NCBI RefSeq assembly: GCF_036669915.1
Contig: NC_089316.1
Location: 7,969,972-8,033,971 of the forward strand
Reading direction: 5' to 3'
Origin: Pocillopora verrucosa
Lineage: Eukaryota; Cnidaria; Anthozoa; Scleractinia; Pocilloporidae
Length of the DNA: 64,000 nt
Positions within the stretch are counted from its first letter, which is position 1. Each line of letters begins with the position of its first letter. Below the pieces are notes generated by a model. The model was not told the DNA's origin and ran no database searches. It saw nothing but the letters and a program-made list of their open reading frames with translations. A program made the position numbers and the translations under genes. Positions 1 to 64,000 of the stretch are shown piece after piece.

Positions 1-211
1 GTTTTTTCTTACTATTTGAAATGATTCAAGTACTGCTAAAAATACGTTAGTTGACAAAAATAAAGTGCAAAATGTATTTACGGTTTCTCAGATATTGACG
101 AGTGTAAAGAAAATCATCCCTGTCACGTGAATGCTACATGCATGAACACCCTTGGATCACATGTATGTCAATGTCATGCTGGATATACTGGAAATGGACA
201 AAACTGCACAG

Positions 212-1423
212 GTGAATTTAATTTCTTCGTTACAATATTTAGAATAGTCCTGCATGACACGTTCGATCACAGCACTGCACCATTCAGCCGCGTTGCAAGA
301 AAATTAGATAATTTATTACTCATGACTCGTTATGATTTAGGCGGCCGTTTCTCATGATATCGCAATATCCCTGATTTTTGAGTGAACAATTTTGGTGACT
401 GAATTTTGGTGCATTGTTATTCTCCTTTAAAATTAACCTTATTACAATGATTGACAGAAGCATGACAATGAAATCGCTCGTTTGGCTCTGAACCCTGTGC
501 AGAGGATGGATATGTAAGTGATTTTCCATGGCGCCGCGTTTTCGTTGACGCTCGAGATATATTTGAGGGAAAAAAGTTAAAAGCCTTGAAAAATCATTTA
601 CATATCCATCCTGTGCACAAGGTTCAGAGCCAGACGGGCGATTTTATTTTCATGCTCCTGTCAGTCATTGTGATAAGGTTGATTTTAAAGCAGAAAAACG
701 CATCAGTCACCAAAATTGTTCGAGATATATTTGAGTGAAGAAGTTAAAAATTATTATCATCGAGTTTTATAAAATATTCAAGATACTACAAGCGCCCTGA
801 TTGGTGAAAAAACAACCGTTGATCGCTCCGATAAATTTATGGAAAATTGAAGTTTGTGTTATTAAAGTAACAGACTGCACTTTCTATCGGTTTACCAACG
901 TAATAAACGTCTCCAGATGTTAGAAAACGATTGGAAAAAACAAAAGTCAATCAATCACCTCTAGCTCGGAATTACAAACTTTTCTCGTCTCCTCACGTGG
1001 GTTATCTCGCAAGTAAACTGATAGAAAGAGCGATGAATAAAGGAGGTAAGTCTCTAAAGAAACTGTGGTGCTGTGTCGGTGGGAGAATATAACAGGGTAT
1101 TTAAATATTATCAACCGAGTTGATAATGTAAATTGGCCACCGTTTGCAAGAGTTTTAAAGTTAAAGCCCAAAACGGCAGCTTCGTAACTCTTTAAGGCAG
1201 TCATTTTACATAATCAACTCAGTTGATGAAACCAAATTATCTCACCAATGAGATTTGTGGAAAATGCGAAAATTAAAAAAAAAAGGGGGGGGGGGGAAAG
1301 GGAAAAGTAAAAATTATTTAAAGAAATGAGATATTGATTTCTGTAGGGGTTGTATATTTTTCTCTGACCTTATCTGACCAGGTCTTCAACAACTTTTTTT
1401 TTACTATGTACTTTCTCTCTCAG
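212..1423. other. G1 intron with paralogous copies in G3 and G4
   Basis: No coding signal. The sequence is homologous to the introns after the EGF exons ending at 39319, 54497, 57177 and 60567. Landmarks are the block around 481-550 (partly repeated at 600-650), a foldback repeat at 1094-1230, and a poly-A/poly-G tract near 1278-1300. Confidence 0.6.
1094..1230. repeat. Foldback repeat with TTGGCCACCGT arms
   Basis: Two arms of the form ATCAACYSAGTTGATRA plus AAATTGGCCACCGT face each other. Related copies in this window are 40432-40534, 54986-55116, 57874-58004, a half copy near 58330-58420, and 61692-61794, all in introns of the array. It looks like a non-autonomous inverted-repeat element. 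I recall similar sequences from coral genomes but cannot name the family. Confidence 0.55.
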
Positions 1424-1639
1424 ACGTTGACGAATGCAGCGAGGCCCATCCTGTGAGAATGAACAAATGCCATCCGAATGCATCTTGCTGTAATACCCAG
1501 GGCTCATACAACTGTTCTTGCAATCCTACGTTTATTGGAGATGGTTTTGATTGTGAAGGTTAGTTTGGTTTTTGAGGGCGATGTAATTTGTATTTTTTTC
1601 CCACGTTGAATGTAGCAGTAAATTGCTTAGAGTTGACTT

Positions 1640-1697
1640 TCATCCGAAATTCACATCGAAGAAGTTGACTTTCATCCGGAATTCACATCGAGGAGGC
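1640..1697 (+). repeat. Short tandem duplication, unit about 30 bp
   Basis: The unit GTTGACTTTCATCCG plus AATTCACATCGA occurs twice in a row with one or two changes. The corresponding places in G3 (about 40300) and G4 (about 61560) have a single unit, so this is a local duplication specific to the G1 copy. Confidence 0.6.
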
Positions 1698-3983
1698 ATA
1701 ATTTTACGCTACTTTGTGCACAAAAACGAATCGCTTTTTCATTGTGTTTTAAATGTTTAACAACCTTACACGAACTTTTACATGATGCAGACATGACACT
1801 ATCTGTAGAACCAAAAAACATTTAAGAATCCCTAACCTTAAAAGATTCCCTTACAATAATAGCGTCTAAGATCCTTATTTGAGTTATGCAAGCCAATGAA
1901 AGAGTTGCCAGTAATCGGGTCCTTGTGTTCTCGCAAAGATTTCTGGGATCGCCACGGGGCAAACATTACGACTGTTTCGAGGTCCAAAAGAACCATTATG
2001 GAGAGAGATCATCGCTTTTTCGCTGCCGTTTTATCAGAATTGGATTGGGTAATGTTGATACAAGGGAAGCGTGAGTTTTGTTTGAACAACCATGAAATAT
2101 GAGGTAAAATCCACCGATTAACTTTTCACCATGCGCAAGGTTTATTGTGAAATTGACATCTTGCACTGGTCTCAAAATTTAAACAAATTAGCTATAAATT
2201 GCCCAAAAATAACTCAATTAAGCCTTTTCAATTTTGTTTACGTGTGTTAAGTCTACTTCTAGCTTCTAGCTTTTTTCTTGGCTTGGTAATACAAGAGAGC
2301 GCTACAACAGTTACCTCGAAGCAGCAGGAGATTGAAATGGTGTGCTTGGGTATTAAATATTATCGCGGTGCATTGAAGTGGTTAAACACATACACTGCCT
2401 CTTTGCTGTGGTAAATGAGAACGAAACGGCATTAATAATCGGCGCAAAACTAAACCCTTTTTACTCTCCGAGGATATGTAGGTACAAATGGGTCGCTTAA
2501 GGAGCGATGCACACGCGAATATATGCCCACGGTTCCTGCTGGGACTTTCAGTAATTTGTCTCTTCTCCTCCAATGAGTTCCAGGAGAAAAGTGGCAGCAC
2601 AAAAATCTTGGGATTTTCTCAAACAAGCTATTATTTGACTTAGGGATTTCCTCGCGTTTTCATCGTTTAATTACTCCTTCCAACGAGCAACATCCCGGTA
2701 AAAATAATTTCCATCCCCGCCGACAAAGACTTCTCTCCTGTGAGGAGGTATATTTTTAGACGTCGTAATTTGTATATTTAATACGTTAACAGGTATGAAT
2801 TTAGGCTGTACATACATGAATACAACTGAAGAGACTTAAATGAGTTATTTCATAACGATTTATGGCGAACTTTCTAATATGTTGAGACCATTACGCCACG
2901 ACGATTTCACATAAGACCTTACATAAAGAGAGAAGTTTATCGGTACGTTTTATATTTCGTGTTAATTGTAACAAAAACTACACTTTCCGCGTATCAAAAT
3001 TATCTTAATCGATTTATGATAAAACTTCGGCAAAAAGTGTTGATCTCTTTCCAAAATAGGGCTTTTTATACGTCGACCTTTCACCATACATTTCATTTTA
3101 GCGAGTTGCAATGTTTGCCCTGTGGCGATCCTAGAAATCTTTGTACAAACACAAGGATCCAATTACTGGCAACTCATTCATTCGCGTTATGAATATAAAT
3201 AACTGGATGATGCTAATAGACAGAGAGTCATTGCACACTCCTGGGACTTAATTGTGTTACTACCAGATACCTCTGGGCTGGTATTGTTGTGTGGGAAATG
3301 AAGGTCAAAAATGTCTTAAACGCATTTGGTAGCATCCAGTTGAGATACAAACAACTAAAGGCTTTGATGGACGATTAAAGCAAGAGTTAACATAATTCTT
3401 TATAATGCTACCATTTCATTTTAGTTCCTTTGTTCATCATCATTGTCCAATCCAAATTCTTCTTTAAATTTTACTTAACGCATAGTTGTTCTTGTAAAAA
3501 AAGTAGTCCTTTCTGGTTGTTGTCGAACTGATTGACTTGAAAAATGTCGACAACAAAAAAGGTTATCTTTGATACCACAACCTTTAGTAATGTTTATTTC
3601 ATTTACTAGCCGACCCATGTTATAATTATCAAAACCTGAGTGATGCCAATAGAAAGAGCAGTTACGATACACCGGAATTTGAAGAAGACCTGTGTGACAA
3701 CCAACTCCCTTTGGGATAGTATCGTTTTGTGGGAGATGCAGGAACAAAAATGCCAACAACACGTGTGCCATCATACCGATGTGGTACACTCTTCCCAGGC
3801 TGGTTGGATGGTGCTCATCCTACAGTGGAAGATGGTAAAATTCAAAGGAAAGTTTGCTTTACTGATCGTAACCAAGGTTGCAAATACCATGCAACTATTT
3901 TGGTGAAAAACTGTGGATCTTACTTCATCTACAAACTTTTCCCCCCGCCTCGTTGTTCCTCACGCTACTGTGGTACAGACTGA

Positions 3984-6294
3984 ATGTGAAGCAAATATAC
4001 TTAGCGTAGTAAGATGACTCACAAATCGCTCCGTAGCTACATGTGTACAAGGTTTTTAAGATGTGAAGTAGTAAACCTTTCTTCTCCATCGTAAACACTA
4101 TCAGCAGATTTTAACTTTGGTGGCAAACAGGTATTTATTTCATTAGAATGATAATTCTCCTCAGACAGCCTTTGTCATCGAAGACAGTTGAAGGATCTTC
4201 AAAGTAATCTTCAAGTAGAATCTGCAAGACACAAACTCTCAAGCTTATGGTTTTCGAGCCTTTTATTTACGGTTTTTCTTTGTTTGTTTGTTTGTTTTTT
4301 AATCCTTCTTTAGCTAAATTTTTAACCATGTTTATTTTAGCACAGGTCAATGGAGTACAAACAGGTGCCATATTACGTTATAGGCGTAGACAAAAAAACA
4401 GTAATGACAGTCAAAATCTGATGTCCTATGAAATTACACAAAGTTAACGTTATAATTGATTCAGTATTTTGAAACGCTGAACCAATTTCCAGACACAGTA
4501 GGCAAAATTCAATGGTTCATTCGAAGTGGATCGCTTACATCGTAGACCGATTTTGAATCTGAGTTAAAGATCTATGCAGTGGCTTCATAGTGTCCCTATA
4601 AAGCTTATTTAAATAGACGCGCGGGCAACTCATTTATTCAAGACGAAATTTGTTATAATTATTTTCGCAGCAATTTGTATCGGTGATCACGCGTTTCGAG
4701 TGCAGTCTGGGAGAAATCAGCACGAGTAAATTTTCAAAGGCTAACCAACTTGCATGTGTACGATTATGATTAAAAAGTGCATGTAGCTTTTTCAGGTTGA
4801 CCTGTTTTTCTGAGGTTAATTTTTCCCTACAACATAAACACGTAAAAAGAAAAGCATTCCGATCTACGAGGTGCTAAAAACAAGTACATACAAGGTAAAT
4901 ACAAGTTGTAAACAATTTTTTACACCGCTTAAGTACATCACCAACAATTTTTCACAGGAGTTATAATTGAAATCAAAATCACAGTTTCTCACTGTGAAAT
5001 TTCCTTTTTCATCTTGAAAAAAATATTCAAAGAATCCTATGAAAAAAAATAAGCGCAGGAAAGAAACTCAGCCCCATCCCCAAAGCCCACTACCTGATAT
5101 TTCAATTTTCTAAGACTTGTCTTCGAATTATTTGATGTTCATTTGTCTCTAATTTACAAGAAGAGACCTGAACACATCGCAAATGGGGCAAGGCAAGGCG
5201 AGTTCATTAACAACGTATTAAAATATCCAAAAATCGTTGCTGGTCTTTTCAAAGCAAAATTATGTGAGTTGAGTTACTTTGTAGCTCAGCTTTTTGAGTG
5301 GTGTAAATAGACGGGTATCGTGTATTTTATCTCATTATTTAACAAAAACTGTGTATCTCTTGGTAAATAAATTTAACTTACACGAACAGTTTTAAGCCGA
5401 GTTTCATGACACAAACACGAGAGTAAATATTAAGGTTAGTGTAGTCCAAGGGCCAGAGTAGGTTCTCGATGCCACTCATCTGATGAAGGTTATGTCAAAG
5501 AATCTTCAAATTCATTTGATAGCAATTGCGAAAGATTAGCCTTCTCCATTTTCTAGTGGACTAAAAATCAATAACCAGGGAAAAATAACAACAACAACAA
5601 GGAAATGTTTGGGCAAATGCATGAAACCAGAACCCAGTGAGGCAAAAAAAAAAGCAATCAATCAAAACTGGTTTTAACTTTACATTACCAAGATTCAATA
5701 ATAAATGGAGAAACTTATTGTAAAAGATCGTAACGTAACGAATAGCAAAAGGAGAGTAAGATAGTTTTCTTTGGAACTGTCACAATTAACTTAATATTGA
5801 ACATTTTCCATGATTAAATTGCAAATAATTTTCCCACAAGTAATGTTAGAATTCAATTGTCAATTATTATTAAATAAACAGTAATTATAAAAAAAAACTT
5901 GCAAAAAGGCATTTTGTTGTTAGTGCAAAGGGATTTACATTAATTTGCTACCCACAGAGGGGGAGGGGGGGGTTTGTGGGGAGAAGTTCGTAAAAGAACA
6001 GAGGGATAAATCATTGTATCTTTAAGAGCTAAGAATAGTGATGTATACCTCTTGCATTGTTGTGTATAAAATGCTCTGAGAAAAATTCATATTCATATTC
6101 ATATTCATATTCCGTTAGTGAATGAAATGACTCATAAAAAGTGTAAACGCACTGGGCGGTTAACGGTTAACATATTTTTTCCATATTTGGAAACAGTCAG
6201 AGCTGTTGCTGAATAAAGCTTGGTAATAAAACCACGAGCGGGAATTTTGCCGTGGTCTCCCATCGCTGGATTGTGTTATTTATCCTTTCGATGT
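3984..6294. other. Intergenic 3' flank of G1, paralogous to the flanks of G2, G3 and G4
   Basis: No gene seen. The block is homologous to 15721-16920, 41594-43480 and 62854-64000, so it belongs to the duplicated unit. It contains a TTTG microsatellite near 4270-4297, an (ATTCAT)4 run at about 6086-6112, and a G-rich tract at about 5957-5975 that recurs at the same place in other copies. Confidence 0.6.
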
Positions 6295-7681
6295 CATCTT
6301 GAAGGAAGTGAATAACGGCGTTACTCTAAAAATAAAAAAATCCAACAAGCAAAATACAGTAAAACCAACAATGAAAGTGTTCACAGAGATTACTGTTTCT
6401 AGATATCTTCTACAGCACTCCTTAGTTAGATTTCCGAAATTCGGAAAAAAAATAGAAAACCGCAAACACATCAGATGGAGCACAAAAACTTGTGATAAGG
6501 ATAAGTATCTTAATTATCTGCAGTATTCGAACATATACCTGACAAAAACAATGATATGATATCTATTGTATAAAACTAACTTCCAATTCTATAGCCTCTG
6601 AATGTTTCTGTCGCCTCTTTCTTCTCCCCAGTTTCTATCACACTAGAATGTACAAATAACTTCAAGCACCTTATTGGGGTACCCCATCTCTTAAGAACCT
6701 TTTCTTTACAAATTAAACCGCCCCCTAAAATTAAAGATGGGAGCCCACTAAGCCCTCTTGGCCAATTCTTAAATACACACAGTGGTCTAACACATAAAAC
6801 TGATCTCCCAATCTCCTTGTATCATCAGTTTTATCCTTAACATTCTACCTTACCTGAGGACACTGGGAATTAATCCTTTGTAAAATCCTCTTACTCCTTC
6901 ATGCCTAAGATTTTGAAAAGAACACACGGTGAGAGGAAACCAGGAAAAGAAGAAAATACCTATTTCATGAAAATGTGGACTTGATCACTTAGCCATAAAT
7001 GGAAGTCAATCCAAAAACTGAATCCAGTCCTTGAACAAGCTGGACTCAGTTCTCCGCCAATTTCGGTCTAGTTCTCTTTCAGATTGTTTCAAACAGGTAA
7101 TAAATGTACCTCCATTTAATGTAGATGGATTTGAAACTGGAAAGGTTATTACAGGTTAATAATTTGCTAATGAATCTCCTATCCTAACCTGAAGTTTTGA
7201 TCTAACCACTTGAAAAATTTCTTTAACAATCAAGAGCTTCTTTTCTTGCTGATTACTTCCTTTATTCTCATGACCTCCATGAGTGATTCTGAAGTGATAT
7301 TGTAAGGAGAAGTTAGATGTGAGTCAATATTAGGGAGGGGGGAAGGTTTGATTCTTATCAATCCTTCTGGGTGGAGAAGGGAGTTGAGAGTAAAGTTGTT
7401 TTCCAACAAATTACAACACTTCAATCATCCAGCCTAAACTATGAATGTCATCAGAGTCAAAGCACTTTACATGCTCTTGTTTGTCCAGTTTTAAGATCTG
7501 GTTTGCTAACTCAGTTGAATCTGTGAACTTTAAAACGCATATAATCAGCTATACAGACACGCGCAGACAGTATTCACCAGCTTCTTGTTGATTGGTGTTC
7601 CAAAATATTGACTGTAGCCTTTCTTCAGCTCCTTATAAGCCATGAATTGCAGTGCTCCATGTGATACGCCGAAACGTAACC
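6295..7681 (-). pseudogene. SLC25A32-like mitochondrial carrier, decayed 3' copy 1
   Basis: Four remnants occur in minus-strand order. 7578-7681 matches the GYVPG...[19 protein letters not shown] exon but lacks 10 bp, shifting the frame. 7189-7212 keeps only the last eight codons (QVVRSKLQ) of the next exon and is cut by a dispersed repeat. 6854-6904 is an intact 51-nt exon for HEGVRGFYKGLIPSVL. 6295-6325 is the stop exon with a 34-nt internal deletion. Motifs such as [10 protein letters not shown] in the better copies identify the mitochondrial carrier family, closest to the folate/FAD carrier SLC25A32 from memory. This copy cannot encode a carrier. Confidence 0.8.
7212..7345. repeat. Dispersed repeat fragment, also at 18786 and 45703
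   Basis: The stretch from CTTTAACAATCAAGAGCTTC through TCTCATGACCTCCATG to GGAGAAGTTAGATG matches parts of the longer elements at 18786-18990 and 45703-45900. It resembles a short high-copy repeat I recall from corals. It interrupts a carrier exon in copy 1. Confidence 0.5.
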
Positions 7682-8046
7682 CTGATCAAGTAAAATAAAA
7701 TGATATGAGCAAACTTCGTGTTCCATCCAAACAGTAAAACTCAGGTTAATTCCTTTCATTTAAATTAGAGTTTCCTGTCTGCTTAGCAATACATAAAAAT
7801 GGTAAGGAGAATTTATACCATGATCAATCTTGGGAAATAAAGAATTAAGCGCACTATAAATCTTGAGATGGAAACCCATGGCTGCTAATCTGATTGCTTT
7901 GTGTGTAATTACCATTTACTATAGAGTATATTATTATTTTGTGATTGCAGCCACTTTCCATAAATGTGCTATATCTGCGTCATTGTATCTTTCCATGTGG
8001 GAGTTAAATGCCATTATTTGAGCTATGCCAAGCTGGTGAGGCCTTA

Positions 8047-8235
8047 AGCCTTCACTCCCAGAGGTGATTAACATGTAACTTCTCTTTGAAACATCTATAC
8101 ATTATCCAACAAAAAGGTGACGATGATACTCAAACTTATCAGATAGAACCAAATTCCCCTAACTAATTTACAAAGAAATGTGTAACCATGAGAGAGGAGA
8201 ATAAATAAACAGACCTTGGAAGTTAAAGGGTTAAA
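8047..8235 (+). repeat. Short dispersed repeat, first member of an inverted pair
   Basis: It runs from CACTCCCAGAGGTGATTAAC to GGAAGTTAAAGGGTTAA. The reverse complement of 8576-8760 matches it along most of its length (shared ATACTCAAACTTATC, TTTACAAAGAAATGT). The two complementary ends suggest a small inverted-repeat element, and similar sequences are abundant in coral genomes as I recall. Confidence 0.55.
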
Positions 8236-8575
8236 TTGGGCTGAATTAGGTTTGCGGGGTATAAAGTTTTCAAATTGTGATTTCCAAGTATACTCCCACT
8301 TCTGCATTTTCCATGCACATGAAAAATGCACCTGTAAAAATTTAAGTCTGAATACATTTATTTTAACTCTGTAATTGCGTACTGAAGACATAAGCAAGTA
8401 TTAACCACCCATGTTGGAATTTTTTACTGACAATGTGCCTAGTTCCTAGTGATAAAAAGAACACATTCCATAAGGCAGAAAGGCTGAATGAGTGCAAGTA
8501 CTATACAGAGTACAAGTTAAAAACAAGTTCTCAGCTAACATTAATAAGGATCTTTAGCATACTGGTTTGATTCAT

Positions 8576-8760
8576 TTACTCTTTAACCACCAAGATCTGA
8601 CTGCTAACTCTCCCTCTAGTTCCTGGACATTTCTTTGTAAATATGTGATGAGAATTTGGTGTAAGATCAAGATAAGTTTGAGTATTCTCATCACCAGATT
8701 TCTGGATAACGTAAGGATATTATAGGGAGAAGTTAATATTAATAACTCCTTTGTTAGTAA
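8576..8760 (-). repeat. Short dispersed repeat, second member of the inverted pair
   Basis: This is the reverse-orientation relative of 8047-8235, starting TTTACTCTTTAACCACCAAG and ending near GGAGTTATTAA in reverse sense. Divergence from its partner suggests separate insertions rather than a local inversion. Confidence 0.5.
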
Positions 8761-9143
8761 TTAGGGTATGCGCATAGAGATGCAATCAACAGGGTGGGGG
8801 GAGGGGGGAGGAGAGAGAAGTTCCCTATAAAAGAGCAATGGAAGAGATCATTGTTATCTTTAAGAGCTAAGAAAAGTGATGGATATCAATTTGGATTGTT
8901 GTGTATAAAATGCTGTGAAAAGTGTTTAATAATCACAAACCTCTGGTGAATGAAGTCAGTGATAGAAACGCACGAGGCAGTTAACTACGTAACATTTGCA
9001 TAATTGTGTTCTTTTTATTTTATGGTGGTTGGAATGGTCAGAACTGTTGCAAAATAAAACTTGGTAATAAAACCATGAGCTGCAATTCTACCCATTTTCT
9101 TCTACTGCATGGTAGTCTCATTAAATTATTAATCCTCTCGATG

Positions 9144-9391
9144 TCATCTGTTTGGAAGAAAGAAGTGGATATTGTTTCCGCATACCACGAATGCGACTGC
9201 ACATGCTCCGTACATGCGATTGTACATACTTTGGAAAACAACAAAAAATATACAGGGATCGTGTTCAAAGAAATATCGGAATTTCACATATCGTCAAACC
9301 TACTTGTAACACCAAAATTATCCCTTACATTGAATCTTACTTCAAGACACTGGGAATCAATCCTTTCTAAAATCCTCTCACTCCATCGTGC
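9144..9391 (-). pseudogene. SLC25A32-like carrier, old relic copy 2
   Basis: Two exon relics. 9341-9391 corresponds to the 51-nt HEGVTGFYKGLIPSVL exon but carries TAG at 9367-9369 (FYKG becomes F-stop-KG). 9144-9209 corresponds to the terminal exon and still reads ACAVAFVV...IHFFLPNR-stop. It is more diverged than the other copies, so it is probably the oldest duplicate. Confidence 0.65.
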
Positions 9392-12268
9392 CTGAGATTT
9401 TAAAAGAAAATCGCAGTGAAAAGAGATCAGACACATATCAAAATGCCCAATAAGTAGGCTAAATTATCTCAGGAATGGCAAAAAATTTGGTTAAACTTCA
9501 CTCCTAAATCGTACACTTGATCAAAGGAAGTTAATAAGAGAGTTTGGCTGTGTTGTCCAAGGAGCTTGGCTCAGTTCACCGCCGAGTTCTGTCCAGTCAA
9601 ACATATGGATTTTCTTCGCCTCCGCCAAACCAACGAGATGAAAATACCTTTAGATACCGATTACTTTTTCAATCGCACACCTTTTCTTTAACATGTTACA
9701 GTATTGTTGTTATAGAGATGAATTGCCAACCAGTAGGTATTCTAGGCCCAGAGATTGTCTTGAGCTTTACTTTGAGCCCTACTGGTGAAATGAGAGTGAC
9801 TTTGCTCTAGGCTGAGAGCTCATTACCTTCTATCAAAATCAAGACACCTGACATCTCCACAAATGATAATGAGTAAAAATAAATGACTATTGCACTTAGA
9901 TTACCTAACCCAAACCACCAAAACCTTCCCCAACATAATCCCAAAAATAACGCAACACAATCATTTACTCGCCAAATCATTATCTATTTGTTTAGAATTA
10001 ATCAGCGCACTAGGACAAATATGGAAAGGCTATCGGGTATCAAGTCAATTAACATCCGATAACATCTCGAACTGTGAACAGGACCCTGAGAGTGACGCTA
10101 AACGAGTACGCTTCATACTTCGAGTCTCTTGACTGAGACAAACACCATGTCTCAGACGCTTTTTTCGAAATAGTTTCACAATTCTTTTATCACACTTTTT
10201 TCCAATATCTGTAGTTGTTAGCAGTAAAAATAAAACAAGAATGTAAATACTGCGAAGAAAAGCTCGTCCATGGAAAAGCGCCAACGTTAGACTGAGAGGT
10301 TTGAAATTTCAGAATTTAGACCACCTGTTCATGGTCTAAAATTCAAATTCAGTTGAAAGATTTCTTACAGGATATTAGGATCACACAGTTCTAACTCAAT
10401 TCTGTCATTTCAAATAAATTTTTTTGAAAAGTTCCCTTCTATTGTTCAGCCGCATGTCACATTTAAACGATGTTAAAAAGAGTGAGCGACGCCGTGTTAA
10501 AAAAAAAAAAAAAAAAAAAAAGCAAACAAGCAACCCAGAGAGAGCGAGCCTCTTTTAGTATAAAAGTTTTGTAGTTAAATGATGGTTATTAATAGCTTTT
10601 AGGACTTGTCAAGTCTTTCATTTTAAAACAAACTATACGATACAATATCATATTGTGGTGACGAAGGGGTTGGAAGACACGCGAGAAATTCATCAGTGGT
10701 ATAATTTAGGAGCAGTTTACATCATAAATTTAAGTAACGCACAGATAAAAAGAACTTGAACACGTTAGATGACAAAAAAGAACCTGTCATTTTTGCAGCG
10801 CCATTAACTTAAATAAACTTCACAGTCGCCCAATTGGTAATATCGGGCTGAGTAAGAATTTTCAAATTTTTCTGGAATTTCGTAAGTTTGTTTGCATTTC
10901 CGTAGAATATTTCTGCAATTTACATGGCCTAATCCTGAACCTAAATTCGAATTGTAGCTTTATCTCTGCTCTCAAGTTTTTATGTCGTTCTCGAATAATG
11001 GAATCTTGTTTACTATGAACCAACTAACTGCATGCCACACAATCAATATTTGCTTTACTTGGAACGGACAGTTTGACGTTCCTCAAGGTTAATTATGTTT
11101 TCCTTAGCTTATGGATGAGTTTCTTTAGTTAGGCAATGGATAATGAAAAGATGACAGGAGCTGTTTGAAAGTAGCTCTCGTATGTTTGTAGTTAAAATTT
11201 ATCAAACCTTAATTCGTGCCTGAAAGCTAATAATATATGCCGATTAGTTTTCATTTAAAATTAATGAAACGAGTATCTTCGCTATTGGTCGGCAAACATC
11301 GCAAACAGAACGATTAAAACACTGTAACATCCGGCCCGGATCTTGTTGAATTCAACACTTGCGAGGAGCCAAAACAGAAACGATGAAGTTCTTTTTTAAC
11401 GTTAATTATCATACATCGGCTTAAAACAAACGGTTGGTATCGTAATCATAGTTATAATACCTTGATGAAAGACAGCATTTTTAACTCGGTAGCAATCAGG
11501 TTTTTGAGGACCGCATTTCTTATATTTATCAGCTCTAGAGTTACATAAAATAAGTTTGACTTAAATCCCAAAATAGGGTTTGGTAAATATTTGACGGCAA
11601 ACTAACTACGGCTACCTTTTAGGATTTAGTTTTCAGTTATCACCTATGAATGCCATCCATAGGGGCCGGTGTATTTGTTTTAACACGATGATGGTCGAGT
11701 TCTACTTTGTTTCTACTTTCCCTCGACGGTTTTGAGATTTTTTGTGGTGCCTTAGAAAAGATCAAACGAAAACAAATTGTAGCAAATGTCGTGCGGGAAC
11801 TTACTTTATTCTCTATGTATAGAGGGTTGAAGTAGTCTCTAAGACTAACATAAGCAATTTAAACAAACAATTGATAGCGTTGATATAAGTTTCGGCAAGA
11901 ACGGAATCATGAGGTTCATTTTGAATAAATGATTCGAAACAACTTTTCTCTCAACTGTTGATAACTCAGTCAAAAAAAATTTTTTTGGGAATAAATAGTA
12001 AGAGAAAAAAAATTCAAAAGACTTGACCAATCGTACTTCTCTTCTGCTTTGAGTAGTGGAATCTTCAGGAATTAATATTTTCAAGTCGCACAGGTGTTCT
12101 TATCTCGGACTCAAGTTTCAGTGCACGAAGGCTGTGCATCGAGAAACGAAGCCACTTGGCAATAATTTGACGCAAAGCGCGGATGCAACTTCTGGAGGGC
12201 TTTTCTTATGAATGTAAATACACCATTCTGAAATGTTTGAGGGCACTTGTTCTTGAGCAGAGGTGAAT
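9392..12268. other. Intergenic block upstream of G2, duplicated near G4
   Basis: No gene recognised. 9920-10370 matches 47690-48160, 10060-11540 matches 50150-51610, and 11640-12110 matches 27470-27950 and 35680-36150. A 21-nt poly-A run lies at 10500-10521. Short open frames here are not shared in phase by the copies, so I treat them as noise. Confidence 0.6.
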
Positions 12269-12327
12269 TATATACCTTTTAGGCTTAAAAGTTTCTGAGA
12301 GCCGATAACCAAGTCTCCCTGACGTTG
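12269..12327 (+). promoter_or_regulatory. Putative TATA promoter and noncoding first exon of G2
   Basis: TATATA at 12269-12274 is followed about 50 bp later by a strong donor: TGACGTTG then GTGAGT at 12328. The arrangement recurs at 36476-36534 (G3) and around 48900-48962 (upstream of G4). The coding exon of G2 is preceded by a good acceptor (CCAATTTCAG ending at 12930) only 11 nt before the ATG, which needs an upstream noncoding exon. Joining 12327 to 12931 is inference. Confidence 0.45.
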
Positions 12328-12941
12328 GTGAGTGCGGGGCTCTAAGGAATAATTGCGTGTTTATCATTCGTTATTCCTTTTCAGGGTAAGTGAAATTCTT
12401 AGTTATCATTAAGATGAGAAATAGTGTTGTTTTCTGTGCTAATAAAACGGTAAACTTGAACGTGCTTCATCCGTGTGTTGAAACATTAAAGAAAAAATTG
12501 CAAGCGTTTGAGCTCCAAGATATGATGCAAAACATTTTATTGAGGAATTTAAAGGAGCGAGCAATCATATTTTACCAACGCAACCAACGACAAGACAATT
12601 TTTTTACCGCTAAAGAACAAATTAGAGTTCTTCCGTGTTTAACGTTTTCAATAAAATCGAGATCAAAGATTTGCCGCAGTTCAACTGGCCTTTTAAGTAA
12701 AGTAAAAAACAGTAAACAGTAAACAGTAACACATTTGGTAGACTTGTTGTTGACTTGCAGCCGACTCAGAATGGATTCCTTCATTTCTCTTCCGTTAGTT
12801 TCTCCCTCCGTCTATTTTTTTTAAGGGCATTTTTGTTTGTGTACTTGTTTGGTTTGGTTTGCGTTAAATTTATAGGCTAGAAAAAACGTCTAAAGCATAT
12901 TCCTAAATAATATATACCATCCAATTTCAGCATCGGTGGTG

Positions 12942-15720
12942 ATGGCGTGGAATTCAAGCTTCTTTATCATCCTGGCCTCGTTGTATTTCAAAGACCTCGC
13001 TATTGCTAGAAATTCGTGCAAGACAGGAGTAAGCGTACCCGGTATGGCTCTCAAAGGATTCGTCTTTAAAAAGGTCCCAGTAACAGCTCCTCACGTGTGC
13101 GATGTCACCTGCGAGAGGGAGACGATATGTCAAAGCTACAATTATGTAATTGGGGAAAAGTCCTGTGAATTAAATACCCGAACCAAGGAAGCAAGGCCCG
13201 AAAATTTCCAGCCAGATGGTTTACGCTTTTACATGGGACGCATTAGTGGTAGAAGTATGTATCCGGTTTAGTTTCTTTTACCTACAAATCTTTCTCAGTG
13301 AGTTCCTAGTAAGACTTCGCTACTTTCCATGAGCTAATGTCCGATTGCTTTGCTACTAAGTAGCGTCAGTGTCTTAAAGCAAAATTCGCCTTCCATACAT
13401 ACATTGATATCAGCTAAACTTCTCAACTCTTAATTATTGTTATTCCATGTTTATCTTGCCCGGACAAACATATTTTCAGATCTAATCTGTTTTTCAACTT
13501 CTATTACCCTTAAACCATTAATGAAGTCATGTCTATATATTAGCCCCCTTAGGATCTATTCCTGAATTACCAGCGCCGTCGTGCCAAGAGATAAAATTAA
13601 GTGAAGGTAAAGACAGCATCAGTAAAAATTACTGGTTGGATCCAACTAATGTCGGGAGCTCAAAGTTGGCTTACTGCGACATGATTTTGGAAGGTAAGTC
13701 AGTATACCAAGAACAGAATTTACGCAGCGTTTGGTCTACCTTTGCCCTGGCCTTCAGTGAAATGTTTTCACCTTGTCTCAGTGATTTTTTCAATTAATTT
13801 TCAAATAGACATCGATGAATGTAAAGGCAGCAATGACGTATGTGACGAAAATGCGAACTGCTCCAATACTGTTGGGTTTTATAATTGCACCTGCAAAGAA
13901 GGATTTACTGGGGATGGACGCTCGTGTTCAGGTAAAATAGTTACAGACATGCCGAACTCTCAGAATCCTTTACCTTAACTGTTTCTCTTTACATTAGCAA
14001 ATTTGATTAATAAAACTTAATATTTAACTTATGCAAGCTAATTCGCGTATGATAATAAATAACTTGATAATGCTTATAAACAGAGAGTTATGACACTCTC
14101 CTGGAAAATAATTGTGTTACTACCGAATACCTCTGGGCTGATATCGTTGTGTGGGAGCTGAGGCTCACAAATGTCTTAAACGCATATGGTAGCATCTAGT
14201 TGAGGTACAAACAACTCAGGCTTTAATTGATGGGTAATTAAAGTAAGAGGAAACATAGTTCTTTATAATGCTACCATTTCATTTCAGTTCCTCTGAGCAC
14301 CATAACTGTGCAACGCAAATTCTTCTTTATAATTAACTTAGTGCATAATTTTTCTTGTAAAACACAATTCCTTTCTCGATGTTGTCGAACTGATTGTGTG
14401 AAAAAAATGTAAACAACAAAAAATGTTATCTTGATTCTACAATCTCTTTGGAGTGTTTATTTAATTTACTAGCCGAACCATGTTATAATTAACAAAACCT
14501 GGGTGATGTCAATGGAAAGAGCAGTTACGACACACCCCAATTTAGTCCAGTGCTTTGTAACGACTTACTCCCCGAGGGATGGTGTCTTTTTGTGGCAGCC
14601 GCAGGAAAACGCCAGTTGTTTCAGAGCCGTCACCTTAATAAATTGAAATATTCGTAATGATATATAGTTTACACTTCAAATGATTAATTAGAGAAACACA
14701 AAGAAGAGGAAAATTTGTTTTCATTATTTAAAATTATCAAAGGAATTTCACGACTGAGAGTCCGTCCATTTTAAAGTGGCAGACATATATAATAAAGTGC
14801 AAATATATATATGGTTTCTCAGATATTGACGAATGTAAAGGAAATCACTCTTGTCACGTGAATGCTATCTGCACGAACACCAACGGATCCTATGTTTGTG
14901 AATGCCAGCCTGGATATAATGGAAATGGTAAAAACTGCGAAGGTGAATATAATCTCTATGCTATAATACTTAGAATACTGTAAGGTATAAGGTTGCTGAG
15001 GTGTCCACTATCGGCCATATTATTAGTTTGTCGCATGTAAACGATGCTGGTTGTGCCTTAAGTCTGCCTAAAGCTATCCTTTAATGCGCTGTCTGAGAAA
15101 GAAGGAGCTCAAATTCGGATTCTGCTGAATTTATTTGGATCTCTAATATCACTTTTTTTAGCCTCTTGGAGTGATGATATCCTACACATGTACTACTTGA
15201 CCCTTAATTAATGCACAGTCGCTGTTCTTGTACAGTACAGGTCTCGCCACTGATTGGCAAGCTGCCACAATTATAAGACGTTAGAAAATATCTTGAAACA
15301 TTGATTTAAAGAACCTTAGCCCTTTAACGATTTTCATTTCACTTCGCAGTCGATCCTTGCTATCAATATAATAACCTGAGTGATGCCAATAGAAAGATAA
15401 GTTACGTAACACCTATCGGAGCAGAGTTGTGTGACAACTCACTTTCTGAGGGATGGTATCGTTTTGTGGAAGCTGCAGGAACAAAAATGCCAACAACGCG
15501 TGTGCCAGCAAACAGATGTGGTACAGATTGGTCTGGCTGGTTCTATGGAGCTCATCCTACAGCAGAAGATGGTGAAGTTTTCAGGACGGTCTGCTTTAGT
15601 GATCGTCACGACGGTTGCCAACATAGTGTAGAGATTTCTGTAAAAAACTGCGGATCCTACTTCATCTACAATCTTTTTCAGCCACAGGGTTGTGCCTCAC
15701 GCTACTGTGGTACAGACTGA
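12942..15720 (+). CDS. G2: secreted PAN/fibrinogen-like/EGF2/D8C protein
   Basis: Model: join(12942..13254, 13544..13693, 13809..13931, 14823..14942, 15350..15720), 1077 nt, 358 residues, no stop. All introns are GT-AG and phase 1. Exon 1 gives a signal peptide (MAWNSSFFIILASLYF...) and a PAN/apple-like domain ending RFYMGRISGR. Exon 2 is a 50-residue module with SCQEI, NYWLDP and YCDM, resembling the start of a fibrinogen-like domain. Exons 3 and 4 are calcium-binding EGF domains (DIDEC, six cysteines each). Exon 5 is a D8C domain with eight cysteines, as in uromodulin, GP2 and OIT3, but the stop follows directly and no ZP domain is present. The product is probably secreted and extracellular; ligand unknown. 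The start is the first in-frame ATG after the acceptor at 12930. Confidence 0.88.
14473..14609 (+). pseudogene. Truncated D8C exon relic inside G2
   Basis: In the intron between the two EGF exons, a copy of the D8C exon start follows an acceptor-like TTTACTAG: ADPC-like start, then TAA six codons later, then a recognisable GGATGG...GCAGCCGCAGGAA stretch, after which homology stops. The cut is at the same point as in the relics at 41012, 55568, 58424 and 62271. It cannot be a functional exon. Confidence 0.75.
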
Positions 15721-17099
15721 ATATGAAGCAAATATACTTGGCTTAGTAAGCGGATTCATAAATTGAACTGTAGGTACATGTTCATAAGGTTTTAAAGATG
15801 TGACGTGGTTAACCTTTCTTCTCTATCGTAAACATTATCTGCAGATTTTAACTTTGGTGGCAGACAGGTATTTATTTCATTACAATGATAATTCTCATCA
15901 GATAGCCTCTGTCATCGAAGAGAGTTGCCCGAAGGATCTTCAGTATAATTTTCAAGTAAAATCTGCAAGACACAAACTCTCATGCTTAAGGTTTTATCCT
16001 TTTATTTATGTATAATCGATTTTTTTTTCGTTTTTTTCATCCTTCTATTGCTGTAATTATAGACCATGTTTAATTTTAGCGAAGGTCATTAGAATACAAG
16101 CAGGCTCTATCTCTCGTTATAGACGTAGAAAAAAAAAGTGAAAGTCAAGATCTTATGTCCTATAACAATGACATAAAGTTAACGTAATAATAGTGACAGT
16201 ATTTTGAAACGTTAAACCAATTTCCAGACACATAGTAAGCAAAATTCAATGGTTTAGCCTGCACAACCGTGTATCAAATGTGTCCGAATCGACCAGAATA
16301 CATTTGAAATTAATGGATCGCTTACATCTCACGCTTATTTTGAATCCAAGTTAAAGATCTTTACGCAATGGCTTCAAAGTGTCCCTATACAGCTTTCTTA
16401 ACTAAGAGCACGGGCACTTCATTCATTCCGGACGAAATTTGTTAAAATAATTTTATTTAGGTAATCACGCGTTTCAAGTGCAATTTGGGACAAAACAGAA
16501 CGAGAAAATTTTAAACGACTAACCAAATTGCATGAAGCCGTAGGGCGAGTGCAACTTGCATGTGTATTATTAAGTTTAAAAGCTGCATGTAGCTTTTAAA
16601 AGTTAACCTGTTTTACTACGTTTAATGTTTGCCTACAACACTAACACACTAAAAGAAAGGTATTCAGAACTGCGATGTGTTAAAAACAAGCATTTAGAGT
16701 AGCTTAGGTAAACACAAGTTGTATATAACTTTCTACACCATTTAGGTACATCAACAAAAATATTTTGCAGGAATGTTAGATTTGAAATCAAAATCACAGT
16801 TTCTCGCGGTGAAGGGGGGTCTTCATAAAAGAACAATGGGAGAAATCATTGTTATCCTTAGGACCTGAGAATAGTAGTGGATACCTCTTGCATTGTTGTA
16901 CATAAATTGCTCTGAAAAAAAAATCTTATTCACATGCCGCTTGTAAATGAAGTTACCGATAAAATGTGTAAACAAACTGGGCGGTTAACTACGCACGGTT
17001 AATATGTTTTTTCCATGAATGATTCCGTCGGAACTGTTGCTGAATAAAGCCTGGTAATAAAACCACGTGCTGTAATATTGCTCATTTATCCTTTCGATG
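15721..17099. other. Intergenic 3' flank of G2
   Basis: No gene. It is paralogous to the flanks of G1, G3 and G4, but near 16805 about 1 kb present in G3's flank (about 42460-43410) is missing, so this copy has a deletion. The conserved AACAATGGGAGAAATCATTG block follows at about 16840-16865. Confidence 0.6.
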
Positions 17100-18363
17100 T
17101 CATCTGTTCGGCAGAAGGAAGTGAATAACGTTTTCGTACACCACAAATGTAAGTGCACGTGCTGGCGTTACTCTAAAAAGAAACAAAATCAACAACAATC
17201 AATCATACAATACACAGGAAGATCAACAATGACTGTGTTTACATAGATTACAGTTTCAGGGTTTCTTCTACAGCACTTCTTTGCTGGATTTCCGAAGTTT
17301 GAAAAAAAAAAAAAACAGAAAACCGAAAATTGGATCCGGTACTCAAACAAGCTGGTTTAAGATCTCCGCCAATTTTGGTCCAGTTCTTTGTCAAATTGTT
17401 TCAAACGGGCACAACATGTATCTCTCTTTAATGTAGAGGGTTTGAATCTAAAGATGGAAAGCTAGTCTGTGACGTATCGAAAACTTCAAGTTCTCATATC
17501 AAGTTCCAACTTACCTGAAAGTCTTACTAATCACATCCAACGCGCCTTTGTATTCCACCATTGTGTACTGATTCTTTAGAAGAGTAAATTCATGAACAAT
17601 AAATAAAAGCAGGAAACAGTAAATACTGATTTAACAAAAGAGGCTTGCTTAGAGACAGCACCAGATCTATTCAATTGGTTTTAGCTATTGTTATGGGCAC
17701 AGGATCAAAACTTTCGCGCCGTGCGTTCCCATAACCATCTTGGATCCGTGTTTCTTAAGAGAAATGGAAAGAGTGAAAGAGGGTGAAAGCTACTCTCCCT
17801 CGTGAAAATCGATATTTATCCACATTGTAGGGTTTCCCTGGCCTTTTGTTGGTGCCCATTTGAACCACTGGGAAGGGGGATGTGTGGGGCTAACGAATCT
17901 TTTCCCAAGGAACCGCTACAATGACCTAGTTGAGGCTCGAGGCTCGAGCACAGCCCACATCAACCTGGAGTCCAGTAAACCAACCGATGAGATCACCGGC
18001 CTGAAAACTAAAAAAAACCTTAAACTACAAGTTTATTTCAAGATAATAGCATACAAAAGTAAAACGAAATCGATTTCAAAAGGTTAATAATTTGCTAATG
18101 AATCTCCCATTCTAACCTGAAGTCTTTCTCTAACCACTTGATAAGGATATGTCGCTGTTGCGACGAAAATTTTCGACAGTGAAGCCATTACAAGGTACTC
18201 AGTTGAACTCTATGGAGAAAATGAAAGTTAGCAAAACATAAATTAGAGAGAAAAACACTTTATATTAAAAAAAAAAAATAACTACTATATTTTCAGCACT
18301 TCAGAGTGATTCCCAAGATAACCCACGGTTACAGAAAAATAAACGTCATCCTATTAGTACCTT

Positions 18364-18599
18364 CACAGGACGAAATTGCAAGAATCTGTAAACGGAAACG
18401 TAGCAGAAACATGTTAAACCGTTCCGGATACACGACGGATAACCTGTGTTTCCGTTACCGGTTTCGTGACGTTTTCTCGTGTTTCCGTTGCTGCGTATAC
18501 AACGGAACCGGACCACTTTTACGTAAACATAACGGAAACATGGAGTTGCATGTTTCCGCCACGTTTCAGAAATACGGAAACATGTGATTTCGTCCTGTG
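18364..18599. mobile_element. 236-bp inverted-repeat DNA transposon (MITE-like)
   Basis: The element starts CACAGGACGAAAT and ends with the exact reverse complement ATTTCGTCCTGTG (13 bp). It is flanked by CTT on both sides (18361-18363 and 18600-18602). The paralogous site in carrier copy B (about 45513) lacks it and has a single CTT. The interior holds at least six copies of CGGAAAC or its complement. No coding capacity. CAC ends and a 3-bp target duplication recall the CACTA group, but the superfamily is a guess. Confidence 0.88.
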
Positions 18600-18785
18600 C
18601 TTCCTACCAGCCACATGTACAACAAAGGTAATAGAGGTTGTCTTTTGGACGTCAGTTGTAACTTCAAAATGCTGAAGCTCGTCACGGAGGACTACTACTC
18701 AAGATGAGAAGCCAAAAACTTCTTCCACCCTTCCCTCTCTCGTGTTCTCCCTTTACATTCGCCACTGGCCACTACATGTGTTCGT

Positions 18786-18990
18786 GTTGACCCTTTACAC
18801 CCTAACATCAGTATCCATATTCTCCATACTGTTCTCTGTACATTTCCAAAGATACTGACAAGGAGAATTTCTTAAACAGTCAAAAACTTTTTCGGTGGCT
18901 GAATATTTCCTCTATTCTCATGACCTCCATGTGTGATTCAGAGGTGATATTGTAAGGAGAAGTTAGATGTCAGTCAATCTTGGGGGGGGG
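18786..18990 (+). repeat. Dispersed repeat shared by carrier copies A and B
   Basis: It begins ACCCTTTACACCCTAACATC and ends near GGAGAAGTTAGATGTCAGTC, followed by a G-rich tract (about 18983-19005). The same element sits at 45703-45905, so it inserted before the segmental duplication. A fragment is at 7212-7345. Confidence 0.55.
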
Positions 18991-20154
18991 GGAGGGGGGG
19001 GGGCAAAGGGTTGATTCTTATCAATCCTTCTTGGTGGAGAGGGGAGTTGAGAGTAAAGTTTCGTTCCAGTAAATGACAACACTTCAGTCATCCACCCTAA
19101 GCTATTAACATGATCAGAGTAAAAGCATTTTACATGTTTTGTATGTCAAGGATTAAGATCAAGAGTTTCTTGTTTGCTAACTCGGTTGAATTTGTGAGCT
19201 TTAACACGTATACAATCAACTATACAGACACGTGCAGACAGTATTCACCAGCTTCTTGTTGATTGGTGTTCCAAAATATTGACTGTAGCCTTTCTTCAGC
19301 TCCTCATAGGCCATGAATTGCAGTGCTACGTGTGATACGCCAAAAATACCTGGAACGTAACCCTGGTCAAATAAAATATAATGATATGAGCAAACTTCAT
19401 GTTCCATCCAAACACATAAACTCAGGTAAACTCTAAGCTAGGCAAAGATAGCGAGGTCTTAACTCTAAGACTGATGTTTGTGCTTCTCTTTTGTTTTTGC
19501 TCTTTCCTTCACTTTTTCTCTGTTTGATTGTTTTTTTTCCTCCTTTTTTTAAGGAGGTTTGAAAACCACTGTTGGCTTAGTGCATATGCAGCAACCAAAA
19601 CATACTAACTACAATATTAAAATGTTTTACATTAAGTCTCAAAAGGGAATATCAAAGACATAATTGTGATTGCATCATGCAGACCTACATCTGTAAGATA
19701 CCTAAAGTTCTCTGCAATCAGAGTACCAAACAATGAGTCACTTAAAAAAATAGGCCCAATGTATTGGTGTACAGTTTTCAAAATTGTGCTCCATAAGAAC
19801 ACTTTTACACTTCCACTATTGAATCTCCCATGTTCATTTAAGAACTAAAGACTATATATATATTTAATAATTCCTCTATTATACTACATTTTATTCCATT
19901 ATTTTTTTTGTACTTAAGCTCAAGTTATTAAGGTACACATGGAGCGGTACACACCACTCGTGACTTCTTGGATTTGATTGACTTTATTAGAGACCAATAC
20001 CCTGCATACTTCACCACAAGACCAGCAGACACAGTCAAAATAATCTCAATTTTTAACTTGATCAATCAATCAAAAAGCTGTCAACAGATACATATTAAGG
20101 TTACCTTGTATAAACCTCTCAACTCCTCATGTCTCCACGACTTTAACGGAGCAT

Positions 20155-21301
20155 CTGTAAGGATCAAGGAGTACAAAATAAGGCATGCATCTGGATTTCA
20201 TGTAAGTGAGGAATTGGTGAGCACAATTACATGCCCCACCACCTTGATTCCAGTTCACAGTGAAATTATGATTGAGAAAAGTATCAAACAATTTATTATT
20301 CACTGCTGAACCAACGTTAGGCTTAAAAAAAACTAAAGAAATGATCACAAACTTGAAAGAGCTCTTGATTTTTAACTACATTGTCCTTGTAAGTTGCATT
20401 TCTGAAATGTATCAAGAACAGTACGGGGGAAACACATACTGATGGAAGGGTGTAAATGGTTCACTTTTCTTTTCTCTCTCTTAGGTAAAAAGGTGTCATT
20501 CATCTTTGCAAACAAATATCTTACCAAAAATTCATTTGTACTGAGGTGTTTGTGTTTTTTCAGCAAGGGAATCAGAATACTAGAGACATAAGCGAGTTTT
20601 GACCACCCATATTTGGTTTGTTAGGTAACCTGGCACAAACCACCAAAAAGTTAATTCGTCATACTAATTAGCAAATAGATGGACTTTTATCGTTGGAAAG
20701 TAAGTCAACGTGATACAACTTAAGAGCGACGGTCAGGAAATGTCGACCAAAATCTTAATTTCGTGGCAAGAGTTGAAAAATCGCTTTCTTTCGTTTTTAG
20801 TCCATAAATAGCTTTAGGTAAATAAGATACCTGATGTGGATTGTTCCCGCCAAAAGCTTTTTATTTTTTAGAAAAATTAGAACATCAGTTTTTGTGGTCG
20901 GAGTCACAAAATTGGCAAATCATTTACGTGAAATTTGCATTCATCAACTTCTCTCGTTCGCAAACAAAGTCGCACGGAGAAATTTGGACACTTTATTTCA
21001 ACAGAATCACTGTTCTTCTTTTACTAAAAGATTCTTTTAGAGCAAAAGCGAAACTCACTAAGCAGAAATTATTCAAAAATGAGGAATAGGTTTTATGGAT
21101 AACAAAACTCCGTTTTGTTATTGATTTTCGACGGCAATATTGCACGTGTGGTATAACTCCAAATTGACTTCATTCTAATTCTATTTCGACACCAGTCCTA
21201 CTCACTAGTGAGTCACGTGAGATATGTGCGAGTAGCCCGAGCGATCAGTTGCGCGCGTAATTCCAGAGCGGTCGGTCGTGTATTTTTCCAGTGCTTGGAT
21301 T
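20155..21301. other. Boundary of the duplicated block and left flank of the DIRS element
   Basis: Up to about 20727 the sequence matches 47126-47690; beyond it homology stops abruptly. 20728-21301 is probably the left non-coding part of the retrotransposon. It holds a perfect 10-bp hairpin (ATAACAAAAC, 3-nt loop) at 21099-21121. I could not identify a terminal repeat. Confidence 0.45.
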
Positions 21302-22432
21302 ATGGTGGACGAACATGATCAAATACTTTCCACTGAGGCGGAGGACGAACTCTTAACCGTTGAAACGGACCCTAAAGAAAAGACTCCAACTAATGTCCAC
21401 CCGGATCCCATGTTTAGTATGATGCAAAATGTGAACAGAAACCTCGGAGCAATGGCAGACTCGATGATCGCCGTGCAGCAGTCGCTGAAGCGTCTTCACT
21501 CCAGCCACTCAGACGAACAAATCGACCCTAAACGGCGTACACACTGTTCCAGAGACGAAATGAGTGCCTCCGATGGTTCAGAGCACGATGGAGAAGACTC
21601 TGACGCAGACTTGCAGGTCCTTTGTGGCACTGAAACTTCCAAGGATAAACCACGTGCTCCACTTGAGCAAAACGATGGCAGCAATGACCCATTGTTGTCA
21701 GAAATCGCAGAGGATTTTCTCAATGCAGACGACTCAGGTCCGGCTATTGAGAAACAACTGGCGAGCTTTATCAACAACCTGTGGTCCAAGAAATTGCCAG
21801 ACTCGAAACTAAAGGATAAGTCGGCGAAGTATTTACGCCCGGCGAACTGTGAGACTCTCACAACACCGCGGGTTAATCCTGAAATCTGGGATAAACTGAG
21901 CCACTCAGTGAAACAGCAGGACCTCAGGTCCAGCTCAATCCAGAAAACGATTGCCACAGCTGGTGCTGCAATGTGCAAATCCATTGGGATGCTGCTAGGA
22001 ATGAAGAATTCGAAGCAGCCGAAGTCAGACTCTGACATTCAGAAACTTGTCAAAGTGAACACCGATGCGGTCGCTCTCCTAGGGCACGCACATATCGACC
22101 TGTCCCACCGTCGCAGGGAGTCGCTCAAACCGCATCTGAACAAAGATTATGCTGGTCTGTGTGCTTCCCATGTTCCTGTAACAGCTCAGCTGTTTGGAAA
22201 CGACCTGCAAACCCAGCTGAATAATATACGAGCATCCAACAGAGTAAGCTCCACAGCAGTTGGGAATCGCCACAAAAACTCGAAGGGAGACCCTTCCCGA
22301 AACTACCAAAAATTTGATCGGCGAAGCAAGCCTGTTTTAGCCAAAGGCCGTCAGTGGAACTCGAAGCCACTTCAAAAACCCTTCTTCCGACAACAGAACG
22401 GAAGAACTAACTTCCGACTCGGAAGTCCTTAA
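21302..22432 (+). CDS. DIRS-type retrotransposon gag-like ORF
   Basis: Open frame of 376 residues from ATG 21302 (MVDEHDQILSTEAEDELL...). It is acidic and Ser/Asp rich in the first 150 residues and basic near the C-terminus (NRHKNSKGDPSRNYQKFDRR). No zinc knuckle. Its place directly before a reverse transcriptase frame and its composition suit the gag-like first ORF of DIRS elements. It overlaps the pol frame by 92 nt (22341-22432), pol lying in the +1 frame. Confidence 0.75.
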   Translation: MVDEHDQILSTEAEDELLTVETDPKEKTPTNVHPDPMFSMMQNVNRNLGAMADSMIAVQQSLKRLHSSHSDEQIDPKRRTHCSRDEMSASDGSEHDGEDSDADLQVLCGTETSKDKPRAPLEQNDGSNDPLLSEIAEDFLNADDSGPAIEKQLASFINNLWSKKLPDSKLKDKSAKYLRPANCETLTTPRVNPEIWDKLSHSVKQQDLRSSSIQKTIATAGAAMCKSIGMLLGMKNSKQPKSDSDIQKLVKVNTDAVALLGHAHIDLSHRRRESLKPHLNKDYAGLCASHVPVTAQLFGNDLQTQLNNIRASNRVSSTAVGNRHKNSKGDPSRNYQKFDRRSKPVLAKGRQWNSKPLQKPFFRQQNGRTNFRLGSP

Positions 22433-24374
22433 CTGTGTTAGGGGTCAGTACATTGAATTTTCCACACAGCCCACAAAAAACTTGGTTTCCAAAAGGAAAA
22501 CATTCAACATCAGTGACTCACTAGTTATTGAAGCTGAAATTAAAAAATTGCTTGACAAAGGTGTCATTGTACCCACTCAACATGAAAGTGGAGAATATAT
22601 TTCGCCTATTTTTGTGAAAGATGGATCATCTCGAATGATCTTAAATTTGAAAAGCTTTAACCAGCATGTTGAATACCAACATTTTAAAATGGACTCGGTC
22701 TGGACAGCAATTAGGCTCATGACCCCACATTGTTACATGGAGTCAATCGATTTAAAAGATGCTTACTATTTGGTCCCTATTGCAAAGCCACACCAGAAGT
22801 ACCTCAAATTTGAGTGGAACAACATGTTATTTCAGTTTACATGTTTTCCCAATGGGTTGGTCTTTTGCCCTAGGAAATTTACCAAGCTAATGAAACCAGT
22901 CTTTGCCACCCTTCGACAGCTTGGCCACTTATTGTCAGGTTACATAGATGACTCCTGGTTGATGGGGAGAGTCTGGGATGATTGTGCAAAAAATGTGGTT
23001 GACACGGTAAAATTATTAGACAGTTTGGGATTTGTGGTACACCCTGAGAAGTCGGTGTTCATCCCAACTCAAAAACTGGTATTTCTGGGTTTTACTCTAG
23101 ACTCAGTTAACATGCAAGTCTACCTTACACCTGATAAGGCTGTTAAGCTAAAACAGGCAGCTACTGTTATGTTGCACTGTAAAAAGCCTACTATTAGGGA
23201 TGTAGCCAAGGTCCTTGGGCTTATAGTATCTAGCTTTCCTGGTGTTGCCTATGGACCCCTTCACTACCGCTATTTAGAACGAGATAAAACTATAGCTCTT
23301 AATGCTAGCAAATGGAACTTTGATGCCACAATGTGCATATCCAGCCAAGCAGGTGAAGAGCTTAAGTGGTGGATTGAATCAATCGAGACTGCATCCAACC
23401 CGATAAATCGAGGAGAAGTAGATATTACCATTACTTCTGATGCCTCAAAACAGGGGTGGGGTGCAGCAACCAATGATTCTTCAACTGGGGGACTTTGGAC
23501 TGTTGAAGAGGCTAAGGAGCACATCAATTTTCTCGAAATGTTAGCTGTATTCTTTGCCTTAAAATCATTCAGTACTTTGACTCATGGCAAACATGTTAAG
23601 GTCATGGTCGATAATACTACCACTGAATCAACTATTAACCAGATGGGTACAAGCCACTCCCCTAAGCTAAACAAGCTAACTAAAGACATATGGGATTGGT
23701 GCATTAAGCACGATATATGGCTGACTATGGCTCGTATACCAGGGTGTGAAAATGTAAAGGCAGACAAAGAGTCGCGTACATTTAGGAGGTGTACTGAATG
23801 GTGCTTAAAGAAAACTCTCTTTGCAAGGGCTTGTACCAAGCTCAATGTTACCCCTAACATCGACCTATTTGCGTCTAGGATCAATTGCCAGATCACGCCC
23901 TATGTCTCTTATAGAGCAGACCCAGAAGCTTTTGCCATCAATGCTTTTCACATGTCTTGGCAACATTACTTATTTTATGCTTTTCCACCATTTAGCCTGA
24001 TAACAAGAGTTCTTCAAAAGATTCAAGAGGAGAAGGCAACAGGGCTTCTACTTGTTCCAAAATGGCCAACTCAACCGTGGTGGCCCAAGTTAATGCAGAT
24101 GTTAATACAACCACCAGTACAGCTTCCAAAGGACAGAGACACTCTGTTCCTACCCAGCAGCCCACAGGAACCTCATCCACTTCACAAGAAACTGTGCCTG
24201 ATTCTGTGTCACTTGTCCGGAGATACCTCAACGGCAAAGGCCTTTCGACAACAGCTACCACAGTCATGGAACACTCCTGGCGGTCAGGCACTAGAAAGCA
24301 ATATGCTACTTACCTTGAGAAATGGAGACGCTACTGTAGTACAAGGAGCATTGATCCCATTTGTCCCCCTGTAG
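22341..24374 (+). CDS. DIRS-type pol: reverse transcriptase and RNase H
   Basis: The frame is open from the stop at 22338-22340 to 24374. Upstream residues EELTSDSEVLNCVRGQYIEF are typical of the start of DIRS reverse transcriptases. Further motifs: SSRMILNLKSFN; SIDLKDAYYLVPI with the first catalytic Asp; FPNGLVFCPRKFTK; GYIDDSWL, catalytic YIDD at about 22941; and HPEKSVF...LGFTLDS. RNase H follows with TITSDASKQGWG, NFLEML, VMVDNTT and KADKESR, so all four acidic residues are present. The tail DLFASRI...AFPPF is typical of this group. There is no ATG in the gag overlap; the first is deep in the RT fold, so expression probably needs +1 frameshifting from gag. No DNA methyltransferase motif was seen. 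Confidence 0.9.
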   Translation, partial: PKAVSGTRSHFKNPSSDNRTEELTSDSEVLNCVRGQYIEFSTQPTKNLVSKRKTFNISDSLVIEAEIKKLLDKGVIVPTQHESGEYISPIFVKDGSSRMILNLKSFNQHVEYQHFKMDSVWTAIRLMTPHCYMESIDLKDAYYLVPIAKPHQKYLKFEWNNMLFQFTCFPNGLVFCPRKFTKLMKPVFATLRQLGHLLSGYIDDSWLMGRVWDDCAKNVVDTVKLLDSLGFVVHPEKSVFIPTQKLVFLGFTLDSVNMQVYLTPDKAVKLKQAATVMLHCKKPTIRDVAKVLGLIVSSFPGVAYGPLHYRYLERDKTIALNASKWNFDATMCISSQAGEELKWWIESIETASNPINRGEVDITITSDASKQGWGAATNDSSTGGLWTVEEAKEHINFLEMLAVFFALKSFSTLTHGKHVKVMVDNTTTESTINQMGTSHSPKLNKLTKDIWDWCIKHDIWLTMARIPGCENVKADKESRTFRRCTEWCLKKTLFARACTKLNVTPNIDLFASRINCQITPYVSYRADPEAFAINAFHMSWQHYLFYAFPPFSLITRVLQKIQEEKATGLLLVPKWPTQPWWPKLMQMLIQPPVQLPKDRDTLFLPSSPQEPHPLHKKLCLILCHLSGDTSTAKAFRQQLPQSWNTPGGQALESNMLLTLRNGDATVVQGALIPFVPL

Positions 24375-25163
24375 AGGAGGGAATCAATTTTCTTGCTGAA
24401 CTCTATGACTCTGGCATAGGATACAGTGCTATTAACACTGCGAGGAGTACCATCTCATCTATTGTTACATTGGCTAACAATATGTCGTTTGGTACCCACC
24501 CCATGGTGTGTCGTTTCCTCAAAGGCGTGTTTGAATTGAAACCTTCGCTCCCTAAATACAACAACATTTGGGATGTCAACACTGTCCTGGCTTACTTGTA
24601 AAACCTTCACCCACCTCCGAGCTTAACTTTGAAGGATCTCACCTTCAAAACGACAATGCTTTTAGCTTTGTTATCAGGGCAGAGGTGTCAGACACTGCAT
24701 TTGCTTTCTGTTAGCAATATGGTATTGAAGGACGATAGCTGTGTATTCATCATCAACAAACTTTTGAAGACCTCTCGGCCAGGAAAGCATGTGTCAGACT
24801 TAACATTCACAGCCTACTCACCAGACAACCGTCTGTGCCCTATCGTCTGCTTATCTGAATATGTCAAAAGGACAAGTCACCTTAGGAAAGGGAGTGACCA
24901 GCTGCTAGTGAGTTTCCAAAAGCCTCACAAGCCAGTTTCAACTGACACGACTTCTCGATGGCTAAAAACGGTTCTTGAAAAGTCAGGAATAGATACCTCA
25001 GTCTTTAAGGGACATAGCACCAAAGTGTAAGGTTCCATTGTCTACAATCATGGATAACGCAGGCTGGTCGAATGCGACAACCTTTGGGAGATTCTACAGG
25101 AAACCCATCGTCACATCAAGTAAAGCTTATGGACAACTCCTATTGGAGAACCTCCACACATAG
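24062..25163 (+). pseudogene. DIRS-type tyrosine recombinase, broken
   Basis: Starts at ATG 24062 and overlaps the pol end by about 310 nt in another frame. It reads SWRSGTRKQYATYLEKWRRY (core-binding part) and, after TAA at 24599-24601, continues in the same frame with LLALLSGQRCQTLHLL, holding the first catalytic Arg, and FKGHSTK, where Lys replaces the usual Arg of HxxR. The frame breaks near 25028, with about ten codons apparently lost. The last segment, in another frame, is VPLSTIMDNAGWSNATTFGRFYRKP with the catalytic Tyr, ending at TAG 25161. The element could not integrate with its own enzyme. Confidence 0.85.
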
Positions 25164-26329
25164 GATTGTTACAAGACATTTGTTACTGTTAACCAGTACT
25201 CATTACCACATGTTTGTTGTGTTTATTTAGTTGCAGCCTATTACAGGCAAACTCCCTATGACAATGAATCTGGGAACTTGGCAGCTTACTTACATTTAGA
25301 CATACATCTAAAACATAACTGGGAATTAGCTTGGGTTATTGAATGAAATCTCTATAAGGCGGTATCGAAGTTAAGGAATTTTCACGGTGGGTCGGCGGTA
25401 ATTGTGTAAACACTTCCAATTTCGAAATCCATGAAATTGGATCCCCAAATACTCATTTTTAACTCGTGAATTGTGCGCATGCGAAGGAGCGAATTATAGA
25501 TACGATGTGGGGAATGGCATTCGCTCGCTCGCTCGCTCGCTCGATTGGCCAATTCCTGTAAACCTTTTTCAGATTTTAGGCTTTTGAGTGCATTTGATAG
25601 CTTTTGGCGAGCAATAAACAGACGAAATGGCGACCTTTGTTGCTAAGAATAGTGGTGGAGTGAAAAAGAAGCCAATGATAATCTTAAAAGAGTTTTTTTT
25701 TTCGTTTTAGTTTTAACAAGCGGCGCCAGCGACTGGCAGGCATACAAGGATTCACACTGAAATAACAGAACAACCTTCGTTTTTCATAAAATTGTCATTT
25801 ACAATCCTTGAACTTGAAAACAATCCGAAGATTCATTGAAAATATCACTTACTGCGAAGCGCTCGGAGTTTACAGATGTTCAAAAGCTTTTTCTGTTATG
25901 GCGTGAGATTGAGGACAAAATTGATCATTACGTTTCGTCGCGTGTGTTTTTCCTGTGTGAAGCAACAGAAGATGCCGGCGACTGACGAAATTACAAGTTA
26001 ACACGAAAATCAAATAACACCTAAACAAACAATTTTAGCTACCGATTTTCAGTGAATTTTTAAAGAACAATTTTCTTTTAAGTTTCAAGACAATTTGAAG
26101 ATTCAACATACATATAACGCACTAAAATGCGAAAGTTACACACCAAAAAATTGATAAATAGGCCTGAAATGAAATTCTATCTTGTTATTGATTATACGTT
26201 GCCTAGCACGTGACTTATTTCCTTTGTCAAGGTTTAAGATCAAGAGTTTCTGCTTTGCTAACTCAGTTGAATTTGTGAGCTTTAGGACATGTACAATCAA
26301 CTATACAGACACGTGCAGACAGTATTCAT
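25164..26329. other. Right flank of the DIRS element
   Basis: No coding sequence recognised. A TCGC microsatellite lies at 25521-25543. The element's right end must lie here, but I could find neither split direct repeats nor inverted terminal repeats by eye. Near 26230 the sequence becomes paralogous to the carrier region. Confidence 0.4.
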
Positions 26330-26443
26330 CAGTTTCTTGTTGATTGGTGTTCCAAAATATTGACTGTTACCTTTTTTCAGCTACTCACAGGCCATCAATT
26401 GCAGTGCTCCGTCTGATACGCCAAAAGGACCTGGCATGTAACC
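26330..26443 (-). pseudogene. SLC25A32-like carrier exon relic, copy 5
   Basis: This corresponds to the 114-nt GYVPG...INKKL exon but reads GYMPGPFGVSDGALQLMACE-stop (TAG at 26381-26383 on the complement), and the donor GT has become AT. No other carrier exons were found beside it. Flanks to about 26820 resemble 7741-8010. Confidence 0.75.
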
Positions 26444-29231
26444 CTGGTCAAGTAAAATAAAATAATATGGGCATAGTTCATGTTCCATCCAAGCACATAG
26501 ACACAGGTTAATCACTCACAACTCTTTTAATGAAAAAAGTTTTTCTGTCTGTATGGCAATACATCAAAATTTAAAAAAAAAAGAATTTATACCACTCTTA
26601 TCACTCTTGGAAAATAAAGAATTCAGTGAAATACTTAAAATGTTTAGAGAAAGGTTTTATATTTGCATTTTTTTAGAAGGGAACCTATGTGGCTGCTAAT
26701 TTGATTGTTATGTGTGCGATTACCATTTGCTATATCATCATTTTTTAATCACAGCCGCGTACCAAAAAAGTGCCATACCTATGTCATTGTATCTTTCTAT
26801 ATGGGTGTTAAATGCAATTATTTTTTTTAAATCGACGGATTTAAAACATGAGCTTTACATCACTTTTTTTTTAACAATCTGTCCAAAAAAGACTTGATAA
26901 TTCACATTGGAACTGCTCTGTATTATATCTCGAATTTCACGTTCGCAATGAAGCATAATCGATGTGAATATGGCAATAATATTCTTCACAGGCGATAGAA
27001 AACCTTTAAATTTTGAAATACTGGGCAGAGAATGAAGAGGTTCAAATGGAATTTCTTTTTATTGACTTTCTACAACTTTCTACGGCGGAAAGTTTTGGAA
27101 CACTTTTCTATCTTCAATTTTGCGCAAAGTGGGAATACATCAATATGCCAGTTTATAATCTGACTTAAAGTCATAGTGGGAAACAAAAAAAACAAGTCGA
27201 TGTCATTCTAGTAAATTCTCACAGCCGCAGAATTTAGAAAAGAAACGAAAACTGAATATTTTCTCTAATATCAGCTTAGATTTAGAAGACCTATAAGGTG
27301 CACCGTTTTATTTTCTCGCTGGTTATAGGTGCTGTTTCTGTTTTTTTTTTTCCAAAATCTCACAGTTTCAAAAAATGACTAAATTTTTATCGATCGATAT
27401 TTCGATATTTCCATATGGACATTTTTTAATACAGTAGCCCTAAGGATTCTGACTAAAATATCACCTGTGATTGCCATCCATAGAAGGCCTGTGTATTTGT
27501 TTGAACACGATGAAGGTCGAATTCCACTTTGGTTCCCTCGACAGTTTTGAGGTTTTGCGGTGCCTTGAAAGAAATCAAAAGGAAAATAAATGGGCTAAAT
27601 GTCGTGCGGGAACTTGCTTTATTCTGTAGGAGTGATGTTTAAGACTGACCTATACATTAAAAAAAAAAGCTATCGATAGCGCTCATGTAAGTTTCGGCAA
27701 GAACAGAGTCATGAGGTTCACTTTGGATAAATGATTCGAGAAAACTTTTCTCTCACTTTTTGATATCTGAGTCAAAAAAGTCAAAAAATTGATTTTGGGA
27801 ATAAATAGTAAGAGAATAAAGTTCAAATTGCTTGACCGATCGTACTTATTTTCTGCTTTGAGAAGTGGAATCTTAAGGACCTAATTATCTTCAAGCCGCA
27901 CTGTTGTTCTCAGTCGGTTGTGATTTGCGTCCACGGGGCGTCTTTCCGTGAACAATGAAACATTTTGCTTTTATTACATAGGAGAAATTTCCGTGTTTTC
28001 TGCCTAATTATTGCTGTTTTGAAGCCAACATTTTCATGTGTCTGGAAAAAAGCACGATATTTTCCTGAAGAAAGGAAGCCAAGGTGTACGCGAGTCTGAA
28101 ATGAAAATGCCCAGCTTCAGAAACTCTCCGGGTTTACATTGTTATATTTCTACATAAAAAAGAAATGATCATGTTCAACAGATAAAAGACGGTTTTGTGA
28201 CTTAGGAGAGTAGGCTATTTTTAATATTGAGGAATAAACAGGAAGAAAAACTTGTTAACAATGGCATTTCTTTGATTGACTGTCGAGTTGTATGTGGTGT
28301 TTGACGCAAGGTGTAGTTCTTACCTCTGGCAAATCATGCTATATTTGTTAAGAGCAGCTGTTTGTAACAGAGACATTCGACATGTTTTAGCTTAACAGCC
28401 CTTAAGAGATGATAATCGATTCTTTGTGAAGTTGGTAAGTGCGGGGGCTATGGCAAATATTTGCCTGTTCATTGTTAGACCATTTCTTGCAAGAGTTACT
28501 GCTTTCGTTAACATATAAAAAGAAGAAGGTGTTTTTTTCTCTTGTTTCGTTTTTGAGAATTATTGCGGCTTATAAACCCCAGATTGAACTAAAGAATCTT
28601 TTTGCTTGTTATGACATTTAAAAATTTATTTAAAGCTTCCAATATAGGAGAGATAGTACCATGAATCTCGAGAATTACTCAGGAATGAGAAGTTGTCTTC
28701 CACATTTGGAGAGTCAAATATTGCCAACACCTTCTAATACTTTAGAATACAACTTCTCAAATTCAAAAAATTCCTCTTAAGGTGATCATCCAGGCAAGAC
28801 ACGCCAATTTCGCCACGTGTGGTTTGTATGTGGTTTGAAACCCCGGTGAAACATTGAAAGGGCGCGCTATCATAAACTGATCACAAGAACTTTTCGAATT
28901 GCCAATTTCAACAGTACCTTTAGTCATTTATTCATTTCTAGTGCTGCATTTAGGCGCCAACACCTCAAAAACCTCAGCAGACTTAACCACACTAATCTTT
29001 TCATACTTAAATAAAGCGTTTCACCGCTGATCAAACTAGTCCTTAATTAGCCTCTCTTCCACACCTGCGTTAAGTAAGCTGGAAGCACAAGTTACTCTTA
29101 GACAAACCACCATAACAGTGCATTTTTTCGTAACAACAAACTTTCCGACAACGTGTGAAAAATTCGTGAATATTTCCATTTTCTTTTATTCCTGAGGCGC
29201 GATTGAGACGCTATTTAAATAATTGTGCATC

Positions 29232-29310
29232 AGGTTTCATCAGGGTTTTCAAGCACTCGAAAACAATGCTTCCATCAGTTTTTTCGTGCTTGGAAACCCT
29301 GATGAAACCT
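29232..29310. repeat. Perfect-arm hairpin, 25-bp stem
   Basis: Left arm 29232-29256 (AGGTTTCATCAGGGTTTTCA...) and right arm 29286-29310 are complementary with one mismatch that would be a G-U pair in RNA. The loop is 29 nt. It could be a small foldback element or a transcribed hairpin. Confidence 0.75.
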
Positions 29311-29969
29311 TACACTCGTTTTTGAAATAGTATTTCAAACGCATACAGCCGTGGTGGATTGTAGAATCTAGAATAACAAAAGAGAAAAGGAAAATGAATG
29401 AAATTACAGTACTTATGTCATTTTTTTTTCTTATCAAAACCGTGATCGCTTTTAAATCAAAGTTTTCCAAAGTTGTCGCGATATGCAAAGCCACTCTTGA
29501 TTTTGGATGATGTCGCAAACATGCATTTGTTATTACGTTCCAAAATGAAAACAAAAAACAAAAAAAACGGAATATAATTAAACACGTTTGGGGGTTCTTT
29601 CACTCATATTTAAGAAAGCAGGACGCCCATGAATTGTGAAGGGAAAACAGTGTTATTTTTCTGCCCTATGAGGTGCGTGCGTTTTATTTCATCATATAAA
29701 GGTTCCTCTAACGTTGTTTTTGTCTTAAAGCTGATGAAAATTCTAAGAAAACCACCTGTTTTATTTTACCCTAAATTCCACTTTAGACACTCATATAACT
29801 TCGAAAAGTTGCAACGTACATTTTTTAACAGATTCTAATTTTTAAAGACAAAAAAACAGCGCATTTTTATTCTTTATGGCCACGCACTGAAAGAACATAA
29901 AATTATCATACGGCAACAATAGTAACGTTAATTATGCGATGTTCTATTGTCGGCAAAAAGGAAGACAGA

Positions 29970-30365
29970 GCAGTTTAAAACCGTCACCTCTTTGTTAAAT
30001 GCCGCGCACGCCACCAGAGTTTTCACTGGAAGACTAAAGTGGAACGACAACCCGCAAATATCACTGATTTTTTTAGTCCAGCGATTTAACTCGGCATTAT
30101 TCTTAATTCCTAAGAAGTATTTTCCCAAACGCCAATTCTTTCTTCTATTTTGTTTTACGTTACGATTAAAACTAGATAGTTTTAAAATTATCACCTCTTT
30201 GTTAAAAGCCGCGCGCGCCGCCAGTGTTCTCACTGCAAGACTAAATTAGAACATAAACCTTTAAAGATCATTTTAAATCCAATCACTTAAATTGAGCGTT
30301 TTTTAATTCCTAAGTGGTATTTTCCCCAACACAAAATTTTCTTCTCTTTTCTTTACGTTACGAGA
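29970..30365 (+). repeat. Diverged tandem duplication, unit about 200 bp
   Basis: Two units share CACCTCTTTGTTAAA, GCCGCGC...CGCC, CACTG.AAGACTAAA, TTAATTCCTAAG and GTATTTTCCC in the same order, starting about 29970 and 30180. Clear homology with many substitutions, so not recent. No coding frame is shared. Confidence 0.65.
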
Positions 30366-30788
30366 GTGAAAGCGTGATAGAATTAAGACTAGCGCTTAAG
30401 ACTAGCGCTTCTTTGATAAGAGAAACAAAACTCTTGACCAAGTGAAACCATCGATAAAAGCTTCATCGTTTTGCAGCGTTGTGCTGCGCGCTATTATCAA
30501 CTGATGCAAAGTACAGTATAAAGAATTCAGCATTTCCAGGTATCTTGTTTGGGGTTAATAACAATAGTGAATTGTTGCTTTTTTTCCTCTCGTCCTCTTG
30601 CCGAGTATAGTTCGTGAATGTTGTTAACAACAAAGCTTCCTTATCGTGTTAATAAATTCATAATCAACTAGATCGCTGATGAAAAAAATATACTGAGAGA
30701 CCAAGCATAGTGAAGGGCATTTTCTCCCTTGGGTACCCCTGTGTGAACAGCACGCTTAGGATCAACTTTTCCAACCCCTCTCCCCAAG

Positions 30789-30960
30789 TGCCGCTAATTT
30801 GACACGCCGACAATTTTGCGACGATTTGGAATTCATCTTCGTCGAGTCTCGGGACAATTTCCTCAGCGCAACAAACAACAAAAGGCTTTTGTTTGAACTT
30901 GTGAAGTCGAATTTAACCCACAACAATGGCCCATTTCTTGATACGCTCAACGACAAATAG
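30789..30960 (+). CDS. Possible coding exon relic, unrecognised
   Basis: After a pyrimidine-rich stretch ending CCCCAAG, a frame reads RRQFCDDLEFIFVESRDNF, then LSATNNKRLLFELVKSNLTH, ending DTLNDK-stop at 30958. Composition looks protein-like and it sits apart from the array's repeats. No start codon or second exon was found. It may be the last exon of a degraded gene or a piece of a mobile element. Confidence 0.25.
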
Positions 30961-31165
30961 GAACCAGAAATTAATTATTAAGAGCATGATAAATATTGAT
31001 TATTGTGACAGAAACTAAAGTTACGAGAAACGATGACGCATCGCTTTTAGAGGGTTGATCAACGACAAACAGGAACAAGAAATGAATTATTAAGAGCATG
31101 ATATATAGATATTAACTATTGTGACAGCAACTACCGTTATAAGTGCCAGAGACAGCATCGTTTTT
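30950..31165 (+). repeat. Tandem duplication, unit about 110 bp
   Basis: ACGACAAATAGGAACCAGAA...ATTATTAAGAGCATGATA...ATTGTGACAG is followed by a second similar unit from about 31065. A more distant relative lies near 33555-33630. Non-coding. Confidence 0.55.
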
Positions 31166-32394
31166 GGAGGGCTTTTTATTCTTCGCTTAAAACTCTAGAG
31201 GAAGCGTGCTACATGCTAAAAAAAAGGTAAGCCAGTTTTTTTTTTTTTTTTTTTTTTTTTTTGACGCTAGCACGTTAAAAATCTGAGAATGAGACACTAT
31301 TAAAATCATTTGGACATAGTGTAATACTTATTCCTTTCTGAAAAGAGAAGAAAAACATTTTTTTGGCGAAAAACTGCGATGAGATGATCCTCTCTCCCGA
31401 CGTCACCGAAACTTCAGATCCATTATCTTTTTATGCAGTCCTCGCAGCTATGTAATGGGACAAGATGTTGCAATTACTATGATATATCTAATTTCTCTAA
31501 CTAAAAGAGAAAGGATCTTTCTAGTCGAAGGATTCACGATGTGGGCTTCCTACCACTTTTTTCAAGTAATTTGTTCAAAGAGGATATGTTAATTAAATAT
31601 GAAAACTGTCTTTATCAAATGTTCAATTTTAAGTTTGCAATGCAGCATAGTAGACTTAAGTCGGGTGTTGCTGCTCGAAACAGAAGACTTTTACATTTTG
31701 AAATCTTGGGCAGGGAATAAGAAACGTTTAACTTGTCTTTGTTTTTATGGACTTTCTTCAACTTTCTATGACTTCCTGTGCGACGCAAGGTTTTAGAACA
31801 CTTTGTTTTTTTGATGTTGCATAAGAGAGAATTCTTCGATGTGTTAGGTCTTAATTTAGTTTAATCATTGCGCGAAAGCATCACATTCGACATTCATATC
31901 CTAGCAGTGTACATGAAGTTTGTCACCACGCACATAGCCTTACAGCCTAGCCTGCCACGAGTTGGTAGAACATCCAAGGTACTAATCACAAGGTGGTAGC
32001 TTAGACTCCTATTGCGAGCACTCTAAGTTCTTTTTCTCCGAGTATGCCTGTGTCATTCACTAAAATATCATCTTTTAAAAGACTTCGATGTTTCCATGAG
32101 CACTCCATTTCGTATACCGTATGTACACGGATGATTCGTAAACATCACCTTGGATCGTCATCCATAAAAGGTGTGTGTGTGTATTTAGTTTAGGAATGTT
32201 GATGGTTTAATTTGCAAAAGTCTTTTTTTCTCCGAGATTTTGAAGTTTTTTTGTGCTATGAAGCCAATCAAATGACCAAAAAATTGTGCCAATTATGCGG
32301 GGATTCGCTTTAATACGTGTAGAGCGTGGAGATAAAGCTTCTCTAAAACCTGAGTCCTTTGCAATTGTAACGACTTTGTAATAGTGTAGTTTGA

Positions 32395-32640
32395 TCGTCA
32401 GGGTGAGTGCAGTCCTACTAAAGGACTGTTTTTGCATGGTGATGACTGACTTTCGACAACCCGAGCGGAAGTCATCATGAGAGTCAAGTGAAAAATTGTT
32501 GTTAGTCGAATGATCTAAGTCCGGTTTGTATAAGTGATTGGTCAGAATTACCGTGATGCTATTGGCTGTAGGACTTAGTGGCGTAGGTCGGTCGTGATTG
32601 GTCGGTTTTAATCCTTTAGTAAAGTTAGGTCGTTCTGTTC
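32395..32640 (+). repeat. Dispersed repeat with the GACTTTCGACAACCCGAGCG core
   Basis: The stretch with GACTGACTTTCGACAACC, GAGCGGAAGTCATCATGAG and GTGATTGGTCAGAATTACCG resembles a repeat I recall as common in corals and sea anemones. Only one copy is in the window, so the call rests on memory. A 146-residue minus-strand open frame across it is not considered coding. Confidence 0.4.
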
Positions 32641-33937
32641 GTAACAATTTACGCGATATTGTACATCATTTTAGTAAAGTTGTTAAACAATATCACAATA
32701 AACGGTAAGAAGAAAAAAATTTTAAAACCCAGAGACGTTTGCATATGCTGTATTCAATAATTAATTCATCCGAAAGAAAATACATGTTTTTGGAAATTTT
32801 ACAGAAAAAAAAGTGACTTAAAAAAATTGGTCAACTTTGCCTTTTATATTAAAAAGGTAGCTCATTACGATCTTAGCCCAAAGACAGACAAGACCTGCTA
32901 TTTAATTTGGTGCATCAGTATTGTTATTGGCACTCATCAAATTTTTGTGGTTATGCTAATTTTTTCACCATTTCGCAAACCAATGTTTTTAACGATTTTC
33001 TTACTCTTTTGTCACTAATTTTTTTGAAGTTCTTGGACAGCAGAATTAGCTGAAAAAGCCTAGAAGGGTTCTTTTATTCCACAAATTCGTCAACTTCTTA
33101 GAAATTTCTTGACCTGCGACATATGTGCGTAATACCTGCGGAATAGGAAAACAATGTTATATCTCTTTTTGTGATATGAAGATACCTCGTACTTACGTGG
33201 AGAGTACACTAGAGATCTAAATACCCAAAGACCCCAACCGAGCATCACGCCAGGAGTTAGAAGTATAATTATTGTATACTAAACAACCTACTGAAAGTGA
33301 GTATCACTCCTTTATCACTCTAATGGTTGCCTGGGACGTGATTCTTTTCTCTTTCTACTCCTCTACTTGGTCCCCTATACTTTTCGTTTAATTTTTTTAA
33401 TAATTACAGCTGCTGACAATTTTAAAGAGCCAAAGTACTTGTTAAGCCGAAATTACAAGCCTGACTCATCCCGCTGCAGTAGAGCTACAACATTTACTGT
33501 AAAAACTCTACGATTTTGAGACTGAAATAAACGGTGTATTTTAAATCTCGAGCACTAGACAGGAACAAGGAGTTATTTATTAGTAACATTCTTTAGGATG
33601 ACTGTTGTGACAGAATCCATAGCTGCAAACCGACAAATATTGACCAAGGAGTCTTTTAAAAAGTAATTTAAATTTCTCTCTATAAACTCTGTGGCAATCG
33701 TGTGCTATTATCATCCAAACAAAAAATGATGATATTAATAATGAACTCACTGCATCAATATTCTAACCTGTGAAATGCTTTGTAAATAGACCAAAATCTT
33801 TATTAGTTATGTAAGTCTCGGCCTCGGCCTCTGCATTTCGTAAACAAGCGGCAAATTAAATTACTGGATGGTAACCGATTATGGGGTGTTTTATGTGGGG
33901 TTTGACGCAAAGTAAAATCCTATACTCTAATATATTA

Positions 33938-34597
33938 GTAGTTATTCAGTTATAAGGCGCACCGGTTTTTTCAAGAAATTCCTAATTTCTACTAAAAATT
34001 ACCGGCAAAGTTTGGGTGCGTCTTATAGGCGAATATTTTCCCGAAACAATTTTTTTTATCACAGTTACTGGTACGATTTTAAGCAAATAAAAGGATACAC
34101 AGTGTTGGTCATTGACTTTTATAAAATAATGGTGGTTCTGAAAAGACGAGCGAAGTCAAATTTGCATAGATATGATACGTGGTCGAGAGCACGTGCTCAG
34201 TAATTTGATACGTCACAAAACAAAACGAAAATAAACAAGCGAAGAGATAAATACCTTCTTCATCCATCCAGCCTTTTTTGTGCACTGAGACCTGCATTCT
34301 CGGCGGTATGTTAATTCTTGTTTAATCAAGGCTTTTGTTTGTGCGCGTGGTCGCGTGTGCGACAATTCTGCTTTTGTTAATTAACAGTAAACTATAATCA
34401 ATACGCGACTTTTTCGTTTTTTTGTAAGTTTATGAACGAATTTACAATAAACTTGACTGATCTTTACTCCCCAAACAACGGTGCGCCTTATAACCAAGTA
34501 TTTTAGCGATATTTTCAGTTTGAAAACATGCCATGATGAAGTTGCCGAATTGGGGGTGTGTCTTATAGCCGAGTGCGCCTTATAACCGAATAACTAC
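33938..34597. mobile_element. 660-bp element with 25-bp inverted ends
   Basis: Left end 33938-33962 (GTAGTTATTCAGTTATAAGG...) and right end 34573-34597 are inverted copies with one mismatch. Inside, GGTGCGCCTTATAACC and variants recur (about 34015, 34481 and 34555). No transposase frame. A non-autonomous DNA transposon is the simplest reading; no target duplication could be fixed. Confidence 0.65.
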
Positions 34598-35679
34598 GGT
34601 ATGCTGAACTTTTTACGAGCATCTGCATCAATGCATAGTCATATTTCTTGCTAAGAACAAGTTTCACCGCTTTTTGGCAAGCTGCTAGAATTATAGGATG
34701 TTAAGAAAAACTTAATCTTAGTCTTTTTGCAATTGTCATTTCACTTTGTGGCCGATCCTTCCTATCATTATAAAAACCTGAGTAAAACTCTGCAAGTTCG
34801 ACATGTCTTAGCTTAACAACCCATAGGAAATGACAATCGAGTCTTCTAACGCTGCTGAAGACGAGGAGTTATAAAGAAAATTTCGTGCAAGAGAGAATAT
34901 CCTTTCTTGCTTCGTGTTAATATTTTCATTATTCCTTCAGTGTGAGATCGATTCCAGCTATCATTGTTAAGAAAAAAGAAGAGTTTTCTTTGTTTTTAGA
35001 ATTATTGCCAGTTATAACAGCAAGATTCTTGCTGTGTTTTATGACATTTTAAAATGTATTTCAAGCCACCACGACAAGAAATCGATTACAGTTAATCTCG
35101 AGAACTAAGCAGGAATGAGGAGATGTCTTTCAATAACATGACTGAAATTGTCTACTGTGGCTGCAAACACAGTTGAACTATAAAAATATTAATAACACCA
35201 TGCTTCTTAAATTAAACAGTTTTAGACTCTTCCTTCTTCGATTTTGAATGATATCGAAAAGCAAGCATTTCTTTGTTTCTTTTCAAACTTGTATAACACG
35301 GAATTCACTTAAAGACATGCAGGAGTTCTCTTCATTCATATTTTAAGGTTGTAGGAGACCTTTTCTCCCATGAAGTTTAAATGTTTTTATTCAATGGATC
35401 GATGCGAGAGAGAATTCATCGATATGCCAGTTTAAAATCTGACTTAAAGTCACCGCGGAAGGCCTATTTGGTGCACCGTTTTCTTTTCCCGCTGATTAGA
35501 AGTGCTGTTTCACAGCACTTTTGTTTTCAGTCATTTGTGGCGGCGAAATAGCGTTTTCCGAAATCTCAGTTTCAAAACATGACCAAAATCTATCACATAG
35601 AACATAAAAAAACAATGATATTTCCATAGGGACACTTTTTTTAATACAGTAGCTGTTAGGATGCTCCGAATATCACCTT

Positions 35680-36475
35680 TGATTGTCATCTATAAAAGGC
35701 TTGTGTATTTGTTTTTAACACGACTATGGTCGAATTCTACTTTAGTTCTACTTTCCTCAACAGTTTTGAGGTTTCGCGGTGCCTTCAAAGAGATCAAATG
35801 AAAAAAGATTGTTACAAAGTCGTGCGGGAACTGTTCAGAGGGCTGGAGTAGTATTTAAGACTAACTTCAACATAAAAAAAAGAAGAAATTGATAGCGTTC
35901 ATGTAAGCTTCGGCAACAAAGCAGTCATTAGGTTCACTTTGTATAAATGATTCGAGACAACTTTTCTCTAAATATTTTTGGGGTAATATTTTTTCGGAAT
36001 AAATAGTAAGAGAATGAAGTTCAAATTGCTTGACCGATCGTACTTATTTTCTGCTTCCAGAAGTGTAATTTTCAGGACTTAATTATCTTCAAGCCCCACA
36101 GGTGTTCTCTGTCGGTTTTAATTTGCGTCCACGGGGCGTCTTTCCGGCCTACAATAGAAACCTCATAAGGAGGTTCGGCTAATTTCCATTCTCTAAACTG
36201 ATAAAAAATGAATGTCCTTAATGCATCAAATTCGTAATTTTCGGTCACGGAACTATACTTAAAAACAATAATATATATATATATATTTTTTTTTTTTTTT
36301 ATGGACTTATCTCCGACTTAAATTTCAATGCACAAAGGCTGTGCATTAAGAATCGAAGCTACTTGATAACGATATGACGCAAAGTGCTGATCTAATTTCA
36401 AGAGAGCTTTTTTTAAGTATGTTAACACATCATTCTCAAATGTTTGAGGACACTCGTTTTTGAGCAGAGCTGAAT
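35680..36475. repeat. Promoter-upstream block copy before G3
   Basis: Matches 11640-12268 (before G2), 27470-27960 and 48430-48900 (before G4). It includes CGTGCGGGAACTG, GGAATAAATAGTAAGAGA and GCGTCCACGGGGCGTC landmarks. An AT microsatellite followed by poly-T lies at 36271-36300. Confidence 0.65.
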
Positions 36476-36534
36476 TATATATCTTTTAGGCTTAAAAGTT
36501 TCTGAAAAGTGATAATCAAGTCTCCCTGACGTTG
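36476..36534 (+). promoter_or_regulatory. Putative TATA promoter and noncoding first exon of G3
   Basis: TATATAT at 36476-36482, then TTTTAGGCTTAAAAG and CTCCCTGACGTTG followed by the donor GTGAGT at 36535. Same layout and near-identical sequence as 12269-12327. It would splice to the acceptor ending at 37790. Confidence 0.45.
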
Positions 36535-37307
36535 GTGAGTGCGGGGGCTCTAAGGAATAATTGCGTGTTTATCATTCGTTATTCCTTTTCGGGGTAAGTC
36601 AAATTCTCTGTTATCATTAAGATGAGAAATAATGTTGTTCTCTGTGCTAATAAAACGGTAAAATCGAACGTGCTTCATCCGTGTGTCGATACATTAAAGA
36701 AAAAATTGCAAGCGTTTGAGCTCCAACATATGGTGCAAAATATTTTATGTAGGACTTCAAAGGAGCGAGCACCCACCTTTTACCAACACAACCCACGACA
36801 AAAAAAATTTTCACCTCTAAAGAACAATAGAGAAATCGAGACCAAAGTTTTGCCGCAATTCAACAGGCCTTTTTCAATTAAAAAGCCTCATTTCAATCTG
36901 TGGATTCATAATGCAAATTTAACCTCACATCTCCTCTCTTGAATTGATATGGAGGAGGAATCGAATCATTTTGTTCAAACCGAATCTTTGGCGCAAAAGT
37001 TGTGCAGCATTGTTTAATAAGGGTGTCGAAAAATTGCAAGCACAGTAATATTAACCTAAGGAAAGCACAGAGTCTTGTTTGAACTTTTTTTCTTATCAAC
37101 TTGTCATGACATGAATTAATATTCTCTCCTATAAATCAACGGTCACGATATGTTTTGCATCGCCAAAATGCTGTAACTCAAAATAACAATGGATCAAGTC
37201 TATAAAAAAATATATGAATGCTTACCTCACTCGTTTCGTTGTCACCTTTTAATCTTGAGGCCGATCAACATCTTAGCAGCAACTCTGTCTAGGAAGCAAC
37301 CTTTACA

Positions 37308-37650
37308 ATTCCCAAATAACTGCAAGAGATGTAAAAGTTAAGAATATCAAAGAGGCGGATGGACAAAGGTGTAGCGACTCCGACAGTAGTAACATTTAGT
37401 AGACATGTAGTTGACTTACAACCGATTCAGAATGGATTTCTTTATTTCTTTTCCATAAATCGGACGGTCACAATATATTTTGTATCGCCAAAATGCCGCA
37501 ACTCATGATTCCCAAATAACTGCAAGAGATATAAAAGTTACGAATATCAAAGAGCTGCGGATGAACAAAGGTGTAGCGACTCCGACAGTAGTAACATTTA
37601 ATAGACATGTAGTTGACTTACAACCGATTCAGAATGGATTTGTTCATTTC
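37308..37650 (+). repeat. 200-bp direct tandem duplication upstream of G3
   Basis: ATTCCCAAATAACTGCAAGA starts at 37308 and again at 37508, exactly 200 bp apart. Both units contain GGTGTAGCGACTCCGACAG and ACCGATTCAGAATGGATTT. G2 has a single version (about 12730-12780). It lies in the putative 5'UTR intron. Confidence 0.8.
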
Positions 37651-37801
37651 TCTTCCGCTTGTTTGTCCTTCCGCCTATTTTTGGGGGCATTTTGTTTGTT
37701 TACTTGTTTGGTTTGGTTTGTGTTAAATCAATGGGCTTGAAAAAAACGCTCAATGCATATTCCTAAATAACATATACTTTCCAATTTCAGCATCAGTGGC
37801 A

Positions 37802-40800
37802 ATGGCGAGGAATTCAAGCTTCCTAATCCTACTGGCCTCTTTGTATCTCATGGACTTCGCTATTGCCAAAATGCCGTGCAAGACAGAAGTTAGCGTAGCT
37901 GGTATGGCTCTCAAAGGATTCGTCTTTAAAAAGGTTCCAGTAACAGCTCCTTACGTGTGCGATACCACCTGCGAAAGAGAAACGATATGTCAAAGCTACA
38001 ATTATGTAATTGGGGAAAAGTCCTGTGAATTGAACTCCCGAACCAAGGAAGCAAGGCCCGAGAATTTTCAGCCAGACGATTTACGCTTTTACATGGGACG
38101 CATTAGTGGTAGAAGTATGTATCCGGTTTAGTTTATTTTACATACAAATCTTTCTCAGTGAGTTCCTAGTAACAGCTCGCTACTTTCCGAGAGCTGGTGT
38201 CCGATCGCTTGGTTATTAAATAGGGTCAGTGTCTTAAAGCAAAATTCGCCTTCCATGCATACACTGATATTAGCTAAACTTCTCAGCTCTTAATTATTGT
38301 TCTTCCATGTTTATCTTGCCCGGACAAATATATTATCAGATCTAATCTGTTTTGCACTTAAACCATTAAATGAAGTCATGTCTATATTTTAGCCCCCTTA
38401 GGATCTATTCCTGAACTACCAGCGCTATCGTGCCAAGAGATAAAATCAAGTGAAGGTGAAGACAGCATCAGTAAAAATTACTGGTTGGATCCAACTAATG
38501 TCGGAAGCTCAAAGTTGGTTTACTGCGACATGAATTTGGAAGGTAAGTCAGTATACCAAGAACAGAATTTACACAACGTCTGGTCTACCTTTGCCCTGGC
38601 CTTTTGTGAAATGTTTTCACCTTGTCTCAGTGATTTCTTCGATTAATTTTCAAATAGACATCGATGAATGTAAAGGCAGCAATAAAGTTTGTGACGAAAA
38701 TGCAAACTGCTCCAATACTGTTGGGTTTTATAATTGCACCTGCAAAGACGGATTTACTGGGGATGGACGCTTTTGCTCAGGTAAACTAGTTACAGACATG
38801 CCGAGGTACAATATTTAATTATTTTTCGCCTAAAAACACTGGAGGTACATTTGAGCTATCTACAATCGAGTGAGTGAATAATAGACCAATAATACCTTGC
38901 ATGCTATATCAGTGGACCCTTAGCATCACACAACGCAATTTTAGCAGGAATGTCTATATATTAGCTGTCCTACAAGTGCTAAGTTTTGTTTTTTTTAAGC
39001 AGCATTACCCATACATGTTTATGCACGGAGTTGCCATGATCTACATCCGGTTTGTTTCAGAGCCATCATGTTAGGAGACTAAAAAAATAACATTGGAGAA
39101 GAAAATATAATATCTAGGTTGCACGTTTCAAAAATCTAGTTCGTTAAAGACGAAAAAGTGAAAGCTTTTTAAGTGCAAAATTCATTTACGGTTTCTCAGA
39201 TATTGACGAGTGTAAAGGAAATCACTCCTGTCACGTGAATGCGAAGTGCAATAACACCCTTGGATCACATACATGTGAATGTCAGCCTGGATATACTGGA
39301 AATGGACAAAACTGCAAAGGTGAATTTAATGTCTTCGTTACAATATTTAGAATAGTCCTGCATGACTACAGCGCCGCACCAGTCAGCCGTGTTGCAAGAC
39401 AATTAGATAATTTATTACTCATATGTAACTCGTTATGATTTAGGCAGCCGTTCCTCATGTTTAGAACCTTCTAGGTAACGTCCCTGATTTTTAAATGAAC
39501 AATCTTGGTGACTTATGTATTGTTTTTCTCCACTAAAATTAACCTTATCACAATGATTGACAGAAGCATGAAAGTAGAATCGCTCGCTTGGCTCTGAACC
39601 TTGTGCACAGGATAGATATGTGAGTGATTTTCGATGGTGCTACGTTTTCGCTGACGCTTAAGATATATTTGAGAGAAAAAAGTTGAAAATTATTATCATC
39701 AAGTTTTATAAAATAATCAAGATACTACGGGCGCCCTGACTGGCCAAAAAACAACCGTTGATTGCACCGATAAACCCATGGAAAACTAAAGTTTAAATTA
39801 CTAAAGTAACAGACAGCACTTTCTATCGGATTACCAGCGTAGTAAACGTCTCCAGATGTTGGGAAACCATTCGAAAAAAAAAAAAAAGGAAATTTATCGC
39901 CTCCAGCTCGTAATTACAAACTTATGTCATGTCCTCACAACATCCCGCGTGGGTTATCTGGACAGCAAACTGATAGAAAGAGCGATGAATAAAGGGGGTA
40001 AGGTTCTAAAGAAGCTGTGGTGCTGCGTCGGTGGGAGAGTATAATAGGGTAATTAAGTATTATCAACAATTTTTTACTTTGTATTGTACATTGACGAACG
40101 TAGCGAGGCCCATCCCTTTAAAATGAATAAATGCCATCCGAATGCACCTTGCACTAGTACCCAGGGCTTGTACAATTTCTCTTGCAATCCCACGCTTATT
40201 GGAGATGGTTTTGATTGTCAAGGCTAGTTTGGTTTTTGGAGGTGATTAAATTTTTGTTTGGTTCCCACGTTGAATGTAGCAGTAAATTTCTTAGAGTTTA
40301 CTTTCATCCGACATTCACATCGAGGAGGCATACTTTTACGCTCCCTTGAGCACAAGAACGAATCAACTTTTGATTATAGGGGGTAAGTTTCTAAAGAAAC
40401 TGTAGTGCTGCATCGGTGGGAGAGTATAGCAGGTAATTCAGTGTTACCAACCAAGTTGAAAGCGTAAATTGGCCACTGTAAAGAGTAAAAAAGCTAATCT
40501 ACGTTTTCAACTCAGTTGTTAACACTAAATTACCAACTGATTATGTTTTAAATGATTTCAAAACCTTACACAAACTTTAACATGATGCAGACACGATACT
40601 CTCCGTGGCACTTAAAAACTCTTTAATAATCTCTAACCTTCCAAGATTCTCTTATAATAAGAGCAGTTATGATCAATCAAACTTATTTGACTTATGCAAG
40701 CCAATTCGCGTTATGATTACAAATAATTGGATGATGCTAGTGAGCAGAGAGTTATTACTCTCTCCTAGAAAATAATTGGGTACAAGCGAATACTTCTCGG

Positions 40801-41593
40801 CTGGCATCGTTGTGTGGGAGCTGAGGATCAATACTGAGGATGAAAAAATGTCTTAAACGCATTTTGCAGCATCCAGTTGAGGTACAAACAACTCGGGCTT
40901 TGATGGGCGATTAAAGAAAGAGGAAACGTAATTCCTTATGATGCTATCATTTCATTTTAGTTCCTTTGAGCATCATCATTGGCTAACCCAAGTTCTTCTA
41001 ACCCGAATTCTTCAAAACCTGAGTGACGCTAATAGAAAGAGCAGTTAAGCTACACCAAAATTTGGTCCAGCGTTTTGTGGCAACTTACCCCCCGCGGAAT
41101 TTTTTTTTTTGAGGGGGGGGGGGGGGGTATCAGGAACAAGCCAGTTGTTTCAGAGCCTTCTGGTTTAGAAGGTTATCTTTGTTACTACAACCTTTTTTTG
41201 TAATGTTTATTTCATTTAGTAGCCGACCCATGTTATTATCATCAAAACCTGAATGATGCCAGTAGAAAGAGCAGTTACCCAACACCCCAGAAACAAGAGG
41301 TGTGTGACGACCACCTTGTTGAGGGATGGTATCGTTTTGTGGGAGCTGCAGGAACAAAAATGCCAACAACGCGTGTGCCAGCATACAGATGTGGTACACA
41401 GTGGTCTGGCTGGTTGGATGCTGATCATCCTACAGTGGAAGAAGATGAAGTTCGAATGACGGTCTGCTTTAGTGATCGCTCTACTGGTTGCCGATACACA
41501 GGAACTATTTCTGTAAAAAACTGTGGATCTTACTTTATCTACCGACTTAAAAAGCCACCTAATTGTAACTCACGCTACTGTAGTACAGACTGA
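37802..41593 (+). CDS. G3: secreted PAN/fibrinogen-like/EGF2/D8C protein
   Basis: Model: join(37802..38114, 38393..38542, 38658..38780, 39200..39319, 41223..41593), 1077 nt, 358 residues, all introns GT-AG in phase 1. Domains are as in G2: signal peptide (MARNSSFLILLASLYL...), PAN-like domain, module with SCQEI/NYWLDP/YCDM, two calcium-binding EGF domains (DIDECKGSNKVC..., DIDECKGNHSCHVNAKC...), and D8C with eight cysteines ending SRYCSTD-stop. A third EGF-like exon at 40088-40222 is dead and left out. The PAN part is close to G2, but the second EGF and D8C are closer to G4, so the gene is a mosaic. Secretion is supported by the N-terminus; the ligand is unknown. Confidence 0.88.
40088..40222 (+). 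pseudogene. Dead EGF exon in G3
   Basis: Homologous to the intact G1 exon 1424-1558. The acceptor CAG has become TGT, the donor GT has become GC, the DEC cysteine is Arg (DER), and the CSC pair has become FSC. The open frame is otherwise kept ([20 protein letters not shown]). It is most likely skipped in splicing. Confidence 0.85.
40432..40534. repeat. Foldback repeat fragment in G3 intron
   Basis: A shortened copy of the foldback family: GGTAATTCAGTGTTACC at the left and TTAACACTAAATTACC at the right, with one TTGGCCACTGT arm. It has an equivalent at 61692-61794 in G4. Confidence 0.5.
41012..41138 (+). pseudogene. Truncated D8C exon relic in G3
   Basis: TCAAAACCTGAGTGACGCTA onward matches the D8C exon start, then runs into a poly-T/poly-G tract (about 41099-41127) where GGGATGGTATCG should be, and ends at CAGGAACAAG. 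It stands about 85 bp before the functional D8C exon. Confidence 0.7.
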
Positions 41594-43736
41594 ATGTTAA
41601 GCCAATATATTTCGCGCAGTAAGAGGACTCACAAATCGCTCCGTAAGTACATGTGTACGAGGTTTTGTCATGTGACGTATTCAACCTTTCTTCTCTATCA
41701 TAGACATTATCAGCAGATTTTAACTTTGGTGGCAAACAGGTATTCAATTCATTAGAATGATAATTCTCATCGGAAAGCCTTTGTCGTTGAAGAGAGAATT
41801 GCCCGAAGGATCTTTAAAGTAATCTTTAAGTAAAATCTATAAGACACAAACTCTCAAGCTTATGGTTTTCGAGTGATGACAGTCAAAATCTGATGTCCTC
41901 TGATGTTATATAAAGTTAAAGTAACAATAGTGACTCAGTATTTTGAAACGTTAAACCAATTTCCAGACACAGTAAGCAAAATTCAATGGTTTAGCTTGCA
42001 TAACCGTGTGTTAAATGTGTCCGAATCGACCAAAATTCATTTGAAATTAATGGATCGCTTACATCTCACGCTTATTTTGAATCAAAGTTAGAGATCTTTA
42101 CGCAATGGCTTCAAAGTGTCCCTATACAGCTTTCTTAACTAAGAGCACGGGCACTTCATTCATTCAAGACGAAATTTGTTAAAATAATTTTATATAGGTA
42201 ATCACGCGTTTCCAGTGCAATTTGAGATAAAACAGAACGAGAAAATTTCATCGACTAACCAAAATTGCATGAACCTGTAAGGCGAGTGCAACTTGCATAT
42301 GTATTATTAAGTTTAAAAGCTGCTTGTAGCTTTTAAAAGTTGACCTGTTTTACTACGGTTAATGTTTGCCTACAACATTAACACGCTAAAAGAAAGGTAT
42401 TCAGAACTGCGATGTGTTAAAAACAAGTATTTAGAGTAGCAAAGGTAAACACAAGTTTTCCTTTTTTATAATGCAAACATATTCAAAGAATCCTATGAAA
42501 AATAATATGCGCAGAAAAGAAACCCACCCCCACCACAACCCACAAAGGCTACTGCCTGATATTTCAATATTCTAGCCGAGACTAGTCTTCCAATCATTTA
42601 ATGTTCATTTGTCTCTACTTTACAAGAAGAGACCTGAACGCAAAGCAAATGGGGCAGAGCAGGGCGAGTTAATTGACAACGTATCGAAACATAGAAAAAT
42701 CGTCGGTGGACTTTTCAAAGCAAAGTGACATGAGCTGGGTCACTTTGTGGCTCAGCTTCTTGAGTGGTGTAAGTATAAGGGCATCGTGTATATTACCTCA
42801 TTATTTAACAAAAACTGTGTATCACTTTGTAAATACATTTACCTTACACGGATTATTTTCAGCTGAATTTCATGACACGAACACGACAATAAATGTTAAG
42901 GGCAGTGTAGTCTATGGGTCAGAGTAGGTTCTCGATACCATTCATCTAATGAAAGGTTATGTGAAAGACTTTTCAAATTCACTTGATAGCATCGCGAAAG
43001 AGTAGCTTACACCATTTTTTAGTGGAGTTAATGTAAATAACCAGGGAAAAATAACAACAACAACAAGGAAATGTTCGGGCAAATGCATGAAACCAGAACC
43101 CAGTGAAGTAAAAACAGAGCCATAAATCAAAACTGGGTTTAACTTTACATCGCAACGATTCAGTAACAAATGGAGAAATTTATTGAAAAAGATTTTAACG
43201 TAAGTAACAGAAAAGAAAAATACGATAATTTTTAACTTAATATTGAACATTTTTCTTCATTAATTGCAAGTAGTTTTCACAAGTAATGTTTGAATAATTA
43301 TGAAGTTAATAGTAATTTTAAAAAAAACTTGCAAAAGGCATCTCTTGTACTTCATGCCTTTGTTAGTACTAAGGGATGTACATAAATTTGATACCCGTAA
43401 GGGACAAGGTGGGGAGGGGGGGGGGGGGTTCTTTATAAAAGAACAATGGGAGAAGTCATTGTTATCCTTAGGACCTGAGAATAGTCATGGATACCTTTTG
43501 CGTTGTTGTAAATAAATTGCTCTGAAAAAAATTCATATTCACATGCCGCTAGTAAATGAAGTTACCGATAAAATGTGTAAACGCACTGGGCGGTTAACTT
43601 CGCACGGTTAATATATTTTTTTTCCGTAAATGAATCCGTCGGAACTGTTGCAGAATGAAGCCTGGTAATAAAACCACGTGCCGTAATATTACCCATCGTC
43701 TCCCGTTGCTGGATTGCATTATTTATCCTGTCGACG
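41594..43736. other. Intergenic 3' flank of G3
   Basis: No gene. Paralogous to 3984-6294 and 62854-64000. G-rich tract at about 43411-43428 followed by the conserved AACAATGGGAGAAGTCATTG block. Convergent carrier copy B begins at 43737. Confidence 0.6.
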
Positions 43737-46700
43737 TCATCTGTTCGGCAGAAGGAAGTGAATAACGTTTTCGTACACCACAAATGTGAGTGCACATGCT
43801 GGCGTTACTCTAAAAAGAAACAAAAACATCAACAATCAAACACACAATACACAGTATAATCAACAACGAACGTGTTTACATAGATTACAGTTTCAGGGTT
43901 TCTTCTAAACCGCTTCCTTACTGGATTTCCGAATTTGAAAAAAAAAAAACAGAAAACTGCTAAAACTTACACTAACGCACAAATACTTGTGATAACGATA
44001 AGTATCTTAATTATTTCACAGTATTCGCACATGTAACTGACGAAAACAATGACATGACACCGAATTTTTTAGCCTCTTAATGTATCTATCGCCTGTCTCT
44101 TCTCCCCAGTTTCTCACAGACTAGAATGTGCAAATAAGTTTAAACACCTTATGTGGGTACCCCATCTCTTGAGACCCTTTTCTTTACAAAGTGCCACCTA
44201 AAATTAAAGATGGGAGCCCACTAAGCCCTCTTGGCCAATTCTAGATTATACATTGCGGTTTAACACATAAAACTAACTAGCAAATCTACTTGCATCATCA
44301 AATTTATCTTTAACATTCTGCCTTACCTGAGGACACTGGGAATTAATCCTTTATAAAATCCTGTTACTCCTTCATGCCTAAGATTTTGAAAAGAACCTGC
44401 CGTGAGAAGAGGCCAGAAAAAGAAGAATACCTTCCTTCATGAAAATGTGGACTTTACCACTAAGCCGTAAGTCAATCCGAAAATTGGATCCAGTACTCAA
44501 ACGAGCTGGTTTCAGTTCTCCGCCAATTTTGGTCCAGTTCTTCGTCAAATTGTTTCAAAGGGGCAAAACATGTACCTCTCTTTAATGTAGAGGGTTTGAA
44601 ACTAGAGATGGAAAGCTAGTCTGTGACGTATCGAAAACTTTAAGTTCTCATATCAAGTTCCAACTTACCTGAAAGTCTTACTAATCACATCCAACGCGCC
44701 TTTGTATTCCACCATCGTGTACTGATTCTTTAGAAAAGTAAAATTCATGAACAATAAATGACAGCAGGAAACAGTAAATACTGAACGATTCAACAAAAGA
44801 ATCTTGTTGCTTAAAGATAGCTCCTGATATATTCAATTGGTTTTAGCTAATTTTATGGGCACAGGATCAGAACTTTCGCGCCGTGCGTTCCAATAACCAT
44901 CTTGGATCCGTGTTTCTTAAGAGGAATGGAAAGAGTGAAAGAGGGTGAAAGCTACTCTCCCTCATGAGAATTGATATTTATCCACATTGTAGGGTTTCCC
45001 TGGCCTTTTGTTGGTGCTCATTTGAACAACTGGGAGGGGGGATTTGTGGGGCTAACGAATCTTTTCCCAAAGAACCGACACAATGACCTAGCTGAGAGCT
45101 CGAGGCTCAAGCACAGACCACATCAACCTGGAGTCCAGTAAACCAACCGATGAGATCACCGGCCTGAAAACTAAAAAAAACCTTAAACTACAAGTTTATT
45201 TCAAGATAATAGCATACAAAAGTAAAACAAAATCGATTTCAAAAGGTTAATAATTTGCTAATGAATCTCCCATTCTAGCCTGAAGTCTTGCTCTAACCAC
45301 TTGATAAGGATATGTCGCTGTTGCGGCGAAAATTTTCGACAGTGAAGCCATTACAAGGTACTCAATTGAACTCTATGAAGAAAATGAAAGTTAGCAAAAC
45401 ATAAATTAGAGAGCAAAAAATTTCATATAAAAAAAAGAACTATTACATTTTCAGCACTTCAGAGTGATTCCCAAGATAACCCATACATAATAATAAACGT
45501 CATCCTATTAGTACCTTCCTACCAGCCACATGTACAACAAAGGTAACAAAGGTTGTCTTTTGGGCGTCAGTTGTAGCTTCAAAATGCTGAAGCTCGTCAT
45601 GGAGGATGACTACTCAAGATGAGAAGCCAAAAACGCCCCCACCCTTCCCTCTCTCATGTTCTCTTTTTGCATTCGCCACTGGCCATTACACGTGTTCGTG
45701 TTGACCCTTTACACCCTAACATCAATATCCATATTCTCCATACTGTTCTCTATACATTTCCAAAGATACTGACAAGGAGAATTTCTTAAACAGTCAAGAA
45801 CTTTTTCGGTGGCTGAATATTTCCTCTATTCTCATGACGTCCATGTGTGATTCAGAGGTGATATTGTAAGGAGAAGTTAGATGTCAGTCAATCTTAGGAG
45901 GGGGGGGGGGGGCAAAGGGTTGATTCTTATCAATCCTTCTGGGTAGAGAGGGGAGTTGAGAGTAAAGTTTCGTTCCAGTAAATGACAACACTTCAGTCAT
46001 CCACCCTAAGCTATGAACATGATCAGAGTAAAAGCACTTCACATGTTCTGTTTGTCAAGGTTTAAGACCAAGAGTTTCTTGTTTGCTAACTCGCTTGAAT
46101 TTGTGAGCTTTAACGCGTATACAATCAACTATACAAACACATGCAGACAGTATTCACCAGCTTCTTGTTGATTGGTGTTCCAAAATATTGACTGTAGCCT
46201 TTCTTCAGCTCCTCATAGGCCATGAATTGCAGTGCTCCGTGCGATACGCCAAAAACACCTGGAACGTAGCCCTGGTCAAGTAAAATAAGATGATATGAGC
46301 AAACTTCATGTTCCATCCAAACACATAAACTCAGGTTTATCACTCACAATACCATTATCTAAGCTAGACGAAGATAGCGGGGTCTTAAAAAAGGCTGAAA
46401 TAGCTTTGTATGGTTCCTGACTCTGAGACTGATGTTTATGCTTCTCTTTTGTTTTTGCGCTTACCTTCCCTTTTTCTCTTTTTGATTGTTTCCCTCCTTT
46501 TTTTAAGGAGGTTTGAAAACCACTGTTGGCTTAGTGCATATGCAGCAACCAAAACATACTAACTACAATATTAAAATGTTTTACATTAAGGCTCAAAAGT
46601 GAATATCAAAGACATAATTGTGATTGCATCATGAAGACCTACATCTGTAAGATACCTAAAGTTCTCTGCAATCAGAGTACCAAACAATGAGTCACTCAAA

Positions 46701-47125
46701 AAACTGGCCCGATGCATTGGTGTAAAGTTTTCAAATTTTGCTCTATAAGAGCACTTTTTCACTTCCACTATTGAATCTCCCATGTACATTTAGGAACTAA
46801 AGACTATATATATATATATATATGTTTAATAATTCCTCTATTGTACAACATTTTATGCCATTATTTTTTGTGTTCTTAAGCCCAAGGTATTAAGGTACAC
46901 ATGGAGCGGTACACACCACTTGTGACTTCTTGGATTTGATTGACTTTATTAGAGACCAATACCCTGCATACTTCACCACAAGACCAGCACACACAGTCAA
47001 AATAATCTCAATTTTTAACTTGATCAATCAATCAAAATCAATCAAAATCTGTCAACCGATACATATCAAGGTTACCTTGTATAAACCTCTCAACTCCTCA
47101 TGTCTCCTCAACTTTAACAGAGCAT
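43737..47125 (-). pseudogene. SLC25A32-like carrier, 5'-truncated copy B (best preserved)
   Basis: Minus-strand exons: 47076-47125 (ALLKLRRHEELRGLYK), 46158-46271 ([20 protein letters not shown]...INKKL), 45280-45372 ([15 protein letters not shown]...[10 protein letters not shown]), 44669-44727 (NQYTMVEYKGALDVISKTF), 44327-44377 (HEGVTGFYKGLIPSVL) and 43737-43809 (VTPACALTFVVYENVIHFLLPNR-stop). All frames and phases join, giving about 146 residues, the C-terminal half of a six-helix carrier. One donor (after 45280) is GC instead of GT. No exon for the first half was found up to the block boundary near 47690, so a full carrier cannot be made. The family normally carries folate or FAD into mitochondria. 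If a new promoter exists, it could still be transcribed. Confidence 0.8.
45703..45905 (+). repeat. Dispersed repeat, paralogue of 18786-18990
   Basis: Same element at the same position in carrier copy B, starting ACCCTTTACACCCTAACATC and ending at a G-rich run near 45897-45912. Shared placement shows it predates the duplication of the carrier fragment. Confidence 0.55.
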
Positions 47126-48899
47126 CTGTAAGGATCAAGGAGTACAAAATAAGTCATGCATCTGGATTTCATGTAAGTGAGGAATTGGTGAGCATTATTA
47201 CATGCGCCACCACCTTGATTCCAGTTCACAGTGAAATTGTGATTGAGAAAAGTATCAAACAATTTATTATTCACTGCTGAATCAACGTTTGGCTTGTAAA
47301 AAAACTAAAGAAATGATTACAAACTTGAAAGAGCTCTTGATTTTTAACTACATTCTCCTTGTAAGTTGCATGTCTGAAATGTATTAAGAACAGTACGGGG
47401 GAAATACATACTGATGGAAGTGTGTAAATGGTTCACTTTTCTTTTCTCTCCCTTAGGTAAAAAGGTGTCTTCATCTTTGCAAACAAATATCTTACCAAAA
47501 ACTCATTTGTACTGAGGTGTTTGTGTTTTTTCAGCAAGGGAATCAGAATACTAGAGACATAAGCGAGTTTTGACCACCCATATTGGGTTTGTTAGGTAAC
47601 CTGGCACAAACCACCAAAAAGTTAATTCATCATTCTAATTAGCAAATAGATGGACCTTAATCGTTGGAAAGTAAGTCAACGTGATATAACTTAAAACTTT
47701 TCCTAAAATGATCTCAAAAATAACGCAACACAATCGGTTACACGCCAAACATACAATTATCTATTTGCTCAAAATTGATCAGCGCACTAGAATGAATGTG
47801 GAAAGGGCATCGAATGAATGAACGTCTGATAACATCTCGCACCGTGAACAGGATCCTGAGAGTGACGCTAAATGAGCACGCTTCAAACTTCGAGTCTCTT
47901 AACGGAGACAAACACCCTGTCCCTGATGCTTTTGTCGAAACATATTCACAATTCTTTCATTAAATTTTTTTCGAATATCTGTAGTTCTTAACAATAGAAA
48001 CAAAACAAGATTATAAAGACTGCCTCGAAAAGCTCGTCCGTGGAAAAGCGCCAAAGTTTGCCCGAGAGGTTTGAAATTTCAGAATTCAAACCACCTGTAC
48101 ATGCTCTAAAATTCAAATTTAAATAAAAGATTATTTGGGACTAGAAGTTATTAGGATCGCACAAGTTATTGGTAAACTTGCAGAGCCACAGAATTTAGAA
48201 AAGGAACCAAAACTGAATAGTTTCTTTGAGATCAGCTTAGATTTATAAGGCCTATTTGGTGCACCATTTTATTTTGTCCCTTGTTAGAAGTGCTGTTTCA
48301 CAGTAACTTTTTTTTTTTTGTTTTCAGTCATTTGCGGCGGTGAAATATCGCTCTCAAAAATCTCACAGTTTCAAAATATGGCCAACATTTATCAAATAGA
48401 ACATAAAAAACCACGATATTTCCATAGGGACATTTTTTGGATAAATGATTCGAGACAACTTTTCTCTCAAATATTGATAACTGAGTTCAGTCAAAAAATA
48501 TTTTTTGGGAATAAATATTAAGAGAATATAGTTCAAATTGCTTGACCGGTCGTACTTCTTTTCTGCTTTGAAAAGTAGAATATTCAGGACTTAATTATCT
48601 TCAAGCGGCACCGGCCGGCGGTTGTAATTTGCGTCCAAGTGGCGTCTTTCCTACAGTAGAAACCTCATAAAAAATAAATGTCCTTAATGCATCAATTTTT
48701 GGTCACGGAACCATAGTTAAAACAATATTTAAGGACTTAACTCGGACTCAAGTTTCAATGCACAAATGTTGTGCATTAAGAAACGAATCTACTTGGCGAC
48801 GATTTGACGCAAAATGCAGATCTAATCTCTGGAGGGCTTTTCTTAAGTCAACACATAATTCTGAAATATTTGAGGGCACTCGTTTTTGAGCAGGAGGTG

Positions 48900-48962
48900 A
48901 AATAGATATCTTTTAGGCTTAAAAAGTTTCTGAGAGCTGATAATTAAGTCTCCCTGACGTTG
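48900..48962 (+). promoter_or_regulatory. Third copy of the putative promoter/first exon
   Basis: AAATAGATATCTTTTAGGCTT and CTCCCTGACGTTG are followed by GTGTAT at 48963, a weaker donor than in G2 and G3. The TATA motif is changed (ATAGATATC). It is 3.2 kb upstream of the G4 start, so its use is doubtful. Confidence 0.3.
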
Positions 48963-51620
48963 GTGTATGCGGGGGCTCTAAGGAATAATTGTGTGATTAT
49001 TATTCGTCGTTCATTTTCAGCGTGAGTGAAGTTCTTTGTTATCATTAATATGAGAAAAAATCTTCTACTCTATGCTAATATAACGGTTAAATCGAACGTG
49101 CTTTCTCTGTGTATTGATACATTAAAGGAAAAAATTTCAGGCGTTTGAGCCTAAACATATCCAGGTGCAAAATATTTTTATTGAGGACTTAAAAGGAGCG
49201 AGCACTCATCTTTTACCAACACACCCTAAATTGTTTCTCACTGCTTGGCACATACACGTGGCTGGAAAATGAGAAATATTGACAAAATAATCATTTCAAA
49301 TGTTTTTCAGTCCACTTTCGCAAAGCATCTCTAAACTGGTAAAGAAATGCGACTACAGCCTTAAGAGAAAGAAAAAATATTTTGCGTTTATAAATAAGAT
49401 TCCTTATATTTTTACGTTTTTGTATGGAATTTATAGCGAAAAAGAAACTAAAAAATTAGAAACAAATTACTTCCAAACAGATTATTGACAAGACAATTTT
49501 TTACCATTAAAGAACAACTTTGATATTGGAGTAAACGAGACAGAATTCATTTAAAGAGTTCTGCTGAGTATAAACGTCGAAAATAAAATCGATACCAAAG
49601 CTTTGCCCTACTTCAACTGAAGTTTTTCAATTAAAAAGCCTCATTTCAATCGATGGATTTACAATGTAAGTTCAACCTCATATCCTGTCTCTTAAATTGA
49701 TATGGAAGAGGAATCAAATCGTTTGGTTCAAATTGAATCTTTAGCGCAAAAGTTCTGCGTCATTGTTTTATACAGCTGACGGAAAATTGCAAGCGAAATG
49801 ATATTAAGGAAAGGAAAAAAACGGAGTCTTGTTTAACCTTTTTTTCCTATAAACTTGCCATAACATGAATATTCTCCCCCATAAATCGAACGGTCACAGT
49901 ATGTTTTGTATCCCCAAAAATTTCGCAACTCAAAACAGCAATTGACAGACATTTCAACAAATATTTGGAGTTTGCATCACTCGTTTCATTTTCATATTGA
50001 AATCGTGAGGCCAATAAACATCTCCGCTGCAACTCTGTCTAAGAAAAACCCTAATGATTCCCAAATAACTTCAAGTAAAAGTTGGCGATATCAAAGAAAC
50101 GGGTGAATAAAGGTGTAGCGACTCAGACAGTAATAACATTTAGTAGACATGCACTCAAGAGTGACGCTAAATGAGTACGCATAACACTTCGAGTCTCATA
50201 ACTGAGACAAAAAACATGTCCCGGACGCTTTTATCGAATATCTGTAGTTCTTGGCAGTACGAACAAAACAAGAATATAAATATTGCCAAGAAAAGCTCGT
50301 TCGTGGAAAAGCGCTAAAGTTTCTCTAAAAGGTTTTAAATTTCAAATGCAAATTCAAATAAAAGGTTTTTTGGGACTAGAAAATATTAGGATCTCACAAT
50401 TCTAACTCCATTAAGTCATTTCAAATAGGATTTTGCTCGAAAGCTCTCTTTAATTGTTCCATCGTATGTCACACTTAAAAGATGTTAAAAAGATTTTTAA
50501 AAGATTGAGCAGCCCCGCGTAAAAACAAACAAACAAACAAACAAAAGCAAGCAACCCAGGAAAAATGAGGGCGAGTCTCTGTTAGTTTAAAAGTTTTGTA
50601 TTCAAATGATGGTCATTAATAGCTTTTAGGACCTGTTATGTCTCTCGTTTAAAAACAAACTATACATGCACTTGTGGTGACGAAGGGGTTTGGAATAAAC
50701 GCGAGAAATTCTTAAATGGCGTAATTTGGGAGCAACCTACAGCATAAATTTAAGTAATGTAAGGATAAAAAGAACTTGAACACGTTAGATGACAAAGATG
50801 CACCTGTCAAATTTGCAGCGTCATTAACGTAAATGAACTTCACAATCGGCGAATTGTTTGTGTTATGCTTAGAGGTAAATGGTTAAAAATTTTTCTGCAA
50901 ATTCGTCAGTTTGTTCGCAGTTTCCGTAAAATGTTGCTAGATTTACTTTCCCTGATCCTGAGCTTAAATTCCAATTGTAGCTTCATTTGAACCCTCAAGT
51001 TTTAATGTCTTCCTCGACTAATGGAATCTTGTTTACTTTTAACAAATGAATTGCATCACAAATCATCAATATTTGCTCGAAGTTTCCAGACTAAAATTAT
51101 ACAACTGTGGACAAATGGCACGGACAATTTGACGTTCTTCGAGTTTAATTATATTTCCTGAGCTAACAGATGAGTGTCTTTTGTTATGGATAATGGATAA
51201 ATATGAGGGATATGTTATTAAAACACTCCTAAGAGCTGATTTTAAAGTAGCTTCGTAAGTCTGTATTCAAAATTTATCAAATCCTAATTCGTGCCTCACA
51301 GCTCGTAATTTATACCGACTGAATTTCAACTTATAATTAATAAAACAAGTATCTTCGCCATTGGTTGGCAAACATCGCAAACAGAAAAATTATATTACTT
51401 AAATTCCGGCCCGAATTCTGCTGAATTCATTGCTTCTGAGGAGCCAAACAGAAACGGTGAGGTTCTCTTTTAAGGTTAATTATTACACATTGGCTTAAAA
51501 CAAACGTTTGGTATCTTAATCATAGTTATAATACTTTGATGAAAGAGAGCAATTTTAACTCGGCGGCAATCATATGATTGAGGACCGCATTTCTTATATT
51601 TATCAGCTCTAGTGTTAGGA

Positions 51621-51622
<2 letters not shown>

Positions 51623-51656
<34 letters not shown>
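51623..51656. repeat. AT dinucleotide microsatellite
   Basis: An uninterrupted TA run of about 34 bp. Others in the window: 46804-46823 and 36271-36290. Confidence 0.9.
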
Positions 51657-51661
<5 letters not shown>

Positions 51662-52127
51662 TAATTTTTCATACGACTTTTTGATTACTGAACTGTTTTT
51701 TTAGATAAAGGAGAAGTAACACACACTAACAGATACTTGTTTGACAGAAGATATATATAAAACCGCAGCTACTTGAAGATTACTAAGCCAATTTGGTAAG
51801 GCTATCTTCGCAAGTTAACTACACTAGATAAGCAGATCAAAGGTATCATTCCACAAAAGCTGAGAGAAGCTAAAAAACCTCAGATATTCTGATACAACTT
51901 TTAAGTTGTACTTAACATTTTTTTCTTGACATTCCAACTAGCATCCTGTCGAGCTGCTATGAAGTTTTCTCGCGAAGTTTCAGGCGGGCCATTAGTCAGT
52001 GCATGACATTTATTATAAATTTTATTTTTACTCATTAGGTAGGTAGACAGTTTTTCAAAGTTAGCTGTAACTAGGCGGGAATTAAACATGTACTTATGGT
52101 GTCTTACCCTCAATATTTGCAGATTAA

Positions 52128-55100
52128 ATGCAAGTAAAAGGTATGTTGTGGATATTCCAAAATTTAAGATTCCTCCTCTTCGCCTCTGCCATGGAGTTTG
52201 TCACAGCTGACGATCAATGTAGGAACAATGTATACATAGAAGGGATGGCTCTCAGGTGTTCGGTCTTCAAAAGATGGTCAGTAGCGGCTCCTCACCTCTG
52301 CGATGTCAAATGCGGACAAGAGATCACATGCCAAAGCTATAACTACAATCAAAAATACCAAATATGTGAACTAAATAACCGCACCAAGGAGGCGAGACCA
52401 GAGAATTTCCTTTCAGCTCCCGCGTGGTTTTACATCCGGCGATTGAACGGCAGAGGTAAGAAAGTGATTGTAAGTGATTCCTATTTCTTTAAATCTTCTC
52501 CATCCTCAGCCTGATTCCTTCTCACCCGGAAGAACTAAGAAAAGGAAGTGAACGTAAAACATATCTTTACTTCAGCTCCATTAGGTTCTATCCCTGAATT
52601 ACCAGCGCTGTCTTGTCGGGAAATAAAGGATAGTGAAGGTAAACACACCATAAGCGGCAAGTATTGGCTCGATCCAACTGGGAAAGGAAAGGCAAAACTG
52701 ATTTACTGTAATATGGTTAACGAAGGTAGGTCCTATGAGTTTGAATGAGTTATTTTATTTTGTAACGAGTTATAGGTATCATGAAATTATTATAAATTAT
52801 ACTATTATTGATATCATCATCGTAATATTTGGTTTGGATCAGTTCTATGGAGGATGTCTCTCTCAAGTTGCTCTAACTTAGTCACTGCTTCTCTTTCCAC
52901 ATTCTAGATATGGACGAATGTAAATTTAACATCAGTGACTGCGACGTGAATGCAAACTGTACTAACACGTATGGTTCTTACAAATGCACATGTAAAGTGG
53001 GATACACTGGCGATGGACACTCATGTTCAGGTAATTTTGAAGATTACCTTATTAATATTTCTAAATAAAACTAATTTTTGTAAATCGTCTCATAATTTAG
53101 AGCAGCGTTACCCATGCACGTATTTATGCACAGAGTTACCATGCTCTACATCTTGCTTGTTTCAGAATAGTCAGGTTGATAAATTCAACTATTTGTGCTG
53201 AAATTTATGTAGCACTAAAAGAGAAACATTTGTCTTATAATTTGTGATGATTAAAGGAATTAACCGACTAAGAGTCATAAAAACGATAAGATGCAAAAAT
53301 GTATCGATGATTTTTCAGATATTGACGAGTGTAAAGGAAATCACTCTTGTCACATGAATGCTATCTGCACGAACACAAAAGGATCGTACGTTTGTAATTG
53401 TCACCCCGGATATACTGAAAATGGACGCGGCTGCGCAGGTATTTGATGCGTTTCTTTTGTAACCATTTTCATCAGAAAGAAAAGCACTATCATCGTTGTA
53501 AAACTTGTTTTGCCATTATACCTTGTATTGAGAAGAGATGAATGTAGACCTGAAGACAATATTGATGATGACACAATTGTTTTAAATAAACATTCAGGGG
53601 AAAAAAATCTCAGCTGGCAAAGGAAGACTTAATGGATGGGCTCACAGGACAGAACAATGGATTAAACTCGCGCGGAATCAAGAAAAAAATTTAGTGAGCG
53701 CTTAAGTGAGGTGCTTGCGTCTAGGACCCAAGAAAACAAGATTAAGGTTTCTAAGTTTATACTCGGCAACTTCTTCCCGATTGCATTTTTTTAAATTTGT
53801 TTCAAAAATTTTGGAGGATCAAAGGAATTAACCTTGACGCATTTCTTTTGAAACCATTTCCATCAGAAAGAAAAGCACTATCATATTTGCGAAGCTTGTT
53901 TTACAAGCATACCTTGTATTGACCCTTTCACTCCTAAGATCTCATTAGTAATTCTGTTTACAGTCTACCATACAATTCATACGATGTTAGTTCTAAGAAT
54001 TTGGTATTGAATCAACTGATAATCCTCAAGCTGATATTTTTTCTTATTCTCGTCATTTGTCTGTTTGATATTGTAATGATTTAGTAAGGAGAAATTCTCT
54101 CTTGGTCATTAAAGGAAGTTAGATGGTTAAGTAAACATTCAGTGTAAGTTAAAAAATCTCCACTGGTAAAGGGAGACTTGATAGACAGGCTTACAGGACA
54201 GAACAACAGATTTAAACTTGGGGGAACCGAGAAAAAATCTGGTGAGTGGTTGTGTGAAGCACTTGCGTCTGGAACCACAAGACAACAAGACTAGGGTTTC
54301 TTACGTTATGTTCGGCAACTTTTTTTCAATTACAGTTTGTTTGTTTTTTTTTTTTGGTTATTTTTATGATTTTACAGATATCAACGAGTGCAAAGGAAAT
54401 CACTCTTGTCACGTGAATGCTACATGCGTGAACACCCTTGGATCACATGTATGTCAATGTCATGTTGGATATACTGGAAATGGACAAAACTGCACCGGTG
54501 AATTTAATTTCTTCTCTACAATATTTTTAATTGTCCTGTATGGATTCCGGCTACGGCGCTGCACCATTCAGCTGCGTTCCAAGACAATTAGATAATTTAT
54601 TACTCATTACTGGTTTTGATTTAAGCAGTCGTTTCTCGTGTTAAGAACCTCTTAGGTAATGTCACTGACTTTTAAATTAACAATTTTGGTAACTGATGCA
54701 TTGTTATTCTGCTTTTAATGGATTCTAAACAAGTCATTGACAAAGTCATGAAAATAAAATCGCTCGTTTGGCTCTGAACCCTGTGCACATGATAGATATG
54801 TACGTGACTTTCCATGGCGCTACGTTTTCGCTGATATATTTGAAAGAAAAAAGTTGTAAATTATTATCATCAAGTTTTATAAAATAGTCAAGATAATATG
54901 AGCGCACTGATTGGTCAAAATTAACTATTATAGGGGGGAAGTTTCTAAAGAAACTTTGGTGCCGCGTCGGTGGAAGAGTATAGCAGGTAATTTAGTTAAC
55001 AACTGAGTTCAAAATATAAATTGGCCACCGTAAAGAGTAACAAGTGCTAATCAGCCTTTTTACTCTTTACGGTGGCCAATTTACGTTTTCAACCCAGTTG

Positions 55101-58100
55101 TGGACACTAAATTACCAACTTTTGATTATGTTTTAAATGATTTAAAAACCTTACACAAACTTTAATGTGATGCAAACATGACTCTCGGTGGAACTTAAAA
55201 ACCGTAAAAGAATCTCTAACCTTCCAAGATTCCTTTATAAAAAGAGCAGTTATGATCAATCAAACTTATTTGACTTACGCAAGCCAATTGGCCTTATGAT
55301 TACAAATAATTGGATGATGCTAGTAGGCAGAGAGTTATTACACACTCCTAGGAAATAATTGGGTACTAGCGAATACTTCTGGGCTGGTATCTCTGTGTGG
55401 GAGCTGAGGATCAAAAATGTCTTAAACGCATTTGGTAGCATCCAGTTGAGCCGGTGAAAACAACTCAGGCTTTGATGGGCGATTAAAGCAAGAGGAAATG
55501 TAATTCTTCATAAAGCTATAATTTCATTTTAGTTCCTTTGTGCATCATCATTCTCTAACCCAAATTCATCAAAACCTGGGTGACGCTAATAGAAAGAGAA
55601 GTTAAGCTACATCAAAATTTGGTAAGCTGTTTTGTGACAACTTACTCCCCGCGGAATTTTTTTTTCTGTTTTTTTTTTTGGGGGGGGGGGATGACAAAGC
55701 AGGAACTGTTTCAGATCGGTCTGGTTGATAAATTGTAATATTCGCCATGAAATATACGCTTCAAATATCTAATTTGTAAAGCAAACAAAAAAAAAAAGGA
55801 CATGAGTTTTGTTGTTTACAATTATTAAAGTAATTACACGACTGAGACCCATTTTAAAATGAATAACGTGATAAAGTGCAAATATACAAATGGTTTCTCA
55901 GATATTGACGAGTGTAAAGGAAATCACTCTTGTCACGTGAATGCTATCTGCACGAACGCCAAAGGATTGTACGTCTGTACTTGTCACCCCGGATATACTG
56001 GAAATGGACACAACTGCACAGGTATTTGATGCGTTTCTTCTGTAACCATTCCCATCAGAAAGAAAAGCACTATCATCGTTGCAAGACTTGTTTTGCCAGC
56101 ATACCTTGTGTAAAAAAGAGATGAATGTAGGCCTGAAGACAATGTTGATAATGACACAATTGTATTAAATAAACATTCAGTGGTAAAAAAATCTCAACTG
56201 GCAAAGGGGGACTTGATGGATGTGCTTACAGGACAGAACAACAGATTTAAACTCGCGGGAAACCAAGAAAAAAATCTAGTGAGCGCTAAAGTGAAGTGCT
56301 TGCGTCTAGGACCCAAGAAAACAAGACTAAGGTTTCTAACCTTATGCTCGGTAACTTCTTCCCAATTGCATATTTTAAAATGTATTCTTTTTTTATGTTA
56401 TCATTTTACAGATATTAACGAGTGTAAAGGAAATCACTCTTGTCACGTAAATGCTACATGCATGAACACCAAAGGATCGTATGTCTGTACTTGTCACCCA
56501 GGATATACTGGAAATGGAAGCGACTGCACAGGTACTTGATGCATTTCTTTTGAAACCATTTCCATCAGAAAGAAAAGCACTATCATATTTGCGAGACTTG
56601 TTTTACCAGCATACCTTGTATTGACCATTTCACTCCTAACATCTCATCAGTAATTCTGCTTACTGTCTACCATACAATTCTCATGATGTCAGTTCTAAGA
56701 ATTTGGTATTGAATCTACTGATAATCCCCAAGCTGATATTTTTCCTTATTCTCGTCACTTGTCTGTTTGATATTGTAATGATTTGGTAAGGAGAATTTCT
56801 TTCTTGGTCATTAAAGGGAGTTAGGTGGTTAAGTAAACATTCTGTGTAATGTAAAAAATCTCCACTGGTAAAGGGAGACTTGATAGATAGGAACAGATTT
56901 GAACTTGGAGGAACCGAGAAAAAAATCTGGTGAGTGGTTGTGTGAAGCATTTGCGTCTGGAACCACAAAACAACAAGACTAGGGTTTCTTACGTTATGTT
57001 CGGCAACTTTTTTTTTAATTACAGTTCGTTTCTTTAGTTATGTTTACGATTTTACAGATATCAACGAGTGCAAAGGAAATCACTCTTGTCACGTGAATGC
57101 TACATGCATGAACACCCTTGGATCACATGTATGTCAATGTCATGCTGGGTATATTGGAAATGGACAAAACTGCACAGGTGAATTTAATTTCTTCGCTACA
57201 ATATTTTTAATAGTCCTGTATGCTTTCCGGCTACAGCGCCACACCATTTTGCCGCGTTGCAAGACAATTAGGTAATTAATTACTCATTACTGGTTTTGAT
57301 TTAGGCAGCCATTTCTCATGTCAAGAACCTCTTAGGCAATGTCCCTGACTTTTAAATGAACAATTTTGGTGACTGATGCGTTGTTCTCCTTTAAAATTAA
57401 CCTTATCACAATGACTGACAGGAGCATGAAAGTAAAATCGCTCGTTTGGCTCTGAACCCTGTGCACAGGATGGATATGTAAATGATTTTCCAAGACGCTA
57501 CGTTTTCGTTGACATTCAAGATATATTTGAGGGAAAAAGTGGAAAATTATTATCATCAAGTTTTATAAAATAGTCAAGATACTACGAGCGCCCTGATTGG
57601 TTAAAAAACAATCGTTGATCGCACCGGTAAACCTGTGGAAAATTGAAGTTTATATATGTTATTAAAGTAACAGACCGCACTTTCTATCGGTTTACCAGCG
57701 TAGTAAACGTCTTCAGATGTTGGGAAACCATTCGAAAAAAAAGTAGATCAGTTGCTTCCAGCTCGTTTTGACAAAATCCAGCGTGGATTATATCGCCAGT
57801 AAACTGAGAGAAAGAGCGATAAATAAAGGTTCTACAAAAACTGCGGTGCTGCGTCGGTGGGAGAGTGCAACAGGGTAATTTAGTATTATCAACTGAGTTG
57901 ATGAGGTAAATTGGCCACCGTAAAGAGTGCTGCAGCGAATGCTCGAAACGTCAGCTTTGAAACTCTTTACAGAGGCCAATTTGCATTATCAACTCAGTTG
58001 ATAAGGTAAGAAAAATAATGGGGAAGGAAAAAAATCTAAAAGAAATGGCAGGTTGAGTCCTGAAGGGATTGTGTATTTTTCTCTGACCTTATCTGACCCT

Positions 58101-61100
58101 TTTCATGGAAAGAAAGGAAACCTTTAGGAGGTAGAGAGAAATTACACACTCCTGGGAAATAATTGTGTTACTACCGAATACCTCGGGGCTGGCATCGTTG
58201 TGCGGGAGCTGAGAATCAAAAATGTCTTAAACGCATTTGGTAGCATATAGTAGAGGTACATACGACTCAGACTTAAATGGGCGATTAAAGCAAAAAGAAA
58301 CATGACTCTTTGTAATGCTATCAGTGATTGAGGAAGGGCTAACGCTCGAAACGTCAGCTTTTTTACCCTTTACGGTGGCAAATTTACGTTTTCAACTCGG
58401 TTGTTAACACTAAATTACCTGCTATAATTATCAAAACCTGGGTGATGCCAATATTAAGAGTAGTTACGCTACACCGAAATTTGGTCCAGTGTTTTGTGAC
58501 GACCTATCCCCCAAGGGATGGTACGTTTTGTGGGAGCAGCAGGAACAAGCTAGTTGTTTCAGAGCCGATAGCTTGATAAACAGAAATACTCGTGATAAAA
58601 TATACGTTTCAAATATCAAATTCGTGGAACACAAAAAGAGAAAAAACTGTTTTATCATGTATGATTATCGAAGTAATCACTCGACTGAGAGTCCGCTCAT
58701 TTTTAAAGTGACAAACATGATGAAGTGCAAATATATATGTGGTTTCCTCAGATATTGACGAATGTAAAGGAAATCACTCTTGTCACGTAAATGCAACCTG
58801 CACGAACACCAACGGATCCTATCTTTGTGAATGCCACCCTGGATTTAATGGAAATGGTCAAAGCTGCACAGGTGAATTTAATCTCTTTGCTATAATATTT
58901 AGAATATTCCTGCTCGAATATAGCCCGAAGCTGCTGAGGTGGCCATATTATTAGTTTCTCATACGTAAACGATACCGGTTGTGCCCTAAGTCTGCCTAGA
59001 GCTGTCCTTTAATGCTTTGTCTGAAAAAGAAGGAGCTCAAATTCGGATCCTGATGAGTTTATCTGGATCTCCAATATCACTGTTTTAGGCTCAAAGCCTT
59101 AAAGTAGTTAAAGACATGCGAGTTACAATGTTTAATTCTAAGCAATTGCTATCTACAATCGAGTGAGTGAATAACAGACCAATAATAACTTGCATGCTAT
59201 ATCTGTGGATCCATAGCATTAAATGAAGCAATTTTAGCAGGAACTATCGTCCTACCAGTGCTAAGTTTTGTTTTTTTAAGCAGCATTACCCATACATGCT
59301 TATGCACGGAGTTGCCATGATCTACTTCCGGTTTGTCTCAGAGCCTTGATGTTAGGAGAATTAAAAAAGAATATTGGAAAGGAGAATATAACATCTAAGT
59401 TGCACGTTTCAAAAATCAAGCTCGTTAAAGACAAAGAAAGAGAAAGCTTTCTCTTATTATCTGAAATGATTAAAGTAATTACAAATCGTTAGACGACAAA
59501 AATAAAGTGCAAAATGTATTTACGGTTTCTCAGATATTAGAGTCGTTCAGCAAGAGGACGGGAACGTCATTTCAGAACAGGAAAGCGCGCGGATAATCTG
59601 GACACGACTCTATTTCGACTTCCGGTGTTAGCGTTGCCGTTCTCCCCATCAAGTTCAGGACGTCATTTCGCTGATTTCCCGTCGTGATCAAAACGCCTAG
59701 AATTTGCGTTAATTGTGCACTTATAAACGAGATAATGCTGTTTGGAATGATTTCAGAACTCATTTCCAGGATAACCAGGTTCCTTTCTTTGTTTTATTCG
59801 GTGAGTTTGTGAAAATTTACCGCCACATTAATTCTGGATTCCCGAAAGGGAACACGATCGTTAGCAAGCGATCTAAGATTTTAGGGCCTAGTTACCTTTT
59901 GTAATTGAGCGTGGCTTTAAGGAACGTCAGGGCTTTTCTTTGATACATTTCTTAAACCATATATGAAAACTCTAAGAACGGGTGCTGTTAGTTTTATCGT
60001 GAATTAATTCATCAATAAATTAAACTTGCTTCATGTTGAAGTTTATCAAAATGAAACAACACGAAGGTTACCTGCGATATTATTCAGTGTTATTTGTTGT
60101 CATTGTCGTTTTAACCGTGATTAAAAATTGTTCTGCGAATTGAAGTCAGAGATAAAAAAAAAATTTGAGAATAGCTTGGGCTGCACTTTTTTATGTCTTT
60201 AGTTTTGATCAGCGCCGGTGAAAACAAGAAAGTCATCTACGAAAGAAAGTAACAATCCACTTGATTTCGGCACGGTTTTCTAAATCTATTAATTTGATTC
60301 AGTCTTCAACGACTTTATTCGTTAAAAAAATTAAATTACAAAAAAAGCAAAATAAAACAGGAACGAAGTCTGATTCCTCAGTCTAACCGTTTCGTTGGTG
60401 ACTAGTTTGAGTGCATTTCATTCGTTCATGGTTAAACGGTTTCTCAGATATTGACGAGTGTATAGGATATCACTCCTGTCACGTGAATGCTAAGTGCAAT
60501 AACACCCTTGGATCACATACATGTGAATGTCAGCCTGGATATACTGGAAATGGACAAAACTGCGAAGGTGAATTTAATGTCTTCGTTACAATATTTAGAA
60601 TATTCCTGCATGACACGTTTGACTACAGCGCCGCACCATTCAGCCGTGTTGCAAGACAATTAGATAATTTCTTACTCATATATAACTCGTTATGATTTAG
60701 AAAGCCGTTCCTCATGTTAAGAACCTCCTAGGTAACGTCCCTGATTTTTAAATGAACAATCTTAGTGACTTATGTATTGTTATTCTCCACTAAAATTAAC
60801 CTTATCACAATGATTGACAGAAGCATGAAAATAAAATCGCTCGTTTGGCTCTTAACCTTGTGCACAGGATGGATATGTGAGTGATTTTCGATGGTGCTAC
60901 GTTTTCGCTGACGCGTAAGATATATTTGAGAGAAAAAAGTTGAAAATTATTATCATCAAGTTTTATAAAATAATCAAGATACTACGGGCGCCCTGACTGG
61001 CCAAAAAACAACCGTTGATTGCACCGATAAACTCATGGAAAATTAAAGTTTAAATTACTAAAGTAACAGACAGCTTTTTTTATCGGATTACCAGCGTAGT

Positions 61101-62853
61101 AAACGTCTCCAGATGTTGGGAAACCATTCGGAAAAAAAAAAAAAAAGGAAATTAATCGCCTCCAGCTCGTAATTACAAACTTATGTCATGTCCTCACAAC
61201 ATCCCGCGTGGGTTATCTCGACAGTAAACTGATAGAAAGAGCGATGAATAAAGGGGGTAAGGTTCTAAAGAAGCTGTGGTGCTGCGTCGGTGGGAGAGTA
61301 TAATAGGGTAATTAAGTATTATCAACAATTTTTTTACTGTGTATTGTACATTGACGAATGTAGCGAGGCCCATCCCTTTAAAATGAATAAATGCCATCCG
61401 AATGCACCTTGCACTAGTACCCAGGGCTCGTACAATTTCTCTTGCTATCCCACGCTTATTGGAGATGGTTTTGATTGTCAAGGCTAATTTGGTTTTTGAA
61501 GGCGATGAAATTTTTGTTTGGTTCCCACGTTGAATGTAGCATTAAATTTCTTAGAATTTACTTTCATCTGACATTCACATCGAGGAGGCATACTTTTACG
61601 CTCCCTTGAGCACAAGAACGAATCAACTTTTAATTATAGGGGGTAAGTTTCTAAAGAAACTGTAGTGCTGCGTCGGTGGGAGAGTATAGCAGGTAATTCA
61701 GTGTTACCAACCAAGTTGAAAGCGTAAATTGGCCACTGTAAAGAGTAAAAAAGCTAATCTACGTTTTCAACTCAGTTGTTAACACTAAATTACCAACTGA
61801 TTATGTTTTAAATGATTTCAAAACCTTACACAAACTTTAACATGATGCAGACACGATACTCTCCGTGGCAATTAAAAACTCTTTAATAATCTCTAACCTT
61901 CCAAGATTCTCTTATAATAAGAGCAGTTATGATCAATCAAACTTATTTGACTTATGCAAGCCAATTCGCGTTATGATTACAAATAATTGGATGATGCTAG
62001 TAAGCAGAGAGTTATTACACTCTCCTAGAAAATAATTGGGTACTAGCAAATACTTCTGGGCTGGCATCGTTGTGTGGGAGCTGAGGATCAAAACTGAGGA
62101 TGAAAAATGTCTTAAACGCATTTGGCAGCATCCAGTTGAGGTACAAACAACTCGGGCTTTGATGGACGATTAAAGCAAAAGGAAACGTAATTCCTTATGA
62201 TGCTATCATTTCATTTTAGTTCCTTTGTGCATCATCATTGGCTAACCCAAATTCTTCTAACCCGAATTCTTCAAAACCTGAGTGACGCTAAGAGAAAGAG
62301 CAGTTAAGCTACACTAAAATTTGGTCCATCGTTTTGTGGCAACTTACTCCCCGCGGAATTTTTTTTTTGAGAGGGGGGGGGGGGGGGTATCAGGAACAAG
62401 CCAGTTGTTTCAGATCCTTCTGGTTTAGAAGGTTATCTTTGTTACTACAACCTTTTTTTGTAATGTTTATTTCATTTACTAGCCGACCCATGTTATTATC
62501 ATCAAAACCTGAATGATGCCAGTAGAAAGAGCAGTTACTTAACACCCCAGTACCAAGAGGTGTGTGACGACCACCTTGTTGAGGGATGGTATCGTTTTGT
62601 GGGAGCTGCAGGAACAAAAATGCCAACAACGCGTGTGCCAGCATACAGATGTGGTACACAGTGGTCTGGCTGGTTGGATGCTGCTCATCCTACAGTGGAA
62701 GAAGGTGAAGTTCGAAGGACGGTCTGCTTTAGTGATCGCACTACTGGTTGCAAATACGCAACATATATTTTTGTAAAAAACTGTGGATCCAACTTCATCT
62801 ACAAACTTAAAAGCCCACCTGGTTGTCCCTCACGCTACTGTAGTACAGACTGA
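52128..62853 (+). CDS. G4: secreted PAN/fibrinogen-like/EGF8/D8C protein
   Basis: Model: join(52128..52455, 52576..52725, 52908..53030, 53319..53438, 54378..54497, 55902..56021, 56412..56531, 57058..57177, 58752..58871, 60448..60567, 62483..62853), 1812 nt, 603 residues, no stop, all junctions GT-AG and phase 1. Signal peptide (MQVKGMLWIFQNLRFLLFAS...), PAN-like domain (CQSYNYNQKYQICELNNRTK), module SCREI/YWLDP/YCNM, eight calcium-binding EGF domains (one of 41, seven of 40 residues), then D8C with eight cysteines ending SRYCSTD. The first two exons differ clearly from G2 and G3, while the last EGF and D8C are close to G3. Seven EGF exons are exactly 120 nt and arose by duplication of exon plus intron. 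Real transcripts may skip some of them. Confidence 0.85.
53930..54125 (+). repeat. Dispersed repeat in G4 intron, copy 1
   Basis: From CCTTTCACTCCTAAGATCTC to TTGGTCATTAAAGGAAGTTA. It recurs at 56628-56825 as part of the duplicated EGF-intron unit. The complementary ends (CACTCCTAA and TTAAAGGGAGTTA in the second copy) suggest an inverted-repeat element. Confidence 0.55.
54986..55116. repeat. Foldback repeat in G4 intron, best example
   Basis: Arms GGTAATTTAGTT...AAATTGGCCACCGTAAAGAG and CTCTTTACGGTGGCCAATTT...CACTAAATTACC are complementary over most of about 55 bp, separated by about 25 bp. Non-coding. Confidence 0.7.
55568..55704 (+). pseudogene. Truncated D8C exon relic in G4 (first)
   Basis: ATCAAAACCTGGGTGACGCT onward matches the D8C exon start, with frame-breaking changes (AGTTAAGCT), then poly-T/poly-G at about 55659-55690, then GCAGGAACTGTTTCAG. 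It stands before the EGF exon at 55902. Confidence 0.65.
56628..56825 (+). repeat. Dispersed repeat in G4 intron, copy 2
   Basis: Paralogue of 53930-54125 at the same place relative to the next EGF exon, so copied with the unit 53830-54600 / 56560-57280. Confidence 0.55.
57874..58004. repeat. Foldback repeat in G4 intron
   Basis: GGGTAATTTAGTATTATCAA...AATTGGCCACCGTAAAGAG and AACTCTTTACAGAGGCCAAT...ATCAACTCAGTTGATAAGG. Same family as 54986-55116, with a GCTCGAAACGTCAGC centre. Confidence 0.65.
58424..58548 (+). pseudogene. Truncated D8C exon relic in G4 (second)
   Basis: ATAATTATCAAAACCTGGGT onward matches the D8C exon to GGAGCAGCAGGAACAAG, including GACGACCTATCCCCCAAGGGATGG. The motif GGTATCG has become GGTACG, a 1-nt deletion. 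It precedes the EGF exon 58752, exactly as 14473-14609 precedes its counterpart in G2. Confidence 0.7.
59539..60435. mobile_element. 897-bp insertion with 17-bp target duplication
   Basis: ACGGTTTCTCAGATATT occurs at 59522-59538 and 60436-60452; G3 has it once (39188-39204) with matching sequence on both sides. The insert therefore landed across the splice acceptor and first bases of an EGF exon, duplicating 17 bp. The length fits target-primed retrotransposition, but no poly-A tail or known coding motif is seen. Confidence 0.8.
61348..61482 (+). pseudogene. Dead EGF exon in G4
   Basis: Counterpart of 40088-40222, with the same lost acceptor (TGT for CAG), the same GC donor and the same Cys-to-Phe change (YNFSC), but it still has the DEC cysteine that G3 lost. 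Skipped in the gene model. Confidence 0.85.
61692..61794. repeat. Foldback repeat fragment in G4 intron
   Basis: Counterpart of 40432-40534 in G3, nearly identical. Confidence 0.5.
62271..62398 (+). pseudogene. Truncated D8C exon relic in G4 (third)
   Basis: Counterpart of 41012-41138: TCAAAACCTGAGTGACGCTA, then a poly-T/poly-G tract (about 62359-62387), then CAGGAACAAG. It lies about 85 bp before the working D8C exon. Confidence 0.7.
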
Positions 62854-64000
62854 ATGTGAAGCAAATATGCTTCGTGTAGTAAGAGGACTAATAAATCGCT
62901 CCGTAGGTACATGTGTACAAGGTTTTTACATGCGACGTATTCAACTTTTCTTCTCTATCGTCAACATTATCAGTAGATTTTACCTTTGGCGGCAAACAAG
63001 TATTTATTTCATTAGAATGATAATTCTCATCGGATAGCCTTTGTCATTGAAGAGAGAATTGCCCAAAGGATCTTTAAAGTAATCTTCAAGTAAAATCTGC
63101 AAGACACAAACTCTCAAGCTTATGGTTTTTTAGCCTTTTATGTTTTTGTTCTTTTTCGTTTTTTTCATCCTTCAATTGCTGTAATTATAAATCATGATTA
63201 TTTTAGCGTAGGTCAGTGGAATACAAACAGGTGCTATCTTTCGTTATAGGCGTAGAAAAAAAAGTGATGATTCTCAAAATCCGATGTCCTTTGAAATTAC
63301 AAAAAGTTAACGTAATAATAGTGACTCAGTATTTTGAAACGTTGAACCAATTTCCAGACACACAGTCAGCAAATTCAATGGTTTAGCCTGCGTAACTGTG
63401 TGTTAAATGTGTCGGAATCGACCAGAATTCATTTGAAATTAATGGATCGCTTACATCTCACGCTTATTTTGAATCCAAGTTAAAGATCTTTACGCAATGG
63501 CTTCAAAGTGTCCCTATGCAGCTTATTTAACTAAGCGCACGGGCGCTTCATTCATTCCTGACGAAATTTGTTAAAATAATTTTATACAGGTAATCACGCG
63601 TTTCCAGTGTAATTGGGGATAAAACAGAACGAGAAAATTTTCAACGACTGACCAAACTGTATGAACCCGTAGGGCGAGTGCAACTTGCATGTGTAATATT
63701 AAGTTTAAAAGCTGCATGTAGCTTTTAAAAGTTGACCTGTTTTTACTATGGTTAATGTTTGCCTACAACATAAACACGCTAAAAGTAAGGTATTCAGAAC
63801 TGCAATGTGATAAAAAAAAAGTATTTAGAGTAGCTTAGGTAAACACAAGTTGTAAACAACTTTTTACACCGTTTAAGTACATCACCAAAAATATTTTACA
63901 GGAATGTTAGATTTGAAATCAAAATCACAGTTTCTCTCGGCGAAGTTTTCCTTTTATATAATGCAAACATATTCAAAGAATCCTATGAAAAATAGTAAGC
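62854..64000. other. Intergenic 3' flank of G4, runs off the window
   Basis: Paralogous to 41594-42500 and 3984-5040. No gene. A further carrier fragment would be expected to the right if the unit structure continues. Confidence 0.55.

Follow-up and report, generated by a model that had tools for sequence, protein, structure and literature searches.

The analysed window, a stretch of 64,000 nucleotides, lies within a 28.8-Mb contig (C5) of the 353-Mb genome of Pocillopora verrucosa and contains four gene copies (G1–G4) ending in a D8C domain. The segment of interest covers the 3′ half of the last exon of G3, a secreted PAN-EGF-EGF-D8C ("uromodulin-like") gene that belongs to a large tandem family in this coral. 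In our splice model, G3 encodes a 358-residue protein in five exons on the forward strand (37802-38114, 38393-38542, 38658-38780, 39200-39319, and 41223-41593), in the order signal-peptide-like start, PAN, short collagen-C-terminus-like piece, EGF, EGF, and D8C, after which the stop codon follows at once. The main coding features are:

37802..38114, + strand: G3 exon 1, signal-peptide-like start (judged by eye) and PAN domain (Pfam PAN_1, E 1.3e-07)
38393..38542, + strand: G3 exon 2, fibrillar-collagen-C-terminus-like piece (Pfam COLFI), with AG/GT splice sites
38658..38780, + strand: G3 exon 3, first EGF domain (Pfam EGF_3 and EGF_CA), with splice sites
39200..39319, + strand: G3 exon 4, second EGF domain (Pfam EGF_3 and EGF_CA), with splice sites
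41223..41593, + strand: G3 exon 5, terminal D8C exon (Pfam D8C_UMOD, E 6.6e-11; phmmer match to uromodulin, E 1.5e-19)
62483..62853, + strand: terminal D8C exon of G4 (Pfam D8C_UMOD, E 1.3e-10)
15350..15720, + strand: terminal D8C exon of G2 (Pfam D8C_UMOD, E 1.6e-13)
3610..3983, + strand: terminal D8C exon of G1, whose reading frame is broken by a TAG where the conserved WYRF motif has its Trp

Codon 1 (Asp) of the G3 D8C exon starts at 41225, and the stop codon TGA occupies 41591-41593. The D8C domains of G3, G4, and G2 score 42.7, 41.8, and 51.1 bits against Pfam PF23283 (D8C_UMOD), above the curated cut-off of 27 bits; the match of exon 2 to COLFI (E 1.2e-05, 25.2 bits) is slightly below its cut-off of 26.2. 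A protein from Pocillopora meandrina (P0121) aligns with the G3 model across all 358 residues with three differences, two of which fall in D8C (codons 34 and 74). The G3 gene is therefore real and conserved between P. verrucosa and P. meandrina, including the loops that look hypervariable, and since these loops are identical in the two species, they do not change fast at the species scale. Another P. meandrina protein, P0132, has a PAN exon nearly identical to that of G2 together with an unrelated D8C and no EGF domains, which reflects either an exchange of exons between species or a join made by gene prediction.

Family size and genomic setting

The genome holds at least 40 close relatives of the D8C exon, as judged from a DNA search in which the best 40 of 151 candidates were scored; 36 of these 40 full-length matches lie within C5:7.03-8.49 Mb. 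A family search, scoring the best 150 of 356 candidates, yielded at least 150 D8C matches, all above the cut-off, of which 79 of the 150 are on C5. A second cluster is found at 15.0-15.7 Mb of C5 (L049-L076). Its members have a ten-cysteine form of the domain in which an insert of variable sequence (SSSII...) follows the second cysteine, their architecture is likewise PAN-EGF-D8C (P0147), and the TQC and CC motifs are kept in 19 of 22 and 22 of 22 copies, respectively. Two further features of the window concern its organization. Four more copies of the second EGF exon precede the G4 D8C exon (54185-60695), so the EGF exons too are being multiplied, and several long open frames, one with a reverse-transcriptase-like stretch recognized by eye, are present inside the gene cluster at 21236-25030, which is probably a retroelement.

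Codon differences between G3 and G4

The D8C exons of G3 and G4 had originally been compared by eye, and the counts made then are accurate. Sixteen of codons 67-122 differ, 14 by replacement and two silently (TCT/TCC at codon 102 and TTT/TTC at codon 104), and codons 1-66 are changed at codons 19 and 23 alone, both times by replacement and each at two positions. Seven of the 14 replaced codons in the second half involve two bases, as had been said of several of them, and the loop strings quoted for G1–G4 are present in the sequence. The 3′ flank, described as differing by roughly 10%, diverges by 10-13% per 100 bp over 41600-41999 and then by 5-10% to 42460.

The original prediction held that the ratio of replacement to silent changes, not the divergence, was the telling feature. 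Here we arrive at the reverse. For codons 67-122, dN is 0.177 and dS is 0.077, giving a ratio of 2.31 with a one-sided Fisher p of 0.13, and for the whole D8C exon dN/dS is 2.16 (p = 0.16). By itself, the replacement excess in this pair is thus statistically insignificant and no proof of selection, whereas a jump in divergence along the exon, described below, is informative. Of the two proposed causes, diversifying selection or the import of segments by gene conversion, both gain support from the analyses that follow, but not from the G3/G4 ratio that had been used to argue for them. The sites that distinguish G3 from G4 are also those that vary across the family, with a mean entropy of 2.01 versus 0.68 bits (p = 1e-6) among 120 homologues, which are those listed of 749 proteins and include G3 itself as P0002.

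A mosaic terminal exon

The two halves of the D8C exon have different histories, the change taking place in the following region:

39188..41422, + strand: 5′ block recently common to G3 and G4 (60436-62682 in G4), comprising the last EGF exon, the intron, and D8C codons 1-66
41321..41422, + strand: conserved D8C core, codons 33-66, where the common history of G3 and G4 ends, as defined by differences, silent diversity, and the switch of nearest relative

A single BLAST alignment joins 39188-41869 to 60436-63129 at 95.1% identity. Within it, divergence is 0-6% per 100 bp across 39200-41399 and jumps to 17% at 41500, the flank staying at the level given above; codons 24-66 are without a single difference. 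In 150-bp windows compared among the best 40 of 151 copies, G3 and G4 are mutually closest, with 95-99% identity, as far as the window 41323-41472. Starting at 41423, the best match of G3 is L012 (87.3%, versus 84.0% for G4), and further 3′ it is L017, L015, L020, or G2 (L038, 96.0% at 42023-42172). On the 3′ side of G4, the best match passes from L015 to L017 of contig C11 (96.0-98.7% across 62783-63032) and on to L012, which reaches 99.3% at 63883. The margin by which the 3′ nearest relative surpasses the partner copy is large for G4 and small in several windows for G3. The jump in divergence therefore marks the end of the closest kinship of G3 and G4, at about 41,420, and makes the D8C exon a mosaic.

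The same shift runs through the family, in which the start of the exon agrees with the upstream intron and its end with the 3′ flank. Among the best 40 of 151 copies, pairwise identities on the 5′ side (intron and first codons) and the 3′ side (codons from about 67 on and the flank) are almost uncorrelated, with a rho of 0.16, and the nearest neighbour is identical on both sides for 14 of the 40. In the 34 intact copies used for codon analyses, the correlation with the upstream intron is 0.58 for codons 1-12 and about zero by codon 25, that with the 3′ flank is 0.34 for codons 105-120, and the middle codons are correlated with neither side. The PHI test for recombination gives a modest signal in this cluster (cluster 1; p = 0.027), and a p of 0.107 in the second cluster. 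Silent diversity is lowest in codons 33-72 (pS 0.07-0.21), the codons before them (1-32) having a pS of 0.24-0.45 and those after them (73-120) one of 0.26-0.36. Because the core is nearly identical where G3 and G4 separate, it is a plausible joint for exchange.

Two remnants in the window, at 14473-14607 and 58420-58548, match no more of the D8C exon than its initial ~135 bases, with 74-75% identity and the second half absent, and would fit a break in the middle of the exon. Chimeras are also seen among metagenome proteins: P0001 and P0004 have one 5′ half with different 3′ halves, and P0034 combines another 5′ half with G3-like loops. These are suggestive at most, because the contigs, two of which measure 1.2-2.5 kb, may be misassembled.

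Evidence for positive selection in cluster 1

Codon models were fitted to 34 copies, a set that leaves out five non-intact copies and L028, whose exon is identical to another, and from which the two additional residues of L043 were trimmed. Naive site models give 2dlnL values of 249.9 (M1a/M2a) and 217.4 (M8a/M8). The same tests were applied to 16 null simulations in which four segments recombined, silent rates varied, and multi-base changes occurred, but without positive selection, and they returned 2dlnL values of 72-181 in all 16. Since the nulls mimic selection, standard site tests cannot be trusted here, and M1a/M2a, M7/M8, and M8a/M8 were dropped as evidence. Piecewise tests lacking silent-rate classes (codons 82-99 and 33-66) share this weakness and were set aside as well.

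We replaced these models by one with two silent-rate classes and multi-base changes, under which the real data yield a 2dlnL of 43.1-43.6, compared to a maximum of 13.0 in the 16 null simulations (small negative values in null runs being optimiser noise). The value is 34.2 without codons near indels; for codons 67-122, it is 28.6, and 41.3 without indel codons. About 20% of codons fit a w near 2.4, and a posterior of at least 0.8 is reached at codons 19, 22, 30, 33, 66, 67, 77, 92, 93, 94, 109, 110, and 115 and at one insertion column. This set includes six of the 14 replaced codons that separate G3 from G4 (67, 92, 93, 94, 110, and 115). When the 19 most variable codons, picked from the 120 listed database homologues, are treated as a fixed class, their w is 1.89 (p = 5e-5). 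Among 14 disjoint pairs of close copies, pN/pS is 1.30 (p = 0.022) at the variable codons, 0.67 at the remaining ones, and 0.89 for the whole exon. The dN/dS among more paralogues, which had been set beforehand as a refuting test, is thus above 1 at part of the codons in this cluster, and positive selection is well supported in cluster 1 after control for recombination. For the second cluster, the richer model gives a 2dlnL of 11.6 with 22 of 40 fetched copies (the duplicate L053 and all non-matching types left out), which is inside the null range of cluster 1; selection is therefore supported in cluster 1 and not family-wide.

The foremost alternative is recombination without positive selection. 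Here, conversion would have joined old, diverged halves, the loops would be old and unconstrained, and the replacement excess would arise from shuffling, multi-base mutation, and uneven silent rates. The behaviour of the naive tests on the simulated nulls is what this explanation predicts, and the insignificant G3/G4 ratio, the close-pair value for the whole exon, and the weak result for the second cluster are all in line with it. Moreover, the silent rate is itself elevated at the variable codons (28.7, compared to 8.5 at conserved codons), and this roughly threefold increase means that part of the variability reflects rate or age, not selection. However, the richer model separates the real data from all 16 recombinant nulls and does so without the indel regions, and the variable codons keep a w above 1 as a fixed class under their own silent rate. 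We accordingly consider recombination alone to be unlikely.

Constraint on the family

Most of the copies appear to be under constraint. The D8C exon is intact in 35 of the best 40 of 151 copies; seven of its eight cysteines are kept in all 34 copies of the codon set and the other in 33, and the 44 most conserved codons have a w of 0.16. Between G2 and G3, dN/dS is 0.17 for PAN, a comparison from which the G4 figures were left out because its PAN exon had been cropped to five residues, and 0.30 for the first EGF. In the second EGF exon, which was assumed to be free of diversification, the 15 pairs compared have about 25 silent sites and dN/dS values between 0.18 and 1.66. The broken copies are L015, L034, L036, L037 (G1), and L042. 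L042 (C5:7.856 Mb) shares with G1 the position of its TAG in the WYRF motif, L036 has a TGA in a loop, and L015 and L034 are without one open frame.

The five broken copies out of these 40, G1 among them, together with a dN of 0.177 against a dS of 0.077 in the second half of G3 and G4 beside a flank that diverges by 10-13%, might be taken to mean that surplus copies are drifting toward pseudogenes and accumulating neutral replacements. Such relaxed constraint is highly improbable given the retention of the cysteines, the low w of conserved codons, the near-unchanged state of G3 as a full gene in P. meandrina, the PAN ratio, and a w above 1 at some codons. Least credible of all is an artefact of assembly or haplotypes in which the mosaic is non-biological, G3 and G4 being alleles that were misjoined or collapsed: the breakpoint does lie within a near-identical stretch prone to misjoins, some copies are 97-100% alike (L027/L028 and L034/L042) and may be haplotype duplicates, and two of the metagenome chimeras sit on contigs of 1.2-2.5 kb, but G3 and G4 are 21 kb apart on one 28.8-Mb contig, G3's pairing of halves is found again in P. 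meandrina, and the discordance between the 5′ and 3′ sides extends across the best 40 of 151 copies.

Position of the variable loops relative to human uromodulin

The variable sites were mapped onto human uromodulin using a phmmer alignment and the text of PMC8930769:

41279..41299, + strand: variable loop, codons 19-25, by entropy; P(w>1) 0.96 at codon 19 and 1.0 at codon 22
41417..41425, + strand: variable site at codons 65-67 that corresponds in the alignment to N232 of uromodulin and its sequon, by entropy; P(w>1) 0.87 at codon 66 and 0.81 at codon 67
41480..41512, + strand: variable loop that surrounds the fifth cysteine (codons 86-96), by entropy; P(w>1) 0.80, 1.0, and 1.0 at codons 92-94
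41543..41569, + strand: variable loop, codons 107-115, starting at the position of uromodulin N275, by entropy; P(w>1) 1.0 at codon 109, 0.94 at codon 110, and 0.99 at codon 115

In this alignment, the loop of codons 86-96 falls at and just 3′ of the presumed extent of the light-chain epitope. As far as the alignment can be relied upon, the selected sites adjoin the positions of the N232 and N275 glycans and of the light-chain epitope in human uromodulin. The epitope is described as a strand/loop/strand region with its disulfides (PMC8930769). A pattern search found a sequon at the N275 position in none of the 120 listed homologues, and an N232-type sequon in 1 of the 120 and in 2 of the 34 copies (L013 and L019). 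In these two copies, codons 65-67 form an N-x-S/T sequon exactly at the N232 position (WLNGSHP and WLNGTYP). The best structural matches of an AlphaFold model are uromodulin and GP2; the model is weak (pLDDT 66), too weak for judging burial.

Relation to known systems

In the human gut and urinary tract, the uromodulin/GP2 fold serves to catch bacteria. The coral domain resembles the D8C/D10C of these proteins in its sequence match (E 1.5e-19 to uromodulin), in its Pfam D8C_UMOD score above the cut-off, and in the EGF domain ahead of D8C. It differs in several respects. The human D10C has ten cysteines including a C3-C6 pair, whereas cluster 1 of the coral has eight, the C3 and C6 positions being lost in all 34 copies. 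In the human filament proteins, D8C is followed by a ZP module, whereas in G1–G4 the stop comes directly after D8C, as it also does in the P. meandrina counterpart of G3. Decoys for FimH carry a high-mannose glycan at N275 (or GP2 N65), and the N275 sequon is missing, by pattern, from all 120 listed homologues. Finally, uromodulin and GP2 are single genes, whereas the coral family consists of many tandem copies with variable loops.

Genes of the same PAN-EGF-D8C architecture are present as "uromodulin-like" in NCBI for stony corals (Pocillopora, Stylophora, Porites, Montipora, Acropora, and Oculina), where they are known as record names only; the P. verrucosa records carry D8C exons of cluster 1. 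In the open-licence literature searched, we found no description of the diversification of this family. The domain and the annotated gene family were thus already known, and what is new here is the swap joint within the exon and the selected loops. Tachylectin-2 of Oculina, a coral protein with a putative role in recognition, has been described as highly variable in its amino acids and positively selected (Hayes et al. 2010, PMC2880987); it is a different protein whose signal lies among alleles (244 alleles), whereas the present case concerns shuffled halves of tandem paralogues. Coral receptor and extracellular families have been reported to be amplified in tandem, those that contain EGF reaching a greater abundance in Pocillopora cf. 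effusa than in Porites lobata (PMC10236652); the main text of that paper does not use the term uromodulin, and the D8C exon is not analysed in it. Cnidarian genes of the uromodulin type are reported to be raised in a symbiotic anthozoan, where they bear the label "cell adhesion/recognition, bacterial defense" (PMC3141003), at the wounds of Nematostella (PMC4229989), and in Acropora exposed to heat (PMC12830885). These genes may be other members of the family.

Proposed model

Taken together, we regard a mosaic of exon halves combined with positive selection on the loops of a putative family of secreted binders as the likely explanation of the observed pattern. Non-allelic gene conversion or unequal crossing-over, aided by the near-identical core, would create new pairings of 5′ and 3′ halves, and selection would retain replacements on exposed loops. 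The product would be a secreted binder whose copies differ in ligand, and by analogy with the GP2/uromodulin decoy module the ligands would most likely be microbial surfaces or glycans; its role might lie in defence, symbiosis, or self-recognition. A varied secreted binder of microbial or cell-surface ligands appears to fit best, and shuffled halves and selected sites are features to be expected in a diverse array of candidate recognition proteins.

A more far-reaching version of the model is possible, and we offer it tentatively. Pocillopora may have turned the uromodulin/GP2 decoy fold into a germline repertoire of secreted recognition proteins, in which the mid-exon core acts as a swap joint between 5′ halves (PAN-EGF and N-terminal loops) and 3′ halves (the C5-C7 loop and the loop on the N275 side). 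Loss of the C3-C6 disulfide in cluster 1 might then have freed a loop that forms the rigid light-chain epitope in human uromodulin, letting it evolve into a diversifying site that binds microbes, symbionts, or tissue of non-self corals.

For the study of such families, our results indicate that ordinary dN/dS site tests can mislead on shuffled tandem copies, as all 16 simulated nulls appeared positive. Corals are not known to make antibodies, and their known repertoire of highly variable recognition molecules is small. If the proposed explanation is true, this family would provide a concrete, expressible candidate for the recognition of microbes or symbionts by corals.
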